Shown in pieces: positions 1 through 64,000 of a stretch of DNA of 64,000 bases; the first letter of the stretch is position 1, and every line of letters starts with the position of its first letter. The stretch spans positions 1-64,000 of the forward strand of contig JAKLPS010000017.1 of NCBI GenBank assembly GCA_022013695.1, given 5' to 3'. The notes under the pieces are model-generated. The model was given only the letters and a program-made list of their open reading frames with translations. It was not told where the DNA came from and did not search any database. Both the position numbers and the translations under genes were made by a program. The stretch comes from Weeksellaceae bacterium. Its GTDB lineage: Bacteria; Bacteroidota; Bacteroidia; Flavobacteriales; Weeksellaceae.

Positions 1-127
1 AGCTAAAACCTTTGAAGGATTAGCCACAAGAATTACCTCCAAAATCACATCTTTTACAATGATTCAATATCTCAATTTCTTTGTTTTCAAAAGAAGTTTG
101 AACAAAATTAAAATGAATTTATCCTAA
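1..127 (+). CDS. IS982-family transposase, C-terminal end only
   Basis: An open frame enters from the left edge (first full codon at position 2) and stops at TAA 125-127, giving 41 C-terminal residues. They include ATRITSKITSFTMIQYLNFF and end in NKIKMNLS. This matches, from memory, the end of IS982-family transposases, where an ATR/I-SKI-T-IQYLN segment is followed by a NRIK-type tail. The enzyme would be a DDE transposase that moves the element; its catalytic part lies outside the window. The stop codon sits inside the presumed right terminal repeat, as is usual in this family. The element is inserted in the SusC-type gene on the opposite strand. The family call rests on a short fragment. 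Confidence 0.7.
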   Translation, partial: AKTFEGLATRITSKITSFTMIQYLNFFVFKRSLNKIKMNLS

Positions 128-140
128 ATGCACAACAGGT
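1..140 (+). mobile_element. IS982-family insertion sequence, right end
   Basis: The right boundary is placed at 140/141. To the left lies the transposase tail and the sequence CCTAAATGCACAACAGGT (123-140), which resembles the terminal inverted repeat of IS982 elements (ACC-GTTGTGCA-T-AGG when read inward). To the right, the minus-strand SusC reading frame runs normally up to the residues NESTWY. The left end and target-site duplication are outside the window, so the boundary is inferred from where receptor homology stops. Confidence 0.65.
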
Positions 141-1606
141 ATATACCAAGTGCTTTCATTATATCGCGAAAATAAACTTCCTTCAAAGAAGTTTCCTTTC
201 ATCGTCAAATACTTGTAAGACTGATCCGCAAAAGATGTTCCCGCCATCGCCGTAATATCGTGCTCTCCAAAAGACTTAGTCCAGGTAAGTGTGTTATCCC
301 AGATGTAATCTTCGTAGGTTGCATTATTACGTGTAATCGTAGAGTTAGCTAATGTTCTTTGAAAACCTTTTTCACTGTTTACGAAGTACGGCAATTCCAT
401 CAGACGTTCATCTATTGTTCTACTGTTATAAGACAGTGTTGTTTTGAAGATTAATTCCTTCGGAAGTAAACTAACTTCGGCGTAAGCATTAAAATTGGTA
501 GATTTTTGAGTTCCTTTGTTATCCACATTATCCATTAGAGAAAATGGGTTATCGTGATCTCTGTATCCTAAAATTTGGGCATCGGCATAAGGGCGAACAG
601 TTGCGCTGGTAAATAATGGATCAAAAACAGGCATTACTGGCACGGCATAATAAATCTGTGACCAAGCAGAAGATGCGTCGTCATATTTTTCACCACGTGT
701 ATAGTTAATAACCGCACCCACGTTCAACCAGTTGGTGGCTTTTGCATCAATTTTTGCCCTCACATTAAATCTCTGGTAGCTATTTTTCATATCAAGAATC
801 CCGTCTTGGGAGAAATAGTTCCCACCCAAGGAGTAGGCTACTTTGTCCGATCCTCCGTCTACTGATAAACTGTGGCTCATGATTGGGGCAATCCTTAATG
901 CCTCTTTGTACCAATCGGTATTTACATTTGGAAGATTTGGGTTGGTTCTGCTTCTTCCGTACCTTGCAATAGCTGTGGCAATCGCATCGATTTCAAACTG
1001 AGACCCAGACTCCAAAGCGAAATTGGTAAACTGCTCGGTATTAGCCATTTTTGTAACATTATTGGCATACTGCGCACCATAATAAGTGTCATAAGAAATC
1101 TTGGGTTTTCTGTTGTAATTTCCTCCTTTTGTGGTAATGACAACCACCCCATTAGCTGCTAATACACCATAGATGGCAGAGGCAGAAGCGTCCTTCAGAA
1201 TTGTAAAATCCTGAATATCATTCGGACTCAAGAATTCAATATTATTTACAAAAAGTCCATCTACCACGTACAGCGGCTGATTGTCTCCGTACAAAGAGTG
1301 AATCCCTCTGATATTAATCTTAGGAGATTCACCTGGCGAGCCATTAGCAACGATCTGCACGCCGGCAACTTTTCCTTGCAAGGATTGTGTTGCTTGTCCT
1401 GCAGGCGTTTTTATAATGTCTGCAGCTTTTACCGTTGTAATAGCACTTGTAAGATCTACTTTTTTGGCAGATCCATATCCAATCACAACCACTTCCTCAA
1501 TTTTGTTCTCTTTGGTGACAGTGTCTTGTGTGGATTGGGCATGCAAATTGCCACCAAAATAGATCACAGCAATAAGCAATGGTAATTTCACATAATTTTT
1601 TCTCAT
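141..1606 (-). pseudogene. SusC/RagA TonB-linked outer membrane receptor, truncated by IS
   Basis: The N-terminal half of a SusC/RagA-type TonB-dependent receptor, which imports glycans or peptides across the outer membrane together with a SusD lipoprotein. The start is placed at ATG 1606 (MRKNYVKLPLLIAV), which gives a signal peptide ending near HAQ; the open frame could extend to 1678 but that would bury the signal peptide. A TonB-box-like EEVVVIGYG is followed directly by the plug domain (TPAGQATQSLQGKVAGVQIV, then NPLYVVDGL-like and DASASAIYG motifs). The CarboxypepD-like domain common at the N terminus of SusC is absent. About 490 residues remain of the usual ~1000. The frame leaves homology at position 141, where the IS begins, and stops six codons into it. 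No SusD partner lies upstream. Confidence 0.8.
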
Positions 1607-1860
1607 AATATTCTTAAGTATTATTTTCTTCCCCGAATATATATAATTTTTTAACATGACGTTAATTTTTATTAACAAATGATTAGAACACTGATTATCA
1701 GCTATAAAAATTACAATTTTAACATACTATGCAACAAATAATATCTTAAATCTTTCCCCTTTTTTTGGCGCAATATTTGTCATTCTAAGGAAAGAATATA
1801 TATCGATTCAAATAACGTATCAGAAATGTTATTAATTTTTCTAAATAAAATTATCTAATG

Positions 1861-2415
1861 ATGGACACAAACAGATTATCCAACCTGATGCAGGAGGCGC
1901 TAATAAAACAAATGACCAAGGAGGCACACGCCGCCCAAATTTTTTTGTCTTACGGATGCTGGGCTGATGCCAAAGGTTACAGCGGAATAGCCAATTTCCT
2001 CTATCGCCACGCACAAGAAGAGAGAAATCACATGATCAAATTGATGCGATACATCCTCGATAGAGGCGGCGAAGCAAGAGTGGAAGCGATCCCCGCTCCG
2101 CCAGAAAATCCAGAGAATTTGACAGACGCCTTCGGCAAAGTTTTTGAGCACGAAGTGGATAATACAACTGCAATCTACCAAATTGTAAATCTATCTTTTG
2201 AAGAAAAAGATTGGGCCACGTGGAATTTCATGCAATGGTTCGTAAAAGAGCAGATTGAAGAAGAAAAATTGGCCTTGGATTTAATAGACAAACTTAAAAT
2301 TGCCGGCGGAGACAGCGCAACCGACGAATCTCTGTTTACATTGGACCAATCATTGGAAACGGCTCCCGACAGCGTATCTCTGGCACAGGAAGCGACCGCC
2401 GAAAATCCTTCATAG
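1861..2415 (+). CDS. ftnA: bacterial non-heme ferritin
   Basis: A four-helix ferritin that oxidises Fe(II) and stores iron in a 24-mer in the cytoplasm. Candidate ferroxidase ligands are Glu21, the ERNH motif (Glu54 and His57) and Glu residues in the FEHEVDN and VKEQIEEE helices. About 184 residues, slightly longer than the usual ~165-175 because of an acidic, low-complexity C-terminal tail after about residue 158. Two ATG codons lie in tandem (1858 and 1861); the second gives the family-like start MDTNRLSN. The 250-bp region before it holds no clear TAnnTTTG box. A strong terminator follows at 2442. Confidence 0.9.
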   Translation: MDTNRLSNLMQEALIKQMTKEAHAAQIFLSYGCWADAKGYSGIANFLYRHAQEERNHMIKLMRYILDRGGEARVEAIPAPPENPENLTDAFGKVFEHEVDNTTAIYQIVNLSFEEKDWATWNFMQWFVKEQIEEEKLALDLIDKLKIAGGDSATDESLFTLDQSLETAPDSVSLAQEATAENPS

Positions 2416-2441
2416 GCACAAAATAAATATCACTAACTTTG

Positions 2442-2470
2442 ATCTCCGCTTTTTTTGCGGAGATTTTTCA
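2442..2470 (+). terminator. Rho-independent terminator after ferritin
   Basis: Perfect 8-bp stem ATCTCCGC (2442-2449) / GCGGAGAT (2457-2464) with a T-rich loop, followed by TTTTTCATTC. Confidence 0.85.
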
Positions 2471-2495
2471 TTCATAAAAATTACCTAAAAACAAA

Positions 2496-2801
2496 ATGGC
2501 AAATATCATAGAGAGCAATCACGATAACCAAGAGCAATTTTACAAATCCTTAAAAGAAAAACTGGAGCAGCAGCATAATTTCCCAGAAGAGTATCTATTC
2601 AAATTCATTGTTCCAGGCGACTCTGAGAAGATCACGGAAATTATCCGAATTTTTGATGGTCTTAAATATACATTATCCAACCGCGAAAGTTCCAAAGGAA
2701 AATATACCTCCGTTTCATTCTTATGCTTCGTGATGGATGCCGATCACGTGATTGATATCTATCAGAAAGTGGCCAAAATAGAAAATGTGATGATGCTTTG
2801 A
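2496..2801 (+). CDS. DUF493 family protein
   Basis: A 101-residue cytoplasmic protein of the DUF493/YbeD-like family, which has an ACT-like alpha/beta fold and no firmly established role in this phylum. The diagnostic part is EYLFKFIVPGD, then a GKYTSVSF strand and the closing helix and strand. The length is normal for the family. It sits 80 bp downstream of ferritin but behind a good terminator, so it probably has its own promoter, although no TAnnTTTG box is evident. There is no signal peptide or membrane segment. Confidence 0.8.
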   Translation: MANIIESNHDNQEQFYKSLKEKLEQQHNFPEEYLFKFIVPGDSEKITEIIRIFDGLKYTLSNRESSKGKYTSVSFLCFVMDADHVIDIYQKVAKIENVMML

Positions 2802-2892
2802 TCATAAATGATAAGCGATAAGTGAAGGATGATAAACCAACATACAAAATGGCGTTCAGTAATTGGACGCCACATTTTTTTGCCGGACTGCT

Positions 2893-3867
2893 TTATGAAT
2901 TTTCAAGAATATAGCTGAATATCAAGGGCGCACAGATGGTCGCATCACTTTCCACGATATATTTCGGTGTATTGATATCCAATTTGCCCCACGTAATTTT
3001 TTCATTTGGAACGGCGCCAGAGTATGATCCATAAGAGGTTGTGGAATCTGAAATCTGACAGAAATAACTCCAAAACGGAACATCGTGCATTTCCATATCC
3101 TGATAAAGCATCGGAACTACACAAATGGCGAAATCTCCAGCGATGCCACCCCCGATTTGGAAAAATCCAACGCCTTTTCCCCCGGAATTCTTTGGATACC
3201 AATCCGCCAAATAGGCCATATATTCGATTCCAGATTTCATTGTAGAAAACTTCAAATCACCTTTGATGCAATAGGATGTGAAAATATTACCCATCGTAGA
3301 ATCTTCCCATCCAGGAACAACGATTGGGAGATTTTTCTCTGCCGCAGCAATCATCCAAGAATTTTCTCGTGGGATCTCGTAATACTGTTCCAGAACGCCG
3401 GAGAGAACCATCTTGTACATATACTCGTGCGGAAAATATCGTTCTCCTTTTTCGTCGGCATCTTTCCAGATTTCATAGATATGTTTCTGCAATCTTCTGA
3501 AAGCTTCTTCCTCCGGGATGCAGGTATCAGTCACTCGATTTAGTCCTCTTTCCAACAACTCCCACTCTTCCTGAGGCGTAAGATCTCGGTAATGAGGAAC
3601 ACGTTCGTAATGCGAATGCGCCACCAGATTCATCAAATCCTCCTCGAGGTTGGCGCCGGTGCAAGAAATAAAATCCACTTTTCCTTGGCGAATCATCTCC
3701 GCGAGAATTTTACCTAATTCCGCAGTGGACATAGCGCCTGCAAGCGTGATCATCATTTTTCCGCCATCCTTCAAATGCGCTACATAAGCTTTGGAAGCAT
3801 CTACCAGTGCGGCTGCATTGAAGTGCAAATAATATTTTTCTATGAACTGAGTAATCGGTTTGCTCAT
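2893..3867 (-). CDS. deoxyhypusine synthase-like family protein
   Basis: Homologous to deoxyhypusine synthase, which uses NAD and spermidine to modify eIF5A. Bacteria lack hypusinated eIF5A, so bacterial relatives are thought to act in polyamine metabolism, for example as homospermidine-synthase-like enzymes. Visible motifs are TLAGAMSTAELG, a SCTGANLEEDL segment, PGWEDSTMGN and GKGVGFFQIGGGIAGDF. The TWGK motif contains the catalytic-type Lys295, equivalent to the lysine in SWGK of the human enzyme. The start is set at ATG 3867 (324 residues) because a promoter -7 box at 3886-3893 lies inside the longer open frame starting at 3888. No other polyamine gene is adjacent. Confidence 0.85.
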   Translation of the reverse strand: MSKPITQFIEKYYLHFNAAALVDASKAYVAHLKDGGKMMITLAGAMSTAELGKILAEMIRQGKVDFISCTGANLEEDLMNLVAHSHYERVPHYRDLTPQEEWELLERGLNRVTDTCIPEEEAFRRLQKHIYEIWKDADEKGERYFPHEYMYKMVLSGVLEQYYEIPRENSWMIAAAEKNLPIVVPGWEDSTMGNIFTSYCIKGDLKFSTMKSGIEYMAYLADWYPKNSGGKGVGFFQIGGGIAGDFAICVVPMLYQDMEMHDVPFWSYFCQISDSTTSYGSYSGAVPNEKITWGKLDINTPKYIVESDATICAPLIFSYILENS

Positions 3868-3885
3868 TGGGTCTAAAAATTTCCG

Positions 3886-3893
3886 CAAAGATA
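3886..3893 (-). promoter_or_regulatory. promoter -7 box TATCTTTG for the DHS-like gene
   Basis: Read on the minus strand this is TATCTTTG, matching the Bacteroidota consensus TAnnTTTG, 18 bp upstream of ATG 3867. No obvious TTG-type -33 element is seen because the terminator hairpin of the upstream gene occupies that region. Confidence 0.6.
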
Positions 3894-3904
3894 ATAAATA
3901 AAAA

Positions 3905-3924
3905 AGAGAGCCCTAGAGCTCTCT
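3905..3924 (-). terminator. Rho-independent terminator of the T9SS cargo gene
   Basis: Perfect 7-bp stem AGAGAGC/GCTCTCT. Read on the minus strand it is followed by TTTTTTATTTATT. It lies between the T9SS cargo gene and the promoter of the DHS-like gene. Confidence 0.75.
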
Positions 3925-3947
3925 GTCATTATAATTTTTAACGCAAT

Positions 3948-4961
3948 TTATTTCTTTATAAATTTCTGAGTTTGAACCTCAACGCCCGTATTAATGTTAA
4001 TAAGATAAGTTCCTTTGGCCAAATTGCTAACATCCACTTTATTTTCTGTAAGATTAGCTTTTATTTTTTTGCCGGAAAAGTCATATACCTCTACACTTTT
4101 TACTTTTTTAGAATAGCTAATATTTAGTACATCCACAGCTGGATTTGGATATACCGTGGCTATTTCAGATCCTATCTGACCTTTAACTTCGACGGCTCCT
4201 AAGAATTGATCTGCCACTTTAGCTTCAATTACATAATTATCAAATCCCGCAGTTGTGGAAGCGTTGTTTCCAGTTGCATACGAAGTGAAAACGTCGTGCT
4301 CCACAGGATCGGAACCTCCTAAGGTTGTGTATCCAGTAACACTCAACAATAACGGCGTTCCATTTCCAATTTTAATATAGGTATCTCCGGTGTTATAATC
4401 ATAAGCATACTGAAGAGTTACCCAAGTATTCGCTGGAAAAGTTGCCGTAGAAACACCAGTAATATTATAGAATCCAGATGCTGCCCCACTAAGGTACATC
4501 ATAGCGTTGATTTGTTTGGTACCAGAATTATAAGTTGCCCCAACAATTCCACTGGTCGCACTTGCAAGATATGATCCAGAACGGTTTGTTCCCGTGGCAG
4601 TGCCTGTGTAAATCTCAATCTTCCCATACAGGAAGTCATTGCCCGCAGTTCTTGCGGCCCAAGCGTCGGACAAAGCCATACCATCCATCCAAGTATATCT
4701 AGAGGAAGCAGTGGCAGCCGTACTACCATTTTTTATTTGCAAAGATTTGCCGTGAGCAGCATCAATACTTGCAATATTATAATCTGCAACCGCACCGTAG
4801 TAAGAATAAATTCCTCCTTGACCGGCGGTTAATCCATCGACCGTTCCGCCCACGTTTCCTAAAGTAAGAGCATCATAATTGTAAGCTTCTAAAACCTGAG
4901 CTTGTACAGTGGAAACAAATGTGGCACTTAAAAAAAATGCGGAAAGTAAAATTTTTTTCAT
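3948..4961 (-). CDS. T9SS type A sorting domain-containing secreted protein
   Basis: A 337-residue secreted protein. The N terminus has a signal peptide (MKKILLSAFFLSATFVSTVQAQ). Residues about 23-245 look like an all-beta, Gly/Ser/Thr-rich passenger, possibly a lectin-like jelly roll (TWVTLQYAYDYNTGDTYIKI, NAMMYLSG). The last ~75 residues are a T9SS type A sorting domain: VYPNPAVDVLNI, VEVYDFSGKKI, LAKGTYLININT, ending KFIKK. Such domains direct export through the PorSS machinery and attachment to the cell surface or release. The passenger was not assigned to a named family. It is monocistronic, with a terminator directly downstream. Confidence 0.85.
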   Translation of the reverse strand: MKKILLSAFFLSATFVSTVQAQVLEAYNYDALTLGNVGGTVDGLTAGQGGIYSYYGAVADYNIASIDAAHGKSLQIKNGSTAATASSRYTWMDGMALSDAWAARTAGNDFLYGKIEIYTGTATGTNRSGSYLASATSGIVGATYNSGTKQINAMMYLSGAASGFYNITGVSTATFPANTWVTLQYAYDYNTGDTYIKIGNGTPLLLSVTGYTTLGGSDPVEHDVFTSYATGNNASTTAGFDNYVIEAKVADQFLGAVEVKGQIGSEIATVYPNPAVDVLNISYSKKVKSVEVYDFSGKKIKANLTENKVDVSNLAKGTYLININTGVEVQTQKFIKK

Positions 4962-5074
4962 AATAAAAATTATTTTAATGTTAATATTAATACAATGTTA
5001 CAATCTTTTTTTTATGTAAGCAAGTACTTTAACTTTAAAATAGCAGATATAGTGATATTTTCTAAGAGATAGCT

Positions 5075-5082
5075 TAATTTTG
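5075..5082 (+). promoter_or_regulatory. promoter -7 box TAATTTTG for the ABC-F gene
   Basis: TAATTTTG fits TAnnTTTG and lies 27 bp before ATG 5110. It overlaps a TTG codon (5080) that would otherwise be a possible start, which argues against that longer start. Confidence 0.65.
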
Positions 5083-5109
5083 CACATTCAAATAAAATAC
5101 AGACAACAA

Positions 5110-7038
5110 ATGCTTTCGGTTCAGGGTTTAGGATTACATCACGCAGGAAATTATCTTTTCAAAGACACCAATTTTACGATCAAAAAAGGCGACAAAATCG
5201 GGCTCGTTGGTAAAAACGGCGCTGGAAAATCTACACTTCTAAAAATACTTTCCGGAGAAATCGCTTTCTACGAAGGCAACGTGATCCCAGAAGGCAACAT
5301 CACCATCGGCTTCCTAAAGCAAGATCTGGATTTCGTAAAAGGAAGAACCGTCTGGGACGAGACGATGCAGGCTTTTGAAAAAATCAATGCATTGAAAAAT
5401 GAATTGGAGGATGTCAACCATCAGCTGGCAACCAGAACCGATTACGAAAGTGATGCTTACAGCGATCTCATTCACAAGATGACGGACCTCAACGATCTCT
5501 TGATGAACCACGATGCTTATAATCTGGAAGGCGATGTGGAGAAAATTCTCTTTGGATTGGGTTTCAAAGCCGATGATTTTCACAAAATAACCGACGAATT
5601 TTCGGGAGGTTGGAGGATGAGAATCGAGCTTGCAAAACTATTGCTTCAGCAAAATGATCTGATGCTGCTGGATGAGCCGACCAACCACCTCGATATGGAA
5701 TCTATCATTTGGCTGGAGGATTTTCTGAAAGATTATCAAGGATCAATGTTGCTGGTGAGCCACGATAAGCAGTTTATGACCTCCACTTGCAACCGAACTT
5801 TTGATATCAACAACAAAAAAATCGACGACTACAAAGCCAACTATTCCAAATATCTGGAACTGAGAAAAGACAGAAAGGAAAAACTCATCCAAGCGAAAAA
5901 AAATCAGGATGCAGAGATCAAACATACCGAGGAACTCATCAATAAATTCCGGGCGAGCGCTTCTAAAGCCTCGTTTGCGCAATCCTTGATCAAAAAGCTG
6001 GACAAAGTAGAACGCATAGAAGTTGAGAATGAAGATGTTTCCAAATTCAATATTCGCTTTCAGCCGGGTATCACGCCGGGGAAAGTGATTTTCGAAGCAC
6101 AAAATCTCGGGAAAGCTTATGGTAACAAGCAGATTTTTGATCACGTAGATTTCTTCGTAGAACGTGGCGACCGAATCGCACTTCTGGGCCAAAACGGGCA
6201 GGGAAAGACCACATTGGCCAAAATTCTCGCCGGAGACATCACCGATTATTCCGGTACGTGGAACTTGGGTCACAATGTGAATATCGGATACTTTGCTCAG
6301 AATCAGGAAGAAGTTTTGACGCCAGACAAAACCGTTTTGCAAGAAGCAGAAGATAGCGCCACAGAGGAAACCAGACCGCGCGTGCGCGATCTGCTGGGCT
6401 CTTTCCTTTTCACAGGCGACGATGTGACCAAGAAAACCAAAGTGCTCTCGGGAGGCGAAAGAAACCGGTTAGCGCTTTGTAAACTTTTGCTACGCCCGTT
6501 CAACACACTGATAATGGATGAACCAACGAACCACTTGGACATCCAATCTAAGGAAATTATCAAGCTGGCTCTCCAGAAGTTCGAAGGGACGTTGATCGTG
6601 ATCTCGCACGACCGCGAGTTTCTGCAAGGATTGACGGACAAGATTTTCGAATTCCGAGACGGAAAGATGAAGGAATTCCTCGGAACCATCGACGAATATT
6701 TGGAATACCGCCAAAAAGAAAGCATCCGCGAGATCTCTGCCGAGAAAGCCAAATTGCATCAGGAAGAAGTTCCCGAAGCAAAAGTTAAAGCTCCGGAGCA
6801 AATGAAGCCTCAAGAATCAAATATCATTGTAAGTAAAGAGCAAAAAAGTATCCAAAACAAAATCAAAAAAGTAGAAGAAAAAATCTCTGAACTGGAACTG
6901 AAAATCGAGGCATTCGAAAGTTCGTTTACCAAAGAAAATCCTTCGGAACAGGTTTTGGAATCGTACAATAAAACGAAAGAAGAATTGGATCTTACCTTGC
7001 AGGAGTGGGAATTTCTTGGAACTCAGTTGGAAATCTAA
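5110..7038 (+). CDS. ABC-F family ATP-binding protein
   Basis: A soluble protein with two ABC ATPase domains and no membrane segments, as in the ABC-F translation factors and ribosome-protection proteins (Uup, EttA and relatives). Domain 1: Walker A GKNGAGKST (34-42), signature FSGGW near 163, Walker B LMLLDEPTNHLD near 185. A charged linker follows (ELRKDRKEKLIQAKKNQDAE). Domain 2: Walker A GQNGQGKTT near 359, signature LSGGERNR near 444, Walker B LIMDEPTNHLD near 466. The C terminus (about 545-642) is a Lys/Glu-rich coiled coil, as in Uup. That and the overall length suggest a general Uup-like translation factor rather than an antibiotic-resistance ABC-F, but the subfamily is not certain. 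Confidence 0.93.
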   Translation: MLSVQGLGLHHAGNYLFKDTNFTIKKGDKIGLVGKNGAGKSTLLKILSGEIAFYEGNVIPEGNITIGFLKQDLDFVKGRTVWDETMQAFEKINALKNELEDVNHQLATRTDYESDAYSDLIHKMTDLNDLLMNHDAYNLEGDVEKILFGLGFKADDFHKITDEFSGGWRMRIELAKLLLQQNDLMLLDEPTNHLDMESIIWLEDFLKDYQGSMLLVSHDKQFMTSTCNRTFDINNKKIDDYKANYSKYLELRKDRKEKLIQAKKNQDAEIKHTEELINKFRASASKASFAQSLIKKLDKVERIEVENEDVSKFNIRFQPGITPGKVIFEAQNLGKAYGNKQIFDHVDFFVERGDRIALLGQNGQGKTTLAKILAGDITDYSGTWNLGHNVNIGYFAQNQEEVLTPDKTVLQEAEDSATEETRPRVRDLLGSFLFTGDDVTKKTKVLSGGERNRLALCKLLLRPFNTLIMDEPTNHLDIQSKEIIKLALQKFEGTLIVISHDREFLQGLTDKIFEFRDGKMKEFLGTIDEYLEYRQKESIREISAEKAKLHQEEVPEAKVKAPEQMKPQESNIIVSKEQKSIQNKIKKVEEKISELELKIEAFESSFTKENPSEQVLESYNKTKEELDLTLQEWEFLGTQLEI

Positions 7039-7108
7039 AAAATGCTGAAAATTCTCGGAATCCAATGGATCTGATTGCGAAAAGAATCAAAATATACCCA
7101 GAACCGTT

Positions 7109-8962
7109 CTATTGATCGTCTTCTTCGGCACCGCCCCAATGGTTTTCATCGAAGGAAATACTGTCGAGAGCCAGCAATTGTGCTTCTCGTTCCACCGTTT
7201 CCCGTAATGTAAATGTGACCATATTTTCCTTTTTTTCTTTGGCAAGTTTTCGGGTCATTGCTTTATCGATCGTCATAAAACGCTTGCCCATCCGTCTCGC
7301 CGTGTATCTTCGCATTCCGGATTCTGCTAGCACATCCACTGCCATATCAACGGCGGTTCCCAGAGTTTCTCGGTAAATATTATCAACATTTTTATTGATA
7401 AACTGGTAGGCATCTATGCGGTTTTTGGCTCGCACAAAGATCTTGATATGAGGATAATTCTCTTTGACGTAATCCACCAGCAGCTTGTTTTTTTCCGGAT
7501 CATCCAGACAGAGAACGAGCAGATCGGCATCCTCGATACCGGCCGAACGCAGCAATGCCGGCTTCGTGGCATCGCCATAATAGACATTGAAGCCGTTGGC
7601 TCGCAATAGGGCAACCCGCTCGGGATCGTTATCCAAAACGGTAGCCCGCACACCGTTGGATTTCAGCAATCTACCCACCGTACTGCCAAAATATCCGAAG
7701 CCGACGATGATGATCTTGCGCTGCTTAATGATTCCCAACTCTGCCTTTCCTTCATCGGAATCATCTTTTATAAAATGCTTGTCCAGTACTTTTTCTTTGA
7801 AGATCAAGAGCAAGGGCGAGATGCACATCGTAATGGCGACGATAGCCATCAATTCTGAATTGGCTTGATAATCTATTAGAAATAAACTGGCAGAGAAATT
7901 TATCAAAACAAAAGCAAACTCCCCGACTTGGGAAAGGGCAAATGCGAGGAAGAAACTCTGCTCTGTATTCATTTTATAATACTTGCCGATGCCAAATAGC
8001 ACGATGGCCTTAATTGCTAAAACGACAAACGCCGCAGAAAAAATGAAAAAAGGTTTGGACGCAATGACATCAAAATTGATGGTGGCGCCCACACTGACAA
8101 AAAAAACGGCCAGCAACAGCCCTTTGAACGGATCGATGTTGCTTTCCAACTCGTGCCGAAACTCGCTGTTGGCCAGCATCACTCCTGCGATGAAAGCGCC
8201 TAAGGCCGGACTCAAGCCAATCGAGATCATCAGTTCTGAAACTCCAATGACCAGGAATAATGAGGCCGCGGTGAGGAGCTCATTGAGTCCGGATTTGGAA
8301 ACAAATCTGAGAAATGGAACGAAGACATACCGCCCGAGCAAAATTAAGATCAATATGGCGCCGATGACGGTGTAAGGCTGCAGCCATTCTGGGATGTAAT
8401 GCAGCAAAAATTTCTCGTGATCGGCTTGCGATATGGCTCTTTGCGATCGTGAGAAAAAAGGCAAAAGTGCCAAAATAGGAATGACCGCAATGTCCTGAAA
8501 AAGCAAAATAGAAAAGGATGATTCGCCACTCACGGTGTGGAAAAGATTCTTCTCCTTCAAAGTTTGCAACACAATCGCAGTGGACGACATTGCAAAACAT
8601 AGTGAAATAATTATGGATTTCTGCAACCCGAAACCGGCAATATAAAAAACAGTGAAAATCCCGACGATACTTAGCAGCATTTGACTCAATCCCAATCCTA
8701 GAATCCTTTTTCTGATTTGCCAGAGTTTCTGCGGTTCCAGCTCCAGACCTACCAAAAACAAAAGCATAATCACGCCCAATTCCGATGCGTGCATAATATC
8801 TTGTGCGTCTTCGCCCGTCAATTGTAAACAAAAAGGACCGATCAAAATGCCGCCTAAAAGATATCCAATCACGGAGCTCAAACCCAGCTTTTTCCCGAGC
8901 GGCACCATAATGATGGCAACGCCTAAAAAGATGAGAATCGTCATTGCAATTGAATTTTCCAT
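7109..8962 (-). CDS. KefB/KefC-like monovalent cation:proton antiporter (CPA2)
   Basis: An inner-membrane CPA2 antiporter of 617 residues. The first ~390 residues form about 12 membrane segments (AIIMVPLGKKLGLSSVIGYL, ELGVIMLLFLVGLEL, SLSLVIGVSELMIS-like, SPALGAFIAGVMLANSEF). From about 415 comes an RCK/TrkA-N nucleotide-binding domain with IIIVGFGYFGS (GxGxxG), then NPERVALLRANG-type and ADLLVLCLDD strands. Kef systems export K+ in exchange for H+, acidifying the cytoplasm during electrophile stress. The ATG overlaps the stop of the upstream flavodoxin-fold gene (TAATG), so the two are translationally coupled like E. coli kefFC. Whether glutathione or another thiol gates it here is unknown. 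Confidence 0.9.
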   Translation of the reverse strand: MENSIAMTILIFLGVAIIMVPLGKKLGLSSVIGYLLGGILIGPFCLQLTGEDAQDIMHASELGVIMLLFLVGLELEPQKLWQIRKRILGLGLSQMLLSIVGIFTVFYIAGFGLQKSIIISLCFAMSSTAIVLQTLKEKNLFHTVSGESSFSILLFQDIAVIPILALLPFFSRSQRAISQADHEKFLLHYIPEWLQPYTVIGAILILILLGRYVFVPFLRFVSKSGLNELLTAASLFLVIGVSELMISIGLSPALGAFIAGVMLANSEFRHELESNIDPFKGLLLAVFFVSVGATINFDVIASKPFFIFSAAFVVLAIKAIVLFGIGKYYKMNTEQSFFLAFALSQVGEFAFVLINFSASLFLIDYQANSELMAIVAITMCISPLLLIFKEKVLDKHFIKDDSDEGKAELGIIKQRKIIIVGFGYFGSTVGRLLKSNGVRATVLDNDPERVALLRANGFNVYYGDATKPALLRSAGIEDADLLVLCLDDPEKNKLLVDYVKENYPHIKIFVRAKNRIDAYQFINKNVDNIYRETLGTAVDMAVDVLAESGMRRYTARRMGKRFMTIDKAMTRKLAKEKKENMVTFTLRETVEREAQLLALDSISFDENHWGGAEEDDQ

Positions 8963-9486
8963 TAGTTTATTTTCAAGATTTCTGATAATTCTTCGCAGGA
9001 AACATCCAGTTGCTTCTCCTCCAGCGTGTCGGCATTATAAACAATGAATGTTTTTTTCAACTCGATGTTGTTCACATCAAGAGCCACTCGCAATCCCGTG
9101 AACAACTCTTCCGCGTTGATTTTATACTTGCCTTCTTTGCTGTAATTGCCTTCGCTACCGCCGACGCTGGCGATGATCAAGGCATCTTTTCCGGACAAGA
9201 TATTGAATTCTCCTTCCGAGATCCAGCGCATATCGAAAACCTCATCGATCCAAAGTTTCAGCAATGGCGGCAACCCGAACCAAATGATGGGAAAATGAAA
9301 AATCAGCCGCTCGTAATCCACAATCCTTTTCCGCTCGCGAAAGGTATGAATATGAAAATCTGGATAATCCTCGTACAAATCGCGAAAAGTTACATTTGGC
9401 ATATTCTCATAACATTCCAGCAATCTGACATTAGTGGTAGAATGTTCGAAATATGGATGAGCAAAAAGTACCAGTGTTTTTTTCAA
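8962..9486 (-). CDS. KefF/KefG-like NAD(P)H oxidoreductase
   Basis: A 174-residue flavodoxin-fold protein of the NQO/MdaB/KefF family. The N-terminal motif LVLFAHPYFEHSTTNVRL is the family's FMN phosphate-binding strand-loop. FHFPIIWFGLPPLLKLWID is the characteristic FMN-isoalloxazine segment. Such proteins are required for full activity of Kef antiporters and reduce quinones. Its stop codon overlaps the ATG of the antiporter gene, supporting a two-gene kefF-kefC-like operon. No recognisable promoter box was found in the 217-bp gap upstream. Confidence 0.85.
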   Translation of the reverse strand: MKKTLVLFAHPYFEHSTTNVRLLECYENMPNVTFRDLYEDYPDFHIHTFRERKRIVDYERLIFHFPIIWFGLPPLLKLWIDEVFDMRWISEGEFNILSGKDALIIASVGGSEGNYSKEGKYKINAEELFTGLRVALDVNNIELKKTFIVYNADTLEEKQLDVSCEELSEILKIN

Positions 9487-9647
9487 GAGAAACGGCGATT
9501 TTCGTAAATATAACGAAATTTTGAATTAAATCAAATTCTTAAGCCATCCGAGATTGAAATTTACCTGAAGTTTATAATTTGTTTTGCCTGACTATTGATG
9601 AGTGTCCAAAATTTTTATAAATCTAACCGATGAGCGCTTCCACAAAA

Positions 9648-9680
9648 AAAGTCACCATTCCTTTTATGAATTGTGACTTT
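9648..9680 (-). terminator. terminator of the LemA/TPM operon
   Basis: Inverted repeat AAAGTCACCATTC (9648-9660) / GAATTGTGACTTT (9668-9680) with one mismatch. On the minus strand it is followed by TTTTTTTGTGG. The rest of the 9487-9703 gap shows no gene. Confidence 0.75.
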
Positions 9681-9703
9681 AACTTTTTTTAATTTAATGA
9701 TTT

Positions 9704-10519
9704 TTACCATCCACCAGAAGCGCCGCCGCCGCCGAAACTGCCGCCGCCGCCAAAGCCGCCGAAACCTCCGCCGCCACTGCTTCCTCCGCCAAATCCGCCA
9801 CCGCCGAAACTGCCTGGGAATGGGAAAGGGAAGAATCCGCCGCCATATCGTCGGCTTCCTTTCCTAGAAAGCGTGTAGTCATCGTCGTCTCCGTTGTTGC
9901 CTCGGTTATTTTTGCTGATGATACTGATCAAAATCAGAATAATCACAACGATCACCGCCAGAGAGCCAAAATTGATCCCGCCATCTTTGTTTTGCTTCTT
10001 GACCATCGGTTTGAATTTCCCCTGCACAGCCTCCATTATTGCCGACGTCCCGCGGTCTATCCCTTTGTACCATTCGCCTTTTTTGAAGCTTGGCGTGACG
10101 AGATAATCCAAAATCTGCCCTGCGACCGACGCCGTCAAATATTGCTCCACAGCGCGGCCTTGCTGGATGGCCATGGTGTGATCTTCTGTTGCAATCATAA
10201 AAACAACGCCGTTATCTACTCCTTTTTGTCCAATTCCCCATTTCTCTCCGTACATCGTTGCGAGGTAGTTCACATCTTCGCCGCCTGTTGTTGGTAGAAT
10301 AATGACTTCGATTTCTGTAGAAGTAGAGTCCGAGAATTTGATAAGTTTCTGATTGAGAGCCTGTTCTTCGCTTTCCGATAGCAAGTTGGCCTTGTCATAA
10401 ACCGGATAAAGCACGGCCGGTTTTTCCGGAATATTCTGCGCCTTGATCGCGAAACCAAAGATCAGAAATATGGCAAACACAGACCGTTTAAGAGAAACTG
10501 ATATCATTGGAAATTTCAT
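9704..10519 (-). CDS. TPM domain-containing membrane protein, Gly-rich C terminus
   Basis: A YgcG-like protein with a signal sequence (SVFAIFLIFGFAIKAQ), a TPM domain (about residues 35-155; VYDKANLLSESEEQALNQKL, STEIEVIILPTTGG, GVVFMIATEDH), and one membrane segment (NFGSLAVIVVIILILISII). A cytoplasmic tail follows, rich in Gly, Phe and Ser with many GGGG runs and ending GASGGW. TPM domains in bacteria and plants are linked to envelope or photosystem-repair roles; the exact function here is unknown. The start is uncertain: ATG 10519 or 10507 both give a signal peptide. It overlaps the end of the preceding TPM gene by 20-32 bp. The tail-encoding DNA is strikingly GC-rich (repeats of ccgccg) in an AT-rich genome, so slippage is possible. 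Confidence 0.87.
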   Translation of the reverse strand: MKFPMISVSLKRSVFAIFLIFGFAIKAQNIPEKPAVLYPVYDKANLLSESEEQALNQKLIKFSDSTSTEIEVIILPTTGGEDVNYLATMYGEKWGIGQKGVDNGVVFMIATEDHTMAIQQGRAVEQYLTASVAGQILDYLVTPSFKKGEWYKGIDRGTSAIMEAVQGKFKPMVKKQNKDGGINFGSLAVIVVIILILISIISKNNRGNNGDDDDYTLSRKGSRRYGGGFFPFPFPGSFGGGGFGGGSSGGGGFGGFGGGGSFGGGGASGGW

Positions 10520-10916
10520 TGATATTTTCCCCGTCAATAGGGAAATATTTTTTGAGTTCGTTGCCGGTTTTCAAGATGGCATCTTTGAGAGCTTGGCAGT
10601 AATTTTCTCTGGCAAATTCAGCAGTGATTTCATCGTGAATCCTGTCCCAAAACTCTTGTTTTACTTTCTTGTGAATGCCCTCGTCGCCGATGATGGTGAG
10701 ATAATGGTGTTCAAAATTCACATAAAACAAAACGGCATTCCGTTCTTTGGTTTTGTGCATTTCCAAAGATTGGAAGATGCCGAATGCTTTTTTGGCAAAA
10801 TCGGAATCTTCGGCGGCGTCTATATGCACACGGATCTCTCCAGACGACTGATCCTCAGCTATTTTGATGGCTTCCACGAGGGAAGCTCTCTCTGGATCTG
10901 TTAGAAATTGGCTCAT
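10488..10916 (-). CDS. TPM domain-containing protein
   Basis: A 142-residue soluble protein made almost entirely of one TPM domain: AIKIAEDQSSGEIRVHID, NAVLFYVNFEHHYLTIIGDEG and FARENYCQALKDAI. It has no signal peptide, unlike the second TPM protein downstream. Its ATG overlaps the stop of the LemA gene (TAATG), and its 3' end overlaps the next TPM gene. The three proteins are therefore probably made in fixed ratio. The LemA-TPM-TPM arrangement is common in Bacteroidota; its job is unresolved. Confidence 0.87.
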   Translation of the reverse strand: MSQFLTDPERASLVEAIKIAEDQSSGEIRVHIDAAEDSDFAKKAFGIFQSLEMHKTKERNAVLFYVNFEHHYLTIIGDEGIHKKVKQEFWDRIHDEITAEFARENYCQALKDAILKTGNELKKYFPIDGENINEISNDISFS

Positions 10917-11518
10917 TATTCTGAGAAAACGCTTGGTGCTTTTTCTGCGCCTGCTTCTGCTTTGAAAGTTGGTTTAGATTTGAATTTTGGGAACAATGCC
11001 GCAACAATATTTCCTGGGAAACTCTCAACCAAGTTATTAAAACCCTTCACAGAACCATTGTAATAGACTGTTTCCGAACGGATGCTGTTTTCAATTGCTG
11101 TATATTCTCTCTGGAAATTGATGTACTGTTGATCGGCCTTCAGGTCGGGATATTTCTCTACAACCACCATTAATTTTCCCAGCGCACCGCTCAACTGACT
11201 TTGCGCCTGCTGGAATTTTGCCATATCGGCTTCGGTCATATTTGTCGGATCAATATTGATGGAAGTGGCTTTTGCTCTGGCTTCTACAACCTGAGTAAGT
11301 GTTTCCTTCTCAAATTTTGCATACGATTTTACCGTTCTCTCCAGATTTGGAATCAAGTTAGCACGTTTCTGATAAACGGTCTCTACATTTGCCCATTTTT
11401 CCAGAACGTCATTATTCGCTTGAACCATAGAATTATATCTACCAGATCCCCAAAAGAAAACTAATGCGACCATTGCCAATAATACGACACCAGCCACAAG
11501 ACAACCTTTACCTTTCAT
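10916..11518 (-). CDS. LemA family protein
   Basis: A 200-residue LemA protein: one N-terminal membrane anchor (LVAGVVLLAMVALVFFWGS) followed by a helical-bundle domain with the family motifs YNSMVQANNDVLEKWANVE, YQKRANLIPNLERTVK and YPDLKADQQYINFQ. In this family the N terminus is cytoplasmic and short and the bundle extracytoplasmic. It is the first gene of a three-gene operon with two TPM proteins. A -7 promoter box lies at 11549-11556. Confidence 0.93.
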   Translation of the reverse strand: MKGKGCLVAGVVLLAMVALVFFWGSGRYNSMVQANNDVLEKWANVETVYQKRANLIPNLERTVKSYAKFEKETLTQVVEARAKATSINIDPTNMTEADMAKFQQAQSQLSGALGKLMVVVEKYPDLKADQQYINFQREYTAIENSIRSETVYYNGSVKGFNNLVESFPGNIVAALFPKFKSKPTFKAEAGAEKAPSVFSE

Positions 11519-11548
11519 ATTTTTATATTTTGTTGAATGTTAATGAAC

Positions 11549-11556
11549 CAAATATA
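11549..11556 (-). promoter_or_regulatory. promoter -7 box TATATTTG for the lemA operon
   Basis: On the minus strand TATATTTG matches TAnnTTTG, 30 bp upstream of the LemA ATG. Confidence 0.55.
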
Positions 11557-11579
11557 CAAATTAAATATATCCAAAGAAT

Positions 11580-12350
11580 TTATTTTTCAAAAAGCTTGGC
11601 TTCTTCCCACAGTTCATCCATTTTTTGGAGATTCAAATCGGAGAGATTTAGATTTTGTGATTTCGCAAGTTCTTCCATTTTTTGGAATCTGGAGATGAAT
11701 TTGGAATTGGTTTTTTCTAAGGCTGTATCTGCATTTAGTCCGGAAATTCTGGCATAATTGATCAAAGAAAAAAAAACGTCGCCGAGTTCGTTTTCCTTCT
11801 TATCAACTTCAGTTTCTGCGTGAAATTCTGCCAACTCCTCTTCTACTTTTTTCCAAGCATCTTCCGCTGAATCAAACTCAAAACCGATTCCCTTCACTTT
11901 ATCTTGGATTCTGTACGCTTTGATAATCGGTGGCAAACTCTTGGGAACACCTTCCAAGACGGATTTATTTCCTTCCTTAAGTTTCAGTTTTTCCCAGTTT
12001 TGCTTCACCGCTTCTTCATCTTCTGCAACGGCATCACCATAAATATGCGGATGGCGAAAAATCAGTTTTTCGTTCAAAGAATTGATCACGTCAGCAATAT
12101 CGAAACTCTCTCTCTCAGAACCGATTTTCGCATAAAAAACCAGATGGAGAAGCACATCGCCGAGTTCTTTTTTGATTTCCAAAAGGTCATTGTTCAATAT
12201 GGCATCGGACAATTCGTAGGTTTCCTCAAGTGTCAAATGGCGCAAACTTTCTAAGGTCTGTTTCCTGTCCCACGGGCATTTTTCCCGCAGATCGTCCATG
12301 ATATCGATCAGCCTTCCAAAAGCCTCCAATTTTTCTTGCCGTGAGTTCAT
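11580..12350 (-). CDS. mazG: nucleoside triphosphate pyrophosphohydrolase MazG
   Basis: A 256-residue two-domain MazG. It hydrolyses (d)NTPs to NMP and pyrophosphate, cleaning the nucleotide pool. The N-terminal domain has LREKCPWDRKQTLESLRHLT and the metal-binding LEETYELSDAI / ELGDVLLHLVF (ExxE12-28ExxD pattern). The second domain repeats it (EEELAEFHAE, ENELGDVFFSLINYARI). The length is typical of the E. coli-type enzyme. The ATG is preceded by AT-rich 14-bp tandem repeats. No promoter box was identified. Confidence 0.93.
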   Translation of the reverse strand: MNSRQEKLEAFGRLIDIMDDLREKCPWDRKQTLESLRHLTLEETYELSDAILNNDLLEIKKELGDVLLHLVFYAKIGSERESFDIADVINSLNEKLIFRHPHIYGDAVAEDEEAVKQNWEKLKLKEGNKSVLEGVPKSLPPIIKAYRIQDKVKGIGFEFDSAEDAWKKVEEELAEFHAETEVDKKENELGDVFFSLINYARISGLNADTALEKTNSKFISRFQKMEELAKSQNLNLSDLNLQKMDELWEEAKLFEK

Positions 12351-12387
12351 AATTGATTAATGATAATTGATTAATGATAATTGATTA
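12351..12387. repeat. 14-bp AT-rich tandem repeat
   Basis: Two perfect copies of AATTGATTAATGAT (12351-12378) and a partial third copy (12379-12387), directly abutting the mazG start codon. This is inside the leader or promoter region of mazG. Confidence 0.75.
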
Positions 12388-12494
12388 TTAATTTTTCTTG
12401 GGCAGTTTTTCGCCTTCCACATCCATTTGTAACTTTGACCTTTGTCTTTCCAAGTCAATTTCCAACAACTGTCAACCAACAACTATCAACTAAA

Positions 12495-13145
12495 TCATTG
12501 CGATTTATTTTGCAACATCGGAACAAATTTATAAACCCCAAATTCCTCTTTCTCAAACTGAGTTTCAGAAATTTTCGTAAACCTGTAAAGTGTCTGTTCA
12601 TCGGATTTCCCAAGCGGAATCACCATTTTGCCACCCACTTTCAATTGTTTCAATAATTCGGTTGGCAACACTTCTGCACCGCAAGTCACAAGAATTTTGT
12701 CAAAAGGCGCAAACGTTGGCAACCCCGCAAATCCATCACCAAAACTCTGAAATTTGGGACGAATATCCAATTCTTTGAAAATCCTATGAGAAAAATCGAA
12801 CAAATCTTTCTGGCGTTCCACGGTGTAAACCCAGGCTTTCATTTTGATGAGAACAGCCGTCTGATAACCGCAACCCGTTCCTATTTCCAAGACTTTTTCG
12901 CATTCCTTTACTTCCAACAATTCGGTTTGCTCGGCAACGGTTGACGGATGAGAAATGGTCTGTTTTGCCGCAATCGGGAACGCGCGATCTTCATAAGCAT
13001 AATCCTCGAAAACACTTTCTATAAAGAGATGTCTGGGAACTTCGTTCATCGCAGCCAAAACAAAACTGTCGGTAATGCCCATTTTCTGCTGAAGATAATC
13101 CACCAATTGTTTTCTCTTGCCTTTGTGAACGTAAGTATCTCTCAT
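12495..13145 (-). CDS. pcm: protein-L-isoaspartate O-methyltransferase
   Basis: An AdoMet-dependent repair enzyme that methylates isoaspartyl residues in damaged proteins. The start at ATG 13145 (MRDTYVHKGKRKQLVDYL, 216 residues) fits the family; the open frame upstream to 13226 has no family homology. Motifs: AFPIAAKQTISHPSTVA (substrate and acceptor region), VLEIGTGCGYQTAVL (AdoMet motif I), FDKILVTCGAEVLP and GGKMVIPLG. The 144-bp gap downstream to mazG holds only AT-rich repeats. Confidence 0.92.
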   Translation of the reverse strand: MRDTYVHKGKRKQLVDYLQQKMGITDSFVLAAMNEVPRHLFIESVFEDYAYEDRAFPIAAKQTISHPSTVAEQTELLEVKECEKVLEIGTGCGYQTAVLIKMKAWVYTVERQKDLFDFSHRIFKELDIRPKFQSFGDGFAGLPTFAPFDKILVTCGAEVLPTELLKQLKVGGKMVIPLGKSDEQTLYRFTKISETQFEKEEFGVYKFVPMLQNKSQ

Positions 13146-13266
13146 TATAGCTATTAGTTCTTTGGTAAAGAATTTGCAATTTCCGAAGGATAAATTTAAA
13201 ATCCAAATAAGAATCATAATTTTCAAGATTTATTAAATATCTCTCTCCCATTCCGATTAAACTTTA

Positions 13267-13274
13267 TAAATTTG
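13267..13274 (+). promoter_or_regulatory. possible promoter -7 box TAAATTTG
   Basis: It matches TAnnTTTG, about 70 bp upstream of the KAS III ATG at 13344, on the right strand. The longer leader and AT-rich context make it less certain than the other boxes. Confidence 0.4.
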
Positions 13275-13343
13275 ATTGTTTTTTTATTAAAACAAATGGG
13301 TTGATTTCATTTTAATTTAAATTTAAAAAACGCTAACGGATTT

Positions 13344-14321
13344 ATGCAGAAATTAAGAGCTTATATAAAAGGAACCGGGTCTTACGTTCCACCAAAAATT
13401 TTAAAGAATGCTTTTTTCGAAAAAGTGGGATCTTCTGACGAGTGGATTTTTAAAAACTTAGGAATCAGGGAACGCCGAATTGCCCAAGGCGAAGTCACCA
13501 GCGATTTGGCGTACAAAGCCGGACTTAGAGCTTTGGAAAACACCGACGTAAAACCAGAAAACATAGACCTCATCATCGTCGCCACTTCTACCCCAGACAG
13601 GCAAGCACCGTCAACAGCGTGCTTCGTACAAGAAAAAATGAAAGCACCACAGGCCGTTGCTTTCGATATATCGGCAGTCTGCTCAGGCGGACTTTACGGA
13701 ATTGCGATTGGTAGCCAATTCATCGAAACCGGAATGTATAAGAATGTTCTCGTAATCGGTGCCGATACATTTTCGACGATTACCGATTGGGAAAGAAAAG
13801 ATTCGGTGTTTTTTGGAGACGGCGCAGGCGCAATTTTGCTATCCGCCACAACTGAAGACAAAGGCTTTTTCGATTTCAAATTGCACGCAGATGGCACCGG
13901 GAAATACCATTTCAATATTCCGGCCGGCGGTTCTGAAATGCCGGCGTCTGAAGAAACTTTGAAGCAGAAACTTCATTATTTCCAAATGAACGGCAAGGAG
14001 GTTTATGATACCGCAACGAGAGTTTTACCGGAAACAATTGACGAAATCCTCGAAGCCAACCAAATGACTTCAGACAATGTCGATTGGGTCATTCCGCACC
14101 AGCCAAGCATCAGAATTCTGCAAGAAACGGCTCGAAAAACCAATATTCCTTTTGAAAAAGTGATGACGAATATGGACAAATACGCCAACACTTCTGGCGG
14201 AACCATCCCCATCGTGCTTGACGAAACTTACAAAAGCGGAAAGATAAAACCCGGAAATATCTTGCTTTTCGCAGCCGTCGGTTCGGGTTGGACTTGGGGA
14301 ACGGCGCTTTATAAAGCTTAG
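13344..14321 (+). CDS. 3-oxoacyl-ACP synthase III family protein
   Basis: A FabH-like thiolase-fold enzyme of 325 residues that would condense an acyl-CoA starter with malonyl-ACP. The Cys-His-Asn triad is visible: Cys113 in DISAVCSGG, His252 in IPHQPS and Asn282 in YANTSGGT. VVFGDGAGA-type (FFGDGAGAILL) and SGWTWGTALYKA motifs also fit. Compared with the usual GNTSAAS the Asn motif is NTSGGT, so it may be a specialised KAS III rather than the housekeeping FabH. It is followed after 80 bp by an enoyl-ACP-reductase-like gene, suggesting a fatty-acid or branched-lipid function. Confidence 0.9.
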   Translation: MQKLRAYIKGTGSYVPPKILKNAFFEKVGSSDEWIFKNLGIRERRIAQGEVTSDLAYKAGLRALENTDVKPENIDLIIVATSTPDRQAPSTACFVQEKMKAPQAVAFDISAVCSGGLYGIAIGSQFIETGMYKNVLVIGADTFSTITDWERKDSVFFGDGAGAILLSATTEDKGFFDFKLHADGTGKYHFNIPAGGSEMPASEETLKQKLHYFQMNGKEVYDTATRVLPETIDEILEANQMTSDNVDWVIPHQPSIRILQETARKTNIPFEKVMTNMDKYANTSGGTIPIVLDETYKSGKIKPGNILLFAAVGSGWTWGTALYKA

Positions 14322-14325
14322 ACTA

Positions 14326-14379
14326 ATTGTTGATTGTTGATTGTTGATTGGTAATTGTTAATTGTTAATTGTTAATTGT
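14326..14379. repeat. heptanucleotide tandem repeats
   Basis: An ATTGTTG-type unit repeated about three times runs into a GTAATTG/TTAATTG unit repeated four times, filling the spacer between the KAS III gene and the FabI-like gene. Slippage here would change spacing but not a reading frame. Confidence 0.75.
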
Positions 14380-14401
14380 AAAATATTAATTGAAAATCAA
14401 T

Positions 14402-15226
14402 ATGTTAGAAAATCAAACTTTCCTGATTACTGGGATAGCCGACGAAAACTCGCTGGCGATGAAAACCGCTGAAAAAATATTAGAAAACAACGGGAAAGTC
14501 GTTTGCACCGGTTTGGGTGTAACGCCTTTCCACCTCAATCTATCTGAAAAAGCGGTAGGATTTCTTAATAAAAACTATGAGGATTTTGAAGTGGCTTGTA
14601 AAAAAGTTTTAGGAAACGATGTTTACATTGCGCCTTTGGATGTCACGCTTCCGGAAAGTTTAAAGTTCCTTGCCGAAGATTTGAAAAATAAAAATATTCA
14701 GCTGAATGGCTTTCTGCACGCGATTGCAATGGACAAAACCATCCGAAACAAATCTGTAAAACCAATGCTGGAAGTCACGGCTGAGGAATTCAATGATACG
14801 ATGAATGTTTCGGCGTTTTCCTTGATTTCGTTGTGCCACGCTTTGCTGTACAATGGCGTTTTGCAAAGAGGTTCGTCGATTGTCTCATTGAGCTACATTG
14901 CGGCGGAAAAAGTCTCGTTTTTCCCTTACATTAATATGAGTATTGCAAAAGCGGCGCTCGAAAGATTGACCATCGAAATGGCTTATGAATTGGGAAAAAA
15001 TTACGGCATCCGTGCGAATGCTATCCGATTTTCGCCTTATATGGGAAGCAAAGCCGGCAATGCCACATTGAAAGTGGAAGATGTCGAAAGAGCCAACCGC
15101 CTCAGTCCGCTTGGAAATGCTTTGCCGGAAGATTTAGCGAACGAGATTGTTCATCTTTTCCGAAAAGAAATCAGAATTACAGGCGAAATCCGTCACGTGG
15201 ATGGTGGTTTTCATATTATGGGATAA
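14402..15226 (+). CDS. enoyl-ACP reductase (FabI)-like SDR protein
   Basis: A 274-residue short-chain dehydrogenase closest in pattern to FabI. FLITGIADENSLAMKTAEKI is the FabI-style nucleotide-binding loop. SLSYIAAEK (Tyr165) followed by Tyr176-X6-Lys183 (YINMSIAK) matches the FabI catalytic Tyr-Tyr-Lys arrangement with one extra residue between the tyrosines. RANAIRFSPYMG and ITGEIRHVDGGFHIMG complete the fold. The start is set at ATG 14402; the upstream TTG at 14390 would add four residues. Divergence in the substrate-binding part means it may not be the housekeeping enoyl reductase. It is paired with a KAS III. Confidence 0.82.
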   Translation: MLENQTFLITGIADENSLAMKTAEKILENNGKVVCTGLGVTPFHLNLSEKAVGFLNKNYEDFEVACKKVLGNDVYIAPLDVTLPESLKFLAEDLKNKNIQLNGFLHAIAMDKTIRNKSVKPMLEVTAEEFNDTMNVSAFSLISLCHALLYNGVLQRGSSIVSLSYIAAEKVSFFPYINMSIAKAALERLTIEMAYELGKNYGIRANAIRFSPYMGSKAGNATLKVEDVERANRLSPLGNALPEDLANEIVHLFRKEIRITGEIRHVDGGFHIMG

Positions 15227-15285
15227 GGTCTATATGATTTTAGATTATAAATTTTAGATTTTAGAACATCATTTTTTATGTTTTG

Positions 15286-15320
15286 AATTAAGTCGCAGAT
15301 TTGTGGCTTAATTTTTTTTA
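15286..15320 (+). terminator. terminator after the FabI-like gene
   Basis: AATTAAGTCGCA (15286-15297) pairs with TGTGGCTTAATT (15302-15313), including two G-T pairs, followed by TTTTTTTA. It also serves to separate the Gfo/Idh gene at 15379. Confidence 0.65.
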
Positions 15321-15378
15321 TCATTAAATTTATTGCGACTTTCGGGTTGAATTTATTTCAAATTAATTGTAAAATTTT

Positions 15379-16410
15379 ATGAGAAAAATAAAAACAGCTT
15401 TGTTGGCTTACGGCGGTTCCGGGAAACTTTTCCACGCTCCTTTTTTTGAAGTTCACGAAGGATTTGAACTGTTGGGCGCTTACGAACGAAGCAAAAAATT
15501 GATCCAAAAAGATTATCCGGAAGTCCGAAGTTTCGATTCTTTGGAAGACGTTTTGGAAAGCGATGCGGAATTAGTCGTTGTAAATACGCCCATCGACACC
15601 CATTTTGATTTGACAAAAAAAGTTTTGAAAGCCGGTAAAAATGCTTTGGTAGAAAAAGCTTTTACGACCACTTCCGAGGAAGCTAAAAAACTTGATCAGC
15701 TTGCGAAAGAGAACAAACTGAAACTCTGCGTTTATCAAAACCGAAGATACGACAGCGATTTCCGGACCGCGAAAAAGGTTTTGGAAGAAGACTATCTTGG
15801 CGAAATCGTGGAAGCAGAAATCCGTTTTGAACGGTACAATCCGCTGCTGAGTCCGAAAGCGTGGAAAGAAAGTGGCAATCCAGGCGCGAGTATTTTGATG
15901 GATCTGGGTTCGCATATTATCGATCAGGCTTTGACTTTGTTTGGTTATCCCGAAAAAGTTTTTGCCGACATCAGGCGGACGCGAGAGAATACCCAAATTG
16001 ATGATTATTTTGATATTTTGCTTTATTATTCTGACAAACGCGTGCGATTGAAATCCAGTTTTTTTGTGAAGGAACCCACGCCAGCCTATGTTTTCCACGG
16101 CAAAAAAGGAAGTTTTCTGAAACACAGAGGCGACGTTCAGGAAGATGAACTGAAACTGGGAAAAATTCCGAATCGTGAAAATTGGGGAACGGAGCCGGAA
16201 GAAAAAACCGGACTTCTGGTTTACAACGACCGAGCGGTGCACTTCCCGACTTTGCAAGGAAACTATCTCGACTTTTGCGATGACCTTTATGATGCGATTG
16301 TGAATGATAAGGAAGTTCCTGCAACTGCAAAGCAAGCTTACCATACGATGAAAGTGATTGAAGCGGCACAGAAAAGCGCGACAAAAGAAGAAGTGATATC
16401 TTTAGGATGA
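15379..16410 (+). CDS. Gfo/Idh/MocA family oxidoreductase
   Basis: A 343-residue NAD(P)-dependent dehydrogenase of the Gfo/Idh/MocA family, which oxidises sugars, inositols or related polyols. The N-terminal Rossmann domain has LLAYGGSGKLFHAPFFE. The family EKP motif is present as EKAFTTTSEEA, retaining the lysine but with Ala in place of Pro. The C-terminal substrate domain has LMDLGSHIIDQAL (Asp/His of the active site). Its general pattern resembles the IolW/YhhX-like group. No transporter or sugar gene is adjacent, so the substrate is unknown. No leader promoter box was recognised. Confidence 0.9.
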   Translation: MRKIKTALLAYGGSGKLFHAPFFEVHEGFELLGAYERSKKLIQKDYPEVRSFDSLEDVLESDAELVVVNTPIDTHFDLTKKVLKAGKNALVEKAFTTTSEEAKKLDQLAKENKLKLCVYQNRRYDSDFRTAKKVLEEDYLGEIVEAEIRFERYNPLLSPKAWKESGNPGASILMDLGSHIIDQALTLFGYPEKVFADIRRTRENTQIDDYFDILLYYSDKRVRLKSSFFVKEPTPAYVFHGKKGSFLKHRGDVQEDELKLGKIPNRENWGTEPEEKTGLLVYNDRAVHFPTLQGNYLDFCDDLYDAIVNDKEVPATAKQAYHTMKVIEAAQKSATKEEVISLG

Positions 16411-16428
16411 AAACGTTTAATTTTTTTG

Positions 16429-16436
16429 TAAATTTG
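16429..16436 (+). promoter_or_regulatory. promoter -7 box TAAATTTG for the toxin-antitoxin pair
   Basis: It matches TAnnTTTG, 18 bp upstream of the antitoxin ATG at 16455. Confidence 0.55.
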
Positions 16437-16454
16437 ATATAAATAAAATTCAAA

Positions 16455-16697
16455 ATGAGTTCAGCCGAATTAGAATTAAAATTAGAGGTTATCAATAAAA
16501 TTACCGAATTGAAAGAAATTCGGGTTATACGAGAAATCAAGAAACTGTTGGACTTTGAACTATATGAAAACGTTTTTGTCTTATCAAAACAACAAGAAAA
16601 CAGAATTGCAGAAGCACGAAGAGAGTATGAAAATGGAGAAATATCTGGTGACGACGAAGTAAATAAAGAAATCGACCAGTGGCTAAAAGAAAAGTAG
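16455..16697 (+). CDS. putative antitoxin of a RelE/ParE-type module
   Basis: An 80-residue, highly charged, mostly helical protein: an N-terminal helix that could dimerise (SAELELKLEVINKITELKEI), a middle FELYENVFVLSKQQENRI, and an acidic C-terminal tail ending EIDQWLKEK. No named domain was recognised. The antitoxin role is inferred from its position: it overlaps by 19 bp a ParE-like toxin frame, the usual antitoxin-first order. The EARREYENGEISGDDEVNKEIDQWL end resembles tails of small antitoxins that bind ParE toxins. Confidence 0.7.
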   Translation: MSSAELELKLEVINKITELKEIRVIREIKKLLDFELYENVFVLSKQQENRIAEARREYENGEISGDDEVNKEIDQWLKEK

Positions 16698-16982
16698 TCT
16701 GGATTAATTCTGCAAAACTCGAACTTAAAGAAATTCTAATTTATTGGACAAAGAAAACCAAATCCAAAGCTTACAGCAAAAAGCTCAGCATATTAATTAG
16801 CGAAGCTATCAATCTCCTATCTCAACATCCAAAAATTGGAAGAACGACTACTGATGAATACCAGAATCAGCATTGTTCGAAATTACTTGATTTTCTACGA
16901 AGCAACTGAAACGCAGTTAATCATTTTATCAATTTGGGATGCAAGAAGAGATGAAAATGAAACAGACTTCGACTACACTTGA
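16679..16982 (+). pseudogene. RelE/ParE family toxin, frameshifted
   Basis: It starts at GTG 16679, overlapping the antitoxin. The first frame reads VVWINSAKLELKEILIYW and INLLSQHPKIGRTTTDE, classic ParE/RelE toxin segments, then runs out of homology and stops at 16909. Skipping one T at about 16860 restores the second half in the next frame: TRISIVRNYLIFYEATETQ, then LIILSIWDARRDEN, stopping at TGA 16980-16982. The joined product is about 100 residues, the normal size for ParE, which poisons gyrase. Either the toxin is inactivated by a one-base insertion, or the sequence has an error here. Confidence 0.8.
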
Positions 16983-17084
16983 AGATATTAAATAATAAGA
17001 CTCAGAAAGTTTAAAATTTCCGGGTCTTTTTTTTATGTTGGTTGGCGATAATTCTTAAATTTACGTCTTTAAGAAAATTAAGCT

Positions 17085-18050
17085 ATGATAAAAGCCGGAC
17101 TTGTGGGCGCGGGACATTTGGGGAAAATCCATTTGCGATTACTGAATCAATCTGAGAAGTACGAACTCGTTGGTTTCCACGATAAAGACGAAGAAAATGC
17201 AAGAAAACTGGAAGCGGAATTGGGCTACAAATATTTTAAAAGTTTTGAGGCGCTTTTGGGCGAAATCGAAATGCTGGATATCGTGACACCAACGCTTTAT
17301 CACTACGATTATGCGATCAAAGCCATCCAAAAAGGAATTCATTTTTTCATTGAAAAACCTGTGACGCAAACCTTAGAACAAGCCGAAGAAATTCTTTACA
17401 AATGCAGAGAATATGGGATCAAAGCGCAGGTTGGACACGTTGAACGTTATAATCCAGCTTTCATTGGTGCGAAAGATTATATTAAAAATCCAATGTTCAT
17501 CGAGATTCACAGACTGGCAGAATTCAATCCGCGAGGAACGGACGTTTCCGTAGTTTTGGATCTGATGATCCACGATCTTGATATTCTGTTAAGTCTGGTT
17601 AAATCCAAAGTGAAACTGATCCACGCAAGCGGCGTTTCTGTTGTGAGCAAAACGCCGGACATTTGCAACGCCAGAATTGAGTTTGAAAATGGTTGCGTGG
17701 CGAATCTCACGACTTCCAGAATATCGATGAAAGCGATGCGGAAATCGAGATTTTTCCAGCAAGACGCTTATATTTCGGTTGATTTCCTGGACAAAAAATC
17801 CGAAGTTATCAGGATGAAACCGGCGCCGGAAAATCCGTCTGATTTTGATATGATCATCGAAAATGCGGAAGGTGAGAAAAACCAAATTCTTTTCGAATAT
17901 CCGAATATTCAGCCAAACAATGCAATCCTTGATGAATTGGAAAGTTTTGCGAATGCCATAGAAAATGATTTGCCTGTGCAGGTTTCTTTGGAAGATGGCA
18001 CGGAGGCGTTGAAGGTTGCTTTGGAGATTATGAGGTTAATACAGAAATAA
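17085..18050 (+). CDS. Gfo/Idh/MocA family oxidoreductase (GnnA-like pattern)
   Basis: A 321-residue NAD-dependent sugar dehydrogenase. The Rossmann motif is AGLVGAGHLGKIHLRLL; FFIEKPVTQTLEQAEEIL carries the canonical EKP; VGHVERYNPAF and LDLMIHDLDILLSL supply active-site residues. The GHVERYNPA pattern is seen in enzymes oxidising UDP-GlcNAc at C3 (GnnA) in lipid A or LPS pathways, but also in other subfamilies, so the substrate is only suggested. It precedes the lipoprotein gene at 18055 by four bases, so they may be co-transcribed. Confidence 0.88.
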   Translation: MIKAGLVGAGHLGKIHLRLLNQSEKYELVGFHDKDEENARKLEAELGYKYFKSFEALLGEIEMLDIVTPTLYHYDYAIKAIQKGIHFFIEKPVTQTLEQAEEILYKCREYGIKAQVGHVERYNPAFIGAKDYIKNPMFIEIHRLAEFNPRGTDVSVVLDLMIHDLDILLSLVKSKVKLIHASGVSVVSKTPDICNARIEFENGCVANLTTSRISMKAMRKSRFFQQDAYISVDFLDKKSEVIRMKPAPENPSDFDMIIENAEGEKNQILFEYPNIQPNNAILDELESFANAIENDLPVQVSLEDGTEALKVALEIMRLIQK

Positions 18051-18054
18051 ATAC

Positions 18055-18477
18055 TTGAAAAATTACATTAAAATAATATTATTAGTATTTACGTTCTCTT
18101 GTCAAAAAGAGAATAAAAAAGTTCTTGAAGGAAAATGGATTTTTGTTTCAAATTATAACATTCCACATTATACTCTTGATGGATTTGAAGAGCCACCTTT
18201 ACCTCCAAAAAATGATCTTGGATTTAATTTTTTTTCGAAGGACAGCTGTGAAGCTAATAGTATATTTTATAATTTAAAATCTTTAGATGTCGATTATTAT
18301 CGAGAAAGTTTTGGAAGAAAAACGGTTTTCAAAATTGATAAGGATTCATTGAAAATTTTTGACAGATCGCTAAACAAATGGACTCGTTACAAAATAATGA
18401 GACTGGACGAAAATAATTTAGTTTTAAATTATAATGATATTCAAATAAAAAATTATGTGAAGATTCTGAAAAATTAA
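18055..18477 (+). CDS. small putative lipoprotein
   Basis: A 140-residue predicted lipoprotein: hydrophobic signal (IIKIILLVFTF) with a lipobox ending TFSC, then KKVLEGKWIFVSN, which resembles the first strand of lipocalin-like domains that open with GxW. The remainder is alternating polar and hydrophobic strands ending in VKILKN. No family was identified. It starts with TTG directly after the upstream stop; no ATG gives a signal peptide. The DNA is visibly more AT-rich than the dehydrogenase gene before it, which fits an acquired block from here to about 20230. Confidence 0.65.
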   Translation: MKNYIKIILLVFTFSCQKENKKVLEGKWIFVSNYNIPHYTLDGFEEPPLPPKNDLGFNFFSKDSCEANSIFYNLKSLDVDYYRESFGRKTVFKIDKDSLKIFDRSLNKWTRYKIMRLDENNLVLNYNDIQIKNYVKILKN

Positions 18478-18481
18478 ACGA

Positions 18482-19096
18482 ATGACTCTCCAATCCTTAG
18501 AATCTGAACTCAAAAAACGGCTTGATTTTCGTTACAATTGGGGAAGAATGCAGTCTGATGATTGGGATTTTAAAACTAAATTCATCTATCAAGTTCAGGT
18601 TTTTGAAAGTCTGGAAAATCAATGCAGAGATTTTGATGAAAGTTTGAGGAATTACACATTTAACCGCTGGCTGAATTTCTGGTCTGCAAAAGCGGTTGAA
18701 TCTATTTTCGCATCAAATCCTTTGGTGAAAAAAGAAGACAATCAGTTTTCTAAAACGGTGGATTTTTATATTTCAGGAATTCCGTTTGATCATAAAAGCA
18801 GTGTGTTTCCGAGACAATTCAGGAAGAATTTTGATGACGCTATTAATCATAAAAAGGAACTGATTGAATGGCTTTACCACAATCAAAGTCAGCAAGGAAG
18901 GAAACATTACGCTAATCGACTTTTCATTATTTTTTACGATGAGAAAAATGGAGAACATTGGAAACTGAAGACTGAATTGGCTTTAATCAAGGAAAAAATC
19001 ACAGATTATCTCAGCAATTTTTCGGCAGACAATTTAGTTTCCCTAAATTTGGAATCTCACGAGATTTTGTCTGATGTTATTTGGATTAAGGTTTAG
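18482..19096 (+). CDS. uncharacterised protein, possible PD-(D/E)XK nuclease
   Basis: A 204-residue cytoplasmic protein of no family I recognise. A helix with WSAKAVESIF is followed by TVDFYISGIPFDHKSSVFPR. This fits the PD-(D/E)XK layout (helix glutamate, then Asp at the end of one strand and DxK on the next, nine residues apart), as in restriction endonucleases. The following HKKELIEWLYHNQ helix and ANRLFIIFYDE strand also suit that fold. It lies four bases after the lipoprotein gene and 130 bp before an adenine-specific DNA methylase. A restriction role is inferred from motif and neighbour, not demonstrated. Confidence 0.55.
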   Translation: MTLQSLESELKKRLDFRYNWGRMQSDDWDFKTKFIYQVQVFESLENQCRDFDESLRNYTFNRWLNFWSAKAVESIFASNPLVKKEDNQFSKTVDFYISGIPFDHKSSVFPRQFRKNFDDAINHKKELIEWLYHNQSQQGRKHYANRLFIIFYDEKNGEHWKLKTELALIKEKITDYLSNFSADNLVSLNLESHEILSDVIWIKV

Positions 19097-19113
19097 TTTT
19101 TAATTCTGGAATC

Positions 19114-19194
19114 TAAAATCAATTTTTGCCCCAACCCTAAAGGGAGAAATTGATTTTATTCGCCCCCTTTAGGGTTGGGGTAAACGAATAAAAT
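19114..19194. repeat. compound palindrome (REP/MITE-like)
   Basis: Three interlocking perfect inverted repeats: CCCCAACCCTAAAGGG (19129-19144) with its complement at 19165-19180; TAAAATCAATTT (19114-19125) with 19147-19158; and ATTTTATTCG (19153-19162) with 19185-19194. The last two share bases, so the folds are partly exclusive. It lies between the nuclease-like gene and the DNA methylase. The GC-rich arms stand out sharply from the AT-rich surroundings. Confidence 0.85.
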
Positions 19195-19228
19195 TAATTT
19201 TCAATAAATAAAATTTTCAAAATTATTA

Positions 19229-20230
19229 ATGAATTACATCGGTTCCAAAAACAAACTTTCGGATTTCATCAAACAAACCGTTTATGAAGTTGTTGACAAA
19301 GATTTATCCAATAAAGTATTTTGCGATCTATTTGCAGGAACCGGGATTGTCGGACGACATTTCAAATCTGAAACCAAGAAAGTCATCAGCAACGATTTTG
19401 AATTTTACAGCTATGTTCTGAACCGAAATTATATCGGAAATCATCAAAATTTCGATTATGAAGATTTGATTAATGAATTGAATTCACTCCAAGGGAAATC
19501 TGGTTTTATCTGCGATGAATATTCAGAAAACGGGAAATCGGAAAGACTTTATTTCTCAGAAGAAAATGGAAAAAAAATCGATTCTGTCCGACAAAAAATT
19601 GAAGAATGGAAAATTTCGGGAAAAATAAATGAAGATCAACATTATTTTCTGCTATGCTCACTTCTGGAAGCTGCTGATAAAATAGCCAATACGGCTTCGG
19701 TTTATGGCGCATATTTAAAACAAATTAAAAAATCTGCTCAGAAAAAACTGGAAATTGTTCCTTCCGTTTTTGAATTGACGGAAAACTCACACGACGTTTA
19801 TAACGAAGATAGCAATTCATTAATCCAAAAAATTGCAGGCGACATTCTTTACCTCGATCCGCCTTACAACGCCCGCCAATACGGCGCAAACTACCATCTT
19901 CTGAACACCATTGCAAAATACGACAACTTCTCTCCGAAAGGAAAAACGGGACTCAGAGATTATCAAAAATCAAAATACTGCAGTAAGCCGGAAGTGCTTA
20001 AAACCTTTGAAGACCTTATCAAAAAGGCAAAATTCCGTCATATTTTCCTCAGTTACAACAATGAAGGATTGATGGCGGACAGCGATATCAAAAAGATACT
20101 TTCCAAATTCGGGAAATATGATATATTTACAACCGAATATCAGCGTTTCCGGGCAGACAAGGAAGACAACCGAAATCACAAAGCTTCGAAAACGACTGAG
20201 TTTCTTTATTATCTTGAGAAAGCTGAGTAG
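19229..20230 (+). CDS. DNA adenine-specific methyltransferase (D12/Dam-like)
   Basis: A 333-residue N6-adenine methyltransferase. The order of motifs is MNYIGSKNKLSDFI (motif X), FCDLFAGTGIVGRHF (motif I, AdoMet binding) and ILYLDPPYNARQYGANYH (catalytic motif IV, DPPY). HIFLSYNNEGLM and the TTEYQRFRA segment complete the fold. It methylates adenine in a short target sequence; the target cannot be read from the protein. The preceding gene may be its cognate nuclease. Otherwise it is an orphan methylase. Confidence 0.9.
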   Translation: MNYIGSKNKLSDFIKQTVYEVVDKDLSNKVFCDLFAGTGIVGRHFKSETKKVISNDFEFYSYVLNRNYIGNHQNFDYEDLINELNSLQGKSGFICDEYSENGKSERLYFSEENGKKIDSVRQKIEEWKISGKINEDQHYFLLCSLLEAADKIANTASVYGAYLKQIKKSAQKKLEIVPSVFELTENSHDVYNEDSNSLIQKIAGDILYLDPPYNARQYGANYHLLNTIAKYDNFSPKGKTGLRDYQKSKYCSKPEVLKTFEDLIKKAKFRHIFLSYNNEGLMADSDIKKILSKFGKYDIFTTEYQRFRADKEDNRNHKASKTTEFLYYLEKAE

Positions 20231-20332
20231 AAATTAGATTTTAGAAGTTAGAGTAGCATTTGAGATTAAAATTTTTAAAATAATAAATATGAAACCGAAA
20301 GGTTTGTGAATTCCATATAAAAATAATAAATT

Positions 20333-21226
20333 ATGAACAAAAACATCGTTGTAATAGGCGCCGGAACTATGGGAAACGGCATTGCCCATACTTTTGCTCA
20401 AAGTGGTTTTGCCGTGAATCTGGTAGATATAAAACCTGAAAATCTGCACAAAGCACTTAAAACCATCACAACCAATCTGGACAGGATCATCGCCAAAGGA
20501 AACCTGACAGAAGCGCAAAAAAACGAAACATTAGCGAACATCAAAACCTTTACCGACCTGACAGATGCAGTTGCCAACGCAGATCTCATCGTGGAAGCAG
20601 CCACAGAAAATCTGGACCTGAAACTGAAAATATTTGCGCAGATGGACGATCTTGCTCCGGAAAACTGCATCCTTGCCACCAACACATCCTCCATCTCCAT
20701 TACTCAAATTGCTGCTGCCACCAAACGCCCGGAAAAAGTGATCGGAATGCACTTTATGAATCCCGTTCCGGTGATGAAACTGGTAGAAATCATCAAAGGC
20801 TACTCGACGTCGAAACAGACTTTCGACACGATTTTTGAATTGAGCAAAACCTTGGGAAAAGTACCTGTGGAAGTGAATGATTATCCGGGATTTGTGGCCA
20901 ACAGAATCCTGATGCCGATGATCAACGAAGCCATCGAAACGCTCTACAATGGCGTTGCCGGCGTGGAGGAAATCGACACCGTGATGAAACTCGGAATGGC
21001 GCATCCAATGGGACCTTTGCAACTCGCAGATTTCATCGGTCTGGACGTCTGTCTCGCGATTCTGAATGTGATGTACGACGGTTTCAAAAACCCGAAATAT
21101 GCGCCCAATCCGCTGCTCGTCAATATGGTAATGGCCGGAAAAAAAGGCGTGAAATCTGGCGAAGGATTCTACGATTATTCCGAAAGCAAAAAGGCCGAGA
21201 AAGTATCGAAAATGTTTTTGAAGTAA
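20333..21226 (+). CDS. hbd: 3-hydroxybutyryl-CoA dehydrogenase
   Basis: A 297-residue NAD-dependent L-3-hydroxyacyl-CoA dehydrogenase that interconverts acetoacetyl-CoA and 3-hydroxybutyryl-CoA. Motifs: IVVIGAGTMGNGIAHTFAQ (NAD binding), TNTSSISITQIA, GMHFMNPVPVMKLVEII (catalytic His), NDYPGFVANRIL, and GPLQLADFIGLD in the C-terminal domain. The length is normal for stand-alone enzymes. It is monocistronic, with a strong terminator 32 bp after the stop. Confidence 0.95.
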   Translation: MNKNIVVIGAGTMGNGIAHTFAQSGFAVNLVDIKPENLHKALKTITTNLDRIIAKGNLTEAQKNETLANIKTFTDLTDAVANADLIVEAATENLDLKLKIFAQMDDLAPENCILATNTSSISITQIAAATKRPEKVIGMHFMNPVPVMKLVEIIKGYSTSKQTFDTIFELSKTLGKVPVEVNDYPGFVANRILMPMINEAIETLYNGVAGVEEIDTVMKLGMAHPMGPLQLADFIGLDVCLAILNVMYDGFKNPKYAPNPLLVNMVMAGKKGVKSGEGFYDYSESKKAEKVSKMFLK

Positions 21227-21257
21227 ATTTTTGAAGATTGCGGCTCACAATTATATA

Positions 21258-21291
21258 ACTTTGTCGGGATAGAGCCGACAAAGTTTTTTTT
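21258..21291 (+). terminator. Rho-independent terminator after hbd
   Basis: Perfect 10-bp stem ACTTTGTCGG (21258-21267) / CCGACAAAGT (21275-21284), followed by a T run. Confidence 0.9.
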
Positions 21292-21302
21292 ATTTTAAAG
21301 CG

Positions 21303-22637
21303 ATGATCTCCATAAAACTAAATCCAAAATACGAGAAAATTCTGCAGACTTTTTTGATTGTCTCAACGTATGCGATGATCGTTCTTAGATTTCTGCTGAA
21401 CGAAAAAGGGCGCACCAGTCCAGATTCCATCAGGTATATGCGGCAGTCGGCGATTTTCCCCATCATCGATAATACCACGGCGCCGCTTGGTTATCCGTTG
21501 TTTATCAAATTTTTTTCATTTTTTGGTTTGGATGAATTTTGGAGTAGCAAATTGATCGGCATTCTGGCTTACAGTTTCATTCTGATTTTCGCTTATAGAA
21601 AGCGATTTTTCTTTAAAGAAATCGTAATTACATCGGCGCTTTTCAGCTTTGTGAGCATTTTTTCCTACACGATGAGCGAGGCTTTGACGCTGCCTTTTGT
21701 CGTCGTACTTTTCTATGTGGCCCGTCAGGTTTTAAAAAACAGAATCGGCACGGCAAAGGGCATTTTATATCTCAGTCTATTATTAATTTTATTAATCAAT
21801 ATTCGATACAACGCGTTGTTCCTCTGTCTTGGAAGTGTGATTTTTGGCCTGCTGAATTTCCACAAATTCTACGGAAAAAGTTTTATCATATCCGGAATTT
21901 TGGGGATTGGATTTTACGGATTGTACAAAGTTTTGTTCATCGATTATTTTAATGAAAATTACCTCAACACCTTTCTCGAAATTGGCTTGAAACCCACTTC
22001 TCAGCTTTTGATAGAGTTGATCCAAGGATTGGCAACCACCTTCGATCCTTTTGTTCATATTGCCGATCCCAACGGCGGAATGATCAACTACGGCATCTAC
22101 GGCCTTGGGATTTTGAGCATCGTCGTGATGTTTTTTCTATTTCGGAAAACGAGGCTTTCGGGAACAGAAAAATTTATGTTGACCACCTCTTGCGTTGGTA
22201 TTATTTGCTCTTATTTCATTCAATATTTTTATTCTGTCAACGCGCTGGATTATCGGTTGCTGGCGCCATTTTCCTTTGGGATTTGGTTGGTTTTTTTCAA
22301 GAAAATATTTCACATTTTTGAGAGTTTGACTTATGCGATTGCATTTTGCAGTCTGCTTACGGGATTTGCATTTACTTGGCTATCAAAAGGAAATTATCTA
22401 CAAAACAGGAAAGAAATAAGCAAATTTTTGGAAAAGCAAAACCTGATGGACGACACCATAACATTTTATCTGAAAAGTGAAGAAACCGGCGACGATATCC
22501 AAACGGCGGAACTCATCAGCACTGTCAATCCCAAAATCTACATCAGCTTCAAACCCGAAGATACGCTGCAGAAGAAGGTTTTGACAAGATATCGGGTCGA
22601 AAGCCAAATCCGAATCAAAAAAAATAATTATCAATAA
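21303..22637 (+). CDS. polytopic membrane protein, GT-C-like
   Basis: A 444-residue integral membrane protein with about 10-11 hydrophobic segments (FLIVSTYAMIVLRFLL; LIGILAYSFILIFAY; LPFVVVLFYVA; ILYLSLLLILLINIRYNALFL; and more). The first loop has SPDSIRYMRQS, resembling the acidic loop-1 motif of GT-C glycosyltransferases that use polyprenyl-phosphate sugars. The C-terminal ~80 residues are soluble. No family could be named with confidence. It begins 12 bp after the hbd terminator and has no clear promoter box. Confidence 0.6.
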   Translation: MISIKLNPKYEKILQTFLIVSTYAMIVLRFLLNEKGRTSPDSIRYMRQSAIFPIIDNTTAPLGYPLFIKFFSFFGLDEFWSSKLIGILAYSFILIFAYRKRFFFKEIVITSALFSFVSIFSYTMSEALTLPFVVVLFYVARQVLKNRIGTAKGILYLSLLLILLINIRYNALFLCLGSVIFGLLNFHKFYGKSFIISGILGIGFYGLYKVLFIDYFNENYLNTFLEIGLKPTSQLLIELIQGLATTFDPFVHIADPNGGMINYGIYGLGILSIVVMFFLFRKTRLSGTEKFMLTTSCVGIICSYFIQYFYSVNALDYRLLAPFSFGIWLVFFKKIFHIFESLTYAIAFCSLLTGFAFTWLSKGNYLQNRKEISKFLEKQNLMDDTITFYLKSEETGDDIQTAELISTVNPKIYISFKPEDTLQKKVLTRYRVESQIRIKKNNYQ

Positions 22638-22656
22638 TTAGTTTCGGGAATTTTTC

Positions 22657-22664
22657 TATCTTTG
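22657..22664 (+). promoter_or_regulatory. promoter -7 box TATCTTTG for the acidic small protein
   Basis: It matches TAnnTTTG, 74 bp upstream of ATG 22738, just after the membrane-protein stop. Confidence 0.6.
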
Positions 22665-22737
22665 AACGATCGAGTGGAACTGACGCATGCAAAAAAAGCG
22701 AAAACATTTGATCTTTGAAAACAATAAATTTTAAAAT

Positions 22738-23001
22738 ATGAAATTACCAAAGTTTTTATTAGCCGACAATTCTGATTTTCCAGAAGATCTGTTCGTAGTC
22801 CACACAGAATATCCGCGTTTCATCCTCAACGTAGAAGAAGAGGATGTAGAATGGCTGGATGACTTGGAAGGTGATGACGAAGAAACCGTGGCAACCGAGG
22901 CTACCAAAGTCGTAGAAGAAGCCTTCAAATGGTGCGATGACGAACTTGCAAAATACGACGAGGAGGACGACGAGGAGGACGACGAGGAAGAAGAAGAATA
23001 A
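22738..23001 (+). CDS. small acidic protein with Asp/Glu tail
   Basis: An 87-residue cytoplasmic protein. The first ~50 residues look folded (NSDFPEDLFVVHTEYPRFIL, EEDVEWLDDLEG); a helix with EEAFKWCDDELAKY follows, then a pure Asp/Glu tail. Similar short acidic proteins beginning with a LPKFLLADN-type sequence occur in many Bacteroidota, with no assigned function as far as I know. It is transcribed alone: own promoter, own terminator. The tail is coded by near-repetitive gacgag codons, so tail length could vary by slippage. The antisense Ser-rich frame is a shadow. Confidence 0.75.
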   Translation: MKLPKFLLADNSDFPEDLFVVHTEYPRFILNVEEEDVEWLDDLEGDDEETVATEATKVVEEAFKWCDDELAKYDEEDDEEDDEEEEE

Positions 23002-23008
23002 TAAAAAA

Positions 23009-23037
23009 AGGAGCTCAATTGTGAGTTCCTTTTTTTA
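23009..23037 (+). terminator. terminator after the acidic protein gene
   Basis: AGGAGCTCA (23009-23017) / TGAGTTCCT (23022-23030), one G-T pair, followed by TTTTTTTATG. An A run on the left lets it also act toward the converging META gene. Confidence 0.8.
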
Positions 23038-23050
23038 TGTTTTTGGACGA

Positions 23051-23455
23051 TTATTGTTGTTTATTGAACTTTAATAATAACAAATTGTCTTTGTACAGTT
23101 CCAGTGTAGATTCCGTAACCACATATTTATTGACTTCCTGCAAGACGCTGAGGTAGCTTGTTTCGGAAGTCATATTGTCGCAGATTTTTCTGGTAGAGCC
23201 GATATTTTTTGCGGAAAAGTTACCCGCGGATGTGTCTATGACGGCATCGGAAAAATAATTGTTGCAGCCGGCATTTCCCGAGATTCTGTTTTGTTCTATA
23301 ATGAGCGTCGGCCTGTTGGGGATGTCATCTGCAAGGATCCATTGCGTACCGGTAATCGGCGCCTGATTCTTCCCCACTTTGGCTGCATTACCCACTCTGC
23401 TGGTGCAGGAAACCATTGCAAAAGTCAATAGCAAGGCATAAAAAATAGTTTTCAT
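23051..23455 (-). CDS. META domain lipoprotein
   Basis: A 134-residue lipoprotein starting at ATG 23455 (MKTIFYALLLTFAMVSC); the lipobox is VSC at residue 17. The rest is a META domain, the HslJ-like beta fold: ITGTQWILADD, PTLIIEQNRISGNAGCNNYF (family-diagnostic GxxGCNxY), IGSTRKICDN and a closing strand LELYKDNLLLLKF. HslJ-type domains are tied to heat-shock or novobiocin tolerance in E. coli; the role here is unknown. Transcribed from a -7 box at 23474. Confidence 0.87.
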   Translation of the reverse strand: MKTIFYALLLTFAMVSCTSRVGNAAKVGKNQAPITGTQWILADDIPNRPTLIIEQNRISGNAGCNNYFSDAVIDTSAGNFSAKNIGSTRKICDNMTSETSYLSVLQEVNKYVVTESTLELYKDNLLLLKFNKQQ

Positions 23456-23473
23456 TTGATAAAGATTATAAGT

Positions 23474-23481
23474 CAAAGATA
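23474..23481 (-). promoter_or_regulatory. promoter -7 box TATCTTTG for the META lipoprotein
   Basis: It matches TAnnTTTG on the minus strand, 18 bp upstream of ATG 23455. It lies inside the longer open frame, supporting the shorter start. Confidence 0.6.
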
Positions 23482-23632
23482 AGATTTTCTTTGGAACTGG
23501 AAGGGCTGATATCCGCTAAAAAGAATTTTTGTTGCTTAGTTTCAAATTAATACTGAACTGGACAGATTATTTCCTAATTTAAAAAAGTATGGCGGTTTTT
23601 TTTGGGATCTTGATGGTTTTGAGGAAATAAAA

Positions 23633-23664
23633 AAACCGCACCAATAAAAATATTGACACGGTTT
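23633..23664 (-). terminator. terminator of the RND efflux operon
   Basis: Arms at 23633-23646 and 23651-23664 pair over 14 bp with three G-T pairs. On the minus strand they are followed by TTTTTTTATT. It lies 22 bp after the RND stop. The remaining gap to 23473 shows no gene. Confidence 0.75.
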
Positions 23665-23685
23665 ATAATAACAGCTGCGAACTGA

Positions 23686-26600
23686 TTAATCCACGTGCTT
23701 CGGTGTATAGCCGTCTTCGCTAAGTGCTTTATGTTCATAATCTGCGACCATTTCTGCTTCATAATCTATCTTCTCGTGCATTCCCATTCTTCTTAAAAGG
23801 GAATCGAATAAGGAGTAAACAACAGGCACAATTATCAAAGTAAGGAATAATGATGAGGTCAAACCTCCGATGATTACCCAGGCCAATCCGTTATTCATCT
23901 CGGCGCCTGCACCCGTTGCTAGCGCAATCGGCAACATCCCGAAAATCATCGCAATCGTTGTCATCAGAATCGGACGAAGACGGGCATGGTTGGCTTGGAT
24001 CAAAGCGTCGTGCGTACTGGCTCCCGCAGCTTTTCGCATATTGGTAAAATCGACAATCATAATCGCATTCTTGGCCACGAGACCAATCAGCATAATCATC
24101 CCCAGCATTGTAAAGATATTCAATGAATTACCAGTGATCGCGAGAATGACCATCACCCCAATCAGCGCCAAAGGAATAGAAAATAGTACCACAAAAGGAT
24201 AGACAAAAGAGTCATAGAGGGAAACCATTACCAGATACACGAGTACGATAGCTGCTAACAAAGCGATTCCCAATGTACCGAAACCTTCGTTTTGGCGCTC
24301 CATGTCGCCACTCCAAACGTAGTTGACTCCTGGAGGTTTTGTTTTTTCATTATTCATAAACTGATCTGCCCATTCGTTGGCCACGTCGCCCACGGGGCGC
24401 CCTACCACTTTAGTTTTCACTTTTACGGAAGGTGTTTTATCTCTACGTTCCAGCAAACTCGGTCCAGCGCCCATTCTCACATCGGCGAATTGGATCAGAC
24501 GGATCTGTTCACCTTTCGGATTGGTAAACATGAGATTTCTGACATCTTCTATAGATTCTCTGTTGGCATCGCCAAAGCGGATGTTGATGTCATATTCGTA
24601 TTCTCCTGCTCGGAATTTTCCGTCTGTATTTCCGTTGAAAGCGGTTTGCATCGTTTGGCCTACGGCGGAAAGATTCAAACCCAAGGCGGCCATTTTGTCT
24701 CTATCGATACTTACCTGCACTTCTGGACTTCCGTTGTCACTAGAGAGTTCTGCATCTACAGCACCAGGCACTTTCTTCAGCAATGCGAGAATTCTGTTGG
24801 CTTCTTTATTGGCCGTCGCATTGTCTGGTGCGGTAACCACCATTTCTATTGGGGCGCCTGCGGCACCCATTAAGGCGATCGGTGCGGTCTTGAATTCTAC
24901 ACCGGTAAATTTTTCTTCCAAAGCTCTTTTGATTCTTGCCGCTTTGATGTCGGTGCTCTCGTCACGCTCAGACTTATCAACCAAATTGACTTGAATCTCG
25001 GACTGATACAAAGTAGCTTGAGCAGCACCAAATCCGGTGGACTGCTGACCAACAGTGGTAATCATATCGACCACATCTTTATCCTTTCGGAGGTATTTCT
25101 CGACATTCAAAGTCAACTGGTTGGTTTTTTCTATGGAAGCATCTTTGGATAATTCCATCTGCACGAGGAACTGTCCGCGGTCCATCTGCGGAAAAAATTC
25201 TCCGCCGATAAATCCGAATACGACTAACATAAAAGAAGAAATCAGCACAATAAATGTGATAACCACCACCATTATCCTTCTTAGTCCAGATCTGAGAGTC
25301 CATTCCAAGATTCCCGAAATCCAGTGCGTGAATTTGTCCAATTGCTTTTCGAACCAAAGGATAAATTTCTCGAAAGGATTTTTACCGGTCAGGTGAACCA
25401 GCTTGCCATATCTGGAAGAAAGCCACGGTATAATCGTCAAGGAAGCCAATAATGAGAACAATGTTGCTATGACCACCGTGACGCAAAACTGAGCCAAGAT
25501 ATTGGAAACCAAGCCGGAACTCATCGCAATAGGCAAGAATACAACTACAATTACCATCGTAATTGCTGTAACGGTAAATCCGATTTCGGAAGCACCATCG
25601 TAGGCGGCACGGATTCTATTTTTGCCCATTTCCATGTGGCGGTAAACATTCTCCAGTACCACGATAGCATCATCTACAAGAATACCCACAACCAGCGACA
25701 GTCCCAGTAAACTCATTAAGTTTAAAGTATAACCCATCAGATACATCCCAATAACGGTGGAAATCAACGAAACAGGGATGGAAACCATCACGATAAAGGC
25801 ATTTCTAATATTGTGAAGGAACAATAACATCACCACTGCCACGAGAATAATGGCCAAAAACAAATCGAAGATCACGTGATTGGCGGCTTCCAGAGTAAAG
25901 TCGGTGGTGTCATCTACAATATTGACTTTTATATCCTGAACTTTGTAATTGCCCTGAACTTGCCCGATGGTCTTCTGAATCAACTCGGAAACTGCGACGG
26001 CATTGGCATCGGACTGCTTCTTGACCTGCATCAAAATCGTCGGATTTTGATTGAATCTTGCGACTTTTTCTACATCTTTCTGAGTATCGAAAACCGTTGC
26101 AATGTCAGACAAGCGAACTTGGGCGCCATCTTTGTTGGAAACGACCAGTTTGTTCATCTCTTCCACATTCCTGTATTTCCCAGAAAGCCGGATCGTGGCT
26201 CTTGATGTTCTCGTTTTGAGAGCCCCTGTGGGGAAATCTAAGTTGGAAGAAAGAATGGCTTGCTGCACATCGCCAATCGCAAGACCATATCCTTGCATTT
26301 TCTTTTCGTCCAAACTGACCTGGATCTCTCTCTCCTGCCCACCGACAAGGTCCACCTGAGCGACACCATTCACACGGGAGAAAATAGGCTCGATTTTTTT
26401 ATCTAAAAGATCATATAATTCCTTATTATTCAGTTTGTTACTAGAGACACTTAAGGTCATGATCGGAAGGTCATCCAAAGAGAATTTCTGCAAAGCAGGC
26501 GGATCGGCGTCATCTGGCAGATCGGCCAAAATTGCGTTTACTTTCCGCTGCGCATCGTTCAGGGCATAATTTACATCGGCACCGGCATTTAATTCTACTC

Positions 26601-26874
26601 TAATAACCGATAGGCTTTCGTAGGATGATGATTCTACTTTTTTGACATTTTCTAATGAACCAACGGCATCTTCAATTTTACGCGTCACAGATGTTTCTAC
26701 CTCCGCAGGCGAAGCTCCTGGATAAACGGTAGAAATAGTGACCATATTGGTTTCAAATTTCGGAATCAGTTCGTACCCCATCAGGGTGTAACTTAATATG
26801 CCTCCCAACGTGAGGATCGTAAACAATACGATTACGAGGGACGGCCTTTTAATGGCTATTTCTGCTATCTTCAT
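23686..26874 (-). CDS. RND efflux transporter permease (HAE-1 type)
   Basis: A 1062-residue inner-membrane proton-driven drug or detergent exporter of the AcrB/MexB superfamily. The N terminus MKIAEIAIKRPSLVIVLFTI is the usual first membrane segment. Proton-relay Asp-Asp sits in VVGILVDDAIVVLENVYRHM (TM4), and the lysine in LIGLVAKNAIMIVDF (TM10). Porter-domain motifs include TISTVYPGASPAEVETSVT and GVAQVDLVGGQEREIQVSLD. Two similar halves with large periplasmic loops are evident. It is the last gene of a tetR-tolC-adaptor-RND operon, seven bases after the adaptor. The substrates cannot be inferred. Confidence 0.95.
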   Translation of the reverse strand: MKIAEIAIKRPSLVIVLFTILTLGGILSYTLMGYELIPKFETNMVTISTVYPGASPAEVETSVTRKIEDAVGSLENVKKVESSSYESLSVIRVELNAGADVNYALNDAQRKVNAILADLPDDADPPALQKFSLDDLPIMTLSVSSNKLNNKELYDLLDKKIEPIFSRVNGVAQVDLVGGQEREIQVSLDEKKMQGYGLAIGDVQQAILSSNLDFPTGALKTRTSRATIRLSGKYRNVEEMNKLVVSNKDGAQVRLSDIATVFDTQKDVEKVARFNQNPTILMQVKKQSDANAVAVSELIQKTIGQVQGNYKVQDIKVNIVDDTTDFTLEAANHVIFDLFLAIILVAVVMLLFLHNIRNAFIVMVSIPVSLISTVIGMYLMGYTLNLMSLLGLSLVVGILVDDAIVVLENVYRHMEMGKNRIRAAYDGASEIGFTVTAITMVIVVVFLPIAMSSGLVSNILAQFCVTVVIATLFSLLASLTIIPWLSSRYGKLVHLTGKNPFEKFILWFEKQLDKFTHWISGILEWTLRSGLRRIMVVVITFIVLISSFMLVVFGFIGGEFFPQMDRGQFLVQMELSKDASIEKTNQLTLNVEKYLRKDKDVVDMITTVGQQSTGFGAAQATLYQSEIQVNLVDKSERDESTDIKAARIKRALEEKFTGVEFKTAPIALMGAAGAPIEMVVTAPDNATANKEANRILALLKKVPGAVDAELSSDNGSPEVQVSIDRDKMAALGLNLSAVGQTMQTAFNGNTDGKFRAGEYEYDINIRFGDANRESIEDVRNLMFTNPKGEQIRLIQFADVRMGAGPSLLERRDKTPSVKVKTKVVGRPVGDVANEWADQFMNNEKTKPPGVNYVWSGDMERQNEGFGTLGIALLAAIVLVYLVMVSLYDSFVYPFVVLFSIPLALIGVMVILAITGNSLNIFTMLGMIMLIGLVAKNAIMIVDFTNMRKAAGASTHDALIQANHARLRPILMTTIAMIFGMLPIALATGAGAEMNNGLAWVIIGGLTSSLFLTLIIVPVVYSLFDSLLRRMGMHEKIDYEAEMVADYEHKALSEDGYTPKHVD

Positions 26875-26881
26875 TCTTCTT

Positions 26882-27943
26882 TTACTTTACGATATTTATT
26901 TTGGAACCATTATCTAGGTTGATCTGTCCGCTGGTAATCACTTGCGCGCCAACTTTCAGCCCGCTGATGATCTCAACTTTGTCGCCATAGACTTTGCCTG
27001 TTTTTACCGTGATTAGTTTTGCCGTTCCATTTTGGACGACGAATAATTGACCGGAACTTACACCATTAACAAAAGCCGCTGCCGGAACAGTCAGCAAATT
27101 TTGAGTTTCTGCGCCGTGATTGGTTTTGAAAACGGCCGTTGCGTACATCCCAGCTTTGAGATTTCCCTGGTTGGGAACTTCTATTTCTACTGGGAAATTG
27201 AGAGAAGCGTCACTTTTTGGAGCGATAAAGGTAATTCTGCCGCTAAAAGATTCGTCTGGCAAGACATTGACATTAATTTTCACAGTTTGCCCTAGCTGGA
27301 TTCTGCCCACTTGGCTTTCGTCCACCAATACCGATAACTTGAGGGTATTGATATTTACAATTTCGAAAAGTGAAGTTCCTGTTGCAACTACTGCTCCCGG
27401 TTCTACCATCTTTTTGTTTACTGTACCGCTGATTCCCGCCCGTACGCTGGTATCATTTACCCGAACGCCTTGCGCTCTGAGAGCAGACTGGGCGTTTTTC
27501 AGTTGCAATCTGGAGTTGTCCAATTGCTGCTTCGTGACGCCGCCAGATTTGTACGCGTTTTCATACCGCTGATTATCGATGATGGCGTTTTGCAAATTGT
27601 TCTGAGCTTGCGCCACGTCAACTTCTATCGCATCTCTTTTGATGGTGGCAAGAACTTGTCCTGCAGCCACTCTGGAGCCTTCTTTTACAAAGACGCTTAC
27701 GACGCGGCCGGCAATATCAGCCGACTGGTTGATTTCCTGCTTCGGGATGAAGGTGCCATTTGCAGAATAATCGGTATCAATATTGGATCGGGAAGCCGTT
27801 ACCACATTCACGTTGATCTTATCCACCTGCTTGGCTACTTCTTGTACGACGCTCTGCTGCTTATTTTTGTTATCGATGATTTTATAGGCGGCCAAGCCAA
27901 CTAGAACAGCCGCAACGATGATATATATTAAAGTCTTTTTCAT
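26882..27943 (-). CDS. RND efflux periplasmic adaptor subunit
   Basis: A 353-residue membrane-fusion protein bridging the RND pump and the TolC-type channel. The N-terminal anchor is TLIYIIVAAVLVGLAAYKII. The split lipoyl domain shows GRVVSVFVKEGSRVAAGQVL and, in the second half, GISGTVNKKMVEPGAVVATG. Between them lies a short alpha-hairpin (DVAQAQNNLQNAIIDNQRYE). Beta-barrel and membrane-proximal domains follow (VKINVNVLPDESFSGRITFI; SGLKVGAQVITSGQINL). It sits 11 bases after the TolC gene. Confidence 0.94.
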   Translation of the reverse strand: MKKTLIYIIVAAVLVGLAAYKIIDNKNKQQSVVQEVAKQVDKINVNVVTASRSNIDTDYSANGTFIPKQEINQSADIAGRVVSVFVKEGSRVAAGQVLATIKRDAIEVDVAQAQNNLQNAIIDNQRYENAYKSGGVTKQQLDNSRLQLKNAQSALRAQGVRVNDTSVRAGISGTVNKKMVEPGAVVATGTSLFEIVNINTLKLSVLVDESQVGRIQLGQTVKINVNVLPDESFSGRITFIAPKSDASLNFPVEIEVPNQGNLKAGMYATAVFKTNHGAETQNLLTVPAAAFVNGVSSGQLFVVQNGTAKLITVKTGKVYGDKVEIISGLKVGAQVITSGQINLDNGSKINIVK

Positions 27944-27954
27944 TTGAAATTTTA

Positions 27955-29307
27955 TTATGGGTTTTGCAATGTGTTAAGTTCTCCTTTAGCTTTTATTAAT
28001 TTGATTTCCGCCTGTTTGTAATCTAATAGAGCGGTAGTATAATTTTGTTTGGCATTTGTCAACGCATTTTCTGAGTCCAGAACTTCTGTAAGCGTTGCTA
28101 AGCCGTACTGATAATTGGACTGCGTATCTTTTTGCACTTTTTCTGCCAAATCTACATTACCTTTCATATTTTCGATATTGATAATGGCGTTTTCCATGTT
28201 GCTGACGGCGTTTTTGTAATCCAAACTCAAGTTCAACTGCGTTTCCTGAATATCCTGATCCAAAGATTGGATATCAATTTGTGCCTGCTCGATCTTAGAC
28301 TTAGTAGCTCCGCCAGAGAAGATTGGAATCTTAATATTAAGACCTACCGCTGAATAATCGCTCCAAAGTACCCCATTGCTCAAACCATTCGCAAGAGGAA
28401 ATTTGGGTCCTTGACCGGCCCATCCATAGTTGGCCATCAAGCCGACGGTTGGGTACAGATAGGCTTCGGTTGCTTTCAGATTATATTGCAGCAACTCTCT
28501 GTTTTTATTCAAAACCCTCACCTCTGTGCGGTCGTCCAGATTGACACTGCCAGCAATCAGCTCCGGTCTGGGCTCGATGGACTGCTCCACCAGCTCAATT
28601 GGGCGGTCAATGGGAACGCCCATATAAAATTTCAGAGAATTTTTTGAAAGCTCCACTGCGTTTACCAATTGTTGTCTATTCGCGCTGATGTTTGTCAGCT
28701 GCACATTGGTACGATCCAGATCAATTCCCTTGGCCAATCCATTGTCTACCAAACTTTTGATAACGTTTCGTACCTTTTCGGTATTGGTGTAGCTTACATT
28801 TAAGGTTCTAAGATTTTCTTCCTGCACAAAAACTTGGTAATAGGCGGTTGCCACATTCTCGATGATTTGCTCGTTAGAAAGTTGCGCATTGAGAATGTAG
28901 AACTCTCTTGTAGATTTTGCGGCTTTCAGACCGGTAAAAACTCTTTGGTCAAAAATCGCTTGGTTCAAAGTCACTACAGCGCTGGAAGTCCACGGCTGGC
29001 CCAGTTGTGCCCTGATGCGCTGGCCTCCAAATTCCAAAAGCGATTCCTGAATGATGGGATTATAGGTTAAACCTGCATTAGCACTTATTTGCGGTAGCGC
29101 ATCTGCTCTGGTTTCGGTAATCTTCAGTTCGGATCTTTTTATTTCGAGCGCTGCTTTCTTAGCTTCTGCTTTATTCTGCAAAGCCTCCTTGATGGCTTCC
29201 TGCAGAGAGACCTGTTGCTGTGCAAATGCAGATGAAGAGCCGAAAATCATAAATGCTGCGGCTACGGTCATCTTCAGCTTCTTTGCAGTTATACGTTTTC
29301 TATTCAT
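27955..29307 (-). CDS. TolC family outer membrane efflux protein
   Basis: A 450-residue outer-membrane channel. A cleavable signal precedes AFAQQQVSLQEAIKEAL, the classic TolC opening helix. Two repeats of long alpha-helices with a TolC-type beta strand in each follow (SSAVVTLNQAIFDQRVF; LNIKIPIFSGGATKSKIEQA). The C-terminal helix contains QYGLATLTEVLDSENALT. It exports substrates handed over by the RND pump and adaptor encoded downstream. It follows the tetR gene by 100 bp and has no separate terminator or promoter that I can see. Confidence 0.94.
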   Translation of the reverse strand: MNRKRITAKKLKMTVAAAFMIFGSSSAFAQQQVSLQEAIKEALQNKAEAKKAALEIKRSELKITETRADALPQISANAGLTYNPIIQESLLEFGGQRIRAQLGQPWTSSAVVTLNQAIFDQRVFTGLKAAKSTREFYILNAQLSNEQIIENVATAYYQVFVQEENLRTLNVSYTNTEKVRNVIKSLVDNGLAKGIDLDRTNVQLTNISANRQQLVNAVELSKNSLKFYMGVPIDRPIELVEQSIEPRPELIAGSVNLDDRTEVRVLNKNRELLQYNLKATEAYLYPTVGLMANYGWAGQGPKFPLANGLSNGVLWSDYSAVGLNIKIPIFSGGATKSKIEQAQIDIQSLDQDIQETQLNLSLDYKNAVSNMENAIINIENMKGNVDLAEKVQKDTQSNYQYGLATLTEVLDSENALTNAKQNYTTALLDYKQAEIKLIKAKGELNTLQNP

Positions 29308-29407
29308 AATTTAATTTATTCTTTTTATTCTAAATTTTTTCATCATTTTGTTATTCATAAAGGACGTTCAGACTTTACAAATACTTAAAATGTACTAATA
29401 TTATCTG

Positions 29408-30001
29408 CTATTTCTTAAAAAGCATCTTGAGGATGATCTCCTTCCGATCCGCAATCAAACGATCAAACTGCTGATCACTGATCATCATATTTTCCATAAA
29501 GAGCGGCCTTATCGCACTGGGAAAAACCAAGAGGGAAATCATATTAAAAATAAATTGGATGGGCTCCATTTTGTCGATAGTTCCCACTTCCATCTCCTTT
29601 TTTATGTCCTTATAAAACTTTTTGAGATCGGATACTTCTACGTCTCTCTTTTGACAGTTGCCTTTATTAATCTGCGACACAATATAAGTTTCCAGATACG
29701 GATATTGTAAACTGGTTTGCAAACTACCTTCGATAAACTGAGTTATTTTTTCTTTGAAGGAAAGATCTGACTTCATTATGATTTCAGACTTCTCCTTTTC
29801 TACTTTATGTGCTTCATCAAAAACAATCTGAACCAGATTGTCTCTCGAGCGGAAATAGTAATTAATCAGCGTCCTATTCACGTGCGCTTCATCTGCTATC
29901 TCCTGCGTGGTAGCATCAAATTTTCCTTTGACAAAGAAGAGATTCTTTGTGGTTTCTTTGATGAGCTCTTGCGTTTGATCTTTCTTTTCTTGTTTTGACA
30001 T
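29408..30001 (-). CDS. TetR/AcrR family transcriptional regulator
   Basis: A 198-residue regulator. The start is at ATG 30001 (MSKQEKKDQTQELIKE), because upstream codons in the same frame overlap the promoter and lack homology. The N-terminal helix-turn-helix is TTQEIADEAHVNRTLINYYF; the C-terminal ligand domain has FIEGSLQTSLQYPYLETYIV and FIFNMISLLVFPSAIRPLF. It is first in the efflux operon, so it most likely represses its own synthesis along with the pump and releases DNA when a pump substrate binds. Palindromes flanking its promoter are candidate operators. Confidence 0.93.
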   Translation of the reverse strand: MSKQEKKDQTQELIKETTKNLFFVKGKFDATTQEIADEAHVNRTLINYYFRSRDNLVQIVFDEAHKVEKEKSEIIMKSDLSFKEKITQFIEGSLQTSLQYPYLETYIVSQINKGNCQKRDVEVSDLKKFYKDIKKEMEVGTIDKMEPIQFIFNMISLLVFPSAIRPLFMENMMISDQQFDRLIADRKEIILKMLFKK

Positions 30002-30003
30002 TT

Positions 30004-30014
30004 TTGTTAAACAA
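30004..30014. promoter_or_regulatory. candidate TetR operator 1
   Basis: TTGTTAAACAA is an odd-centred perfect palindrome just upstream of the tetR ATG (minus strand), downstream of the -7 box. Confidence 0.6.
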
Positions 30015-30021
30015 TTTGATG

Positions 30022-30052
30022 CAAAATTATGCCAATTCTTATTTTTAACAAA
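30022..30052 (-). promoter_or_regulatory. promoter of the tetR-RND operon
   Basis: On the minus strand a TTTTG (-33; 30049-30053 region) is followed by 19 bases and TAATTTTG (-7; 30022-30029), matching the Bacteroidota TTTG-N19-TAnnTTTG pattern. The -7 box is 21 bp upstream of the ATG. Operators 1 and 2 lie on either side, with operator 2 covering the -33 box. Confidence 0.7.
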
Positions 30053-30064
30053 ATTGTTAAACAA
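30046..30064. promoter_or_regulatory. candidate TetR operator 2 (overlapping palindromes)
   Basis: TTGTTAAACAA (30054-30064), identical to operator 1, overlaps TAACAAAATTGTTA (30046-30059), itself a palindrome with a 2-bp centre. The pair covers the -33 region. Confidence 0.6.
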
Positions 30065-30168
30065 AATAATTAAACATTTTTGAAAACTTAATATTCCATT
30101 AACATTGCAACTGCCGCCCTCTCTTTTTCTCTCATAAGAACTCGCCGAAGAATCTAAATTAAAATCGC

Positions 30169-30176
30169 TAACTTTG
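30169..30176 (+). promoter_or_regulatory. promoter -7 box TAACTTTG for the rRNA methyltransferase gene
   Basis: It matches TAnnTTTG on the plus strand, about 100 bp upstream of ATG 30278. The leader contains no further feature I can name. Confidence 0.5.
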
Positions 30177-30277
30177 CGCCTGTAAAAAACAGGATCCTTC
30201 AAGTTTAATAGGGAGCTCGCTCGTTCTGTAAAAACCACATTCTCAAATAGTAAATCATCAAATTTTTTTTATCATTA

Positions 30278-31495
30278 ATGGAACTGATACACCGCAACCT
30301 TTTGATCGGAATCCACGATTGCCTGCAAGAAACCTTCTTCGAAGACAGAAAATATGCAGACAAAGTCATCGAAAGACTGTTGAAAGCCCACAGAAAATGG
30401 GGAAGCGAAGACAGAAGAGTCGTTTCTGAGATCTTTTACAACATTATCCGCTGGAAAAAACGTTTGGAATATTACATGGGCGAAAGCGCAAAGCCGACCA
30501 ACATTTATAAAATGATTCTCGCCTACTTGCTGTGGAGCAAAACGCACTACAAAAAATTTGAAGAATTTGACGGCATCAAAGTCGCAGACATCCTCACCAA
30601 ACTGAAAAAAGGAACAGTTCCAACCAAGGCTATAGAACATTCCATCCCAGATTGGCTTGCAGAAACACTGGAAAAAGAATTAGGAAAAAATTGGGAAAAG
30701 GAAATACTTGCCCTCAACGAGCAAGCTCCAACCGTGCTGAGAACCAACACGTTGAAAACAACTCCACGAGAACTGCTTGCGGACCTCGATGATGAGAATG
30801 TGGAAGCTTTTACTATTAAAAATTATCCCGACGCCATTCAGCTCGCAGAAAAGAAAAATGTCTTTTTGACCACCGCTTTCAAAGATGGATTGTTTGAAGT
30901 TCAGGATGCGAGTTCCCAAAAAATTGGCGAGTTGCTGGATGTGCAAGAGGGAATGCGCGTCGTAGATGCTTGTGCCGGCGCTGGTGGAAAAACGCTTCAT
31001 CTGGCGGCACTGATGAAAAATAAAGGCCAAATCATTGCGCTCGATATCTACGAATGGAAATTGGCAGAACTGAAAAGACGTGCCAAAAGAGCCGGCGCGC
31101 ACAACATAGAAACCCGACTGATTTCTGATAACAAAGTCATCAAAAGACTGCACGGCACGGCCGACAGGTTGCTGATAGACGCGCCTTGCTCAGGGCTCGG
31201 CGTTTTGAAAAGAAACCCGGATTCCAAATGGAAAATCGATCAGGCGTTTATAGACAGAATCAAAGGCGAACAACAGCAGATCTTGCAGGATTACTCCAAA
31301 ATACTGAAGAAAGGTGGGCAGATGATCTATGCCACCTGTTCGATTTTGCCTTCTGAAAATAATGAACAGGTAAAAACCTTTTTAGAAAACAATGTTGATT
31401 TTACGCTTGTAAAAGACCAAAAAATAATGCCTAGCGAAGGATACGACGGATTCTATATGGCTCTAATCAAAAGAAATGTCCAAAAAAAATCCTGA
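30278..31495 (+). CDS. RsmB/NOP2-Sun family RNA m5C methyltransferase
   Basis: A 405-residue AdoMet-dependent cytosine-C5 methyltransferase. The N-terminal ~150 residues are helical, probably NusB-like as in RsmB. The catalytic domain has VVDACAGAGGKTLHLAALM (motif I), LIDAPCSGLGVLKRN (motif IV, with Cys) and IYATCSILPSENNEQV (motif VI, second Cys). It most likely modifies 16S rRNA. It is divergent from the tetR operon. A terminator-like hairpin at its stop codon is oriented the other way. Confidence 0.9.
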   Translation: MELIHRNLLIGIHDCLQETFFEDRKYADKVIERLLKAHRKWGSEDRRVVSEIFYNIIRWKKRLEYYMGESAKPTNIYKMILAYLLWSKTHYKKFEEFDGIKVADILTKLKKGTVPTKAIEHSIPDWLAETLEKELGKNWEKEILALNEQAPTVLRTNTLKTTPRELLADLDDENVEAFTIKNYPDAIQLAEKKNVFLTTAFKDGLFEVQDASSQKIGELLDVQEGMRVVDACAGAGGKTLHLAALMKNKGQIIALDIYEWKLAELKRRAKRAGAHNIETRLISDNKVIKRLHGTADRLLIDAPCSGLGVLKRNPDSKWKIDQAFIDRIKGEQQQILQDYSKILKKGGQMIYATCSILPSENNEQVKTFLENNVDFTLVKDQKIMPSEGYDGFYMALIKRNVQKKS

Positions 31496-31520
31496 ACAAC
31501 CGCAAGAATTGTTCAGGATT
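31488..31520 (-). repeat. strong hairpin over the rRNA methyltransferase stop codon
   Basis: A perfect 12-bp inverted repeat, AATCCTGAACAA (31488-31499) / TTGTTCAGGATT (31509-31520), begins before TGA 31493-31495. Its T run is on the minus strand (TTTTTTTTGG), and there is no T run on the plus strand. Confidence 0.7.
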
Positions 31521-31636
31521 AAAAACACAAATGATGAAAGTGTAAATCTAGGCCAAAGCAGGAAAAATGCTCTTATCATTTGGTAAGAATTTTCCAGACA
31601 ATCAATCTTTCCTAACCAATATCATCATCCCTGCCC

Positions 31637-31666
31637 TTTGCCAAAGATTTTTAATCCGTAAATTTG
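31637..31666 (+). promoter_or_regulatory. promoter of the ferredoxin reductase gene
   Basis: TTTG (31637-31640), an 18-bp spacer and TAAATTTG (31659-31666), 20 bp before ATG 31687: a full -33/-7 pair. Confidence 0.6.
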
Positions 31667-31686
31667 CTTTTCGAAATTTTATCGCA

Positions 31687-32739
31687 ATGTTTGAAACAGA
31701 TATTATTATTATTGGCACTGGCCCGACTGGACTTTTCACCGTTTTCGAAGCCGGATTACTCAAGCTCAGATGCCACCTCATCGATGCTTTGCCACAACCT
31801 GGCGGGCAATTAACCGAACTCTATCCCAAAAAACCAATCTTCGATATACCTGGATTTCCAAGTGTGGATGCGGGCGTTTTGGTAGACAATCTGATGGAAC
31901 AGATCAAGCAATTCGAACCGCAATTCTCACTTTCTCAAAAAGCGGTGAGCTACGAAAAAACCGACGACGGACAATTCATCGTAACCACAAGCAGAGGTGC
32001 GCAAGTCAAAGGGAAGGCTATTGCGATCGCGGCAGGCTTAGGAAGCTTCGATCCACGAAAACCCGAGTTGCAAAATATCGAGAAATTCGAAGAAAAAGGC
32101 GTGGAATATTTTGTGAGAGATCCCGAAATGTTTCGCAACAAGAAGATTGTGATTGCTGGCGGCGGAGACTCAGCTTTGGATTGGTCCATCTTCTTGGCAG
32201 AGGTTGCTTCGGATGTTACTCTAATTCATCGACGAAATGAGTTTCGTGGCGCTCTGGATTCTGTAGAAAGAGTAATTGAACTGAAACAGCAAGGGAAAAT
32301 TAACGTCATCACACCGGCCGAAGTGACGACTATCCTGGGCGAAGACAGATTAACAGGAATCGAAATCGAAAAAGACGGCGAAAAATCCATTTTAGAGACT
32401 GACTTTCTCATCCCGCTATTCGGATTGACCCCAAAGTTGGGTCCGCTGTCCGATTGGGGACTGGAAATCGAAAAAAATGCGATCAAGGTCAACAATGCTT
32501 TGGATTATCAGACCAACGTAGAGGGTATCTTTGCCATTGGCGATATCAACACCTATCCTGGAAAACTGAAATTGATCCTTTGCGGTTTCCACGAAGCCAC
32601 TTTGATGGTACAAGGCATCTACAACCGAATCAATCCGGGTAAGAAATATGTTTTGAAATACACGACCGTAAGCGGCGTTGATGGTTTCGACGGCACTAGA
32701 AAAGAAGCTGAAAAAGCAGTCATCAAATCAATCGATTAG
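31687..32739 (+). CDS. thioredoxin-reductase-like ferredoxin-NADP+ reductase
   Basis: A 350-residue FAD/NADPH flavoprotein. The FAD-binding motif is IIIIGTGPTGLFTVFEAG; the NADPH-binding motif is VIAGGGDSALDWSIFLAEVA. The CxxC redox motif of true thioredoxin reductases is absent, placing it in the TrxR-like ferredoxin-NADP reductase group that transfers electrons between NADPH and ferredoxin. The start at 31687 follows a good promoter; the open frame begins earlier at 31567 without homology. A 2Fe-2S ferredoxin gene follows 150 bp downstream with its own promoter, a plausible redox partner. Confidence 0.9.
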   Translation: MFETDIIIIGTGPTGLFTVFEAGLLKLRCHLIDALPQPGGQLTELYPKKPIFDIPGFPSVDAGVLVDNLMEQIKQFEPQFSLSQKAVSYEKTDDGQFIVTTSRGAQVKGKAIAIAAGLGSFDPRKPELQNIEKFEEKGVEYFVRDPEMFRNKKIVIAGGGDSALDWSIFLAEVASDVTLIHRRNEFRGALDSVERVIELKQQGKINVITPAEVTTILGEDRLTGIEIEKDGEKSILETDFLIPLFGLTPKLGPLSDWGLEIEKNAIKVNNALDYQTNVEGIFAIGDINTYPGKLKLILCGFHEATLMVQGIYNRINPGKKYVLKYTTVSGVDGFDGTRKEAEKAVIKSID

Positions 32740-32877
32740 AAATAGCTTTTAGAAGTTGGAGATTAAATATTCTGACTGATTTAAAATATCGAATGGGGTT
32801 TTTATCGTCCTCTTTATAGATGTCTATTTTGAAAGTATCAATCAAAATTTAAGTTCTAAGTTCTAAATTCTACTTAC

Positions 32878-32885
32878 TATCTTTG
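32878..32885 (+). promoter_or_regulatory. promoter -7 box TATCTTTG for the ferredoxin gene
   Basis: It matches TAnnTTTG and ends four bases before ATG 32890, implying a leaderless or nearly leaderless mRNA. Confidence 0.65.
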
Positions 32886-32889
32886 CACA

Positions 32890-33222
32890 ATGCCGGACGT
32901 TAATATTACAATCATAGACAGAGAGGGCGTTTCGCACAAGATTCCTGCGCCAACCGATATGGCCATGAGCCTGATGGAAATTGTGCGCGCTTACGAACTG
33001 GTACCAGAAGGAACCATCGGAATCTGCGGCGGAATGGCGATGTGCGCCTCCTGCCAATGCTATATTTTAAGCGAGGAGGTTTCATTACCAGAAATGTTGC
33101 CAGACGAAGAAGCAATGCTGGACGAAGCGCACAACGTAAAACCAAACAGCCGATTGGGTTGCCAAATTCCCGTCACCGATGCGTTGGAAGGGCTCATTAT
33201 CGAGCTGGCTCCCGAAGTTTGA
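32890..33222 (+). CDS. 2Fe-2S ferredoxin (adrenodoxin type)
   Basis: A 110-residue electron carrier. The cluster ligands are in GICGGMAMCASCQC (Cys-X5-Cys-X2-Cys) and the distal RLGCQIPV, the usual plant/adrenodoxin-type spacing. It probably receives electrons from the upstream ferredoxin reductase. The acidic loop PEMLPDEEAMLDEA follows the cluster loop, as in adrenodoxin and Fdx. The length and start are normal. Confidence 0.93.
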   Translation: MPDVNITIIDREGVSHKIPAPTDMAMSLMEIVRAYELVPEGTIGICGGMAMCASCQCYILSEEVSLPEMLPDEEAMLDEAHNVKPNSRLGCQIPVTDALEGLIIELAPEV

Positions 33223-33321
33223 AAAACGTTCACTTGTCCTAATTAAGCGTTAAAATCAGACTTTTTGGTAACAAAATTGCAATTATGAATAGGAAATTCT
33301 ATAACAAAAACCAGTTGAACT

Positions 33322-34224
33322 ATGGCATTTATTGACTATTACAAAACGCTGGAAATAAGCAAAGCGGCGACTGCAGATGAAATCAAAAAAGCGTATCGAA
33401 AACTGGCGAGAAAGTACCATCCAGATCTGAATCCAAATGATAAGGAAGCAGAGAAAAAATTCAAGGAAATCAACGAGGCCAACGAGGTTCTGAGCAACGC
33501 AGAAAACCGCGCAAAGTACGACCAATACGGCGAAAACTGGAAACACGGAGAAGCATATGAGCAGGCGCAGCAACAGCAAAAAAAACAGTATTCGGGCGGT
33601 GGGTTTTCTGGAGCAGATTTTGGCCAAGGCGAAGATTTTTCCGACTTTTTCCAGTCGATGTTTGGAGGTGATGGTGGTGGTTTTGGAAGGAGTTCGCGCG
33701 GTAGTGCGAGTGGAAAATTCAAGGGTCAGGACATTTCGGCAGTCCTCAATCTCAGTCTGAAAGATGCTGCAAATACACACCAACAAACTTTCGACATCAA
33801 TGGTAAGAAAGTGCGGATCACCATTCCTGCTGGCATCTACGACGGCCAGCAAATTAAACTGAAAGGTCACGGAAATCCTGGCGTGAACGGCGGTCCAAAC
33901 GGCGATCTTTACATCACATTCAATATTGCAGAAGATAAAGACTTCAAACGCGATGGAGACGATCTGAGGACAACGGTCGACATCGATCTTTATACCGCAG
34001 TTTTGGGCGGAGAAGTGAACATCAAAACGCTGGACAGCCCCGTAAAACTGAAAGTAAAACCGGACACGCAAAACGGAACAACGGTACGACTAAAAGGCAA
34101 GGGCTTTCCTGTGTACAAAAAAGAAGGCGCATTGGGCGATTTATACGTGACCTTCAACGTGAAGATCCCAACTAATCTTACAGAGAAACAAAAACAATTA
34201 TTCCAACAACTTAAAAATTCGTAA
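33322..34224 (+). CDS. DnaJ C-terminal domain protein (CbpA-like)
   Basis: A 300-residue class B J-protein. The J domain (residues 1-70) contains HPD in [10 protein letters not shown]; a Gly/Phe-rich linker follows ([32 protein letters not shown]). Two C-terminal substrate-binding beta-domains come next, with no zinc finger: [20 protein letters not shown] and [13 protein letters not shown]. It stimulates DnaK ATPase and delivers clients. Its stop codon overlaps the ATG of a CbpM-like modulator (TAATG), as in cbpAM operons. Confidence 0.93.
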
Positions 34225-34535
34225 TGATGAGCGAGCGTATATCCATAGAAAAAATCGTACAAATCTATAATATTGACGATCATTTTGTACATGAACTCAT
34301 AGCTTCAGAACTATTGCATCCGCAAACTGAAAATAGTGTGCAATATCTTATGTACGAAGAACTTCCACATCTGGAGCGATTTACCAATTGGCATTATGAC
34401 TTGGAAATCAATCTGCCGGGCATGGAGATCATTCAGAGATTACTTGCTCAGATCGAGGATCTTCGGTTTGAAAACAGGCGGTTATCAAACAGTTCTGAAA
34501 ATCCTAGAAATTGGGAAGAGGCAGATTTTTTTTAA
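34224..34535 (+). CDS. CbpM-like chaperone modulator (MerR-HTH type)
   Basis: A 103-residue protein with a winged-helix-like N terminus (ISIEKIVQIYNIDDHFVHEL) and a C-terminal helical segment with EIIQRLLAQIEDLRFENRRL. This layout matches CbpM-type chaperone modulators, which bind the J domain of CbpA and inhibit it. Two tandem ATG codons are present; the first overlaps the stop of the J-protein gene. The acidic tail NWEEADFF is unusual. DNA binding cannot be excluded. Confidence 0.8.
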   Translation: MMSERISIEKIVQIYNIDDHFVHELIASELLHPQTENSVQYLMYEELPHLERFTNWHYDLEINLPGMEIIQRLLAQIEDLRFENRRLSNSSENPRNWEEADFF

Positions 34536-34662
34536 AGCACTAAAGAAGAATTAGAAATACTCATTATCAAAGCAAATAAAATATCTTTTTTTTACACGAT
34601 TCCAATTTTATATGCAATGTGGACCAAGACGTGTTAAAAATAGGATACTCTGAAAAAACCAT

Positions 34663-34670
34663 TATTTTTG
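34663..34670 (+). promoter_or_regulatory. promoter -7 box TATTTTTG for the YpdA-like gene
   Basis: It matches TAnnTTTG and ends four bases before ATG 34675, so the mRNA is probably leaderless. The 140-bp gap upstream holds nothing else I recognise. Confidence 0.6.
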
Positions 34671-34674
34671 TAAG

Positions 34675-35646
34675 ATGGAATTATTATATGACGTTCTCAT
34701 TGTGGGTGCTGGACCAATTGGATTGGCAAGCGGCTTGGAAGCCAAAAAAAATGGCTTAACCTATATCATTATCGAGAAGGGAACGGTGGCCAACAGCCTC
34801 TACAACTATCCTTTGTATATGACTTTTTTTTCTACCGCAGACCGCCTGGAAATCGACGACATCCCCTTTATCACCACCAAACCCAAACCGGGCCGGCAAG
34901 ACGCGCTGGAATATTACCAGAGCATTGCGCGCCAAAAAGAACTGAATATCAGACCATATGAGAAAGTCATCAACATCCAAAAAACAGACTTTTTTGAAAT
35001 AGAAACCAACAAGCATAATTATTTGTCCAAAAATGTAATTATTGCAACCGGGTTTTATGATATTCCGAACCGGATGGATATCCCTGGAGAAGATTTAGCA
35101 AAAGTAAAGCATTATTATACAGAGCCTTACCCTTACGTTTTTCAGAATGTGGCAGTCATTGGTTCTAGTAATTCGGCAGTAGACGCGGCACTGGAAATTT
35201 ACAGAAAAGGTGGCAAAGTAACAATGATTATCCGAAAAAATGAAATCTCGCCAAGCGTAAAATACTGGGTAAAGCCCGACATAGAAAACCGCATCGCAGA
35301 GCGAAGCATTCGTGCCTTCTTCGGCGCCGAACTTCTGGAGGTAACCTCAGACTCGGTTATTTTAAAAACCAAAAATGGTGAAATTGAAGACATCGAAAAT
35401 GATTTTGTGCTTGCCATGACAGGCTATTTGCCGGATTTCGAATTCCTAAAAAAAATCGGCATCGATTTGAATAACGAGTGTCTCAATCCCACATACAATC
35501 CCGAAACGATGGAAAGCAACGTCCCGGGAATCTACCTCGCTGGCGTCGTTTGCGGCGGGAAGGACACCCATTTGTGGTTCATAGAAAACTCTCGAATCCA
35601 CGCCAAGCAAATCATTAAAAATATTCTATCCCAACAACATAGTTAG
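34675..35646 (+). CDS. YpdA family flavoprotein (putative bacillithiol disulfide reductase)
   Basis: A 323-residue FAD/NADPH-dependent oxidoreductase. The FAD motif is VLIVGAGPIGLASGLEAKKN; NADPH binding is VAVIGSSNSAVDAALEIYRK. In Firmicutes YpdA reduces bacillithiol disulfide to BSH. The characteristic FFSTADRLEIDDIPF, TGFYDIPN and AGVVCGGKDTHLWFIENS segments fit the family. Whether this organism makes bacillithiol cannot be told here; bsh genes are not in the window. No CxxC motif is present. Confidence 0.85.
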   Translation: MELLYDVLIVGAGPIGLASGLEAKKNGLTYIIIEKGTVANSLYNYPLYMTFFSTADRLEIDDIPFITTKPKPGRQDALEYYQSIARQKELNIRPYEKVINIQKTDFFEIETNKHNYLSKNVIIATGFYDIPNRMDIPGEDLAKVKHYYTEPYPYVFQNVAVIGSSNSAVDAALEIYRKGGKVTMIIRKNEISPSVKYWVKPDIENRIAERSIRAFFGAELLEVTSDSVILKTKNGEIEDIENDFVLAMTGYLPDFEFLKKIGIDLNNECLNPTYNPETMESNVPGIYLAGVVCGGKDTHLWFIENSRIHAKQIIKNILSQQHS

Positions 35647-35746
35647 TGATAATTAAGCAACCTACCTGCCGAAATGTTGAGTTTTTTTGTGAGCCGATGG
35701 TACTTTTTTTGCTTACATTAATGCTCAAAAAAACGTTATAATTTCC

Positions 35747-36766
35747 ATGAAAGTTAAAAGCTTATTGCCTCTATTCATCCTATTTTTATTAGTTTTTATA
35801 CAATGTAAAAAAGATGAGAATAGTCCTTCCAGCCCAAAAAAAAGTTCTCCCACCAACATTTTGGGCTCCAACGACAAAAAACAAGAACACAAAAAAGAAG
35901 AAAGACCCGATGTACCCGATGTCGTGATTCCCAGAAAAGATTTTGGATTCTACCCGTGGGTTTATAAAAATACAGACTCCGTTTCCGTAAAAAACAAAAA
36001 AGAGTTTACCGGAAAAGCACTTTACACGATCCTTGCCCTCAATCGGCTGGACCAAGCGCACATAGGAAATGCCGACACTTTGGTAGTGCCCGCCAAAATA
36101 GAAGAGGATTTTCTCATCTATTCGCCATTTCCGGGTCACGTCAGCAGTCTCGAAAATGTCAAAAAATTTGTCTTTTTCTCCTATCCTATTCAAGGATTTG
36201 GCGTTTATGAATATGGAAATCTAGTGAAATGGGGACCCACGAGTATGGGCAAGAAAAAAACACCGACCAAAAAAGGTTTGCTATTCGCCAATTGGAAAAA
36301 AGAAGTCGCCATCTCTACCGTAAGTGATGAGTGGAAACTGCGCTGGAACGTGAATGTTGCCAACTTCGACGGTATCGGATGGCATCAATATGCAATGCCA
36401 GGCTATCCAGCGTCGCACTCCTGCATGCGAATGCTGGAGGAAGATGCCCAATGGATGTACACCTGGGTAGATACGTGGATTCTCAGCAAAGGCGGCAAAA
36501 CCGAGCGCGCAAAAGGAACCCCGCTGCTGGTCTACGGCGATTATCCCTGGGGCAAGAGGCGACCGTGGAAAAAACTGTTGGACGCGCCAGAAGCCAACAA
36601 TATTCCGGAAGAAGAAATGAACCAAATCTTAGAACCCTATCTCCCGACCATCCTGAAAGAGCAGGAAAACAGAGAGATCGTTCTCCAACAAGTTCAGGAG
36701 GAGAAAAAAGCAAAGGCAGATTCTCTTTCGGCCATTACAAATCAATTTTCGCCCTACTCCAATTAA
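35747..36766 (+). CDS. L,D-transpeptidase (YkuD) lipoprotein
   Basis: A 339-residue envelope enzyme. A lipoprotein signal ends FIQC near residue 20, followed by a Lys/Ser/Pro-rich linker. The YkuD catalytic motif is present as GYPASHSCMRML, with Cys226 as the nucleophile; the usual SHGC is SHSC here. The upstream HQYAMPG carries the conserved His. It would cross-link peptidoglycan 3-3 or attach proteins in the periplasm. About 70 C-terminal residues (NQILEPYLPTILKEQENREI) are a charged helix. An intergenic repeat element follows. Confidence 0.85.
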   Translation: MKVKSLLPLFILFLLVFIQCKKDENSPSSPKKSSPTNILGSNDKKQEHKKEERPDVPDVVIPRKDFGFYPWVYKNTDSVSVKNKKEFTGKALYTILALNRLDQAHIGNADTLVVPAKIEEDFLIYSPFPGHVSSLENVKKFVFFSYPIQGFGVYEYGNLVKWGPTSMGKKKTPTKKGLLFANWKKEVAISTVSDEWKLRWNVNVANFDGIGWHQYAMPGYPASHSCMRMLEEDAQWMYTWVDTWILSKGGKTERAKGTPLLVYGDYPWGKRRPWKKLLDAPEANNIPEEEMNQILEPYLPTILKEQENREIVLQQVQEEKKAKADSLSAITNQFSPYSN

Positions 36767-36773
36767 GTTTTTT

Positions 36774-36882
36774 AGGAGCTATTTCCCGCTTTCCGCTGCA
36801 ATCTTTTTTGCTTCACGATTTTCAGTTTCATAGCACTCCAAGAACAAGCAAAAAAGGATTTTCGCTGCAATCGGGGCTATGG
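36774..36882. repeat. intergenic repeat element with inverted and direct arms
   Basis: AATCTTTTTTGCT (36800-36812) pairs with AGCAAAAAAGGATT (36847-36860). CGCTGCAATC occurs twice in direct orientation (36794-36803 and 36863-36872). GAGCTATTTCCCGC and CGGGGCTATG flank them. From memory, similar sequences recur in Chryseobacterium intergenic regions. It could double as a terminator for the transpeptidase gene. Confidence 0.6.
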
Positions 36883-36969
36883 GTTGGTACATATAAACAA
36901 AAAATTTCTCAATTATATCGCCGGAAAACATCCAACAAAAAGAACTTTATTCCATTTTTTGTAAAAATC

Positions 36970-38259
36970 TCAAATATTCCCGACCACAGTTTTGATCTGC
37001 GTAAATTCCTTGATGGCGTGCAGCGAGAGTTCTACACCATAGCCAGAAGATTTTGCACCGCCAAACGGCAAGCGCGCATCAGAAGCCGTAGATTTGTTGA
37101 TAGAAACCGTCCCCGATTCGAGATTTTCTATGAAGAATTGTGCGCGTTTTTTATCCTTTGTCCACACCGAATTTCCCAAACCAAAAGGAATATCATTGGC
37201 CAATTTTAGGATTTCCTCATCATTTTTCCCGATCATCAAAATCGCCAATGGCCCGAAAAGTTCTTCCCGCAAAATGGGATTTCCTTCTCTCACCAAAATA
37301 ATCCCCGGGCGAAACGCACTCTCAGAGATTCGCTCCAGCGGAAGCACCACTTCTGCCCCATTTCGTTTCGCTTTTCTGTACTGCTTTTCGAGTTCATCTG
37401 CAAGATCCGGCCGAGCCATTTTGCTCAGTTTCGTTTCCATTTCAAAAGGATCCGCCGGCTGATATGCATTATATTCTTCAATAAATCGGGGGACAAATTC
37501 CTTTTCCGCTTTTTGATGAACGATGAAGCGTTTGGCCGCATTACAAACCTGTCCCGTATTTTGAAGTTTGGCCATCGGCGCTTCTTTTGCCGCAGTTTCC
37601 AAGTCGGCGTCATCCAGAACAATGTAGGCATCGCTACCGCCCAATTCCAGAACAGATTTTTTAATGTTTTTGCCGGCAAGCGCAGCCACATTTCCTCCGG
37701 CTTTTTCGCTTCCGGTAAGACTCACGCCTCGCACCAAGGGATTTTCGAGAATAGATTTGATCTCGGCGTGACCGATTTTCAGATTCTGAAAAATATATTT
37801 GGGGAAGCCTGCATCTTTAAAGGCTTTTTCTATCGCATCGCCACTTCCAAAGCAGATAGAAGCGTGTTTTAGAACGACCACATTACCGGCCAGAATCGCA
37901 GGGATGGCAAATCGCAAAGCCTGCCAAAACGGGAAATTCCACGGCATAATGCCCAGAATGACGCCCAACGCATCATATCGAACTTCGGAAACCTTGAATT
38001 CGGTTTTGATTTTTTCTGGTTTCAAAACATCATTGGCGTTTGCGTAATACCGCACCATTCCCGCACATTTTTCTATTTCTGCGATGGATTGCGAGATGGG
38101 CTTATGCATTTCTGTGGTGATCAGCGTTGCAAACTTTTCGTTTTCCTTGTCTAAAATATCTGCAAATTGGGTGAGTAGTTTTTGACGTTCTGCGAAAGAG
38201 ATTTTTCTCCAGTCGAGGAAGCTTTTCTGAGCTGAATTTATATTTTTGCTAAGGTCCAT
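36970..38259 (-). CDS. aldehyde dehydrogenase, succinate-semialdehyde type
   Basis: A 429-residue NAD(P)-dependent aldehyde dehydrogenase. MPWNFPFWQALRFAIPAIL, VLELGGSDAYIVLDDADL (general-base Glu) and NTGQVCNAAKRF (nucleophilic Cys) are intact, as is PILREELFGPLA. The protein is shorter than the 480-500 residues usual in the superfamily, matching the compact Sad/YneI-type succinate-semialdehyde dehydrogenases. The substrate assignment is therefore probable rather than certain. Not coupled to neighbours; a 200-bp gap with a repeat element follows. Confidence 0.88.
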   Translation of the reverse strand: MDLSKNINSAQKSFLDWRKISFAERQKLLTQFADILDKENEKFATLITTEMHKPISQSIAEIEKCAGMVRYYANANDVLKPEKIKTEFKVSEVRYDALGVILGIMPWNFPFWQALRFAIPAILAGNVVVLKHASICFGSGDAIEKAFKDAGFPKYIFQNLKIGHAEIKSILENPLVRGVSLTGSEKAGGNVAALAGKNIKKSVLELGGSDAYIVLDDADLETAAKEAPMAKLQNTGQVCNAAKRFIVHQKAEKEFVPRFIEEYNAYQPADPFEMETKLSKMARPDLADELEKQYRKAKRNGAEVVLPLERISESAFRPGIILVREGNPILREELFGPLAILMIGKNDEEILKLANDIPFGLGNSVWTKDKKRAQFFIENLESGTVSINKSTASDARLPFGGAKSSGYGVELSLHAIKEFTQIKTVVGNI

Positions 38260-38425
38260 TGTGACATGTTTTTAGCTTTTTTCTTGCATTAATTATACCA
38301 ACTGTGCACGAATCAAATTGAAATTTCGAATGGAGCCAAAGCGAGAACGTTCGTTCCGCAAAGCGCTATAATAAACACAAAATTGAAGAAGAAGATTTTT
38401 TGAAAAACGAATTACAGAAGTTCAA

Positions 38426-39040
38426 CTAAAGCGAAAATCCCCTAAGCTTTTTCTTTTTGCTTCTGAATAGTAGAACGGCATTGAGGAAAACAAGAAGCAA
38501 ATCGAGCGTGACCCAAATGCTGAGTTTGATGTTCTCGTACTTCAGACCTTCCACTTTTTCTGTGGCCATGGCCGAAAGCTTCAAACTGCGGTTGATGTAA
38601 TTGCGAACCTCGATGATCTGGTCTTCATTTTTGTTGGGAACAGCGACCTGAGAAAAATAAACCAGATTGCCTTTCCCTATGTAGCCCACCACCCAAAACT
38701 CATTGGATTTCTGCATATTAAGATATTCTATGCGGAAATATTCCGGGCGGATTTGCCCCACGTGCTTGGAACTGAACTTCTCATCCTCCGGCTCTTGATC
38801 CTGAACGCGGATTATATAAAAATCGATGGGCTGCGGCAGATAATTGATAACTTGGATGGCAAGAGAATTTTCCAAAAACTGAGAAACGCTCTTCTCTACA
38901 AACCAAAATGTAAAATAGGCTGCGGCGGAAACAGTGATTACCGTTCGTACCAGCGAGTTCCAAAAAGCCCATTTTCCTCCCCGAAAACCAGAGAGAAATA
39001 GTGCGAAAATGAGGAAAATTAAGATTAGAATAATCAACAT
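38426..39040 (-). CDS. uncharacterised two-TM membrane protein
   Basis: A 204-residue protein with an N-terminal membrane helix (LIILILIFLIFALFLSGF), a second one (VRTVITVSAAAYFTFWFVE), an extracytoplasmic domain of about 105 residues (RPEYFRIEYLNMQKSNEFWV, GKGNLVYFSQVAVPN), and a C-terminal helix (LSIWVTLDLLLVFLNAVLLF) ending in a basic tail. No family was recognised. The start at ATG 39040 is preferred over TTG 39043. Its -7 box lies five bases upstream, within the 28-bp gap after the HD-domain gene. Confidence 0.65.
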   Translation of the reverse strand: MLIILILIFLIFALFLSGFRGGKWAFWNSLVRTVITVSAAAYFTFWFVEKSVSQFLENSLAIQVINYLPQPIDFYIIRVQDQEPEDEKFSSKHVGQIRPEYFRIEYLNMQKSNEFWVVGYIGKGNLVYFSQVAVPNKNEDQIIEVRNYINRSLKLSAMATEKVEGLKYENIKLSIWVTLDLLLVFLNAVLLFRSKKKKLRGFSL

Positions 39041-39045
39041 CAAAG

Positions 39046-39053
39046 CAAAGATA
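39046..39053 (-). promoter_or_regulatory. promoter -7 box TATCTTTG for the two-TM protein gene
   Basis: On the minus strand TATCTTTG matches TAnnTTTG and ends five bases before ATG 39040: another nearly leaderless arrangement. Confidence 0.55.
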
Positions 39054-39068
39054 ATGGTTTCTGCCCAA

Positions 39069-39719
39069 TTAGAAACTCACATTCCATTCTTTGTAGAATT
39101 CTGCCAGAAACTGCAGCATAAACTGATGCCGGTGTTCGGCGATCTCTTTTGCTGCGCCAGTATTAAGCAGATCTTTCAAAAGCAACAGCTTTTCGTAGAA
39201 ATGGTTGATCGTAGTTCCGTTGGATTTTTTGTAGGTTTCCTTAGATTGATGAAGTTGCGGCTCGATTGCCGGATCATACATCAAGTTGTTTTTATAACCT
39301 CCAAAGTTGAATGTTCTTGCAATCCCAATGGCTCCAATGGCGTCCAGCCTATCAGCATCCTGCACAATTTTAAGCTCCAATGGTAGATCTTTTGGAGCAT
39401 CGTTTCGGTTTTTGAAGGACATATTTTTTAGGATGAAAATCACTTTTTCCAGTATTTCTTGTTCTACTTTTTGCTCGCTCAAAAATTCGGTGGCGATGGT
39501 CGCGGCAATCGTTTCTTCGCCGTCGTGGAATTTGGGATCTGCAATATCGTGCAACAATGCGGCTAATTCTATCACCAGCAGGTCGCCGCCTTCTTTCTGC
39601 TGAAGATGCCGACTGAGCTTCCAGACGCGTTCTATGTGAAACCAGTCGTGACCAGCTTCTGCACCGTCGAGTTTTTGCTGTACGAAGTTTATGGTGTTGT
39701 TGATTATGTTCATTTCCAT
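39069..39719 (-). CDS. HD domain phosphohydrolase
   Basis: A 216-residue metal-dependent phosphohydrolase. The metal ligands are visible as AGHDWFHIERVW (first His), ALLHDIADPKF (His-Asp) and the downstream IVQDADRLDAIGAIG Asp. This arrangement matches the YedJ/YpgQ-like group acting on nucleotides. Its ATG overlaps the stop of the upstream alpha/beta hydrolase gene, so the two are co-translated. The natural substrate is unknown. Confidence 0.88.
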   Translation of the reverse strand: MEMNIINNTINFVQQKLDGAEAGHDWFHIERVWKLSRHLQQKEGGDLLVIELAALLHDIADPKFHDGEETIAATIATEFLSEQKVEQEILEKVIFILKNMSFKNRNDAPKDLPLELKIVQDADRLDAIGAIGIARTFNFGGYKNNLMYDPAIEPQLHQSKETYKKSNGTTINHFYEKLLLLKDLLNTGAAKEIAEHRHQFMLQFLAEFYKEWNVSF

Positions 39720-40570
39720 TAATATTTTTCTCCTCCCAACTCATCGAGAATGATGTGCCAGAGCTTTTTGTTGTAGCTTCTGAAAAAATTGATGTGGCCG
39801 ATTTCGTTTTTATCAGATTCCGAAGTTTTGATGAGGCGGTAAGTGGGCTTCATATTCGGATACGTTTCCTGCATCAGAGATTTCACGCCTTTTTCCGTGA
39901 GCCAAGCGTCATCTTCCGCCTGAATGACGAAGACTTTCTGAGTCAGAGTTTTAGAAAAATCCGAAACTTTTTCCAATAATTTGTTCACCGATTTTTTGTT
40001 GAGAATCAAGGTTCGCCAGTCAAAAGCGCTTCCCGAGGGCAGGCTTTCTCCAAGTCCAAACCAGTGGGCGGGAAAATATCCCAAAATCAGGGTTGAAATC
40101 GGCTGCACGATTCCGAAACCAAGATAGGCTTCGATTTTTGTTTTGAAATTGAGATTACTGGCATAAGCGTTTTGCGTTCCGATGAAAACAAACGCATCGA
40201 ACATTGCGGAGTCTTCGTTCATTCCCAATATCAATGCGCCGAGAGAATGGCCAAGACCAAACTTTTGATACTCGGGAAAATTGGTTTTGACAAACTGCGT
40301 TGCGGCTTTATAATCCTGCGTTCCCCAGATTCTCATTGAGGCCTGGAAACCACTCATTTTCTTCGGTTTGGAAAGTCCTATTCCCCGATAATCGTAGGTA
40401 ATGACGGTGAATCCGTGTTCTGCGAAAAACTTGGCCAAAGAAAAATAAAGTTGCTGCTTGACGCCGGTTGCCGAATTGATCAAAATCAACTTGCCATTGG
40501 ATGATTGCGGCTCGAAGAGATGGGCGGATATAGTATATTGGTCTTCGGTTATCAGCTCAATACTTTGCAT
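39719..40570 (-). CDS. alpha/beta hydrolase
   Basis: A 283-residue alpha/beta-fold hydrolase. The oxyanion and strand motif is VITYDYRGIGLSKP; the nucleophile elbow is FGLGHSLGALI with Ser; the acid is probably in VIQAEDDAW and the catalytic His in EIGHINFFRSYN. The overall pattern resembles the serine aminopeptidase/monoglyceride-lipase-like branch; no signal peptide is present. It is first in a coupled pair with the HD hydrolase. No promoter box was found in the 136-bp gap upstream. Confidence 0.85.
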   Translation of the reverse strand: MQSIELITEDQYTISAHLFEPQSSNGKLILINSATGVKQQLYFSLAKFFAEHGFTVITYDYRGIGLSKPKKMSGFQASMRIWGTQDYKAATQFVKTNFPEYQKFGLGHSLGALILGMNEDSAMFDAFVFIGTQNAYASNLNFKTKIEAYLGFGIVQPISTLILGYFPAHWFGLGESLPSGSAFDWRTLILNKKSVNKLLEKVSDFSKTLTQKVFVIQAEDDAWLTEKGVKSLMQETYPNMKPTYRLIKTSESDKNEIGHINFFRSYNKKLWHIILDELGGEKY

Positions 40571-40706
40571 TAAAACGTGTTTAAATTTCGGTAAAATTAG
40601 AAAATTTTGTTCCCCTAATTTGGGGATTAATATGCACAGGATATTAATTGGTGCTTTATGTCTTCAAAAAAGCGTTGTTCCTCTCACTTTTGATGAGAAA
40701 ATCTCA

Positions 40707-41351
40707 TTAATCTGAACCGATTTCTATAAATTCAGAAATCAACTTAACCGGCTGATTATCTTTGGAATAAGCAATGTAGCTGGCATAAAATCCATCGCCG
40801 TAGCCGGTCTCAAAAGCCACTATATTTTCCGGCTCGTCCTCGTAAGGTTTTAGGATTGCAAACTGATCTATTGCCCCATTATCATCAAAAAAATGCTCGT
40901 GAAAAAAAGCTTCGTAGATTCCTGTAAAATCGGCGCCTTTCTTATGAAAAAGCTCTTGTTCCAATCGATTCAAAGCTTCCTGAGCATCCCGATCCATCAG
41001 ACTTCCCATCCCGGATTCTACCAAATAACCGAAAATCTCACCTTCTTTCAAATCTCTCAAATTTTGACCATCGCACAGAGCCAATTCCCACTTTTCTGCT
41101 ATTTGATTCTTGTCAAAAACGATTTCTGCGTACGCGATGCAATTGGATTCTCTTTCTTTGTGCATTAGAACAGGGAAATTGCCTTTGGGAAACTCCCGAG
41201 AAAACGGCGGCTGATCTGGCGAGATCAATGGGTCGCTGGCTACGATGAAACCGGAAGAAATGTGAATTTCTCCTGCTTCGTAAGTTTCCAAAAGCGGATG
41301 ATCTACAAAATTTTTCGCGAACAGTTTCTTGATGTTTTCGATGTGAGTCAT
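40707..41351 (-). CDS. DUF4241 domain-containing protein
   Basis: A 214-residue cytoplasmic protein of the DUF4241 family: HISSGFIVASDPLI near the N terminus, an RESNCIAYAEIVF strand, a VESGMGSLMDRDAQEAL helix and the C-terminal FETGYGDGFYASYIAY. No function is established. It directly follows valS with overlapping stop and start codons, so it is made from the valS transcript. Its 3' end has a small A/T hairpin (40691-40705) but no clear terminator. Confidence 0.8.
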   Translation of the reverse strand: MTHIENIKKLFAKNFVDHPLLETYEAGEIHISSGFIVASDPLISPDQPPFSREFPKGNFPVLMHKERESNCIAYAEIVFDKNQIAEKWELALCDGQNLRDLKEGEIFGYLVESGMGSLMDRDAQEALNRLEQELFHKKGADFTGIYEAFFHEHFFDDNGAIDQFAILKPYEDEPENIVAFETGYGDGFYASYIAYSKDNQPVKLISEFIEIGSD

Positions 41352-43969
41352 TATAAACTTTTCAGTTTTTCTTCCAATAATAGAATTTTATCCTGAGCGT
41401 CTTTTTGTTTCTTGCGCTCGATGGCTACGACTTCCGGTTTGGCATTGGCCACAAATTTTTCGTTCGAGAGTTTTTTATCCACCGAGATCAAAAAGCCTTT
41501 CAGATATTTAATTTCTTCTTCGGTTTTGATTTTTTCTTCGGCAAGGTCAAGGTTTTCGCTTAGCGGAATTGAGAACTCGTTGGAACCAACTAAGAATGTG
41601 AAGCTTGGTTGATCGGTTTTTTGTCCAAAATGAATGTTTGAAATATGGGCTAATTTCTGAATGACTTCGGCATCTTTGAGTGACGCTGCATTCGTGAAAA
41701 CTTCTACAGATTCTCTTGGAGAAATTCCTTTGGATTGACGATAATTCCTAACACCGGAGATCACTTCCTTAGCAAAATCGAAATCTTTGATGGTTTGTTC
41801 GTTATAACTTTCAGATTTTTTCTGTTGCGTGATGATCAGCGCTTCATCAATCTTTCTATCGGCAATCGACTGCCACAGTTCCTCGGAGAGGAAAGGCATA
41901 AATGGATGCAACAGCTTCATCAATTCCTCAAAATAAGCAATCGTTTTTTGATAAACCTCTTCGCTGATTGCTTCGCCAAAATTGGGTTTTATCGCTTCCA
42001 AATACCAAGCGCAGAAATCGTCCCAGATGAGTTTGTAAACCAAATGCAAAGCATCTGAAATCCTAAATTTCGAGAACTGATCCTCTATTTCGGCAATGGT
42101 TTTGTTCAGTTGTTCGCCGAACCATTCGATGGTTTCGATATCGTGTTTCTGCGCTTTGATAGATTCATCGCGGTTCCAACCTTGGATTAGTTTGTAGGCA
42201 TTCCAAATTTTTGTGGCAAAATTGCGTCCTTGCAGCATCAAATCTTCGTCAAACAAAAGATCATTTCCTGCAGCCGAACTCATCAAACTACCTACCCGAA
42301 CACCGTCGGCACCATATTTTTCAATCAGATCGATCGGATCTGGCGAGTTTCCCAGTTGTTTGGACATTTTCCGTCTTTGCTTATCGCGCACGATTCCTGT
42401 AAAATAGACATTTTTGAAAGGCACTTCTTTTCGATATTCCAATCCTGCCATAATCATTCGGGCCACCCAGAAAAAGATGATATCCGGTCCGGTTACAAGA
42501 TCCGAGGTCGGATAATAATAATTGATGTCTTTATTTTCGGGCTCGAGGATGCCTTCGAAAACCGAGATGGGCCACAGCCAGGATGAAAACCAAGTATCCA
42601 GCACGTCTTCATCCTGTTTTAGGTCAGAAGCCTGCAGTTGGGAATTGGAAGTTTTTTCTCGTGCTAATTTTACCGCATCTTCGATATTTTCAGCTACAAC
42701 AAATTCATTTTCGCCCGTTCCATAATAGAAAGCCGGAATCTGCTGTCCCCACCAGAGCTGGCGCGAGATATTCCAATCGTGAACGTTCTCCATCCAGTGG
42801 CGATAGGTATTTTTGAATTTCTCCGGATGGAATTTAATGGTATCATCCAACACAACATCCAGAGCGGATTTTGCCAATTCTGACATTTTGAGAAACCATT
42901 GGACGGATATTTTTGGTTCGATCACGGCACCAGTTCTTTCAGAAGTTCCCACTTTGTTCACATAATCTTCTGCCTTTAGCAGCAGTTCTCTTTCCTGCAG
43001 TTCTTTCGCAATTTCTTTCCTTACGGCGAACCTGTCTTTGCCCTGATAATGCATTCCGTGCTCGTTGAGAATGGCATGGTTGTCCATAGAATCGATGATG
43101 GGCAGATTGTGCTTTTGCCCGATTTCGTAGTCATTGATGTCGTGGGCAGGTGTGATTTTCAAGGCGCCAGTACCAAATTCTATATCCACATAATCGTCCT
43201 CGATAATGGGCACGACTCTGTTGACAATCGGAACGATGACATTTTTACCTTTCAGATGATGATATCGCTCGTCGTTGGGATTGACGCACACTGCGACATC
43301 TCCGAAGATGGTTTCTGGCCGTGTGGTTGCCACGGTGATAAATTCCTCCGTTCCTTCAATTATATATTTCAGATAAAATAATTTTCCGTTTTGCTCTTTG
43401 AAGACCACTTCTTCGTCCGAAATATTGGTTTGCGCTTCCGGATCCCAGTTCACCACTTTGTGATCGCGATAGATCAATCCTTTGTTGTAAAGATCAACAA
43501 AAACCTTGATGACGGATTTCGAGAGATTCTCCTCCATCGTAAATCTAGTTCTGTCCCAATCGCAGGAGCAGCCTAATTTTTTCAGTTGATCTAGGATGGT
43601 TCCGCCATATTTTTCTTTCCACTCCCAGGCGTGCTTTAGGAATTCTTCTCTTGTAATGTCTTTTTTGCTGATGCCTTCTGCCCTAAGTTTGGCGACTACT
43701 TTGGCTTCCGTTGCAATGGAAGCGTGATCCGTTCCGGGAACCCAGCACGCATTGAAGCCCTGCATTCTGGCTCTTCTTACCAAAACATCCTGAATCGTGT
43801 TGTTGAGCATATGTCCCATGTGCAGAATTCCGGTTACATTTGGCGGCGGAATCACAATGGTGTACGGCGGTCTGTCGTCTGGCTCCGAATGAAAAAATTT
43901 GTTCTTCAACCAGAAGTCATACCATTTCTTTTCGGTTGCTTGTGGCCTATATTTGTCTGCGATCTGCAT
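41351..43969 (-). CDS. valS: valyl-tRNA synthetase
   Basis: An 872-residue class I aminoacyl-tRNA synthetase charging tRNA-Val. The HIGH motif is PPNVTGILHMGHMLN. The KMSKS loop is RRKMSKQLGNSPDP, with Gln in place of the last Ser. The editing domain and a C-terminal coiled coil (EEKIKTEEEIKYLKG, KKQKDAQDKILLLEEKLKSL) are present, the normal architecture and length. The start fits (MQIADKYRPQATEKKWYDFW). The promoter box is at 44000. Confidence 0.96.
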   Translation of the reverse strand: MQIADKYRPQATEKKWYDFWLKNKFFHSEPDDRPPYTIVIPPPNVTGILHMGHMLNNTIQDVLVRRARMQGFNACWVPGTDHASIATEAKVVAKLRAEGISKKDITREEFLKHAWEWKEKYGGTILDQLKKLGCSCDWDRTRFTMEENLSKSVIKVFVDLYNKGLIYRDHKVVNWDPEAQTNISDEEVVFKEQNGKLFYLKYIIEGTEEFITVATTRPETIFGDVAVCVNPNDERYHHLKGKNVIVPIVNRVVPIIEDDYVDIEFGTGALKITPAHDINDYEIGQKHNLPIIDSMDNHAILNEHGMHYQGKDRFAVRKEIAKELQERELLLKAEDYVNKVGTSERTGAVIEPKISVQWFLKMSELAKSALDVVLDDTIKFHPEKFKNTYRHWMENVHDWNISRQLWWGQQIPAFYYGTGENEFVVAENIEDAVKLAREKTSNSQLQASDLKQDEDVLDTWFSSWLWPISVFEGILEPENKDINYYYPTSDLVTGPDIIFFWVARMIMAGLEYRKEVPFKNVYFTGIVRDKQRRKMSKQLGNSPDPIDLIEKYGADGVRVGSLMSSAAGNDLLFDEDLMLQGRNFATKIWNAYKLIQGWNRDESIKAQKHDIETIEWFGEQLNKTIAEIEDQFSKFRISDALHLVYKLIWDDFCAWYLEAIKPNFGEAISEEVYQKTIAYFEELMKLLHPFMPFLSEELWQSIADRKIDEALIITQQKKSESYNEQTIKDFDFAKEVISGVRNYRQSKGISPRESVEVFTNAASLKDAEVIQKLAHISNIHFGQKTDQPSFTFLVGSNEFSIPLSENLDLAEEKIKTEEEIKYLKGFLISVDKKLSNEKFVANAKPEVVAIERKKQKDAQDKILLLEEKLKSL

Positions 43970-43999
43970 TTTTTTATGTTATTTTCGACTTTTAATTTG

Positions 44000-44007
44000 C
44001 AAAAATA
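44000..44007 (-). promoter_or_regulatory. promoter -7 box TATTTTTG for valS
   Basis: On the minus strand TATTTTTG matches TAnnTTTG, 30 bp upstream of the valS ATG. Confidence 0.55.
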
Positions 44008-44049
44008 AGATAATGAAAAAAAATTCACATCACGTATTCAATTTATTTA

Positions 44050-44057
44050 TAACTTTG
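44050..44057 (+). promoter_or_regulatory. promoter -7 box TAACTTTG for the DUF1573 gene
   Basis: It matches TAnnTTTG, 31 bp before ATG 44089, divergent from the valS promoter 43 bp away. Confidence 0.6.
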
Positions 44058-44088
44058 TTCTTCAAAATTTAATTAAAACAAAAAAAAT

Positions 44089-44586
44089 ATGAAAAAAATT
44101 CTTGCAGGATTTTTGATGACAGGTGCCATCGCTTTTGCATCTTCTCAAACCATCTCATTTGACAAAACAACTTTTGATTATGGAAATGTAAAAGCTGGCG
44201 CAGACGGTCATAGATTTTTCACGGTAAAAAACACAGGTGACAAACCTCTGATTATCAGCGAGGTCAAACCTTCTTGCGGATGTACAACGCCCGAGTGGAG
44301 CAAAGATCCCATCTTACCGGGAAAAACGGCTCAAATCAAAGTGGGCTACAACACAGGCATCAAGGGTGTTTTCAACAAACTAATTGAAGTATATTCTAAC
44401 GATCCCGCCAACAACAGATCTGTGCTGTACATCAAAGGGACTGTAGAAGATGTTCCTGCAGCAACTGCTTCTCAGAATGCGACAATGACCGTTACGCCAG
44501 CGGCATCGGCAAAAGCGCAAGCGATGCCAACCAGCAAAGCGGCTGCAAAAAAAGCTGTTAAAACTGCAGAACCTGTTACTAAATAA
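44089..44586 (+). CDS. DUF1573 domain-containing secreted protein
   Basis: A 165-residue exported protein: signal peptide (ILAGFLMTGAIAFASS), then an immunoglobulin-like DUF1573 domain with FDYGNVKAGADGHRFFTVKN, PLIISEVKPSCGCTTPEWSK and KVGYNTGIKGVFNKLIEVYS. The conserved SCGCT Cys pair is present. The last ~50 residues are an Ala/Thr/Lys-rich low-complexity tail. DUF1573 proteins are abundant in Bacteroidota and of unknown role. Monocistronic. Confidence 0.87.
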   Translation: MKKILAGFLMTGAIAFASSQTISFDKTTFDYGNVKAGADGHRFFTVKNTGDKPLIISEVKPSCGCTTPEWSKDPILPGKTAQIKVGYNTGIKGVFNKLIEVYSNDPANNRSVLYIKGTVEDVPAATASQNATMTVTPAASAKAQAMPTSKAAAKKAVKTAEPVTK

Positions 44587-44608
44587 GTAACTCATCAAAA
44601 TAATTTAT

Positions 44609-44638
44609 AAACCGTTCCTCTTTTGGAGCGGTTTTTTT
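44609..44638 (+). terminator. terminator after the DUF1573 gene
   Basis: AAACCGTTCC (44609-44618) / GGAGCGGTTT (44625-44634), one G-T pair, followed by a T run. Confidence 0.85.
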
Positions 44639-44661
44639 ATTTTTACAACAAATCAAATAGT

Positions 44662-45540
44662 ATGGAATATAATTTCTCAGACGATTTCTTAATTAATAAC
44701 AAATCAAAATTCCAAATCAAAAAAGCTGACACCAAATACGAAGGCAGCATCAGCAAAGATGTAGGATCTGAAATGTTGATAACCGAAAAAGAAAAACTGA
44801 GCCTGCTGCAAGAAAAATTATATGCGGACGGAAGCCAATCTTTGCTAATCATCATCCAAGCGATGGATGCTGCGGGCAAAGACAGTTTGATCGAACACGT
44901 TTTCGGAGGCGTGAATCCGCAGGGTTGTGAAGTGACGAGTTTCAAAACGCCGAGTGCAGAAGAATATTCCCACGATTTCCTTAGGAGACATTCTTTGGCC
45001 TTGCCAGCGAAAGGAAAGATTGGAATTTTTAACCGTTCTCATTACGAAAGTGTCCTGGTTTGCAAAGTACATCCGGAATATAACCTCAACGAGAAGACCT
45101 GGAAAGATGTGAAGCAGTTTGATGAACAATTCTGGGAAAACCGATACGAAAGCATCCGAAATTTTGAAAAACATTTGTCTAATAACGGTACGAAAATCAT
45201 CAAAATCTTCCTGAATGTCTCAAAAGAAGAGCAAAAAAATAGATTTTTCGACAGAATAAAAGAGGATTACAAAAATTGGAAGTTCTCTCCGGCTGATGTT
45301 GTGGAACGCGGCTTTTGGGAAGATTATATGATGGCTTACGAGCGGGCCATCAATGAAACATCTGCCGACTATGCGCCTTGGTTTGTAATTCCGGCCGATC
45401 AAAAATGGTTTTCCAGAGTTGCTGCAATTCAGATTATTAATAAGCATTTGGAAGCAATGAATCTTCAGTTCCCGCCACTTTCGGAAAAAGAAAAAAGCGC
45501 ATTGCTAGAATCTAAAGCTAAATTGGAAAGCGAAATATAA
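44662..45540 (+). CDS. ppk2: polyphosphate kinase 2 family protein
   Basis: A 292-residue PPK2, which transfers phosphate between polyphosphate and nucleotides. The start at ATG 44662 avoids an upstream frame that overlaps the preceding terminator. Walker A-like QAMDAAGKDSLIEHVFGG (67-83), lid FNRSHYESVLV (123-133), and VVERGFWEDYMMAYERAIN are all conserved. It belongs by pattern to the short, single-domain enzymes that phosphorylate NMP or NDP. The subclass cannot be set by eye. Confidence 0.9.
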   Translation: MEYNFSDDFLINNKSKFQIKKADTKYEGSISKDVGSEMLITEKEKLSLLQEKLYADGSQSLLIIIQAMDAAGKDSLIEHVFGGVNPQGCEVTSFKTPSAEEYSHDFLRRHSLALPAKGKIGIFNRSHYESVLVCKVHPEYNLNEKTWKDVKQFDEQFWENRYESIRNFEKHLSNNGTKIIKIFLNVSKEEQKNRFFDRIKEDYKNWKFSPADVVERGFWEDYMMAYERAINETSADYAPWFVIPADQKWFSRVAAIQIINKHLEAMNLQFPPLSEKEKSALLESKAKLESEI

Positions 45541-45578
45541 GCAATTCTTAAAATCAGCTGTTACAGCCATCATACTCT

Positions 45579-45612
45579 ACCCTTTCAAATTCTTTGATTC
45601 TGAAAGGGTTTT
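45579..45612 (+). terminator. possible terminator after ppk2
   Basis: ACCCTTTCA (45579-45587) / TGAAAGGGT (45601-45609), 13-base loop, with only a short T tract after it. Confidence 0.5.
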
Positions 45613-45642
45613 CGCAATGAATTATAAACCATAAACTAAGTT

Positions 45643-46992
45643 ATGTCTGAATTATACTTATTTCTCGGAATTTTGATTGGTGGATTTTTAGTTTTCATAC
45701 TAATGAAGGCCACTTCCGTAAGCAAAAAAACCTTCGATGAAGCCCATCAAAACTTGATTCGCCTGCACGAAAACGAACTTAATGATCAGCAGAAAATTGA
45801 GGATCTTAAAACTTTGAATCTTGAATTAGCGAAAGAAATTTCATCAATCCAAAAAAACAAAGAAGAATTGCTTTCGGCCAATGCAACTTTATTTGCGAAT
45901 TATAAAAACATGCAAGAAAATCTTGAAAAGCAAAAAGAAGATTTTGTAAAACTTCAGGAAACCTCGCGCCTCCAATTTGAGAAAACAGCCAATCAGATTT
46001 TGGACGAAAAATCGCAAAAATTTACGCAACTCAATCAAAATCAGCTCAAACTGATTTTGGAACCTTTTCAGGAAAAAATCAATGAGCTGAAAAATACCGT
46101 CAACGAAACTTACGACAAAGAATCCAAAGAACGGTTCTCACTCGGCGAAAAAGTCCGCGAGCTGAAAGACCTGAACCAACAAATTTCCGAAGATGCAAAA
46201 AAGCTGACCCGAGCTTTGAAAGGCGAAAGTAAAACGCAGGGAAACTGGGGCGAAATGATTTTGGAAAGCATTCTGGAAAAATCTGGTCTCCGGAAAAATC
46301 AGGAATATTTTATGGAGCACGAACTCCGTGATGAGAACAACAAAGCCATCTTCTCTGAGTTTTCTGGTAAAAAAATGCGTCCGGATGCGGTTGTGAAATA
46401 TCCCGATAACCGCAACGTCATCATCGACAGCAAAGTTTCTCTGACGGCTTTTGTAGAAATGACCGATGAGTCAGATCCCGAGGTTTTCGCCAGCAAACAG
46501 CGTCAACATCTGCAGTCTGTGAAAAACCATATCATGCAGTTGAGCCAGAAAGCGTATGACGATTTTGATAAATCTCTGGATTTTGTGATGATGTTTGTCC
46601 CCAGTGAAGCGGCGTATATGGCGGCTTTGCAAACGGATCCTAACCTTTGGAATTTTGCCTACGACAAAAGAATTTTGTTGCTAAGTCCCACTAATCTGAT
46701 CACTTCTTTGAAGTTGATTGAGGACTTGTGGAAACGCGAACATCAAAACCGGAATGCGATGGATATTGCGGATAGGGGTGCGAAATTATATGACAAATTT
46801 GTTGGATTTGTAGAAAATCTGGAACGCATTGGGAAGAATATCGATCAGGCAAAAAACTCTTATACGGATGCTTACAAGCAGCTAAGTTCCGGCAACGACA
46901 ATCTGATTGCTCAAACCCAGAAACTGAAAAATTTGGGCATCAAAAACAAAAAGAATCTTCCCTCAGGCTTAGAAAATGAAGATTTGTCCTAA
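45643..46992 (+). CDS. rmuC: DNA recombination protein RmuC
   Basis: A 449-residue RmuC: an N-terminal membrane helix (LYLFLGILIGGFLVFILM), a long coiled coil to about residue 190 (EDLKTLNLELAKEISSIQKN and following), then the RmuC nuclease-like domain with QGNWGEMILESILEKSGLRK, RPDAVVKYPDNRNVIIDSKV (Asp...DxK, PD-(D/E)XK-like) and DFVMMFVPSEAAYMAAL. It limits inversions or other rearrangements in E. coli. The protein is typical in length and order. Confidence 0.93.
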   Translation: MSELYLFLGILIGGFLVFILMKATSVSKKTFDEAHQNLIRLHENELNDQQKIEDLKTLNLELAKEISSIQKNKEELLSANATLFANYKNMQENLEKQKEDFVKLQETSRLQFEKTANQILDEKSQKFTQLNQNQLKLILEPFQEKINELKNTVNETYDKESKERFSLGEKVRELKDLNQQISEDAKKLTRALKGESKTQGNWGEMILESILEKSGLRKNQEYFMEHELRDENNKAIFSEFSGKKMRPDAVVKYPDNRNVIIDSKVSLTAFVEMTDESDPEVFASKQRQHLQSVKNHIMQLSQKAYDDFDKSLDFVMMFVPSEAAYMAALQTDPNLWNFAYDKRILLLSPTNLITSLKLIEDLWKREHQNRNAMDIADRGAKLYDKFVGFVENLERIGKNIDQAKNSYTDAYKQLSSGNDNLIAQTQKLKNLGIKNKKNLPSGLENEDLS

Positions 46993-47081
46993 AAATAAAG
47001 TTACTACACTAAACAATTGACGGATAATAAGATATACAAAAAAAATATCTCAAAATAACTCCAATTCCGGAAAAAATAGGA

Positions 47082-47089
47082 TAATTTTG
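47082..47089 (+). promoter_or_regulatory. possible promoter -7 box TAATTTTG for NHL gene 1
   Basis: It matches TAnnTTTG, 110 bp upstream of ATG 47200 in a 207-bp AT-rich gap that holds no gene. Confidence 0.4.
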
Positions 47090-47199
47090 AGGTTCATTTA
47101 ATTGCACAAAAATATTTTACATTTTTTGTTGAATGAAAATGAAAAATAGATTTTTTTTACCCCAACTATATTTTTAACTCTCTTAAAATTAACATATTT

Positions 47200-48489
47200 A
47201 TGAAAACAAGTACATTTTTAAAAAAGCAAGCCTTGTGGTTTGCCTTGCTGGTAGCAAGCAGTTTTTCTTTTGCGCAAGTAACCGTCAGCACATTCGCTGG
47301 AAGCACGCCAGGATATTTAGATGGTACGGGTACAGCAGCACAGTTCTATTATCCTTTTGGAGTAGCGACTGATGCCTCAGGGAATGTGTATGTCGCCGAT
47401 TATTATAATAGCAAAATACGAAAAATAACCGCCGCAGGTGTGGTGACCACTCTGGCAGGAAGTACAGGAGGCTACGCAGATGGGATAGGTACAGCAGCAA
47501 AGTTTTATTATCCTTATGGAATAGCGGTTGATGCCGGTGGGAATGTGTATGTCGCAGATTATGGTAATAATAGAATACGAAAAATCACGCCGACGGGTGT
47601 CGTAACTACTTTGGCTGGAAGCGCACAGGGTTATGCAGACGGAATAGGGACCGCAGCACAGTTTAGTTATCCCACCGGCGTTGCAGTTGACACTTCAGGG
47701 AATGTTTTTGTCGCAGATACTTTCAATAATAAAATACGAAAAATATCCTCCGCAGGTGTAGTGACGACTGTGGCGGGAAGTACCCAAGGCTATATAGACG
47801 GAACGGGTACCTTAGCACAGTTCTATAATCCTACTGGTATAGAGGTCGATGCCTCGGGCAATTTGTATGTGGCAGATTATGCTAATCATAAGATAAGAAA
47901 AGTCACGCCAGCGGGCGTGGTGACTACATTGGCAGGAAGCATAGCAGGTTACACAGATGGCGCGGGTACGGCAGCACAGTTTAACGCCCCAGCTGGAGTA
48001 GCGCTAGATACCTCCGGAAATGTTTATGTGGCAGACACTAATAACAATAAAATCCGAAAAATCAGTTCAACTGGTCTTGTTACTACCTTGGCTGGAAGTA
48101 CGCAAGGCTATGCCGACGGGATCGGCACGGCAGCACAGTTTAACATTCCAGCAGAAGTAGCGGTGGACCCATCAGGGATAATGTATATCACCGATTATTC
48201 TAATCACAAAATCCGAAAAATAACAGGTGCTTTTTTGAGCACAGCATCCCATAATACTTTAAAAGATCTAAAAGCTTATCCCAATCCTTCCAATGGCATT
48301 TTTGTGATACAAACAGATGGCAATGCGGCCGTAGAAGTATTTGACCCCACAGGAAAACAAATTTTCTCTCAAAAAGTAAATGGTCAAAATTCTACTATTG
48401 ACTTAAGCCAATATCCCGCCGGAATCTATTTAGCCAAAGTAACCACCGACAAAAAACAGAGTAAAACGGTTAAATTAGTTAAAAAATAA
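47200..48489 (+). CDS. NHL-repeat beta-propeller protein with T9SS sorting domain, copy 1
   Basis: A 429-residue secreted protein. The signal peptide is followed by VTVSTFAGSTPGY and six ~56-residue repeats of the form AGST-GY-DGTGTAAQF-PxGVAVDxSGNVYVADxxNxKIRKI-AGVVTT. These are NHL-type repeats expected to fold as a six-bladed propeller. A T9SS type A sorting domain ends the protein (LKAYPNPSNGIFVIQTDGN, AGIYLAKVTTD, TVKLVKK). Propellers of this kind can bind ligands or act as lyases; no catalytic residues are evident. It is the first of three tandem paralogues; blades 4-5 match blades 3-4 of copy 3. Confidence 0.92.
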   Translation: MKTSTFLKKQALWFALLVASSFSFAQVTVSTFAGSTPGYLDGTGTAAQFYYPFGVATDASGNVYVADYYNSKIRKITAAGVVTTLAGSTGGYADGIGTAAKFYYPYGIAVDAGGNVYVADYGNNRIRKITPTGVVTTLAGSAQGYADGIGTAAQFSYPTGVAVDTSGNVFVADTFNNKIRKISSAGVVTTVAGSTQGYIDGTGTLAQFYNPTGIEVDASGNLYVADYANHKIRKVTPAGVVTTLAGSIAGYTDGAGTAAQFNAPAGVALDTSGNVYVADTNNNKIRKISSTGLVTTLAGSTQGYADGIGTAAQFNIPAEVAVDPSGIMYITDYSNHKIRKITGAFLSTASHNTLKDLKAYPNPSNGIFVIQTDGNAAVEVFDPTGKQIFSQKVNGQNSTIDLSQYPAGIYLAKVTTDKKQSKTVKLVKK

Positions 48490-48559
48490 ATAAATTTTAG
48501 ATGAAATAAATTAACTTTCACAATCCTATTTTTACTAACCCTTAAATTTTAATTTTATT

Positions 48560-49855
48560 ATGAAAACAATGACCTCTTTAAAAAAGCAAGCCTTGTGGTT
48601 TGCCCTGCTTGTAGCAAGCAGTTTTTCTTTTGCGCAAGTAACGGTAAGCACATTGGCAGGAAGCACACAAGGCTATGCAGATGGTACCGGTACAGCAGCA
48701 CAGTTTAATTATCCTTATGGAGTAGCGACTGATGCCTCAGGGAATGTTTATGTAGCAGATGCTGCTAATTGGAAAATACGAAAAATAACGCCAGCTGGTG
48801 TCGTAACCACTTTTGCGGGAAGCACCAAAGGTTATGCAGACGGAACGGGTACAGCAGCAAAGTTTGATAGTCCACTTGGAGTAGCGGTAGATGCCTCTGG
48901 GAATGTCTATGTAACAGATAGTGAGATTAATATTATACGAAAAATAACGCCAGCAGGTGTGGTAACCACTTTGGCAGGGAGTACATTTTTTGGCTATGCT
49001 GACGGAACAGGTACAGCAGCACACTTTAGTCATACCTCTGGAGTAGCGGTTGATGTTTCTGGGAATGTGTATGTAGGAGACTTTAATAATTGTAGAATAC
49101 GAAAAATAACGCCGGCAGGTGTGGTGACCACTTTGGCAGGTGGTGGCCAAGGCTATGCTGACGGAACGGGTACGGCAGCAATGTTTAACTTTCCCACCGG
49201 AGTAGCGGTTGATACCTCTGGGAATGTGTATGTGGCAGATTATTCTAATCATAAAATACGAAAAATAACGCCGGCAGGTGTGGTAACCACTTTGGCAGGA
49301 AGCACACAAGGTGATGCTGACGGAACAGGTACGGCAGCACAGTTTAGTTATCCCACCGGAGTAGCGGTTGATGTTTCTGGGAATGTGTATGTAGCAGACT
49401 TTAATAATCATAGAATACGAAAAATATCGCCTCTAGGTGTGGTAACCACTTTGGCTGGAAGTACAAAAGGCTATGCTATTGACGGAATCGGTACAGCAGC
49501 ACAGTTTAATGATCCCTACGGAGTAGCGACTGATGCTTCTGGGAATGTCTATGTAACAGATAATGGTAATCACAAAATACGAAAAATAACAGGTGCTTTT
49601 TTGAGCACAGCATCCTATAATTCTTTAAAAAATCTCAAAGCCTATCCCAATCCTTCCAAGGGCATTTTTGTGATACAAACAGATGGCAATGCGGCCGTAG
49701 AAGTATTTGACTCCACAGGAAAACAAATTTTCTCTCAAAAAGTAAATGGTCAAAATTCTACTATTGACTTAAGCCAATATCCCGCTGGAATCTATTTAGC
49801 CAAAGTAACCACCGACAATAAACAGAGCAAAACTGTTAAGTTGATTAGGCAATAA
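48560..49855 (+). CDS. NHL-repeat beta-propeller protein with T9SS sorting domain, copy 2
   Basis: A 431-residue secreted paralogue with the same plan: signal peptide (LLVASSFSFAQ, shared with copy 1), six NHL repeats and a sorting tail nearly identical to that of copy 1. The blades differ from its neighbours: blade 3 has an extra residue (AGSTFFGYADG), blade 4 has AGGGQGYADG and blade 6 an insertion (GYAIDGIG). It lies 70 bp after copy 1. The high identity of the ends versus the divergence of the blades suggests gene conversion among the copies. Probably co-transcribed; no terminators are seen between them. Confidence 0.92.
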   Translation: MKTMTSLKKQALWFALLVASSFSFAQVTVSTLAGSTQGYADGTGTAAQFNYPYGVATDASGNVYVADAANWKIRKITPAGVVTTFAGSTKGYADGTGTAAKFDSPLGVAVDASGNVYVTDSEINIIRKITPAGVVTTLAGSTFFGYADGTGTAAHFSHTSGVAVDVSGNVYVGDFNNCRIRKITPAGVVTTLAGGGQGYADGTGTAAMFNFPTGVAVDTSGNVYVADYSNHKIRKITPAGVVTTLAGSTQGDADGTGTAAQFSYPTGVAVDVSGNVYVADFNNHRIRKISPLGVVTTLAGSTKGYAIDGIGTAAQFNDPYGVATDASGNVYVTDNGNHKIRKITGAFLSTASYNSLKNLKAYPNPSKGIFVIQTDGNAAVEVFDSTGKQIFSQKVNGQNSTIDLSQYPAGIYLAKVTTDNKQSKTVKLIRQ

Positions 49856-49903
49856 ATTTATTTCACAATCCAATTTTTTATAAACCCTTTAACTGAAATC
49901 ATT

Positions 49904-51193
49904 ATGAAAACAACGACATTTTTAAAAAAGCAAATCCTCATATCTGCAATGCTTTTAATAAGCAGTTTTTCTTTTGCACAAGTAACCGTCAGCACATTGG
50001 CAGGAAGCACACAAGGCTATGCAGATGGTACCGGTACAGCAGCACAGTTTAATTTCCCAACTGGAGTAGCAGCTGATGCCTCTGGAAATGTCTATGTCGC
50101 CGATTATTTGAATAACAGAATAAGAAAAATAACGCCGGCGGGTGTCGTAACTACTTTGGCAGGAAGCACATTAGGTAATACAGATGGAACGGGTGCCGCC
50201 GCACACTTTAACAATCCAACCGGAATAGCAGTAGATGCCTCTGGGACTGTTTACGTAGCAGATACCTACAATCATAAAATACGAAAAATAACGCCTCAAG
50301 GCGAGGTAACTACTTTGGCAGGAAGTACTCAAGGCTATGCAGACGGAACGGGAACCTTAGCTCAGTTTTATAATCCTATTGGTGTAGCGGTCGATGCGTC
50401 GGGGAATTTGTATGTGGCAGATTATGCCAATCATAAAATAAGAAAAGTCACTTCTTCTGGTGTGGTGACCACTTTGGCAGGAAGCACAGCAGGTTACACA
50501 GATGGTACAGGCACAGCAACAAAGTTTAATTATCCAGCAGGCGTTGCGGTAGATACCTCTGGAAATGTGTACGTGGCAGATACTTTTAATCATAAAATAC
50601 GAAAAATAACCTCCGCGGGTGTAGTGACGACTGTGGCAGGAAGCACACAAGGCTATGCCGACGGAACGGGTACGGCGGCTCAATTTAAAAGCCCATACGG
50701 CGTGGCAGTGGACGCTTCTGGGAATGTGTATGTAGCCGATTATGGTAATAATAGAATACGAAAAATCACAGTTACAGGTGTTGTGACTACTGTCGCAGGA
50801 AGCACTGCTGGCTATGCAGATGGTAGTGATGCCCTCGCACAATTTAGTAATCCTTATGATGTCACTATTGATGCTTTGGGGAATATATACGTGGCAGACA
50901 CATCCAATCATAAAATAAGAAAAATAGAGGGAATTATTTTAAGTACATCCTCGGACAGTTTTGTAAAAACTTTAAAAGCCTATCCCAATCCTTCCACCGG
51001 CATTTTTGTGATACAAACAGATGGCAATGCGGCCGTAGATGTATTTGACCCAGCAGGAAAACAAATTTTATCTCAAAAAATAAATGGTCAAAATTCTACT
51101 ATTGACTTAAGCCAATATCCCGCTGGAATCTATTTAGCCAAAGTAACCACCGACAAAAAACAGAGCAAAACTGTTAAGTTGATTAAGCGATAA
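49904..51193 (+). CDS. NHL-repeat beta-propeller protein with T9SS sorting domain, copy 3
   Basis: A 429-residue paralogue. Its signal-peptide region differs (QILISAMLLISSFSFAQ) from that of copies 1-2, but the mature start VTVSTLAGSTQGYADGTGTA equals copy 2. There are six NHL repeats; the last carries AGYADGSDALAQFSNPYDV. The T9SS sorting tail is almost the same as in the other copies (FVIQTDGNAAVDVFDPAGKQ). The linker before it (ILSTSSDSFVKTLKAYPNPS) differs. Blades 3-4 resemble copy 1 blades 4-5. It ends the cluster; hemB converges from the other side. Confidence 0.92.
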   Translation: MKTTTFLKKQILISAMLLISSFSFAQVTVSTLAGSTQGYADGTGTAAQFNFPTGVAADASGNVYVADYLNNRIRKITPAGVVTTLAGSTLGNTDGTGAAAHFNNPTGIAVDASGTVYVADTYNHKIRKITPQGEVTTLAGSTQGYADGTGTLAQFYNPIGVAVDASGNLYVADYANHKIRKVTSSGVVTTLAGSTAGYTDGTGTATKFNYPAGVAVDTSGNVYVADTFNHKIRKITSAGVVTTVAGSTQGYADGTGTAAQFKSPYGVAVDASGNVYVADYGNNRIRKITVTGVVTTVAGSTAGYADGSDALAQFSNPYDVTIDALGNIYVADTSNHKIRKIEGIILSTSSDSFVKTLKAYPNPSTGIFVIQTDGNAAVDVFDPAGKQILSQKINGQNSTIDLSQYPAGIYLAKVTTDKKQSKTVKLIKR

Positions 51194-51298
51194 TAGTCCG
51201 CATATCTCAAAAATTTCGCTTATAAAAAACTATTTCAGTTCTATTCTAAGCGATTTTTTTAATTTTTACCGATCGACGGGAATTGTCTTGGAAAAAAT

Positions 51299-52285
51299 CT
51301 ATCGGTTAAGCAGTCTCGCCACCTCTTCGGCGGCATAGGTGAAGATCATATCGGCACCAGCTCTTTTGATGGAGGTCAGACTTTCTAAGAGAACTTTGTC
51401 ATTGTCCAACCAGCCGTTTTGCGAAGCCGCTTTCAGCATAGCATATTCGCCGCTTACCTGATAAACGGCAATCGGCTGTGTAATAAGCTCACGAATCTTG
51501 GAAACAATGTCCAGATAAGGCATTCCGGGTTTTATCATAATGATGTCGGCACCTTCCTCAACATCTTTTAACGCTTCATCAATCGCCTCGCGGGCGTTAT
51601 GAAAATCCATCTGATAGGTTTTTTTGTCTGCGGGTATATTTTTCTCGTCAACGGGAGCGCTATCCAAAGCTGTCCGGAACGGGCCATAAAAAGCACTTGC
51701 ATATTTGGCAGCGTAGGACAAAATCCCAACATCGGTGAAGCCATTTTCCTCCAAACCTTGTCGCATCGCGAGAACACGGCCATCCATCATATCGCTTGGC
51801 GCCAGAATGTCTGCACCTGCTTCGGCGTGGGAAATTCCCATTTTCACAAGCGCTTCCACCGTGCGATCATTATCGATTTTTCCATTTTTGATGATGCCGT
51901 CGTGACCGTAGATGGAATAAGGATCCAACGCAACATCTGGCATTACGATGACCCCTGGAACAGCATCTTTGATGGCCTTGATGGTGTTTTGCATCAATCC
52001 ATCGGGATTCCACGCTTCCTTTCCGGTGTTATCTTTCAAATGCTCTGAAACTTTCATATAAAGGTTGATGGCCTTGATGCCCAAGTCGTAATTTTCCTTT
52101 ACCGTTTTCACCGTGAGATCCAAACTTTGGCGGAAGACGCCGGGCATTGCAGAAATGGCTTCTTTCTTGTTCTCACCTTCTGTGACAAACATCGGCAACA
52201 CCAAATCGTTTGTCGTAAGGACTGTTTCGCGCACCAACTGGCGGATGGACTCATTGGTTCGGAGTCTTCTGTTTCTTGAAATCAT
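51299..52285 (-). CDS. hemB: porphobilinogen synthase
   Basis: A 328-residue enzyme condensing two 5-aminolevulinate molecules to porphobilinogen in heme synthesis. Schiff-base lysines are Lys194 (LSYAAKYASAFYGPF) and Lys252 (IIMIKPGMPYLDI). Residues 117-130 read DVALDPYSIYGHDG: the zinc-binding cysteines of the Zn-dependent type are replaced by Ala and Asp, as in the Mg-dependent type. The N-terminal RNRRLRTNESIRQLVRE is typical. A TAAATTTG -7 box is at 52306. Confidence 0.96.
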   Translation of the reverse strand: MISRNRRLRTNESIRQLVRETVLTTNDLVLPMFVTEGENKKEAISAMPGVFRQSLDLTVKTVKENYDLGIKAINLYMKVSEHLKDNTGKEAWNPDGLMQNTIKAIKDAVPGVIVMPDVALDPYSIYGHDGIIKNGKIDNDRTVEALVKMGISHAEAGADILAPSDMMDGRVLAMRQGLEENGFTDVGILSYAAKYASAFYGPFRTALDSAPVDEKNIPADKKTYQMDFHNAREAIDEALKDVEEGADIIMIKPGMPYLDIVSKIRELITQPIAVYQVSGEYAMLKAASQNGWLDNDKVLLESLTSIKRAGADMIFTYAAEEVARLLNR

Positions 52286-52305
52286 CTTTAGAAAAAATAT
52301 TGATG

Positions 52306-52313
52306 CAAATTTA
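52306..52313 (-). promoter_or_regulatory. promoter -7 box TAAATTTG for hemB
   Basis: Minus-strand TAAATTTG matches TAnnTTTG, 20 bp upstream of the hemB ATG. Confidence 0.6.
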
Positions 52314-52359
52314 ATTATACTTTTATTGTTAGACTATTGCATATTCAATTTATTTAAAA

Positions 52360-52367
52360 TATATTTG
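52360..52367 (+). promoter_or_regulatory. promoter -7 box TATATTTG for the small T9SS protein
   Basis: It matches TAnnTTTG, 30 bp before ATG 52398 and divergent from the hemB promoter. Confidence 0.55.
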
Positions 52368-52397
52368 TTGCAATTGTTTCAGTTTAGACAAAAGCGA

Positions 52398-52748
52398 ATG
52401 AAAAAACTTTTATTCTTTATCATCTTTACCGCGTTATCAGTGGGATTTTCTGGAGAAATGAAGGCTCAAACAACAGCCCGAACCATTTCCAGTCAAAAAA
52501 CCGACGATGGTATTTTGGTGGCGTATCCGAACCCTACTCGGGATGTTTTGATCCTTAAATCCAAAGATGCTGCTGTTAAAATAAAAACAGTGACATTTTT
52601 TTCCATTTTGGGCGCTCAAGTAGCGGAATATAATATCAACAGCAACAATACAGAATTGAGGCTTGATAAATTGCGTCCGGGAAAATATCTGATGCGCTAC
52701 ACAATGGACGACAATACACAGAAAATAACCCAGATTATCAAACAATAA
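52398..52748 (+). CDS. T9SS type A sorting domain with almost no passenger
   Basis: A 116-residue exported protein. The signal peptide (LLFFIIFTALSVGFSGEMKAQ) is followed by only about 15 residues before a complete type A sorting domain: VAYPNPTRDVLILKSK, VTFFSILGAQVAEYN, KLRPGKYLMRY, ending TQIIKQ. The start at ATG 52398 is supported by the signal peptide and a promoter box; the longer frame upstream runs through the hemB promoter and the 5' end of hemB. With no room for a folded cargo domain it may be a decoy or matrix component of the T9SS surface, or a relic of a longer protein. Confidence 0.8.
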   Translation: MKKLLFFIIFTALSVGFSGEMKAQTTARTISSQKTDDGILVAYPNPTRDVLILKSKDAAVKIKTVTFFSILGAQVAEYNINSNNTELRLDKLRPGKYLMRYTMDDNTQKITQIIKQ

Positions 52749-52770
52749 TAATCTGTTTTCAAAATACAAT

Positions 52771-52793
52771 GCCGGCTTCAGTCGGCTTTTTTT
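52771..52793 (+). terminator. short terminator after the small T9SS gene
   Basis: GCCG (52771-52774) / CGGC (52783-52786) with an 8-base loop, followed by seven T. The stem is short but GC-only. Confidence 0.55.
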
Positions 52794-52807
52794 ATGCAAT
52801 AATTCCG

Positions 52808-52815
52808 TAAATTTG
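52808..52815 (+). promoter_or_regulatory. promoter -7 box TAAATTTG for the OmpA-family gene
   Basis: It matches TAnnTTTG, 25 bp before ATG 52841. Confidence 0.6.
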
Positions 52816-52840
52816 TGTCGATCAAGAAAAAATTAGATTT

Positions 52841-54523
52841 ATGAGAATATCTGTACTTCTTTTCCTCTTACTGACGGTTCAATATTTTAATTCACAATTC
52901 CGAAACTCGCTTTATGACCAGAATCAGATTAATATTTCCTTAAAAGGCGGAGCGGATTTTCCATCCTATGACAATCAGACGAAATATATTGATTATAAAC
53001 CCAATCTGAATCTCGGCGTTTCTGCAGATTATTATTTCAATTGGCTCGGCTTGGGAATCGATGCGGATTATCTTCAAAATACACCAAAAAATTCTTATCC
53101 AACGGAGAATTTGTATTTAGGAATTTCAAAATTAGCCGATCCAAGGGTGATTGAAAATAAAATTCAACGATATTTCTTGGGCATTGGACCAAATTTCCGG
53201 TGGGTGATCAACGATAATATGGGATTGGCTTTCAAGATCAGAGGCGGAATCTCGAATATAAAAGGCGGTGAAACATCTTTAATTTCAAATAGCGGCGCAT
53301 CCATTTACAATCTGAATTATCACAACGGCTACGACGAGAAATCTGTCTTTTCCGGGAAGGGCGAGCTGGAGTTCAATTGGTTTTTCTCAGAAAATATTGG
53401 TTTAAACGTCGGCGCTTATTATCTCCAGCATTTCAATAGTAAAGATATGGTTATCAGCGGAAAGTCGGCCGGATACATTCCTTTTACAACCACTGAAACT
53501 CAAAATAACATTTCGCCCGCTGCTTCCGAGGTGAGAACCACCGCTTTGGATCACGAGATCCATTCTTTTGGGGTCTTTGCCGGAATAACTTTTAGATTCT
53601 CCGGCTCCGCTTCGGGTCCTAATTATGGATTATCTGTGCTGGCGAGAGACCGAGAAACGGGATTAGTACTGCCTGGCACTTTTGTGGAACTTTACAAAAA
53701 TGGGCAACGGAAATACTCTGCTAAAACCAACGCGCAAGGCGTCGCTTTCTTCAAAAAAATAAAGCCGGAAGACTATGTCATCAAAGGAAGCCTGTATAAT
53801 ATTGACCTCATTTCTGTCAACGCCAACAAGAATGAATTTGTCAAAAACATCACACTCAAAAAGGAAATTTCTACCGATGCTGAAACATTCTTCGTACAAG
53901 GCCAAGTGAATATCTGCAACTCCAAAAACGTACTGAGAGACGTGACAGTCGTTATTAAAAACAACGAAACCGAAATAGTCCACGAAATAAAAACCAATAA
54001 CGAAGGGAAATTCTATTTCAAAGCGGATAAAAACACATCTTATAATATCTACGGAAAAAAAGGAAATTATTTTTCCCAAACCGAAATGATAACGTCCAAA
54101 AATCTGGACAGAAGCAATACCCTATTTATCAATCTGGAAGTCTGCATGGAAGAAACAACCTGTGGCAAACCGATTAATCTTAAAAATATCCATTACGATC
54201 TGGATAAATATGACATCAGGGAAGATGCCAAGCCAGAACTTAACAAATTGGTACAGTTTATGAAAGACAACCCGCAAGTAAAGGTGGAATTGGCATCGCA
54301 CACCGACTCCCGAGCCTCGGACGACTACAACCAAACACTTTCTCAGAACCGCGCAAGTGCCGCTGTGGAATATTTGACGGCGAAAGGAATTAGTAAAGCA
54401 AGGCTTAAACCCGTTGGCTACGGCGAAACGCGGCTTCTCAACAAGTGCAGCAACGACGTGAACTGCACCGAAGCGCAACATCAACTGAACCGAAGAACCG
54501 AGATGAAAGTCATCTGCCCTTGA
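52841..54523 (+). CDS. OmpA family outer membrane protein
   Basis: A 560-residue envelope protein. Signal peptide; residues about 30-260 look like an outer-membrane beta-barrel (alternating strands such as LGVSADYYFNWLGLGIDADY, GVFAGITFRF). Two carboxypeptidase-regulatory-like beta domains follow (GLSVLARDRETGLVLPGTFV; FVQGQVNICNSKNVLRDVTV). From about 445 to the end is an OmpA C-terminal peptidoglycan-binding domain (IHYDLDKYDIREDAKPELNK, ASHTDSRASDDYNQTLSQNR). Four cysteines in the OmpA part may form disulfides. It ends in a 14-bp overlap with the converging VanZ gene. Confidence 0.9.
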   Translation: MRISVLLFLLLTVQYFNSQFRNSLYDQNQINISLKGGADFPSYDNQTKYIDYKPNLNLGVSADYYFNWLGLGIDADYLQNTPKNSYPTENLYLGISKLADPRVIENKIQRYFLGIGPNFRWVINDNMGLAFKIRGGISNIKGGETSLISNSGASIYNLNYHNGYDEKSVFSGKGELEFNWFFSENIGLNVGAYYLQHFNSKDMVISGKSAGYIPFTTTETQNNISPAASEVRTTALDHEIHSFGVFAGITFRFSGSASGPNYGLSVLARDRETGLVLPGTFVELYKNGQRKYSAKTNAQGVAFFKKIKPEDYVIKGSLYNIDLISVNANKNEFVKNITLKKEISTDAETFFVQGQVNICNSKNVLRDVTVVIKNNETEIVHEIKTNNEGKFYFKADKNTSYNIYGKKGNYFSQTEMITSKNLDRSNTLFINLEVCMEETTCGKPINLKNIHYDLDKYDIREDAKPELNKLVQFMKDNPQVKVELASHTDSRASDDYNQTLSQNRASAAVEYLTAKGISKARLKPVGYGETRLLNKCSNDVNCTEAQHQLNRRTEMKVICP

Positions 54524-54941
54524 TGTAGAAAAAGCTCTTGTAAATTACATATCCCAAGATAACGCCGAAAGTATTTAGGATAATATCATCAATATCGGCA
54601 AAACCTTTTTTAAAATAGAACTGGGAAAACTCGATGATGTTTATCACCACAAAAAATGTCGGAAAAAGCCACTCGATCTTATTGAGCTTAGGATATAAAA
54701 TTCCTAAAAAACCGTAAGGCACAAAAAGTATAATATTGCCCAATATGTTTTTGAAAAATTCCAGTTTATCATAATGGATTACATTAAAAAAATACTCATC
54801 AATGGTTTCGAAAGGAATCGTTTTGATGTTAAATGTCTGATCAGGAGAATCCCGGAAGGTCGCAAAAAAAAGCAAATACAACATCCAAACAGAATAGATA
54901 TTAATAAATGTAGGATAAAATCTGTAAATCAGCTTCTTCAT
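54510..54941 (-). CDS. VanZ family protein
   Basis: A 143-residue integral membrane protein with four predicted helices: TFINIYSVWMLYLLFFATF, NILGNIILFVPYGFLGILY (the VanZ signature N-IL-FVPyG), WLFPTFFVVINIIEFSQFYF and DIILNTFGVILGYVIYKSFF. The start is set at ATG 54941 (MKKLIYRFYP); an upstream ATG at 54959 is possible. VanZ proteins are linked to glycopeptide tolerance in some Gram-positives; in Bacteroidota the role is unknown. Its end overlaps the OmpA gene end, so the two transcripts converge. Confidence 0.82.
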   Translation of the reverse strand: MKKLIYRFYPTFINIYSVWMLYLLFFATFRDSPDQTFNIKTIPFETIDEYFFNVIHYDKLEFFKNILGNIILFVPYGFLGILYPKLNKIEWLFPTFFVVINIIEFSQFYFKKGFADIDDIILNTFGVILGYVIYKSFFYIKGR

Positions 54942-54996
54942 CAACCAGATAATAGACAATTAAAATAAAAAAATTCAAGTAAAAATATTCAAAATA

Positions 54997-56061
54997 ATGC
55001 AGACACACAAAGTAAAAGCGTTTGGAACCGAGGCTCCAGACCATGATTTAGAATTAATGACCATCGAACGAAGAGAGATTCAGCCCAAAGATGTGGAAAT
55101 AGAAATCCTGTATTGTGGCGTTTGCCATTCGGATCTTCACACGGCGAGGAACGACTGGGGAGGCACCGTCTATCCGGCTGTTCCCGGCCACGAGATTGTT
55201 GGGCGAATTACAAGCATCGGAAGCGAGGTTTCCAAATTCAAAGTTGGAGATCTGGCAGCAGTGGGCTGTATGGTAGATTCGTGCAGAACTTGTAGCAGTT
55301 GTGCTCAGGATTTGGAACAATTCTGCGAAAATGGCTTCACCGGAACGTACAACGGAAAAGACAAATACATCGAAAACCAAAGAACCTATGGCGGCTACTC
55401 CGAATCTGTGGTAGTTGATGAACATTTTGTATTGAAGGTTCCAGACAATTTGGATCTGGCATCCGTTGCGCCATTGCTATGCGCAGGAATTACGACTTGG
55501 TCGCCGCTCAAACATTGGAACGTCAATGCAGATTCTAAAGTTGCGGTGGTTGGTTTAGGCGGCTTGGGTCATATGGCCATCAAATTGGCAAAAGGGCTGG
55601 GAGCGCACGTTTCATTATTTTCCAGAAGCGCAGGAAAAACCGAAGATGCTAAGAAATTGGGCGCAGACAAAGTGATTATTTCCACGGATGCCGAAGAAAT
55701 GAAAGCAGCGCTTAACACGTTTGACTTGATTATCGATACCGTTCCGTACGAGCACGACATCAATCCTTATATGAACACCTTGACTGTGAACGGCACTTTG
55801 GTTTTGGTGGGCTTCATTGGCGAATTTGAAAATAATTGGGTGAGCAGCAAACCACTGATCTACAAAAGACGTTCGGTGGCGGGATCACTCATCGGCGGCA
55901 TCAAAGAAACGCAGGAAATGTTGGATTTCTGTGGCGAAAAAAACATCGTGGCAGACATCGAACTTATCAAAATGCAAGAGATTAACAACGCGTACGAAAG
56001 AATGCTGAAGAGCGATGTGAAATACCGCTTCGTAATCGATATGAAAAGTTTGAAGGATTAG
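54997..56061 (+). CDS. zinc-dependent alcohol dehydrogenase (CAD/YahK-like)
   Basis: A 354-residue NADP(H)-dependent medium-chain alcohol dehydrogenase. Catalytic zinc ligands lie in CGVCHSDLH (Cys40) and PGHE (His65/Glu66). The structural zinc site has Cys96, Cys99, Cys102 and Cys110 (CRTCSSCAQDLEQFC). The cofactor motif is VAVVGLGGLGHMAIKLA. It is close to aldehyde reductases such as YahK, reducing broad aldehydes to alcohols. Monocistronic, with a terminator 45 bp after the stop. Confidence 0.93.
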   Translation: MQTHKVKAFGTEAPDHDLELMTIERREIQPKDVEIEILYCGVCHSDLHTARNDWGGTVYPAVPGHEIVGRITSIGSEVSKFKVGDLAAVGCMVDSCRTCSSCAQDLEQFCENGFTGTYNGKDKYIENQRTYGGYSESVVVDEHFVLKVPDNLDLASVAPLLCAGITTWSPLKHWNVNADSKVAVVGLGGLGHMAIKLAKGLGAHVSLFSRSAGKTEDAKKLGADKVIISTDAEEMKAALNTFDLIIDTVPYEHDINPYMNTLTVNGTLVLVGFIGEFENNWVSSKPLIYKRRSVAGSLIGGIKETQEMLDFCGEKNIVADIELIKMQEINNAYERMLKSDVKYRFVIDMKSLKD

Positions 56062-56105
56062 AAACGCAGTGTAGAGGCGGTCGAAACCTTCGTAAAATCA
56101 ATAAA

Positions 56106-56137
56106 AGGAAGTACAGATTTGTGCTTCCTTTTTTTTG
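56106..56137 (+). terminator. terminator after the alcohol dehydrogenase gene
   Basis: AGGAAGTACA (56106-56115) / TGTGCTTCCT (56120-56129), one G-T pair, followed by a run of T. Confidence 0.85.
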
Positions 56138-56159
56138 CGTTAATTTCCCATTCAAAAAG

Positions 56160-57443
56160 CTAATTAACTTCCGCCAAAATTGATTTCAAAGTTTTTCTTT
56201 TCCCGTCGATTTTTTGATTGATTTTCAAATGCAAAATCTCAGCAACCATCGGATACACATCCACATTTTCGAATTCGTCAACCGTCTGATTATTTTTGAA
56301 TGCCGAACCCCAAGCTGCGAAGGTGGCTTTCATTTCGGGAACTAATTTTGGATCGTAGCCGTGCTTTCCGACCGAAGTCTTTTGACCTTTTTCAAGAAAA
56401 ATTTTCGGTGCATTTGGGATCAGCAGAATTTGCCCTATCCTGTTGTATCGATCATCTTTTGCAGAAAAATGCAGATATTTCGGAAGTTTTTTATCCAGAT
56501 AAACATTATAATCCGGGGATTTGTTTGATTTTAATTCCTTGAAAACCGACTTCACTTCTTTTGGATTTTTGACAAAAACTCTGAGTAAAGTCTGCGAATT
56601 ATAATAATCAAACTGGTCCTTGTTCATCAGCATTCGGGGAATCTCAAGCGGATTACCGGCATCTACCTGAATCATTCCGTGATCCGAAACGAAGATGAAG
56701 TTGACATTTTTAAGTCCCGAATCTTTTACTTTCTGAACCAAGCTTCCAATCGCTTCATCAATTAGATGAACGGCAGTGGCTGTTTCCCTACTTTCAGGAC
56801 CGAAATGGTGACCAGCGGCGTCAACTTCCGGAAAATATAAAGAGATGAAGTGCGGTCGCCGATTTTCCGGCAACTTCAGCCAGCTGATGACTTTATCTAC
56901 CTTTTCGATCGGCGTGAATTTTTCGTGGTAATGATAATAATAAGTGGGTCTCATTCCACCTGCATCGCTCGCGGAACCCACCCATTGCAAAGAAGCCGTA
57001 ATCATGCCTTGCTTTTCTGCTAAACTCCACAGCGGGATTCCGCCGTACCAAGATCCGTCTTCTGCGCTTGATTTATGACTCATCACATACTTTTCCTTTC
57101 GCTTATAATCATAAAAATTGTTGTCAATCAAACCGTGATGAGAAGGATATAATCCAGTGATCAAACTCCAATGATTCGGAAACGTGATGCTTGGATAACT
57201 GGGAATCATTGCTTTTGCCTGAACGCCAGAAGTCGAATATTTCAAAAGATTCTCAGCGTTGTATTTCTTTGCATAATCGTATCTGAAACCATCTGTAGAG
57301 ATTATAATAACGTAAGGTTTTGCCATCGCTTCTGCATTATTAAAACGATTTGGGATAATGACTTGTGCTGTATCTGGGATTGCTGTTTGCGCATTGATGA
57401 GGAGCGATAAGGTCAGTAAGAAAAGTGCTAGGAATTTTTTCAT
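56160..57443 (-). CDS. ENPP-type alkaline phosphatase family phosphodiesterase
   Basis: A 427-residue exported enzyme of the nucleotide pyrophosphatase/phosphodiesterase (ENPP) family. A signal peptide (FLALFLLTLSLLINAQ) precedes IIISTDGFRYDYAKKY (metal Asp51). The nucleophile Thr87 is in PSITFPNHWSLITGLYPSHH. Further metal ligands are in EVDAAGHHFGPES and FVSDHGMIQV; a distal GKHGYDP completes the site. It would hydrolyse nucleotide or lipid phosphodiesters in the periplasm or at the surface. Expressed from a -7 box at 57461. Confidence 0.92.
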   Translation of the reverse strand: MKKFLALFLLTLSLLINAQTAIPDTAQVIIPNRFNNAEAMAKPYVIIISTDGFRYDYAKKYNAENLLKYSTSGVQAKAMIPSYPSITFPNHWSLITGLYPSHHGLIDNNFYDYKRKEKYVMSHKSSAEDGSWYGGIPLWSLAEKQGMITASLQWVGSASDAGGMRPTYYYHYHEKFTPIEKVDKVISWLKLPENRRPHFISLYFPEVDAAGHHFGPESRETATAVHLIDEAIGSLVQKVKDSGLKNVNFIFVSDHGMIQVDAGNPLEIPRMLMNKDQFDYYNSQTLLRVFVKNPKEVKSVFKELKSNKSPDYNVYLDKKLPKYLHFSAKDDRYNRIGQILLIPNAPKIFLEKGQKTSVGKHGYDPKLVPEMKATFAAWGSAFKNNQTVDEFENVDVYPMVAEILHLKINQKIDGKRKTLKSILAEVN

Positions 57444-57460
57444 TACGAATAAGATTTTGA

Positions 57461-57468
57461 CAAAGATA
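57461..57468 (-). promoter_or_regulatory. promoter -7 box TATCTTTG for the ENPP gene
   Basis: Minus-strand TATCTTTG matches TAnnTTTG, 17 bp upstream of the ENPP ATG. Confidence 0.6.
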
Positions 57469-57561
57469 AACGGTGCATCTCTTAATAGGAAGAATGCTGC
57501 ATTAATAAAATATTAATCTAATAAATCCTACTGTTGCTTTTTTTCAATTTCAAAATTGACA

Positions 57562-57685
57562 AATATTAATAACATTTCATCCTATCCTTTGCTAAGCCGT
57601 CCCGTTGGGACTTCATTTGATTTAATTTGCAATATTAATAGGATTTCATCCTATCCTTTGGTAAGGCGTCCCGTTGGGACTTCAT
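57562..57685. repeat. two direct copies of a 55-bp palindromic repeat
   Basis: Copies at 57562-57616 and 57631-57685 (69-bp period) differ at only a few positions. Each contains GTCCCGTTGGGAC, a 5-bp stem with a 3-base loop. Copy 2 also forms AGGAT/ATCCT around TTC, while copy 1 has lost this pairing (AACATTTCATCCT). Two copies and a short spacer are too few for a CRISPR call. Confidence 0.8.
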
Positions 57686-57690
57686 AAAAA

Positions 57691-57720
57691 AATCCCGATT
57701 CTGTGCCAAGAATCGGGATT
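57691..57720 (-). terminator. terminator of the DUF3467 gene
   Basis: Perfect 12-bp stem AATCCCGATTCT (57691-57702) / AGAATCGGGATT (57709-57720). On the minus strand it is followed by TTTTTTT. Confidence 0.9.
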
Positions 57721-57739
57721 GATGTTATAAGAAAAAATC

Positions 57740-58045
57740 TTAAGCTTGCACGTTGCTGTTGCCCACCACGAAAGGCTCCAATTCTTTGATCTCTCCGAAT
57801 TGCTGCTCATAGTTTACGATGTTTTGCTGAAGTGCAGCCAATACTCTCTTAGCGTGAAGTGGCGCCAAAATGACTCTCGAACGCACGTTTGCCTGCTGCA
57901 CACCCGGCATCAACTGAATAAAATCCAATACGAATTCTGATGGAGAATGGTTTACTAAAGCTAAGTTTACATAAACTCCAGCTGCGATAACCTCGTTTAG
58001 TTGGATGTTGATGTTGTTTGGATCTTGGTTTTGATTATTGTCCAT
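57740..58045 (-). CDS. DUF3467 domain-containing protein
   Basis: A 101-residue cytoplasmic protein of the DUF3467 family: after an Asn/Gln-rich start come GVYVNLALVNHSPSEFVLDF, LMPGVQQANVRSRVILAPLH and AKRVLAALQQNIVNYEQQFG. The function is unknown. It lies directly after rpoC on the same strand, separated by 95 bp of A/T inverted repeats. Its strong terminator probably ends the rpoB-rpoC-DUF3467 transcript. Confidence 0.82.
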   Translation of the reverse strand: MDNNQNQDPNNINIQLNEVIAAGVYVNLALVNHSPSEFVLDFIQLMPGVQQANVRSRVILAPLHAKRVLAALQQNIVNYEQQFGEIKELEPFVVGNSNVQA

Positions 58046-58078
58046 TTTTGTTTTAATTATTTTAAATTATAGATTTTA

Positions 58079-58133
58079 AATTATAGATTACGAATATAAA
58101 TCATTTAAAATTTAAAATTCATAATCTATAATT
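58079..58133. repeat. A/T-rich inverted repeat between rpoC and DUF3467
   Basis: 17-base arms AATTATAGATTACGAAT (58079-58095) and ATTCATAATCTATAATT (58117-58133) pair with one G-T. It has no U tract, so it is more likely an mRNA-stability or processing hairpin than a terminator. A second AAATTATAGATT copy sits at about 58063-58074. Confidence 0.6.
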
Positions 58134-58140
58134 ATTTTTA

Positions 58141-61100
58141 TTAATTAATGTCTTCGAATTCTTTTCTGGAACCTACGATCACGTTCTGGTAATCTTTGAG
58201 ACCTGTACCTGCAGGGATTCTGTGCCCTACGATTACATTTTCTTTCAGACCTGTCAAGTAATCTACTTTTCCGGATACCGCTGCTTCGTTTAGAACCTTA
58301 GTCGTTTCTTGGAACGAGGCTGCAGACATAAAGGATTTGGTTTGAAGTGCCGCTCTTGTGATACCCTGCAATACAGACGTTGCCGTTGCAGGAAGAGCCT
58401 CTCTCACTTCTACCAAAGCCTGATCTTCACGTTTCAGTTTCGAGTTTTCATCTCTAAGTTCTCTGGCGGTGATCATCTGTCCTGGTTTGAAAACTTTGGA
58501 GTCGCCTGCTTCCATCACGACTTTGAGACCAAATACTCTGTTGTTCTCTTGCAAGAAATCATATTTGTGTTCCAAAGCGCCTTCTAAGAATTGGGTATCG
58601 CCACCATCCACAATCGATACTTTGGTCATCATCTGACGGACAATGATCTCGAAGTGTTTGTCATCGATCTTCACCCCTTGAAGACGGTAAACTTCCTGAA
58701 TTTCATTAACCAAATATTCCTGAACTGCCGTTGGACCTTTGATTTTCAAGATGTCATCTGGTGTCACGGAACCGTCAGAAAGTGCGCCTCCGGCATAGAC
58801 GAAGTCATTTTCCTGAACCAAAATCTGATTGGATAATTTAACCAAGTATTTCTTGATCTCTCCAGTTTTTGCTTCTACGATTAGCTCGCGGTTACCTCTT
58901 TTGATTTTACCGTAGGAAACTACACCATCAATCTCTGTGACAACCGCTGGGTTGGAAGGATTTCTCGCTTCGAATAGTTCGGTAACCCTCGGAAGACCTC
59001 CGGTGATATCCCCTGCTTTCGCAGATTTTCTTGGGATTTTGATTAAGACTTTACCCGCCTTGATTTTTTCACCATCGTTTACCATAATGTGGGCGCCAAC
59101 AGGTAAGTTGTAACCTTTTTGCTCTACGCCTTTGGAATCCACCACTTTGAGGGTAGGAACAGCTTTTTTATTTCTAGATTCAGAGATGACTTTCTCTTCG
59201 AAACCAGTCTGCTCATCGATTTCCAATTGGAAAGAAACCCCTTGGATGATATCTTCGTATTCCACCTTACCAGAGTTCTCTGCAATGATAACGGCGTTGT
59301 ACGCATCCCATTTCGCAATCATATCTCCTTTTTTCACTTTGTCGCCGGATTTTACAAACAACTCGGATCCGTAAGGAACGTTGGCGATCATAATCGGTGT
59401 TCTGGCTTCGTTGTCTGCAACCAAACGGAATTCGGTTGAGCGGGAAACCACGATGTCTGCTGACTGTCCGTCTTCTCCTTCGGATTTAATGGTTCTGACC
59501 TCATCCATTTCTACGATACCATCGCGTTTTGCAACGATGCTTGGATTCTCAGAAATGTTAGTCGAGACACCGCCTTGGTGGAAGGTTCTCAATGTCAACT
59601 GAGTTCCGGGCTCTCCAATGGATTGCGCAGCAATTACGCCCACAGCTTCTCCCATATGGATGCCTTTACCAGTTGCAAGGTTACGGCCATAGCATTTGGC
59701 ACAGATCCCTTTCTTGGCCTCACAAGTTAATGGAGAACGAACCTCAACGGCTTCGATTCCCGCTTCGTCGATCGATTTAGCAACCGCTTCTACGATTAAT
59801 TCGTCTGCTACTGCCAAGATCTCGTCCGTTTCTGGGTGATAGATATTGTGAAGAGACACTCTACCAAGAATTCTCTCAGCGATTTTTTCTACGATATCAT
59901 CATTTTTCTTAAGTGCCGTGATTTCTGTACCTCTCAGTGTTCCACAATCTTGTTCTGTAATAATGACATCTTGCGCCACATCCACCAATCTTCTGGTCAA
60001 GTAGCCGGCATCGGCCGTTTTAAGAGCGGTATCTGCAAGACCTTTACGAGCACCGTGGGTAGAGATAAAGTATTCCAAAATCGACAAACCTTCTTTGAAG
60101 TTCGCAAGAATCGGGTTTTCAATAATCTCTGCGCCCACGGAACCGGCTTTTTGTGGTTTTGCCATCAAGCCCCTCATTCCGGAAAGCTGACGAATCTGTT
60201 CTTTAGAACCCCTGGCACCAGAATCAAGCATCATATATACGGAGTTGAATCCACCTTGATCTACTTTCATTCTGCTCATAATCATCTCGGTAAGGCTGGC
60301 GTTGGTATTGGTCCAAACGTCGATGACCTGATTGTAACGCTCTGTATCGGTGATAAGACCCATGTTATAGTTGGCCTTGATCTCATCTACAGTTTCGATA
60401 GAAGTAGCGATCATTTTCTTTTTCTCAACCGGGATCACGATATCTCCAAGACTAAATGAAAGACCTCCTTTGAATGCGTTGGCATATCCGAGATTTTTCA
60501 TATCGTCCAAGAATTTCACTGTCGTTGGGAAATCTGTATCTGCCAAAACCTGACCGATGACGTTTCTAAGAGATTTTTTAGTCAATAATTCGTCGATATA
60601 TCCCGAGGCTTTCGGCACGATTTGATTGAATAAAATCCGACCGACGGTTGTTGCAAACAATTTCGTCTTGATCTCTCCATTTTCTTTGATAGGAAGGCGG
60701 CATCTTACTTTTGCATTAAGAGACACTTGTCCCTCGGCATAAGCAATCTCGACTTCTTCGGGAGAATAGAAAGCCAGACCTTCACCTTTAACTTTAACCT
60801 CGTCAGTCGAATGCGCTTCTTTGGTCATAAAATAGAGACCCAAAACCATGTCCTGAGATGGTACCGTAATCGGAGAGCCATTCGCCGGGTTGAGGATATT
60901 CTGAGAACCCAACATCAATAGTTGCGCTTCCAAAATAGCTTCCGGACCAAGCGGTAAGTGCACCGCCATCTGATCTCCATCGAAATCGGCGTTGAAAGCC
61001 GTCGTTACCAACGGGTGAAGCTGGATGGCTTTCCCCTCGATCATCTTAGGCTGGAACGCTTGGATGCCCAGTCTGTGCAAAGTCGGTGCTCTGTTCAAAA

Positions 61101-62406
61101 GTACAGGGTGACCCTTCATTACATTTTCGAGAATATCGTAAACCACAGGTTCTTTTCTGTCGATGATTCTTTTGGCAGATTTTACAGTTTTTACAATTCC
61201 TCTCTCGATCAATTTTCTGATAATGAATGGTTTGTAAAGTTCTGCCGCCATATCTTTTGGGATACCGCACTCGTGAAGTTGAAGACTAGGTCCTACTACA
61301 ATTACCGAACGGGCGGAGTAATCTACCCTTTTCCCCAATAAATTCTGACGGAAACGACCTTGTTTACCTTTCAAAGAATCGGAAAGGGATTTCAATGGTC
61401 TGTTTGATTCCGATTTTACCGCAGAAGATTTTCTTGTATTATCGAATAGCGAATCTACTGATTCCTGAAGCATACGCTTCTCATTTCTCAAGATCACTTC
61501 CGGCGCTTTGATTTCCAAAAGTCTTTTCAAACGGTTGTTTCTGATGATAACTCTTCTGTAAAGGTCATTCAAATCAGAAGTTGCAAAACGTCCTCCGTCC
61601 AACGGAACCAATGGCCTCAATTCCGGCGGGATCACGGGAAGCACACGCATAATCATCCACTCCGGCTTGTTGATCATTCGGGTATTGGCACCTCTCAATG
61701 CTTCTACCACATTTAATCTTTTAAGAGCCTCGGTTCTTCTTTGTTTAGAAGATTCGTTGTGCGCTTTGTGTCTTAGATCGAATGATAGAGAATCGAGATC
61801 GATTCTTTTTAACAATTCTTCCACCGCTTCTGCTCCCATTTTCGCAATGAATTTGTTGGGATCCGAATCATCAAGATATTGATTATCTGCAGGAAGCGTC
61901 TCCAAAACGTCCAGATATTCTTCTTCCGTCAGGAATTCCTTATCCTCGAAGTCGGAACCGTCTGCTTTCTTGGCAATACCTTGCTGGATCACGACGTATC
62001 TTTCGTAATAGATAATCATATCCAATTTCTTGGAAGGAATACCCAATAAATAACCGATTTTGTTTGGCAAAGAACGGAAATACCAGATATGAGCGACAGG
62101 AACCACCAAACCGATATGACCGATCCTTTCCCGACGTACTTTTTTCTCGGTCACTTCTACGCCGCAACGGTCACAAACGATGCCTTTGTAGCGGATGCGT
62201 TTGTATTTTCCACAAGCACACTCATAATCCTTTACAGGACCAAAAATCTTCTCACAGAATAGGCCGTCTCTTTCCGGCTTGTGGGTACGATAATTAATCG
62301 TTTCAGGTTTTAGGACTTCGCCTCTCGATTCCTGAAGAATGGATTCTGGCGAAGCTAAACCAATGGTGATTTTATTAAATCGACTTGTTTTATTTTTATT
62401 TGACAT
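58141..62406 (-). CDS. rpoC: DNA-directed RNA polymerase subunit beta'
   Basis: The 1421-residue largest catalytic subunit. N-terminal zinc site [20 protein letters not shown]; catalytic Mg motif [12 protein letters not shown] near residues 471-482; [18 protein letters not shown] before it; a second zinc region [15 protein letters not shown]; bridge and trigger parts such as [19 protein letters not shown]. Complete from [10 protein letters not shown] to the stop. Follows rpoB by 136 bp, the normal rpoBC order. Confidence 0.98.
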
Positions 62407-62542
62407 TTGTTAGATTTTAAATTTTAGATTTACTCACGACTTAATATTTAATTATTTGAGTTCGTGAATACGCCGTATTTTAGATTTTATATTAATTTGC
62501 TGAATGATTGGCATTCAAAAATTTATAATTTAAAATTTAAAA

Positions 62543-64000
62543 TTATTCTTCAAGTCTTACATCCAGTCCAAGACCTTGCAACTCGTGAAGCAGGACATTA
62601 AAAGATTCCGGAATACCAGGCTCTGGCATTGCTTCTCCTTTCGCAATGGCTTCGTACGTTTTTGCTCTACCAATCACGTCATCTGACTTCACAGTCAAGA
62701 TTTCTCTCAGGATGTTGGCCGCTCCAAAAGCTTCCAGAGCCCAAACCTCCATCTCTCCAAATCTCTGACCTCCAAATTGCGCTTTTCCGCCAAGCGGCTG
62801 TTGCGTAATCAATGAGTATGGTCCGATGGAACGCGCGTGCATTTTGTCATCAACCATGTGTCCCAGTTTCAACATATAAATGACGCCTACGGTTGCTGGC
62901 TGAGAGAATCTCTCGCCGGTTCCACCGTCATATAGGTAAGTGCTACCATATTTCGGAAGACCAGCTTGCTCGGTATATTCGGTAATTTGATCCAGTGTTG
63001 CGCCATCAAAAATCGGGGTCGCAAACTTCATCCCCAGTTTTGTACCGGCCCATCCAAGAACAGTTTCGTAGATCTGACCAATATTCATACGGGAAGGTAC
63101 TCCCAGTGGATTCAAAACAATATCTACCGGCGTTCCATCTTCCAGGAACGGCATATCTTCTTCGCGCACGATTCTGGAAACGATACCTTTGTTCCCGTGG
63201 CGACCTGCCATTTTATCTCCAACATTCAGCTTACGTTTCTTCGCGATATAAACTTTGGCCAACTTGATGATGCCTGCAGGCAACTCATCTCCGATAGACA
63301 ATGCAAATTTCTCACGGTTTTTGACGCCGGCAAGATCGTTGTATTTGATTTTGTAATTGTGAATCAACTGTTTGATCAATTCATTTTTATCAAAATCGAC
63401 CGTCCAATCTGCACCACTGATGTTGTTGTAATCTTCTACATTTTGCAGCAATTTCAAACTAAATTTGGTTCCTTTGCTGATGACTTCTTCGTCGAGATCA
63501 TTTTTCACACCTTGCGATGTTTTGCCGGAGACCAAAGTATTCAACTTGTCGATCAAAGTATTTCTTAGATCATCAAACTTAGCTTTGTAAGTATTTTCGA
63601 TCTCTTCCAATTTGATTTTTTCCTCGCTTCTTTTCTTTTTGTCCTTGATATTTCTGGTGAACAATTTTTTGTTGATGACGACGCCTCTGAGTGAAGAATC
63701 TGCTTTCAGAGAAGCATCTTTCACATCACCGGCTTTGTCTCCGAAGATTGCTCTTAGAAGTTTTTCTTCTGGCGTGGGATCGGACTCACCTTTTGGCGTG
63801 ATTTTCCCGATTAGGATGTCCCCGGGCTTCACCTCGGCTCCGATTCGGATCATACCATTTTCATCAAGATCTTTGGTGGCTTCCTCAGAAACGTTCGGGA
63901 TATCTGCGGTCAATTCTTCCATACCCAATTTGGTATCACGCACTTCCAGCGAATATTCATCGACGTGAATTGAGGTAAACCAGTCCTCACGAACAACTTT
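62543..64000 (-). CDS. rpoB: DNA-directed RNA polymerase subunit beta, C-terminal part
   Basis: The frame runs off the right edge at 64000, so only the last ~485 residues of the ~1270-residue subunit are seen. Characteristic sequences are [73 protein letters not shown] and [20 protein letters not shown]. The 5' two thirds, including the rifampicin region, lie outside. The 136-bp gap to rpoC is A/T-rich and holds no gene. Confidence 0.97.

Follow-up and report, generated by a model that had tools for sequence, protein, structure and literature searches.

Evidence for mixing of inner blades among three tandem genes for predicted six-bladed NHL propellers with type IX sorting tails

The window analysed here, 64,000 nucleotides (nt) of DNA from a Weeksellaceae bacterium, contains three tandem paralogous genes on the + strand, copy 1 (c1; 47200..48489), copy 2 (c2; 48560..49855) and copy 3 (c3; 49904..51193), encoding proteins of 429, 431 and 429 amino acids (aa), respectively. 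Each protein consists of a signal-peptide-like N-terminus (by eye, a hydrophobic stretch ending SFAQ), six NHL blade units of 53 aa, with one-residue insertions in blades 3 and 6 of c2, and a type IX secretion system (T9SS) type A tail. The T9SS sorting domains are encoded at 48274-48486 in c1, 49640-49852 in c2 and 50978..51190 (+ strand) in c3. The site is bordered on the left by rmuC (45643..46992, + strand) and on the right by hemB, encoding delta-aminolevulinic acid dehydratase (51299..52285, - strand), with 92% and 94.5% aa identity, respectively, to a sister species. The G+C content of the array is close to that of the surrounding DNA.

The Pfam NHL model (PF01436) scored 162.5, 156.9 and 180.8 bits in c1, c2 and c3 (Pfam cut-off 20; E 4.7e-49 for c1). 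Genome-wide, 18 places exceeded this cut-off, every one within the blade units of the three genes. The C-terminal Por_Secre_tail domain scored above the curated cut-off that marks T9SS type A cargo (PF18962 and TIGR04183 both in c1). The Pfam and TIGR profiles, together with the six 53-aa units per gene, thus agree with the original prediction of three tandem six-bladed propellers with T9SS tails. The tails are indeed alike, but at 88-93% nt identity among the three, their description as near-identical was a little strong. Because the genome carries sprA and 49 T9SS sorting domains, export of the three proteins by the T9SS is likely. No NACHT, HET or WD40 model was found in the array proteins by profile search at E 0.001. 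The best-scoring NCBIfam propeller models were those of ScyF (NF035926; 121.2, 104.4 and 180.7 bits, below the cut-off of 350) and the ScyD/ScyE family (NF033206; 66.7, 62.9 and 75.7 bits, narrowly below the cut-off of 80). These families have NHL repeats too; ScyF, however, is a PEP-CTERM protein by its name, whereas the array proteins carry a T9SS tail. For c3, the copy that was modeled, AlphaFold predicted a closed ring of six four-stranded blades (mean pLDDT 87.4; at least 90 in most propeller blocks), a confident prediction rather than a solved structure and in line with the ring originally expected.

Sequence comparison indicates that, in these paralogues of one architecture, neither position nor gene accounts for the relationships among the inner blades. 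Thirteen of the 18 blades had their nearest relative in another gene, seven of these 13 at another position, while for five blades, all in c2 (one a tie), it lay inside the same ring. The nearest relative occupied the same position of another gene for five of six end blades but for only one of 12 inner blades (blade 5 of c3, c3b5, with c2b5; 76%). The clearest displacement involves c1 blades 4-5 and c3 blades 3-4. By painting, a 301-nt tract of c1 (blade 4 nt 5 to blade 5 nt 146; 47771..48071, + strand) found its best donor in c3 one blade earlier (blade 3 nt 5 to blade 4 nt 146; 50316..50616, + strand), at 83% identity. Here c1b4 and c3b3 have GTLAQFYNP and SGNLYVADYANHKIRKVT in common (86% nt, 87% aa), and c1b5 and c3b4 share AGYTDG (77% nt, 79% aa). 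At third positions, c1b4 and c3b3 are 73.6% identical compared to a mean of 55.8%. This agreement at silent sites speaks for descent, and convergent protein selection as the cause of the match was rejected. c1b3 is 80% identical in nt to c3b4 but only 72% to c3b2; its back half is nearest c3b4 and its front half nearest c2b5. The pairings c1b4-c3b3, c1b5-c3b4 and c1b3-c3b4 had all been noted originally and are all present. The resemblance of c1b2 to c3b5, also noted, holds at the protein level (VADYGNNRIRKIT.TGVVTT in common; 83% aa) but not at the nt level, where c2b1 and c3b1 (81%) are nearer to c1b2 than c3b5 (75%).

Blades 3-5 of c2 (48968..49447, + strand) are mutual nearest relatives (b3-b5 87%, b4-b5 83%, b3-b4 79% nt) and look like the product of amplification or conversion within the gene, so that part of the mixing would lie within a single gene. 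The end blades, in contrast, are kept in position: nt 1-61 of c3 blade 1 (49994..50054, + strand) are identical to nt 1-61 of c2 blade 1. Median protein identity between blades of the same gene was 66% in c1 (range 58-77), 74% in c2 (66-81) and 72% in c3 (55-85), with c3b6 standing apart (49-64% to the others). No exact match within the array exceeds 76 nt (between tails), suggesting that assembly error is unlikely in this genome; between blades, the longest is the 61 nt of c2b1-c3b1, followed by 37 nt.

The PHI test detected recombination within blades (p ~5e-5; 0.002-0.006 at third positions), with 0 and 2 of 40 simulated sets falling below 0.05 in two windows of the test. The correlation of front and back distances was 0.20, just outside the simulated range of 0.23-0.71. 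These results point to breakpoints also inside blades, so that the exchange unit is not strictly the blade. Of the blade-level recombination proposed originally, mixing between paralogues with six blades kept was upheld, but the unit is looser than suggested and the end blades are positional. A GENECONV-like permutation test on the 18 blades, the type of mosaic test proposed at the outset, returned two marginal fragments only (c1b5/c1b6, global p 0.035; c2b1/c3b1, 0.051) and none on third positions; neither fragment is among the pairs originally named. This nearly empty result suggests that exchange in this genome is not recent. Consistently, the third-position identity of c1b4-c3b3 is about that of orthologues across the sister-species split, indicating that the clearest exchange (c1 blades 4-5 with c3 blades 3-4) is old.

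The sister species has a propeller cluster at the same site. Its first gene is collinear with c1 in blades 1-3 (79, 89 and 84% nt), its last blade is c1-like (84% to c1b6), and the tail that follows begins c3-like. Different blades of the sister array match exactly over stretches of 113, 102 and 75 nt, compared to at most 46 nt between sister blades and blades of this genome. Note that the sister assembly breaks within the array and contains an N; assembly may contribute to these stretches, since the two longest (113 and 102 nt) each reach the end of a contig and the 75-nt one is adjacent to the N. Within the genus, the cluster occurs in only 2 of 23 genomes, suggesting that it is dispensable, and the site is present without propeller genes in 13 of the 22 other genomes. 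The array flanks shared no sequence with these 13 propeller-free intergenic regions by blastn (E 1e-3), and the insertion point is therefore not placeable to the base. Carriage by plasmid or phage was considered and rejected: only distant NHL proteins of <60% identity were found (18 plasmid records at E 1e-30 and 2 phage records at E 1e-20).

We propose, with a probability of roughly two in three, that the array encodes a small, probably secreted family of six-bladed NHL propellers that evolves by recombination among its 18 homologous blades, with fixed ends and a putative binding function. Unequal crossing-over or gene conversion in the repeated blade DNA would move blades, in full or in part, both inside a gene and from one gene to another. 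The end blades, adjoining unique N-terminal and tail sequence, mostly stay in place. Since the first strand (residues 28-33) completes blade 6 in the c3 model, the two ends would need to remain compatible, and any product unable to close a six-blade ring would be lost. After export by the T9SS the proteins would sit at the cell surface or outside it, and a carbohydrate, protein or other ligand may be bound there by the variable D-A and B-C loops of one face. Exchange, combined with mutation of loop positions, would then generate three rings with different faces on one scaffold.

Other histories of the blades have to be weighed against this proposal. If two duplications of a single six-bladed gene were followed by divergence of the blades in place, the apparent mixing would be noise of short, saturated repeats. 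End blades and tails do group by position, the single-position tests did not reject blades 1 and 6 (AU p 0.60 and 0.61) and were not clearly contrary for blade 2 (inconclusive) or blade 5 (marginal), c3b5 is nearest c2b5, and, among the 720 blade orders, zero offset comes 14th for c1-c2 and 7th for c2-c3. However, blades 3 and 4 were clearly rejected and contradict this history, and 11 of the 12 inner blades find their nearest relative elsewhere than at the same position of another gene. Moreover, constraining the 18-blade tree by position cost 58 log units (delta lnL), compared to a maximum of 15.7 in 40 simulations of exactly that history; strict grouping by position, named beforehand as the outcome contrary to blade shuffling, did not occur. 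Note that with alignments this short the AU test understates p (in simulations, 9 of the 40 true trees fell below 0.05), and values between 0.01 and 0.05 thus mean little. Divergence in place is therefore improbable, with grouping by position seen in blades 1 and 6 and mixing affecting the inner blades. Even less credible is an independent origin of each propeller by amplification of a single blade, the route described for highly repetitive propellers. The median blade identities within genes lie in the range of that class and c2 blades 3-5 resemble local amplification, but the gene-constrained tree was 82 log units worse (maximum 14.9 in 24 simulations), and the 13 blades nearest to a blade of another gene contradict such an origin for c1 and c3. 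A small number of discrete unequal events in place of continuing shuffling, in which a blade was lost close to the start of c3 (or c1) and another gained towards its end, shifting the frame by one blade, together with one local amplification of c2 blades 3-5, would explain more. Mean c1-c3 identity is 77.1% at offset -1 versus 69.9% at 0, the blade order at offset -1 is second among 720 (P = 0.089 with the offset free), and the c2b3-c2b5 cluster has 97 and 96% support. Such a scheme is nonetheless unlikely, given the low c1b3-c3b2 identity and the divided affinities of the c1b3 halves, the within-blade breakpoints called for by PHI, and further exact blade copies in the sister, within its assembly limits.

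A further alternative concerns function and can hold together with blade exchange: the variable loops may reflect relaxed constraint rather than selected binding diversity, the proteins having a fixed role, structural or otherwise. The D-A and B-C loops are where variable residues recur, in the array as well as in seven other blade sets, which would be expected of exposed loops; in the c3 model these residues are concentrated in loops of one propeller face. pN exceeds pS at unit positions 7, 21, 23, 38 and 39 (also 50), as counted over pairs without a formal test, but the excess is modest and pS is near saturation. Together with the restriction of the cluster to two genomes, these observations are compatible with relaxed constraint. 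In contrast, variability is lower in the C-D loop than in the B-C loop (mean entropy 1.35 versus 1.75), and synonymous sites of the variable codons are not unusually fast. Relaxed constraint is thus a serious, if somewhat doubtful, candidate. The originally suggested diversification of surface antigens or ligand specificity is a possible reading of the variable loops on one face. More speculatively, and with rather low odds, the blade exchange that we favor could serve a surface-displayed recognition repertoire, in which half-blade cassettes with separate hypervariable loops (D-A end and B-C) are traded, the conserved end blades act as fixed adaptors and each lineage acquires new binding faces while the six-blade frame is unchanged, for example in self/non-self, prey, host or phage recognition.

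A comparable mode of diversification is known from self-recognition genes of fungi, with the WD40 genes het-d/het-e (HNWD) of Podospora anserina as a precedent. In the portions of the literature cited here (PMC1805685, PMC2873952, PMC12222747), propeller repeats of this one family are described as kept alike by intra- and intergenic exchange, with hypervariability at a few positions of each repeat that lie on the binding surface, and short-read assemblies of the repeats as unreliable. Repeat exchange within and between family members is likewise indicated in the array and, within the limits of its assembly, in the sister. However, het-d/het-e are fungal, intracellular HET-NACHT-WD40 proteins of variable repeat number, according to these portions usually 11 in functional alleles, whereas the array is bacterial, with NHL repeats, six blades and a T9SS tail.

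Two main propeller histories, single-blade amplification and slow positional divergence, are distinguished in the sections drawn on here of Pereira and Lupas 2022 (PMC9218822). There, equivalent blades of homologues are alike in old propellers, while in young ones blades are nearest within their own ring; highly repetitive propellers have high internal blade identity and a mostly lineage-preferred blade number, and local amplification occurs. c1, c2 and c3 all exceed the median blade identity of >60% of that class, but the nearest relative lies in the same ring for only 5 of 18 blades and the gene tree is rejected. As their inner blades are mostly nearest to other positions in other genes, c1 and c3 fit neither class as described there. 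A tandem array with fixed ends and inner blades mixing across genes would represent a third, testable history in a closed fold and, on a small scale, a bacterial parallel to the WD40 recognition genes of fungi. Should the variable face prove to bind, the three proteins would amount to a naturally occurring binder set built on a common scaffold. In the open-licence PMC literature, we found no paper on NHL-repeat propellers with Bacteroidetes type IX secretion or on hypervariable bacterial NHL-repeat propellers; a search there on blade recombination or concerted evolution among bacterial propeller paralogues had the Podospora paper among its matches.

Known six-bladed NHL propellers (the PknD extracellular domain, TRIM-NHL, NHLRC2, the Pizza6 designs and teneurin NHL) resemble the array proteins in fold, in blade number and in having both termini in blade 6, with binding proposed at the top opening in the part of PMC9634614 considered. 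In contrast to the array, with its T9SS tail and tandem genes of mixed blades, these propellers are differentiated or designed. Among T9SS type A cargo of Bacteroidota, the tail of the array proteins is ordinary and only the propeller array is unusual. In comparison sets from elsewhere, PHI detected nothing in L024 and L020 and gave a signal in L025 only in a short window of the test; the three multi-propeller sets also reject both the position and the gene history, simple trees thus being rejected there without clear within-blade recombination.

Three tandem NHL propeller genes, c1 (47200-48489), c2 (48560-49855) and c3 (49904-51193), lie on the forward strand with gaps of 70 nt (c1-c2) and 48 nt (c2-c3), bordered by rmuC on one side and by hemB (PF00490; opposite strand) on the other. 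Each gene encodes a hydrophobic N-terminus, six 53-residue units (blades b1 to b6) and an 81-residue tail containing a T9SS type A sorting domain. NHL repeats were detected at 18 places in the genome (2.6 Mb, 33 contigs), all within c1-c3. The presence of 49 sorting domains and of sprA indicates a T9SS-bearing, Bacteroidota-like organism. Note that a small protein consisting mostly of a T9SS tail (52113-52748) adjoins hemB here and in many genomes of the genus; its true start may be a more internal ATG, as in comparison locus L096 at position 1885.

Among the 18 blades, mean nucleotide identities were 72.0% within genes, 73.7% between blades at the same position of different genes and 71.5% for the remaining pairs. 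The nearest relative was found in another gene for 13 of the 18 blades (7 at a different position, 6 at the same), and the other 5, with nearest relatives in their own gene, all belong to c2. The same position of another gene supplied the nearest relative for 5 of the 6 end blades (b1 and b6) and for 1 of the 12 inner blades, c3b5 (76% to c2b5, with c3b1 and c1b2 close at 75%). Nearest relatives were tied for c2b6 (c2b1 and c1b6), c3b6 (c2b6 and c2b1) and c1b2 (c3b1 and c2b1). Despite its end position, c3b6 (50789-50947) is the most divergent blade, with at most 66% nucleotide identity to any other.

Tree tests on 159 alignment columns gave a delta lnL of 58.2 (AU p 0.0004) for a position-only tree and of 81.9 (AU p 8e-6) for a gene-only tree; because the AU p of the true tree fell below 0.05 in 9 simulated cases out of 40, we relied on the likelihood gaps. 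The largest simulated values were 15.7 (position-only, 40 sets) and 14.9 (gene-only, 24 sets). The original prediction of mixed blades in three paralogues was confirmed, and it is refined by constraints on single positions: b1 and b6 were not rejected, b3 (delta lnL 38.7) and b4 (36.1) were rejected, b5 (16.8) was marginal and b2 reached 6.4, the simulated nulls covering the whole position-only and gene-only trees.

The PHI test across all 18 blades detected recombination inside blades (p 5e-5, the smallest value that 20,000 permutations allow), and did so too with third positions only (p 0.006 with a 15-nt and 0.0016 with a 30-nt window). The signal persisted when the end blades were removed (p 0.0005 and 0.004), and a null check on 40 simulated sets returned 0 and 2 values below 0.05. 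A painting model derived a 301-nt tract of c1, from nucleotide 5 of b4 to nucleotide 146 of b5, from nucleotide 5 of b3 to nucleotide 146 of b4 in c3; it also yielded many shorter tracts, and tract borders are rough. The front half of c1b3 is nearest to c2b5 (86%) and its back half to c3b4 (85%). Contrary to within-blade recombination, a GENECONV-like test on the blades was nearly empty. The inner blades have mixed ancestry with breakpoints within blades, and the ends are largely stable.

Third-position identity between c1b4 and c3b3 is 73.6%, compared to a mean of 55.8% over all 153 pairs. Blades 1-3 of c1 show 62.3, 71.7 and 73.6% to the first gene of the array in a sister-species genome, G012, and rmuC shows 79.3% across the same split. 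Since these values are comparable, the c1b4-c3b3 exchange is roughly as old as the separation from the sister species.

Among 23 genus genomes, including the source genome, the array was found (E 1e-40 or better) only in the source and in G012, where it occupies the same site, split over two contigs. The first G012 gene retains c1 blades 1-3 in order (79, 89 and 84% nucleotide identity); the last blade of the G012 array is c1-like (84% to c1b6) and the tail there starts c3-like. Exact runs common to different G012 blades measure 113, 102 and 75 nt, and the longest exact run between G012 and source-genome blades is at most 46 nt. One contig opens directly with the 102-nt run, from its first base, and the other closes with the 113-nt run, which reaches its last base; the inner-side sequence beside them differs between the contigs, and therefore two contexts exist for both runs. 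G012 thus contains exact blade copies within the limits of its assembly, in which a contig break and an N make blade order and gene number unreadable. Of the 22 other genus genomes, 13 carry rmuC and hemB inside the flank that was fetched, and none of these 13 has an NHL match in the interval; 2 lack hemB in that flank, and 6 have a rmuC that is more distant and a flank lacking these neighbours. The site without NHL in 13 genomes suggests that the array was likely gained by the common ancestor of both species; loss in other members of the genus is possible. In G012 (locus L097, 1138-2143), rmuC is separated from the first propeller gene by a transposase-like gene, which we take to be IS30-like. 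It lies in two overlapping frames: one of 109 residues carries HTH_38 (PF13936), and the other, of 240 residues, matches an integrase core below threshold (29.4 vs 32.6 bits). It is not at the corresponding place in the window.

An AlphaFold model of c3 (14 aligned sequences) had a mean pLDDT of 87.4, mostly above 90 in the propeller; residues 1-24 and 345-354 fell below 50. Its strand order is that of six blades, the first strand (residues 28-33) being read in the model as the final strand of blade 6. Among solved structures, those nearest to the model are NHL propellers (teneurin-like, SUPPRESSOR OF QUENCHING 1, Pizza6, NHLRC2, Thin, TRIM71, PknD). In unit numbering, the model places strands A, B and C at 22-27, 33-37 and 42-46, and D at 51-53, continuing into 1-3 of the following unit.

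Pairwise counts over the 18 blades gave a mean pS of 0.55 and pN of 0.19, with pN exceeding pS (flagged where pN >0.15) at unit positions 7, 21, 23, 38, 39 and 50; the signal at 50 is due to blade 6, whose end is altered. The D-A loop holds positions 7, 20 and 21, the B-C loop 38, 39 and 41, and strand A has 23 at its start. The D-A and B-C loops of a propeller share one face. These seven sites, selected on the same 18 blades, exceeded the rest in variability in all seven other blade sets, hand-picked for clear repeats among 80 loci (L017, L018, L024, L025, L026, L029, L030; p 0.0013 or lower). Variability there is a family property and not in itself proof of selection. For TRIM-NHL proteins, PMC9634614 locates the putative binding site in the top opening, where sequence diversity is high.

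Unequal crossing-over or gene conversion among blade repeats would produce the exchange; selection would retain a closed six-blade ring, T9SS would export the proteins and the variable face would bind a ligand. The nearest mechanism is that of the Podospora het-d/het-e family, for which PMC1805685 and PMC2873952 describe WD40 repeats swapped within and between genes, and diversifying selection on four positions per repeat at the interaction surface. According to PMC9218822 (Pereira and Lupas), highly repetitive propellers arise by global amplification from a single blade or by local amplification, and old propellers diverge by position; no one of these three histories alone describes c1 and c3. 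Blade recombination is well supported, and its role in diversifying a surface antigen or ligand specificity is hypothetical.

A blade model built from the 18 units counted exactly six units in 24 of 44 proteins among the matches listed at loci outside L050-L095, 12 or 18 in four more and other numbers in 16, some of these being truncated at a contig end or too divergent for the model. L020 (uncultured Flavobacteriaceae; 6903-13144) contains four tandem six-unit NHL genes with median blade identity of 40-45% within genes. For this set and for the three-propeller proteins L024 and L025, position-only as well as gene-only trees were rejected, each beyond the range of 16 simulations; PHI detected no within-blade recombination in L020 or L024, and in L025 in the short window only. 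An NHL homologue in L126 (1480-2484; genome G163) has one in-frame TGA, and the frame that was examined shows no tail pattern; it is possibly a decayed copy. Six NHL blades with median identities of 80 and 76% occur in L018 (5994-9266; Arcobacteraceae label) and L029 (8004-10967; Nitrospirae label), respectively; if the labels hold, these are strongly homogenised propellers outside Bacteroidota.
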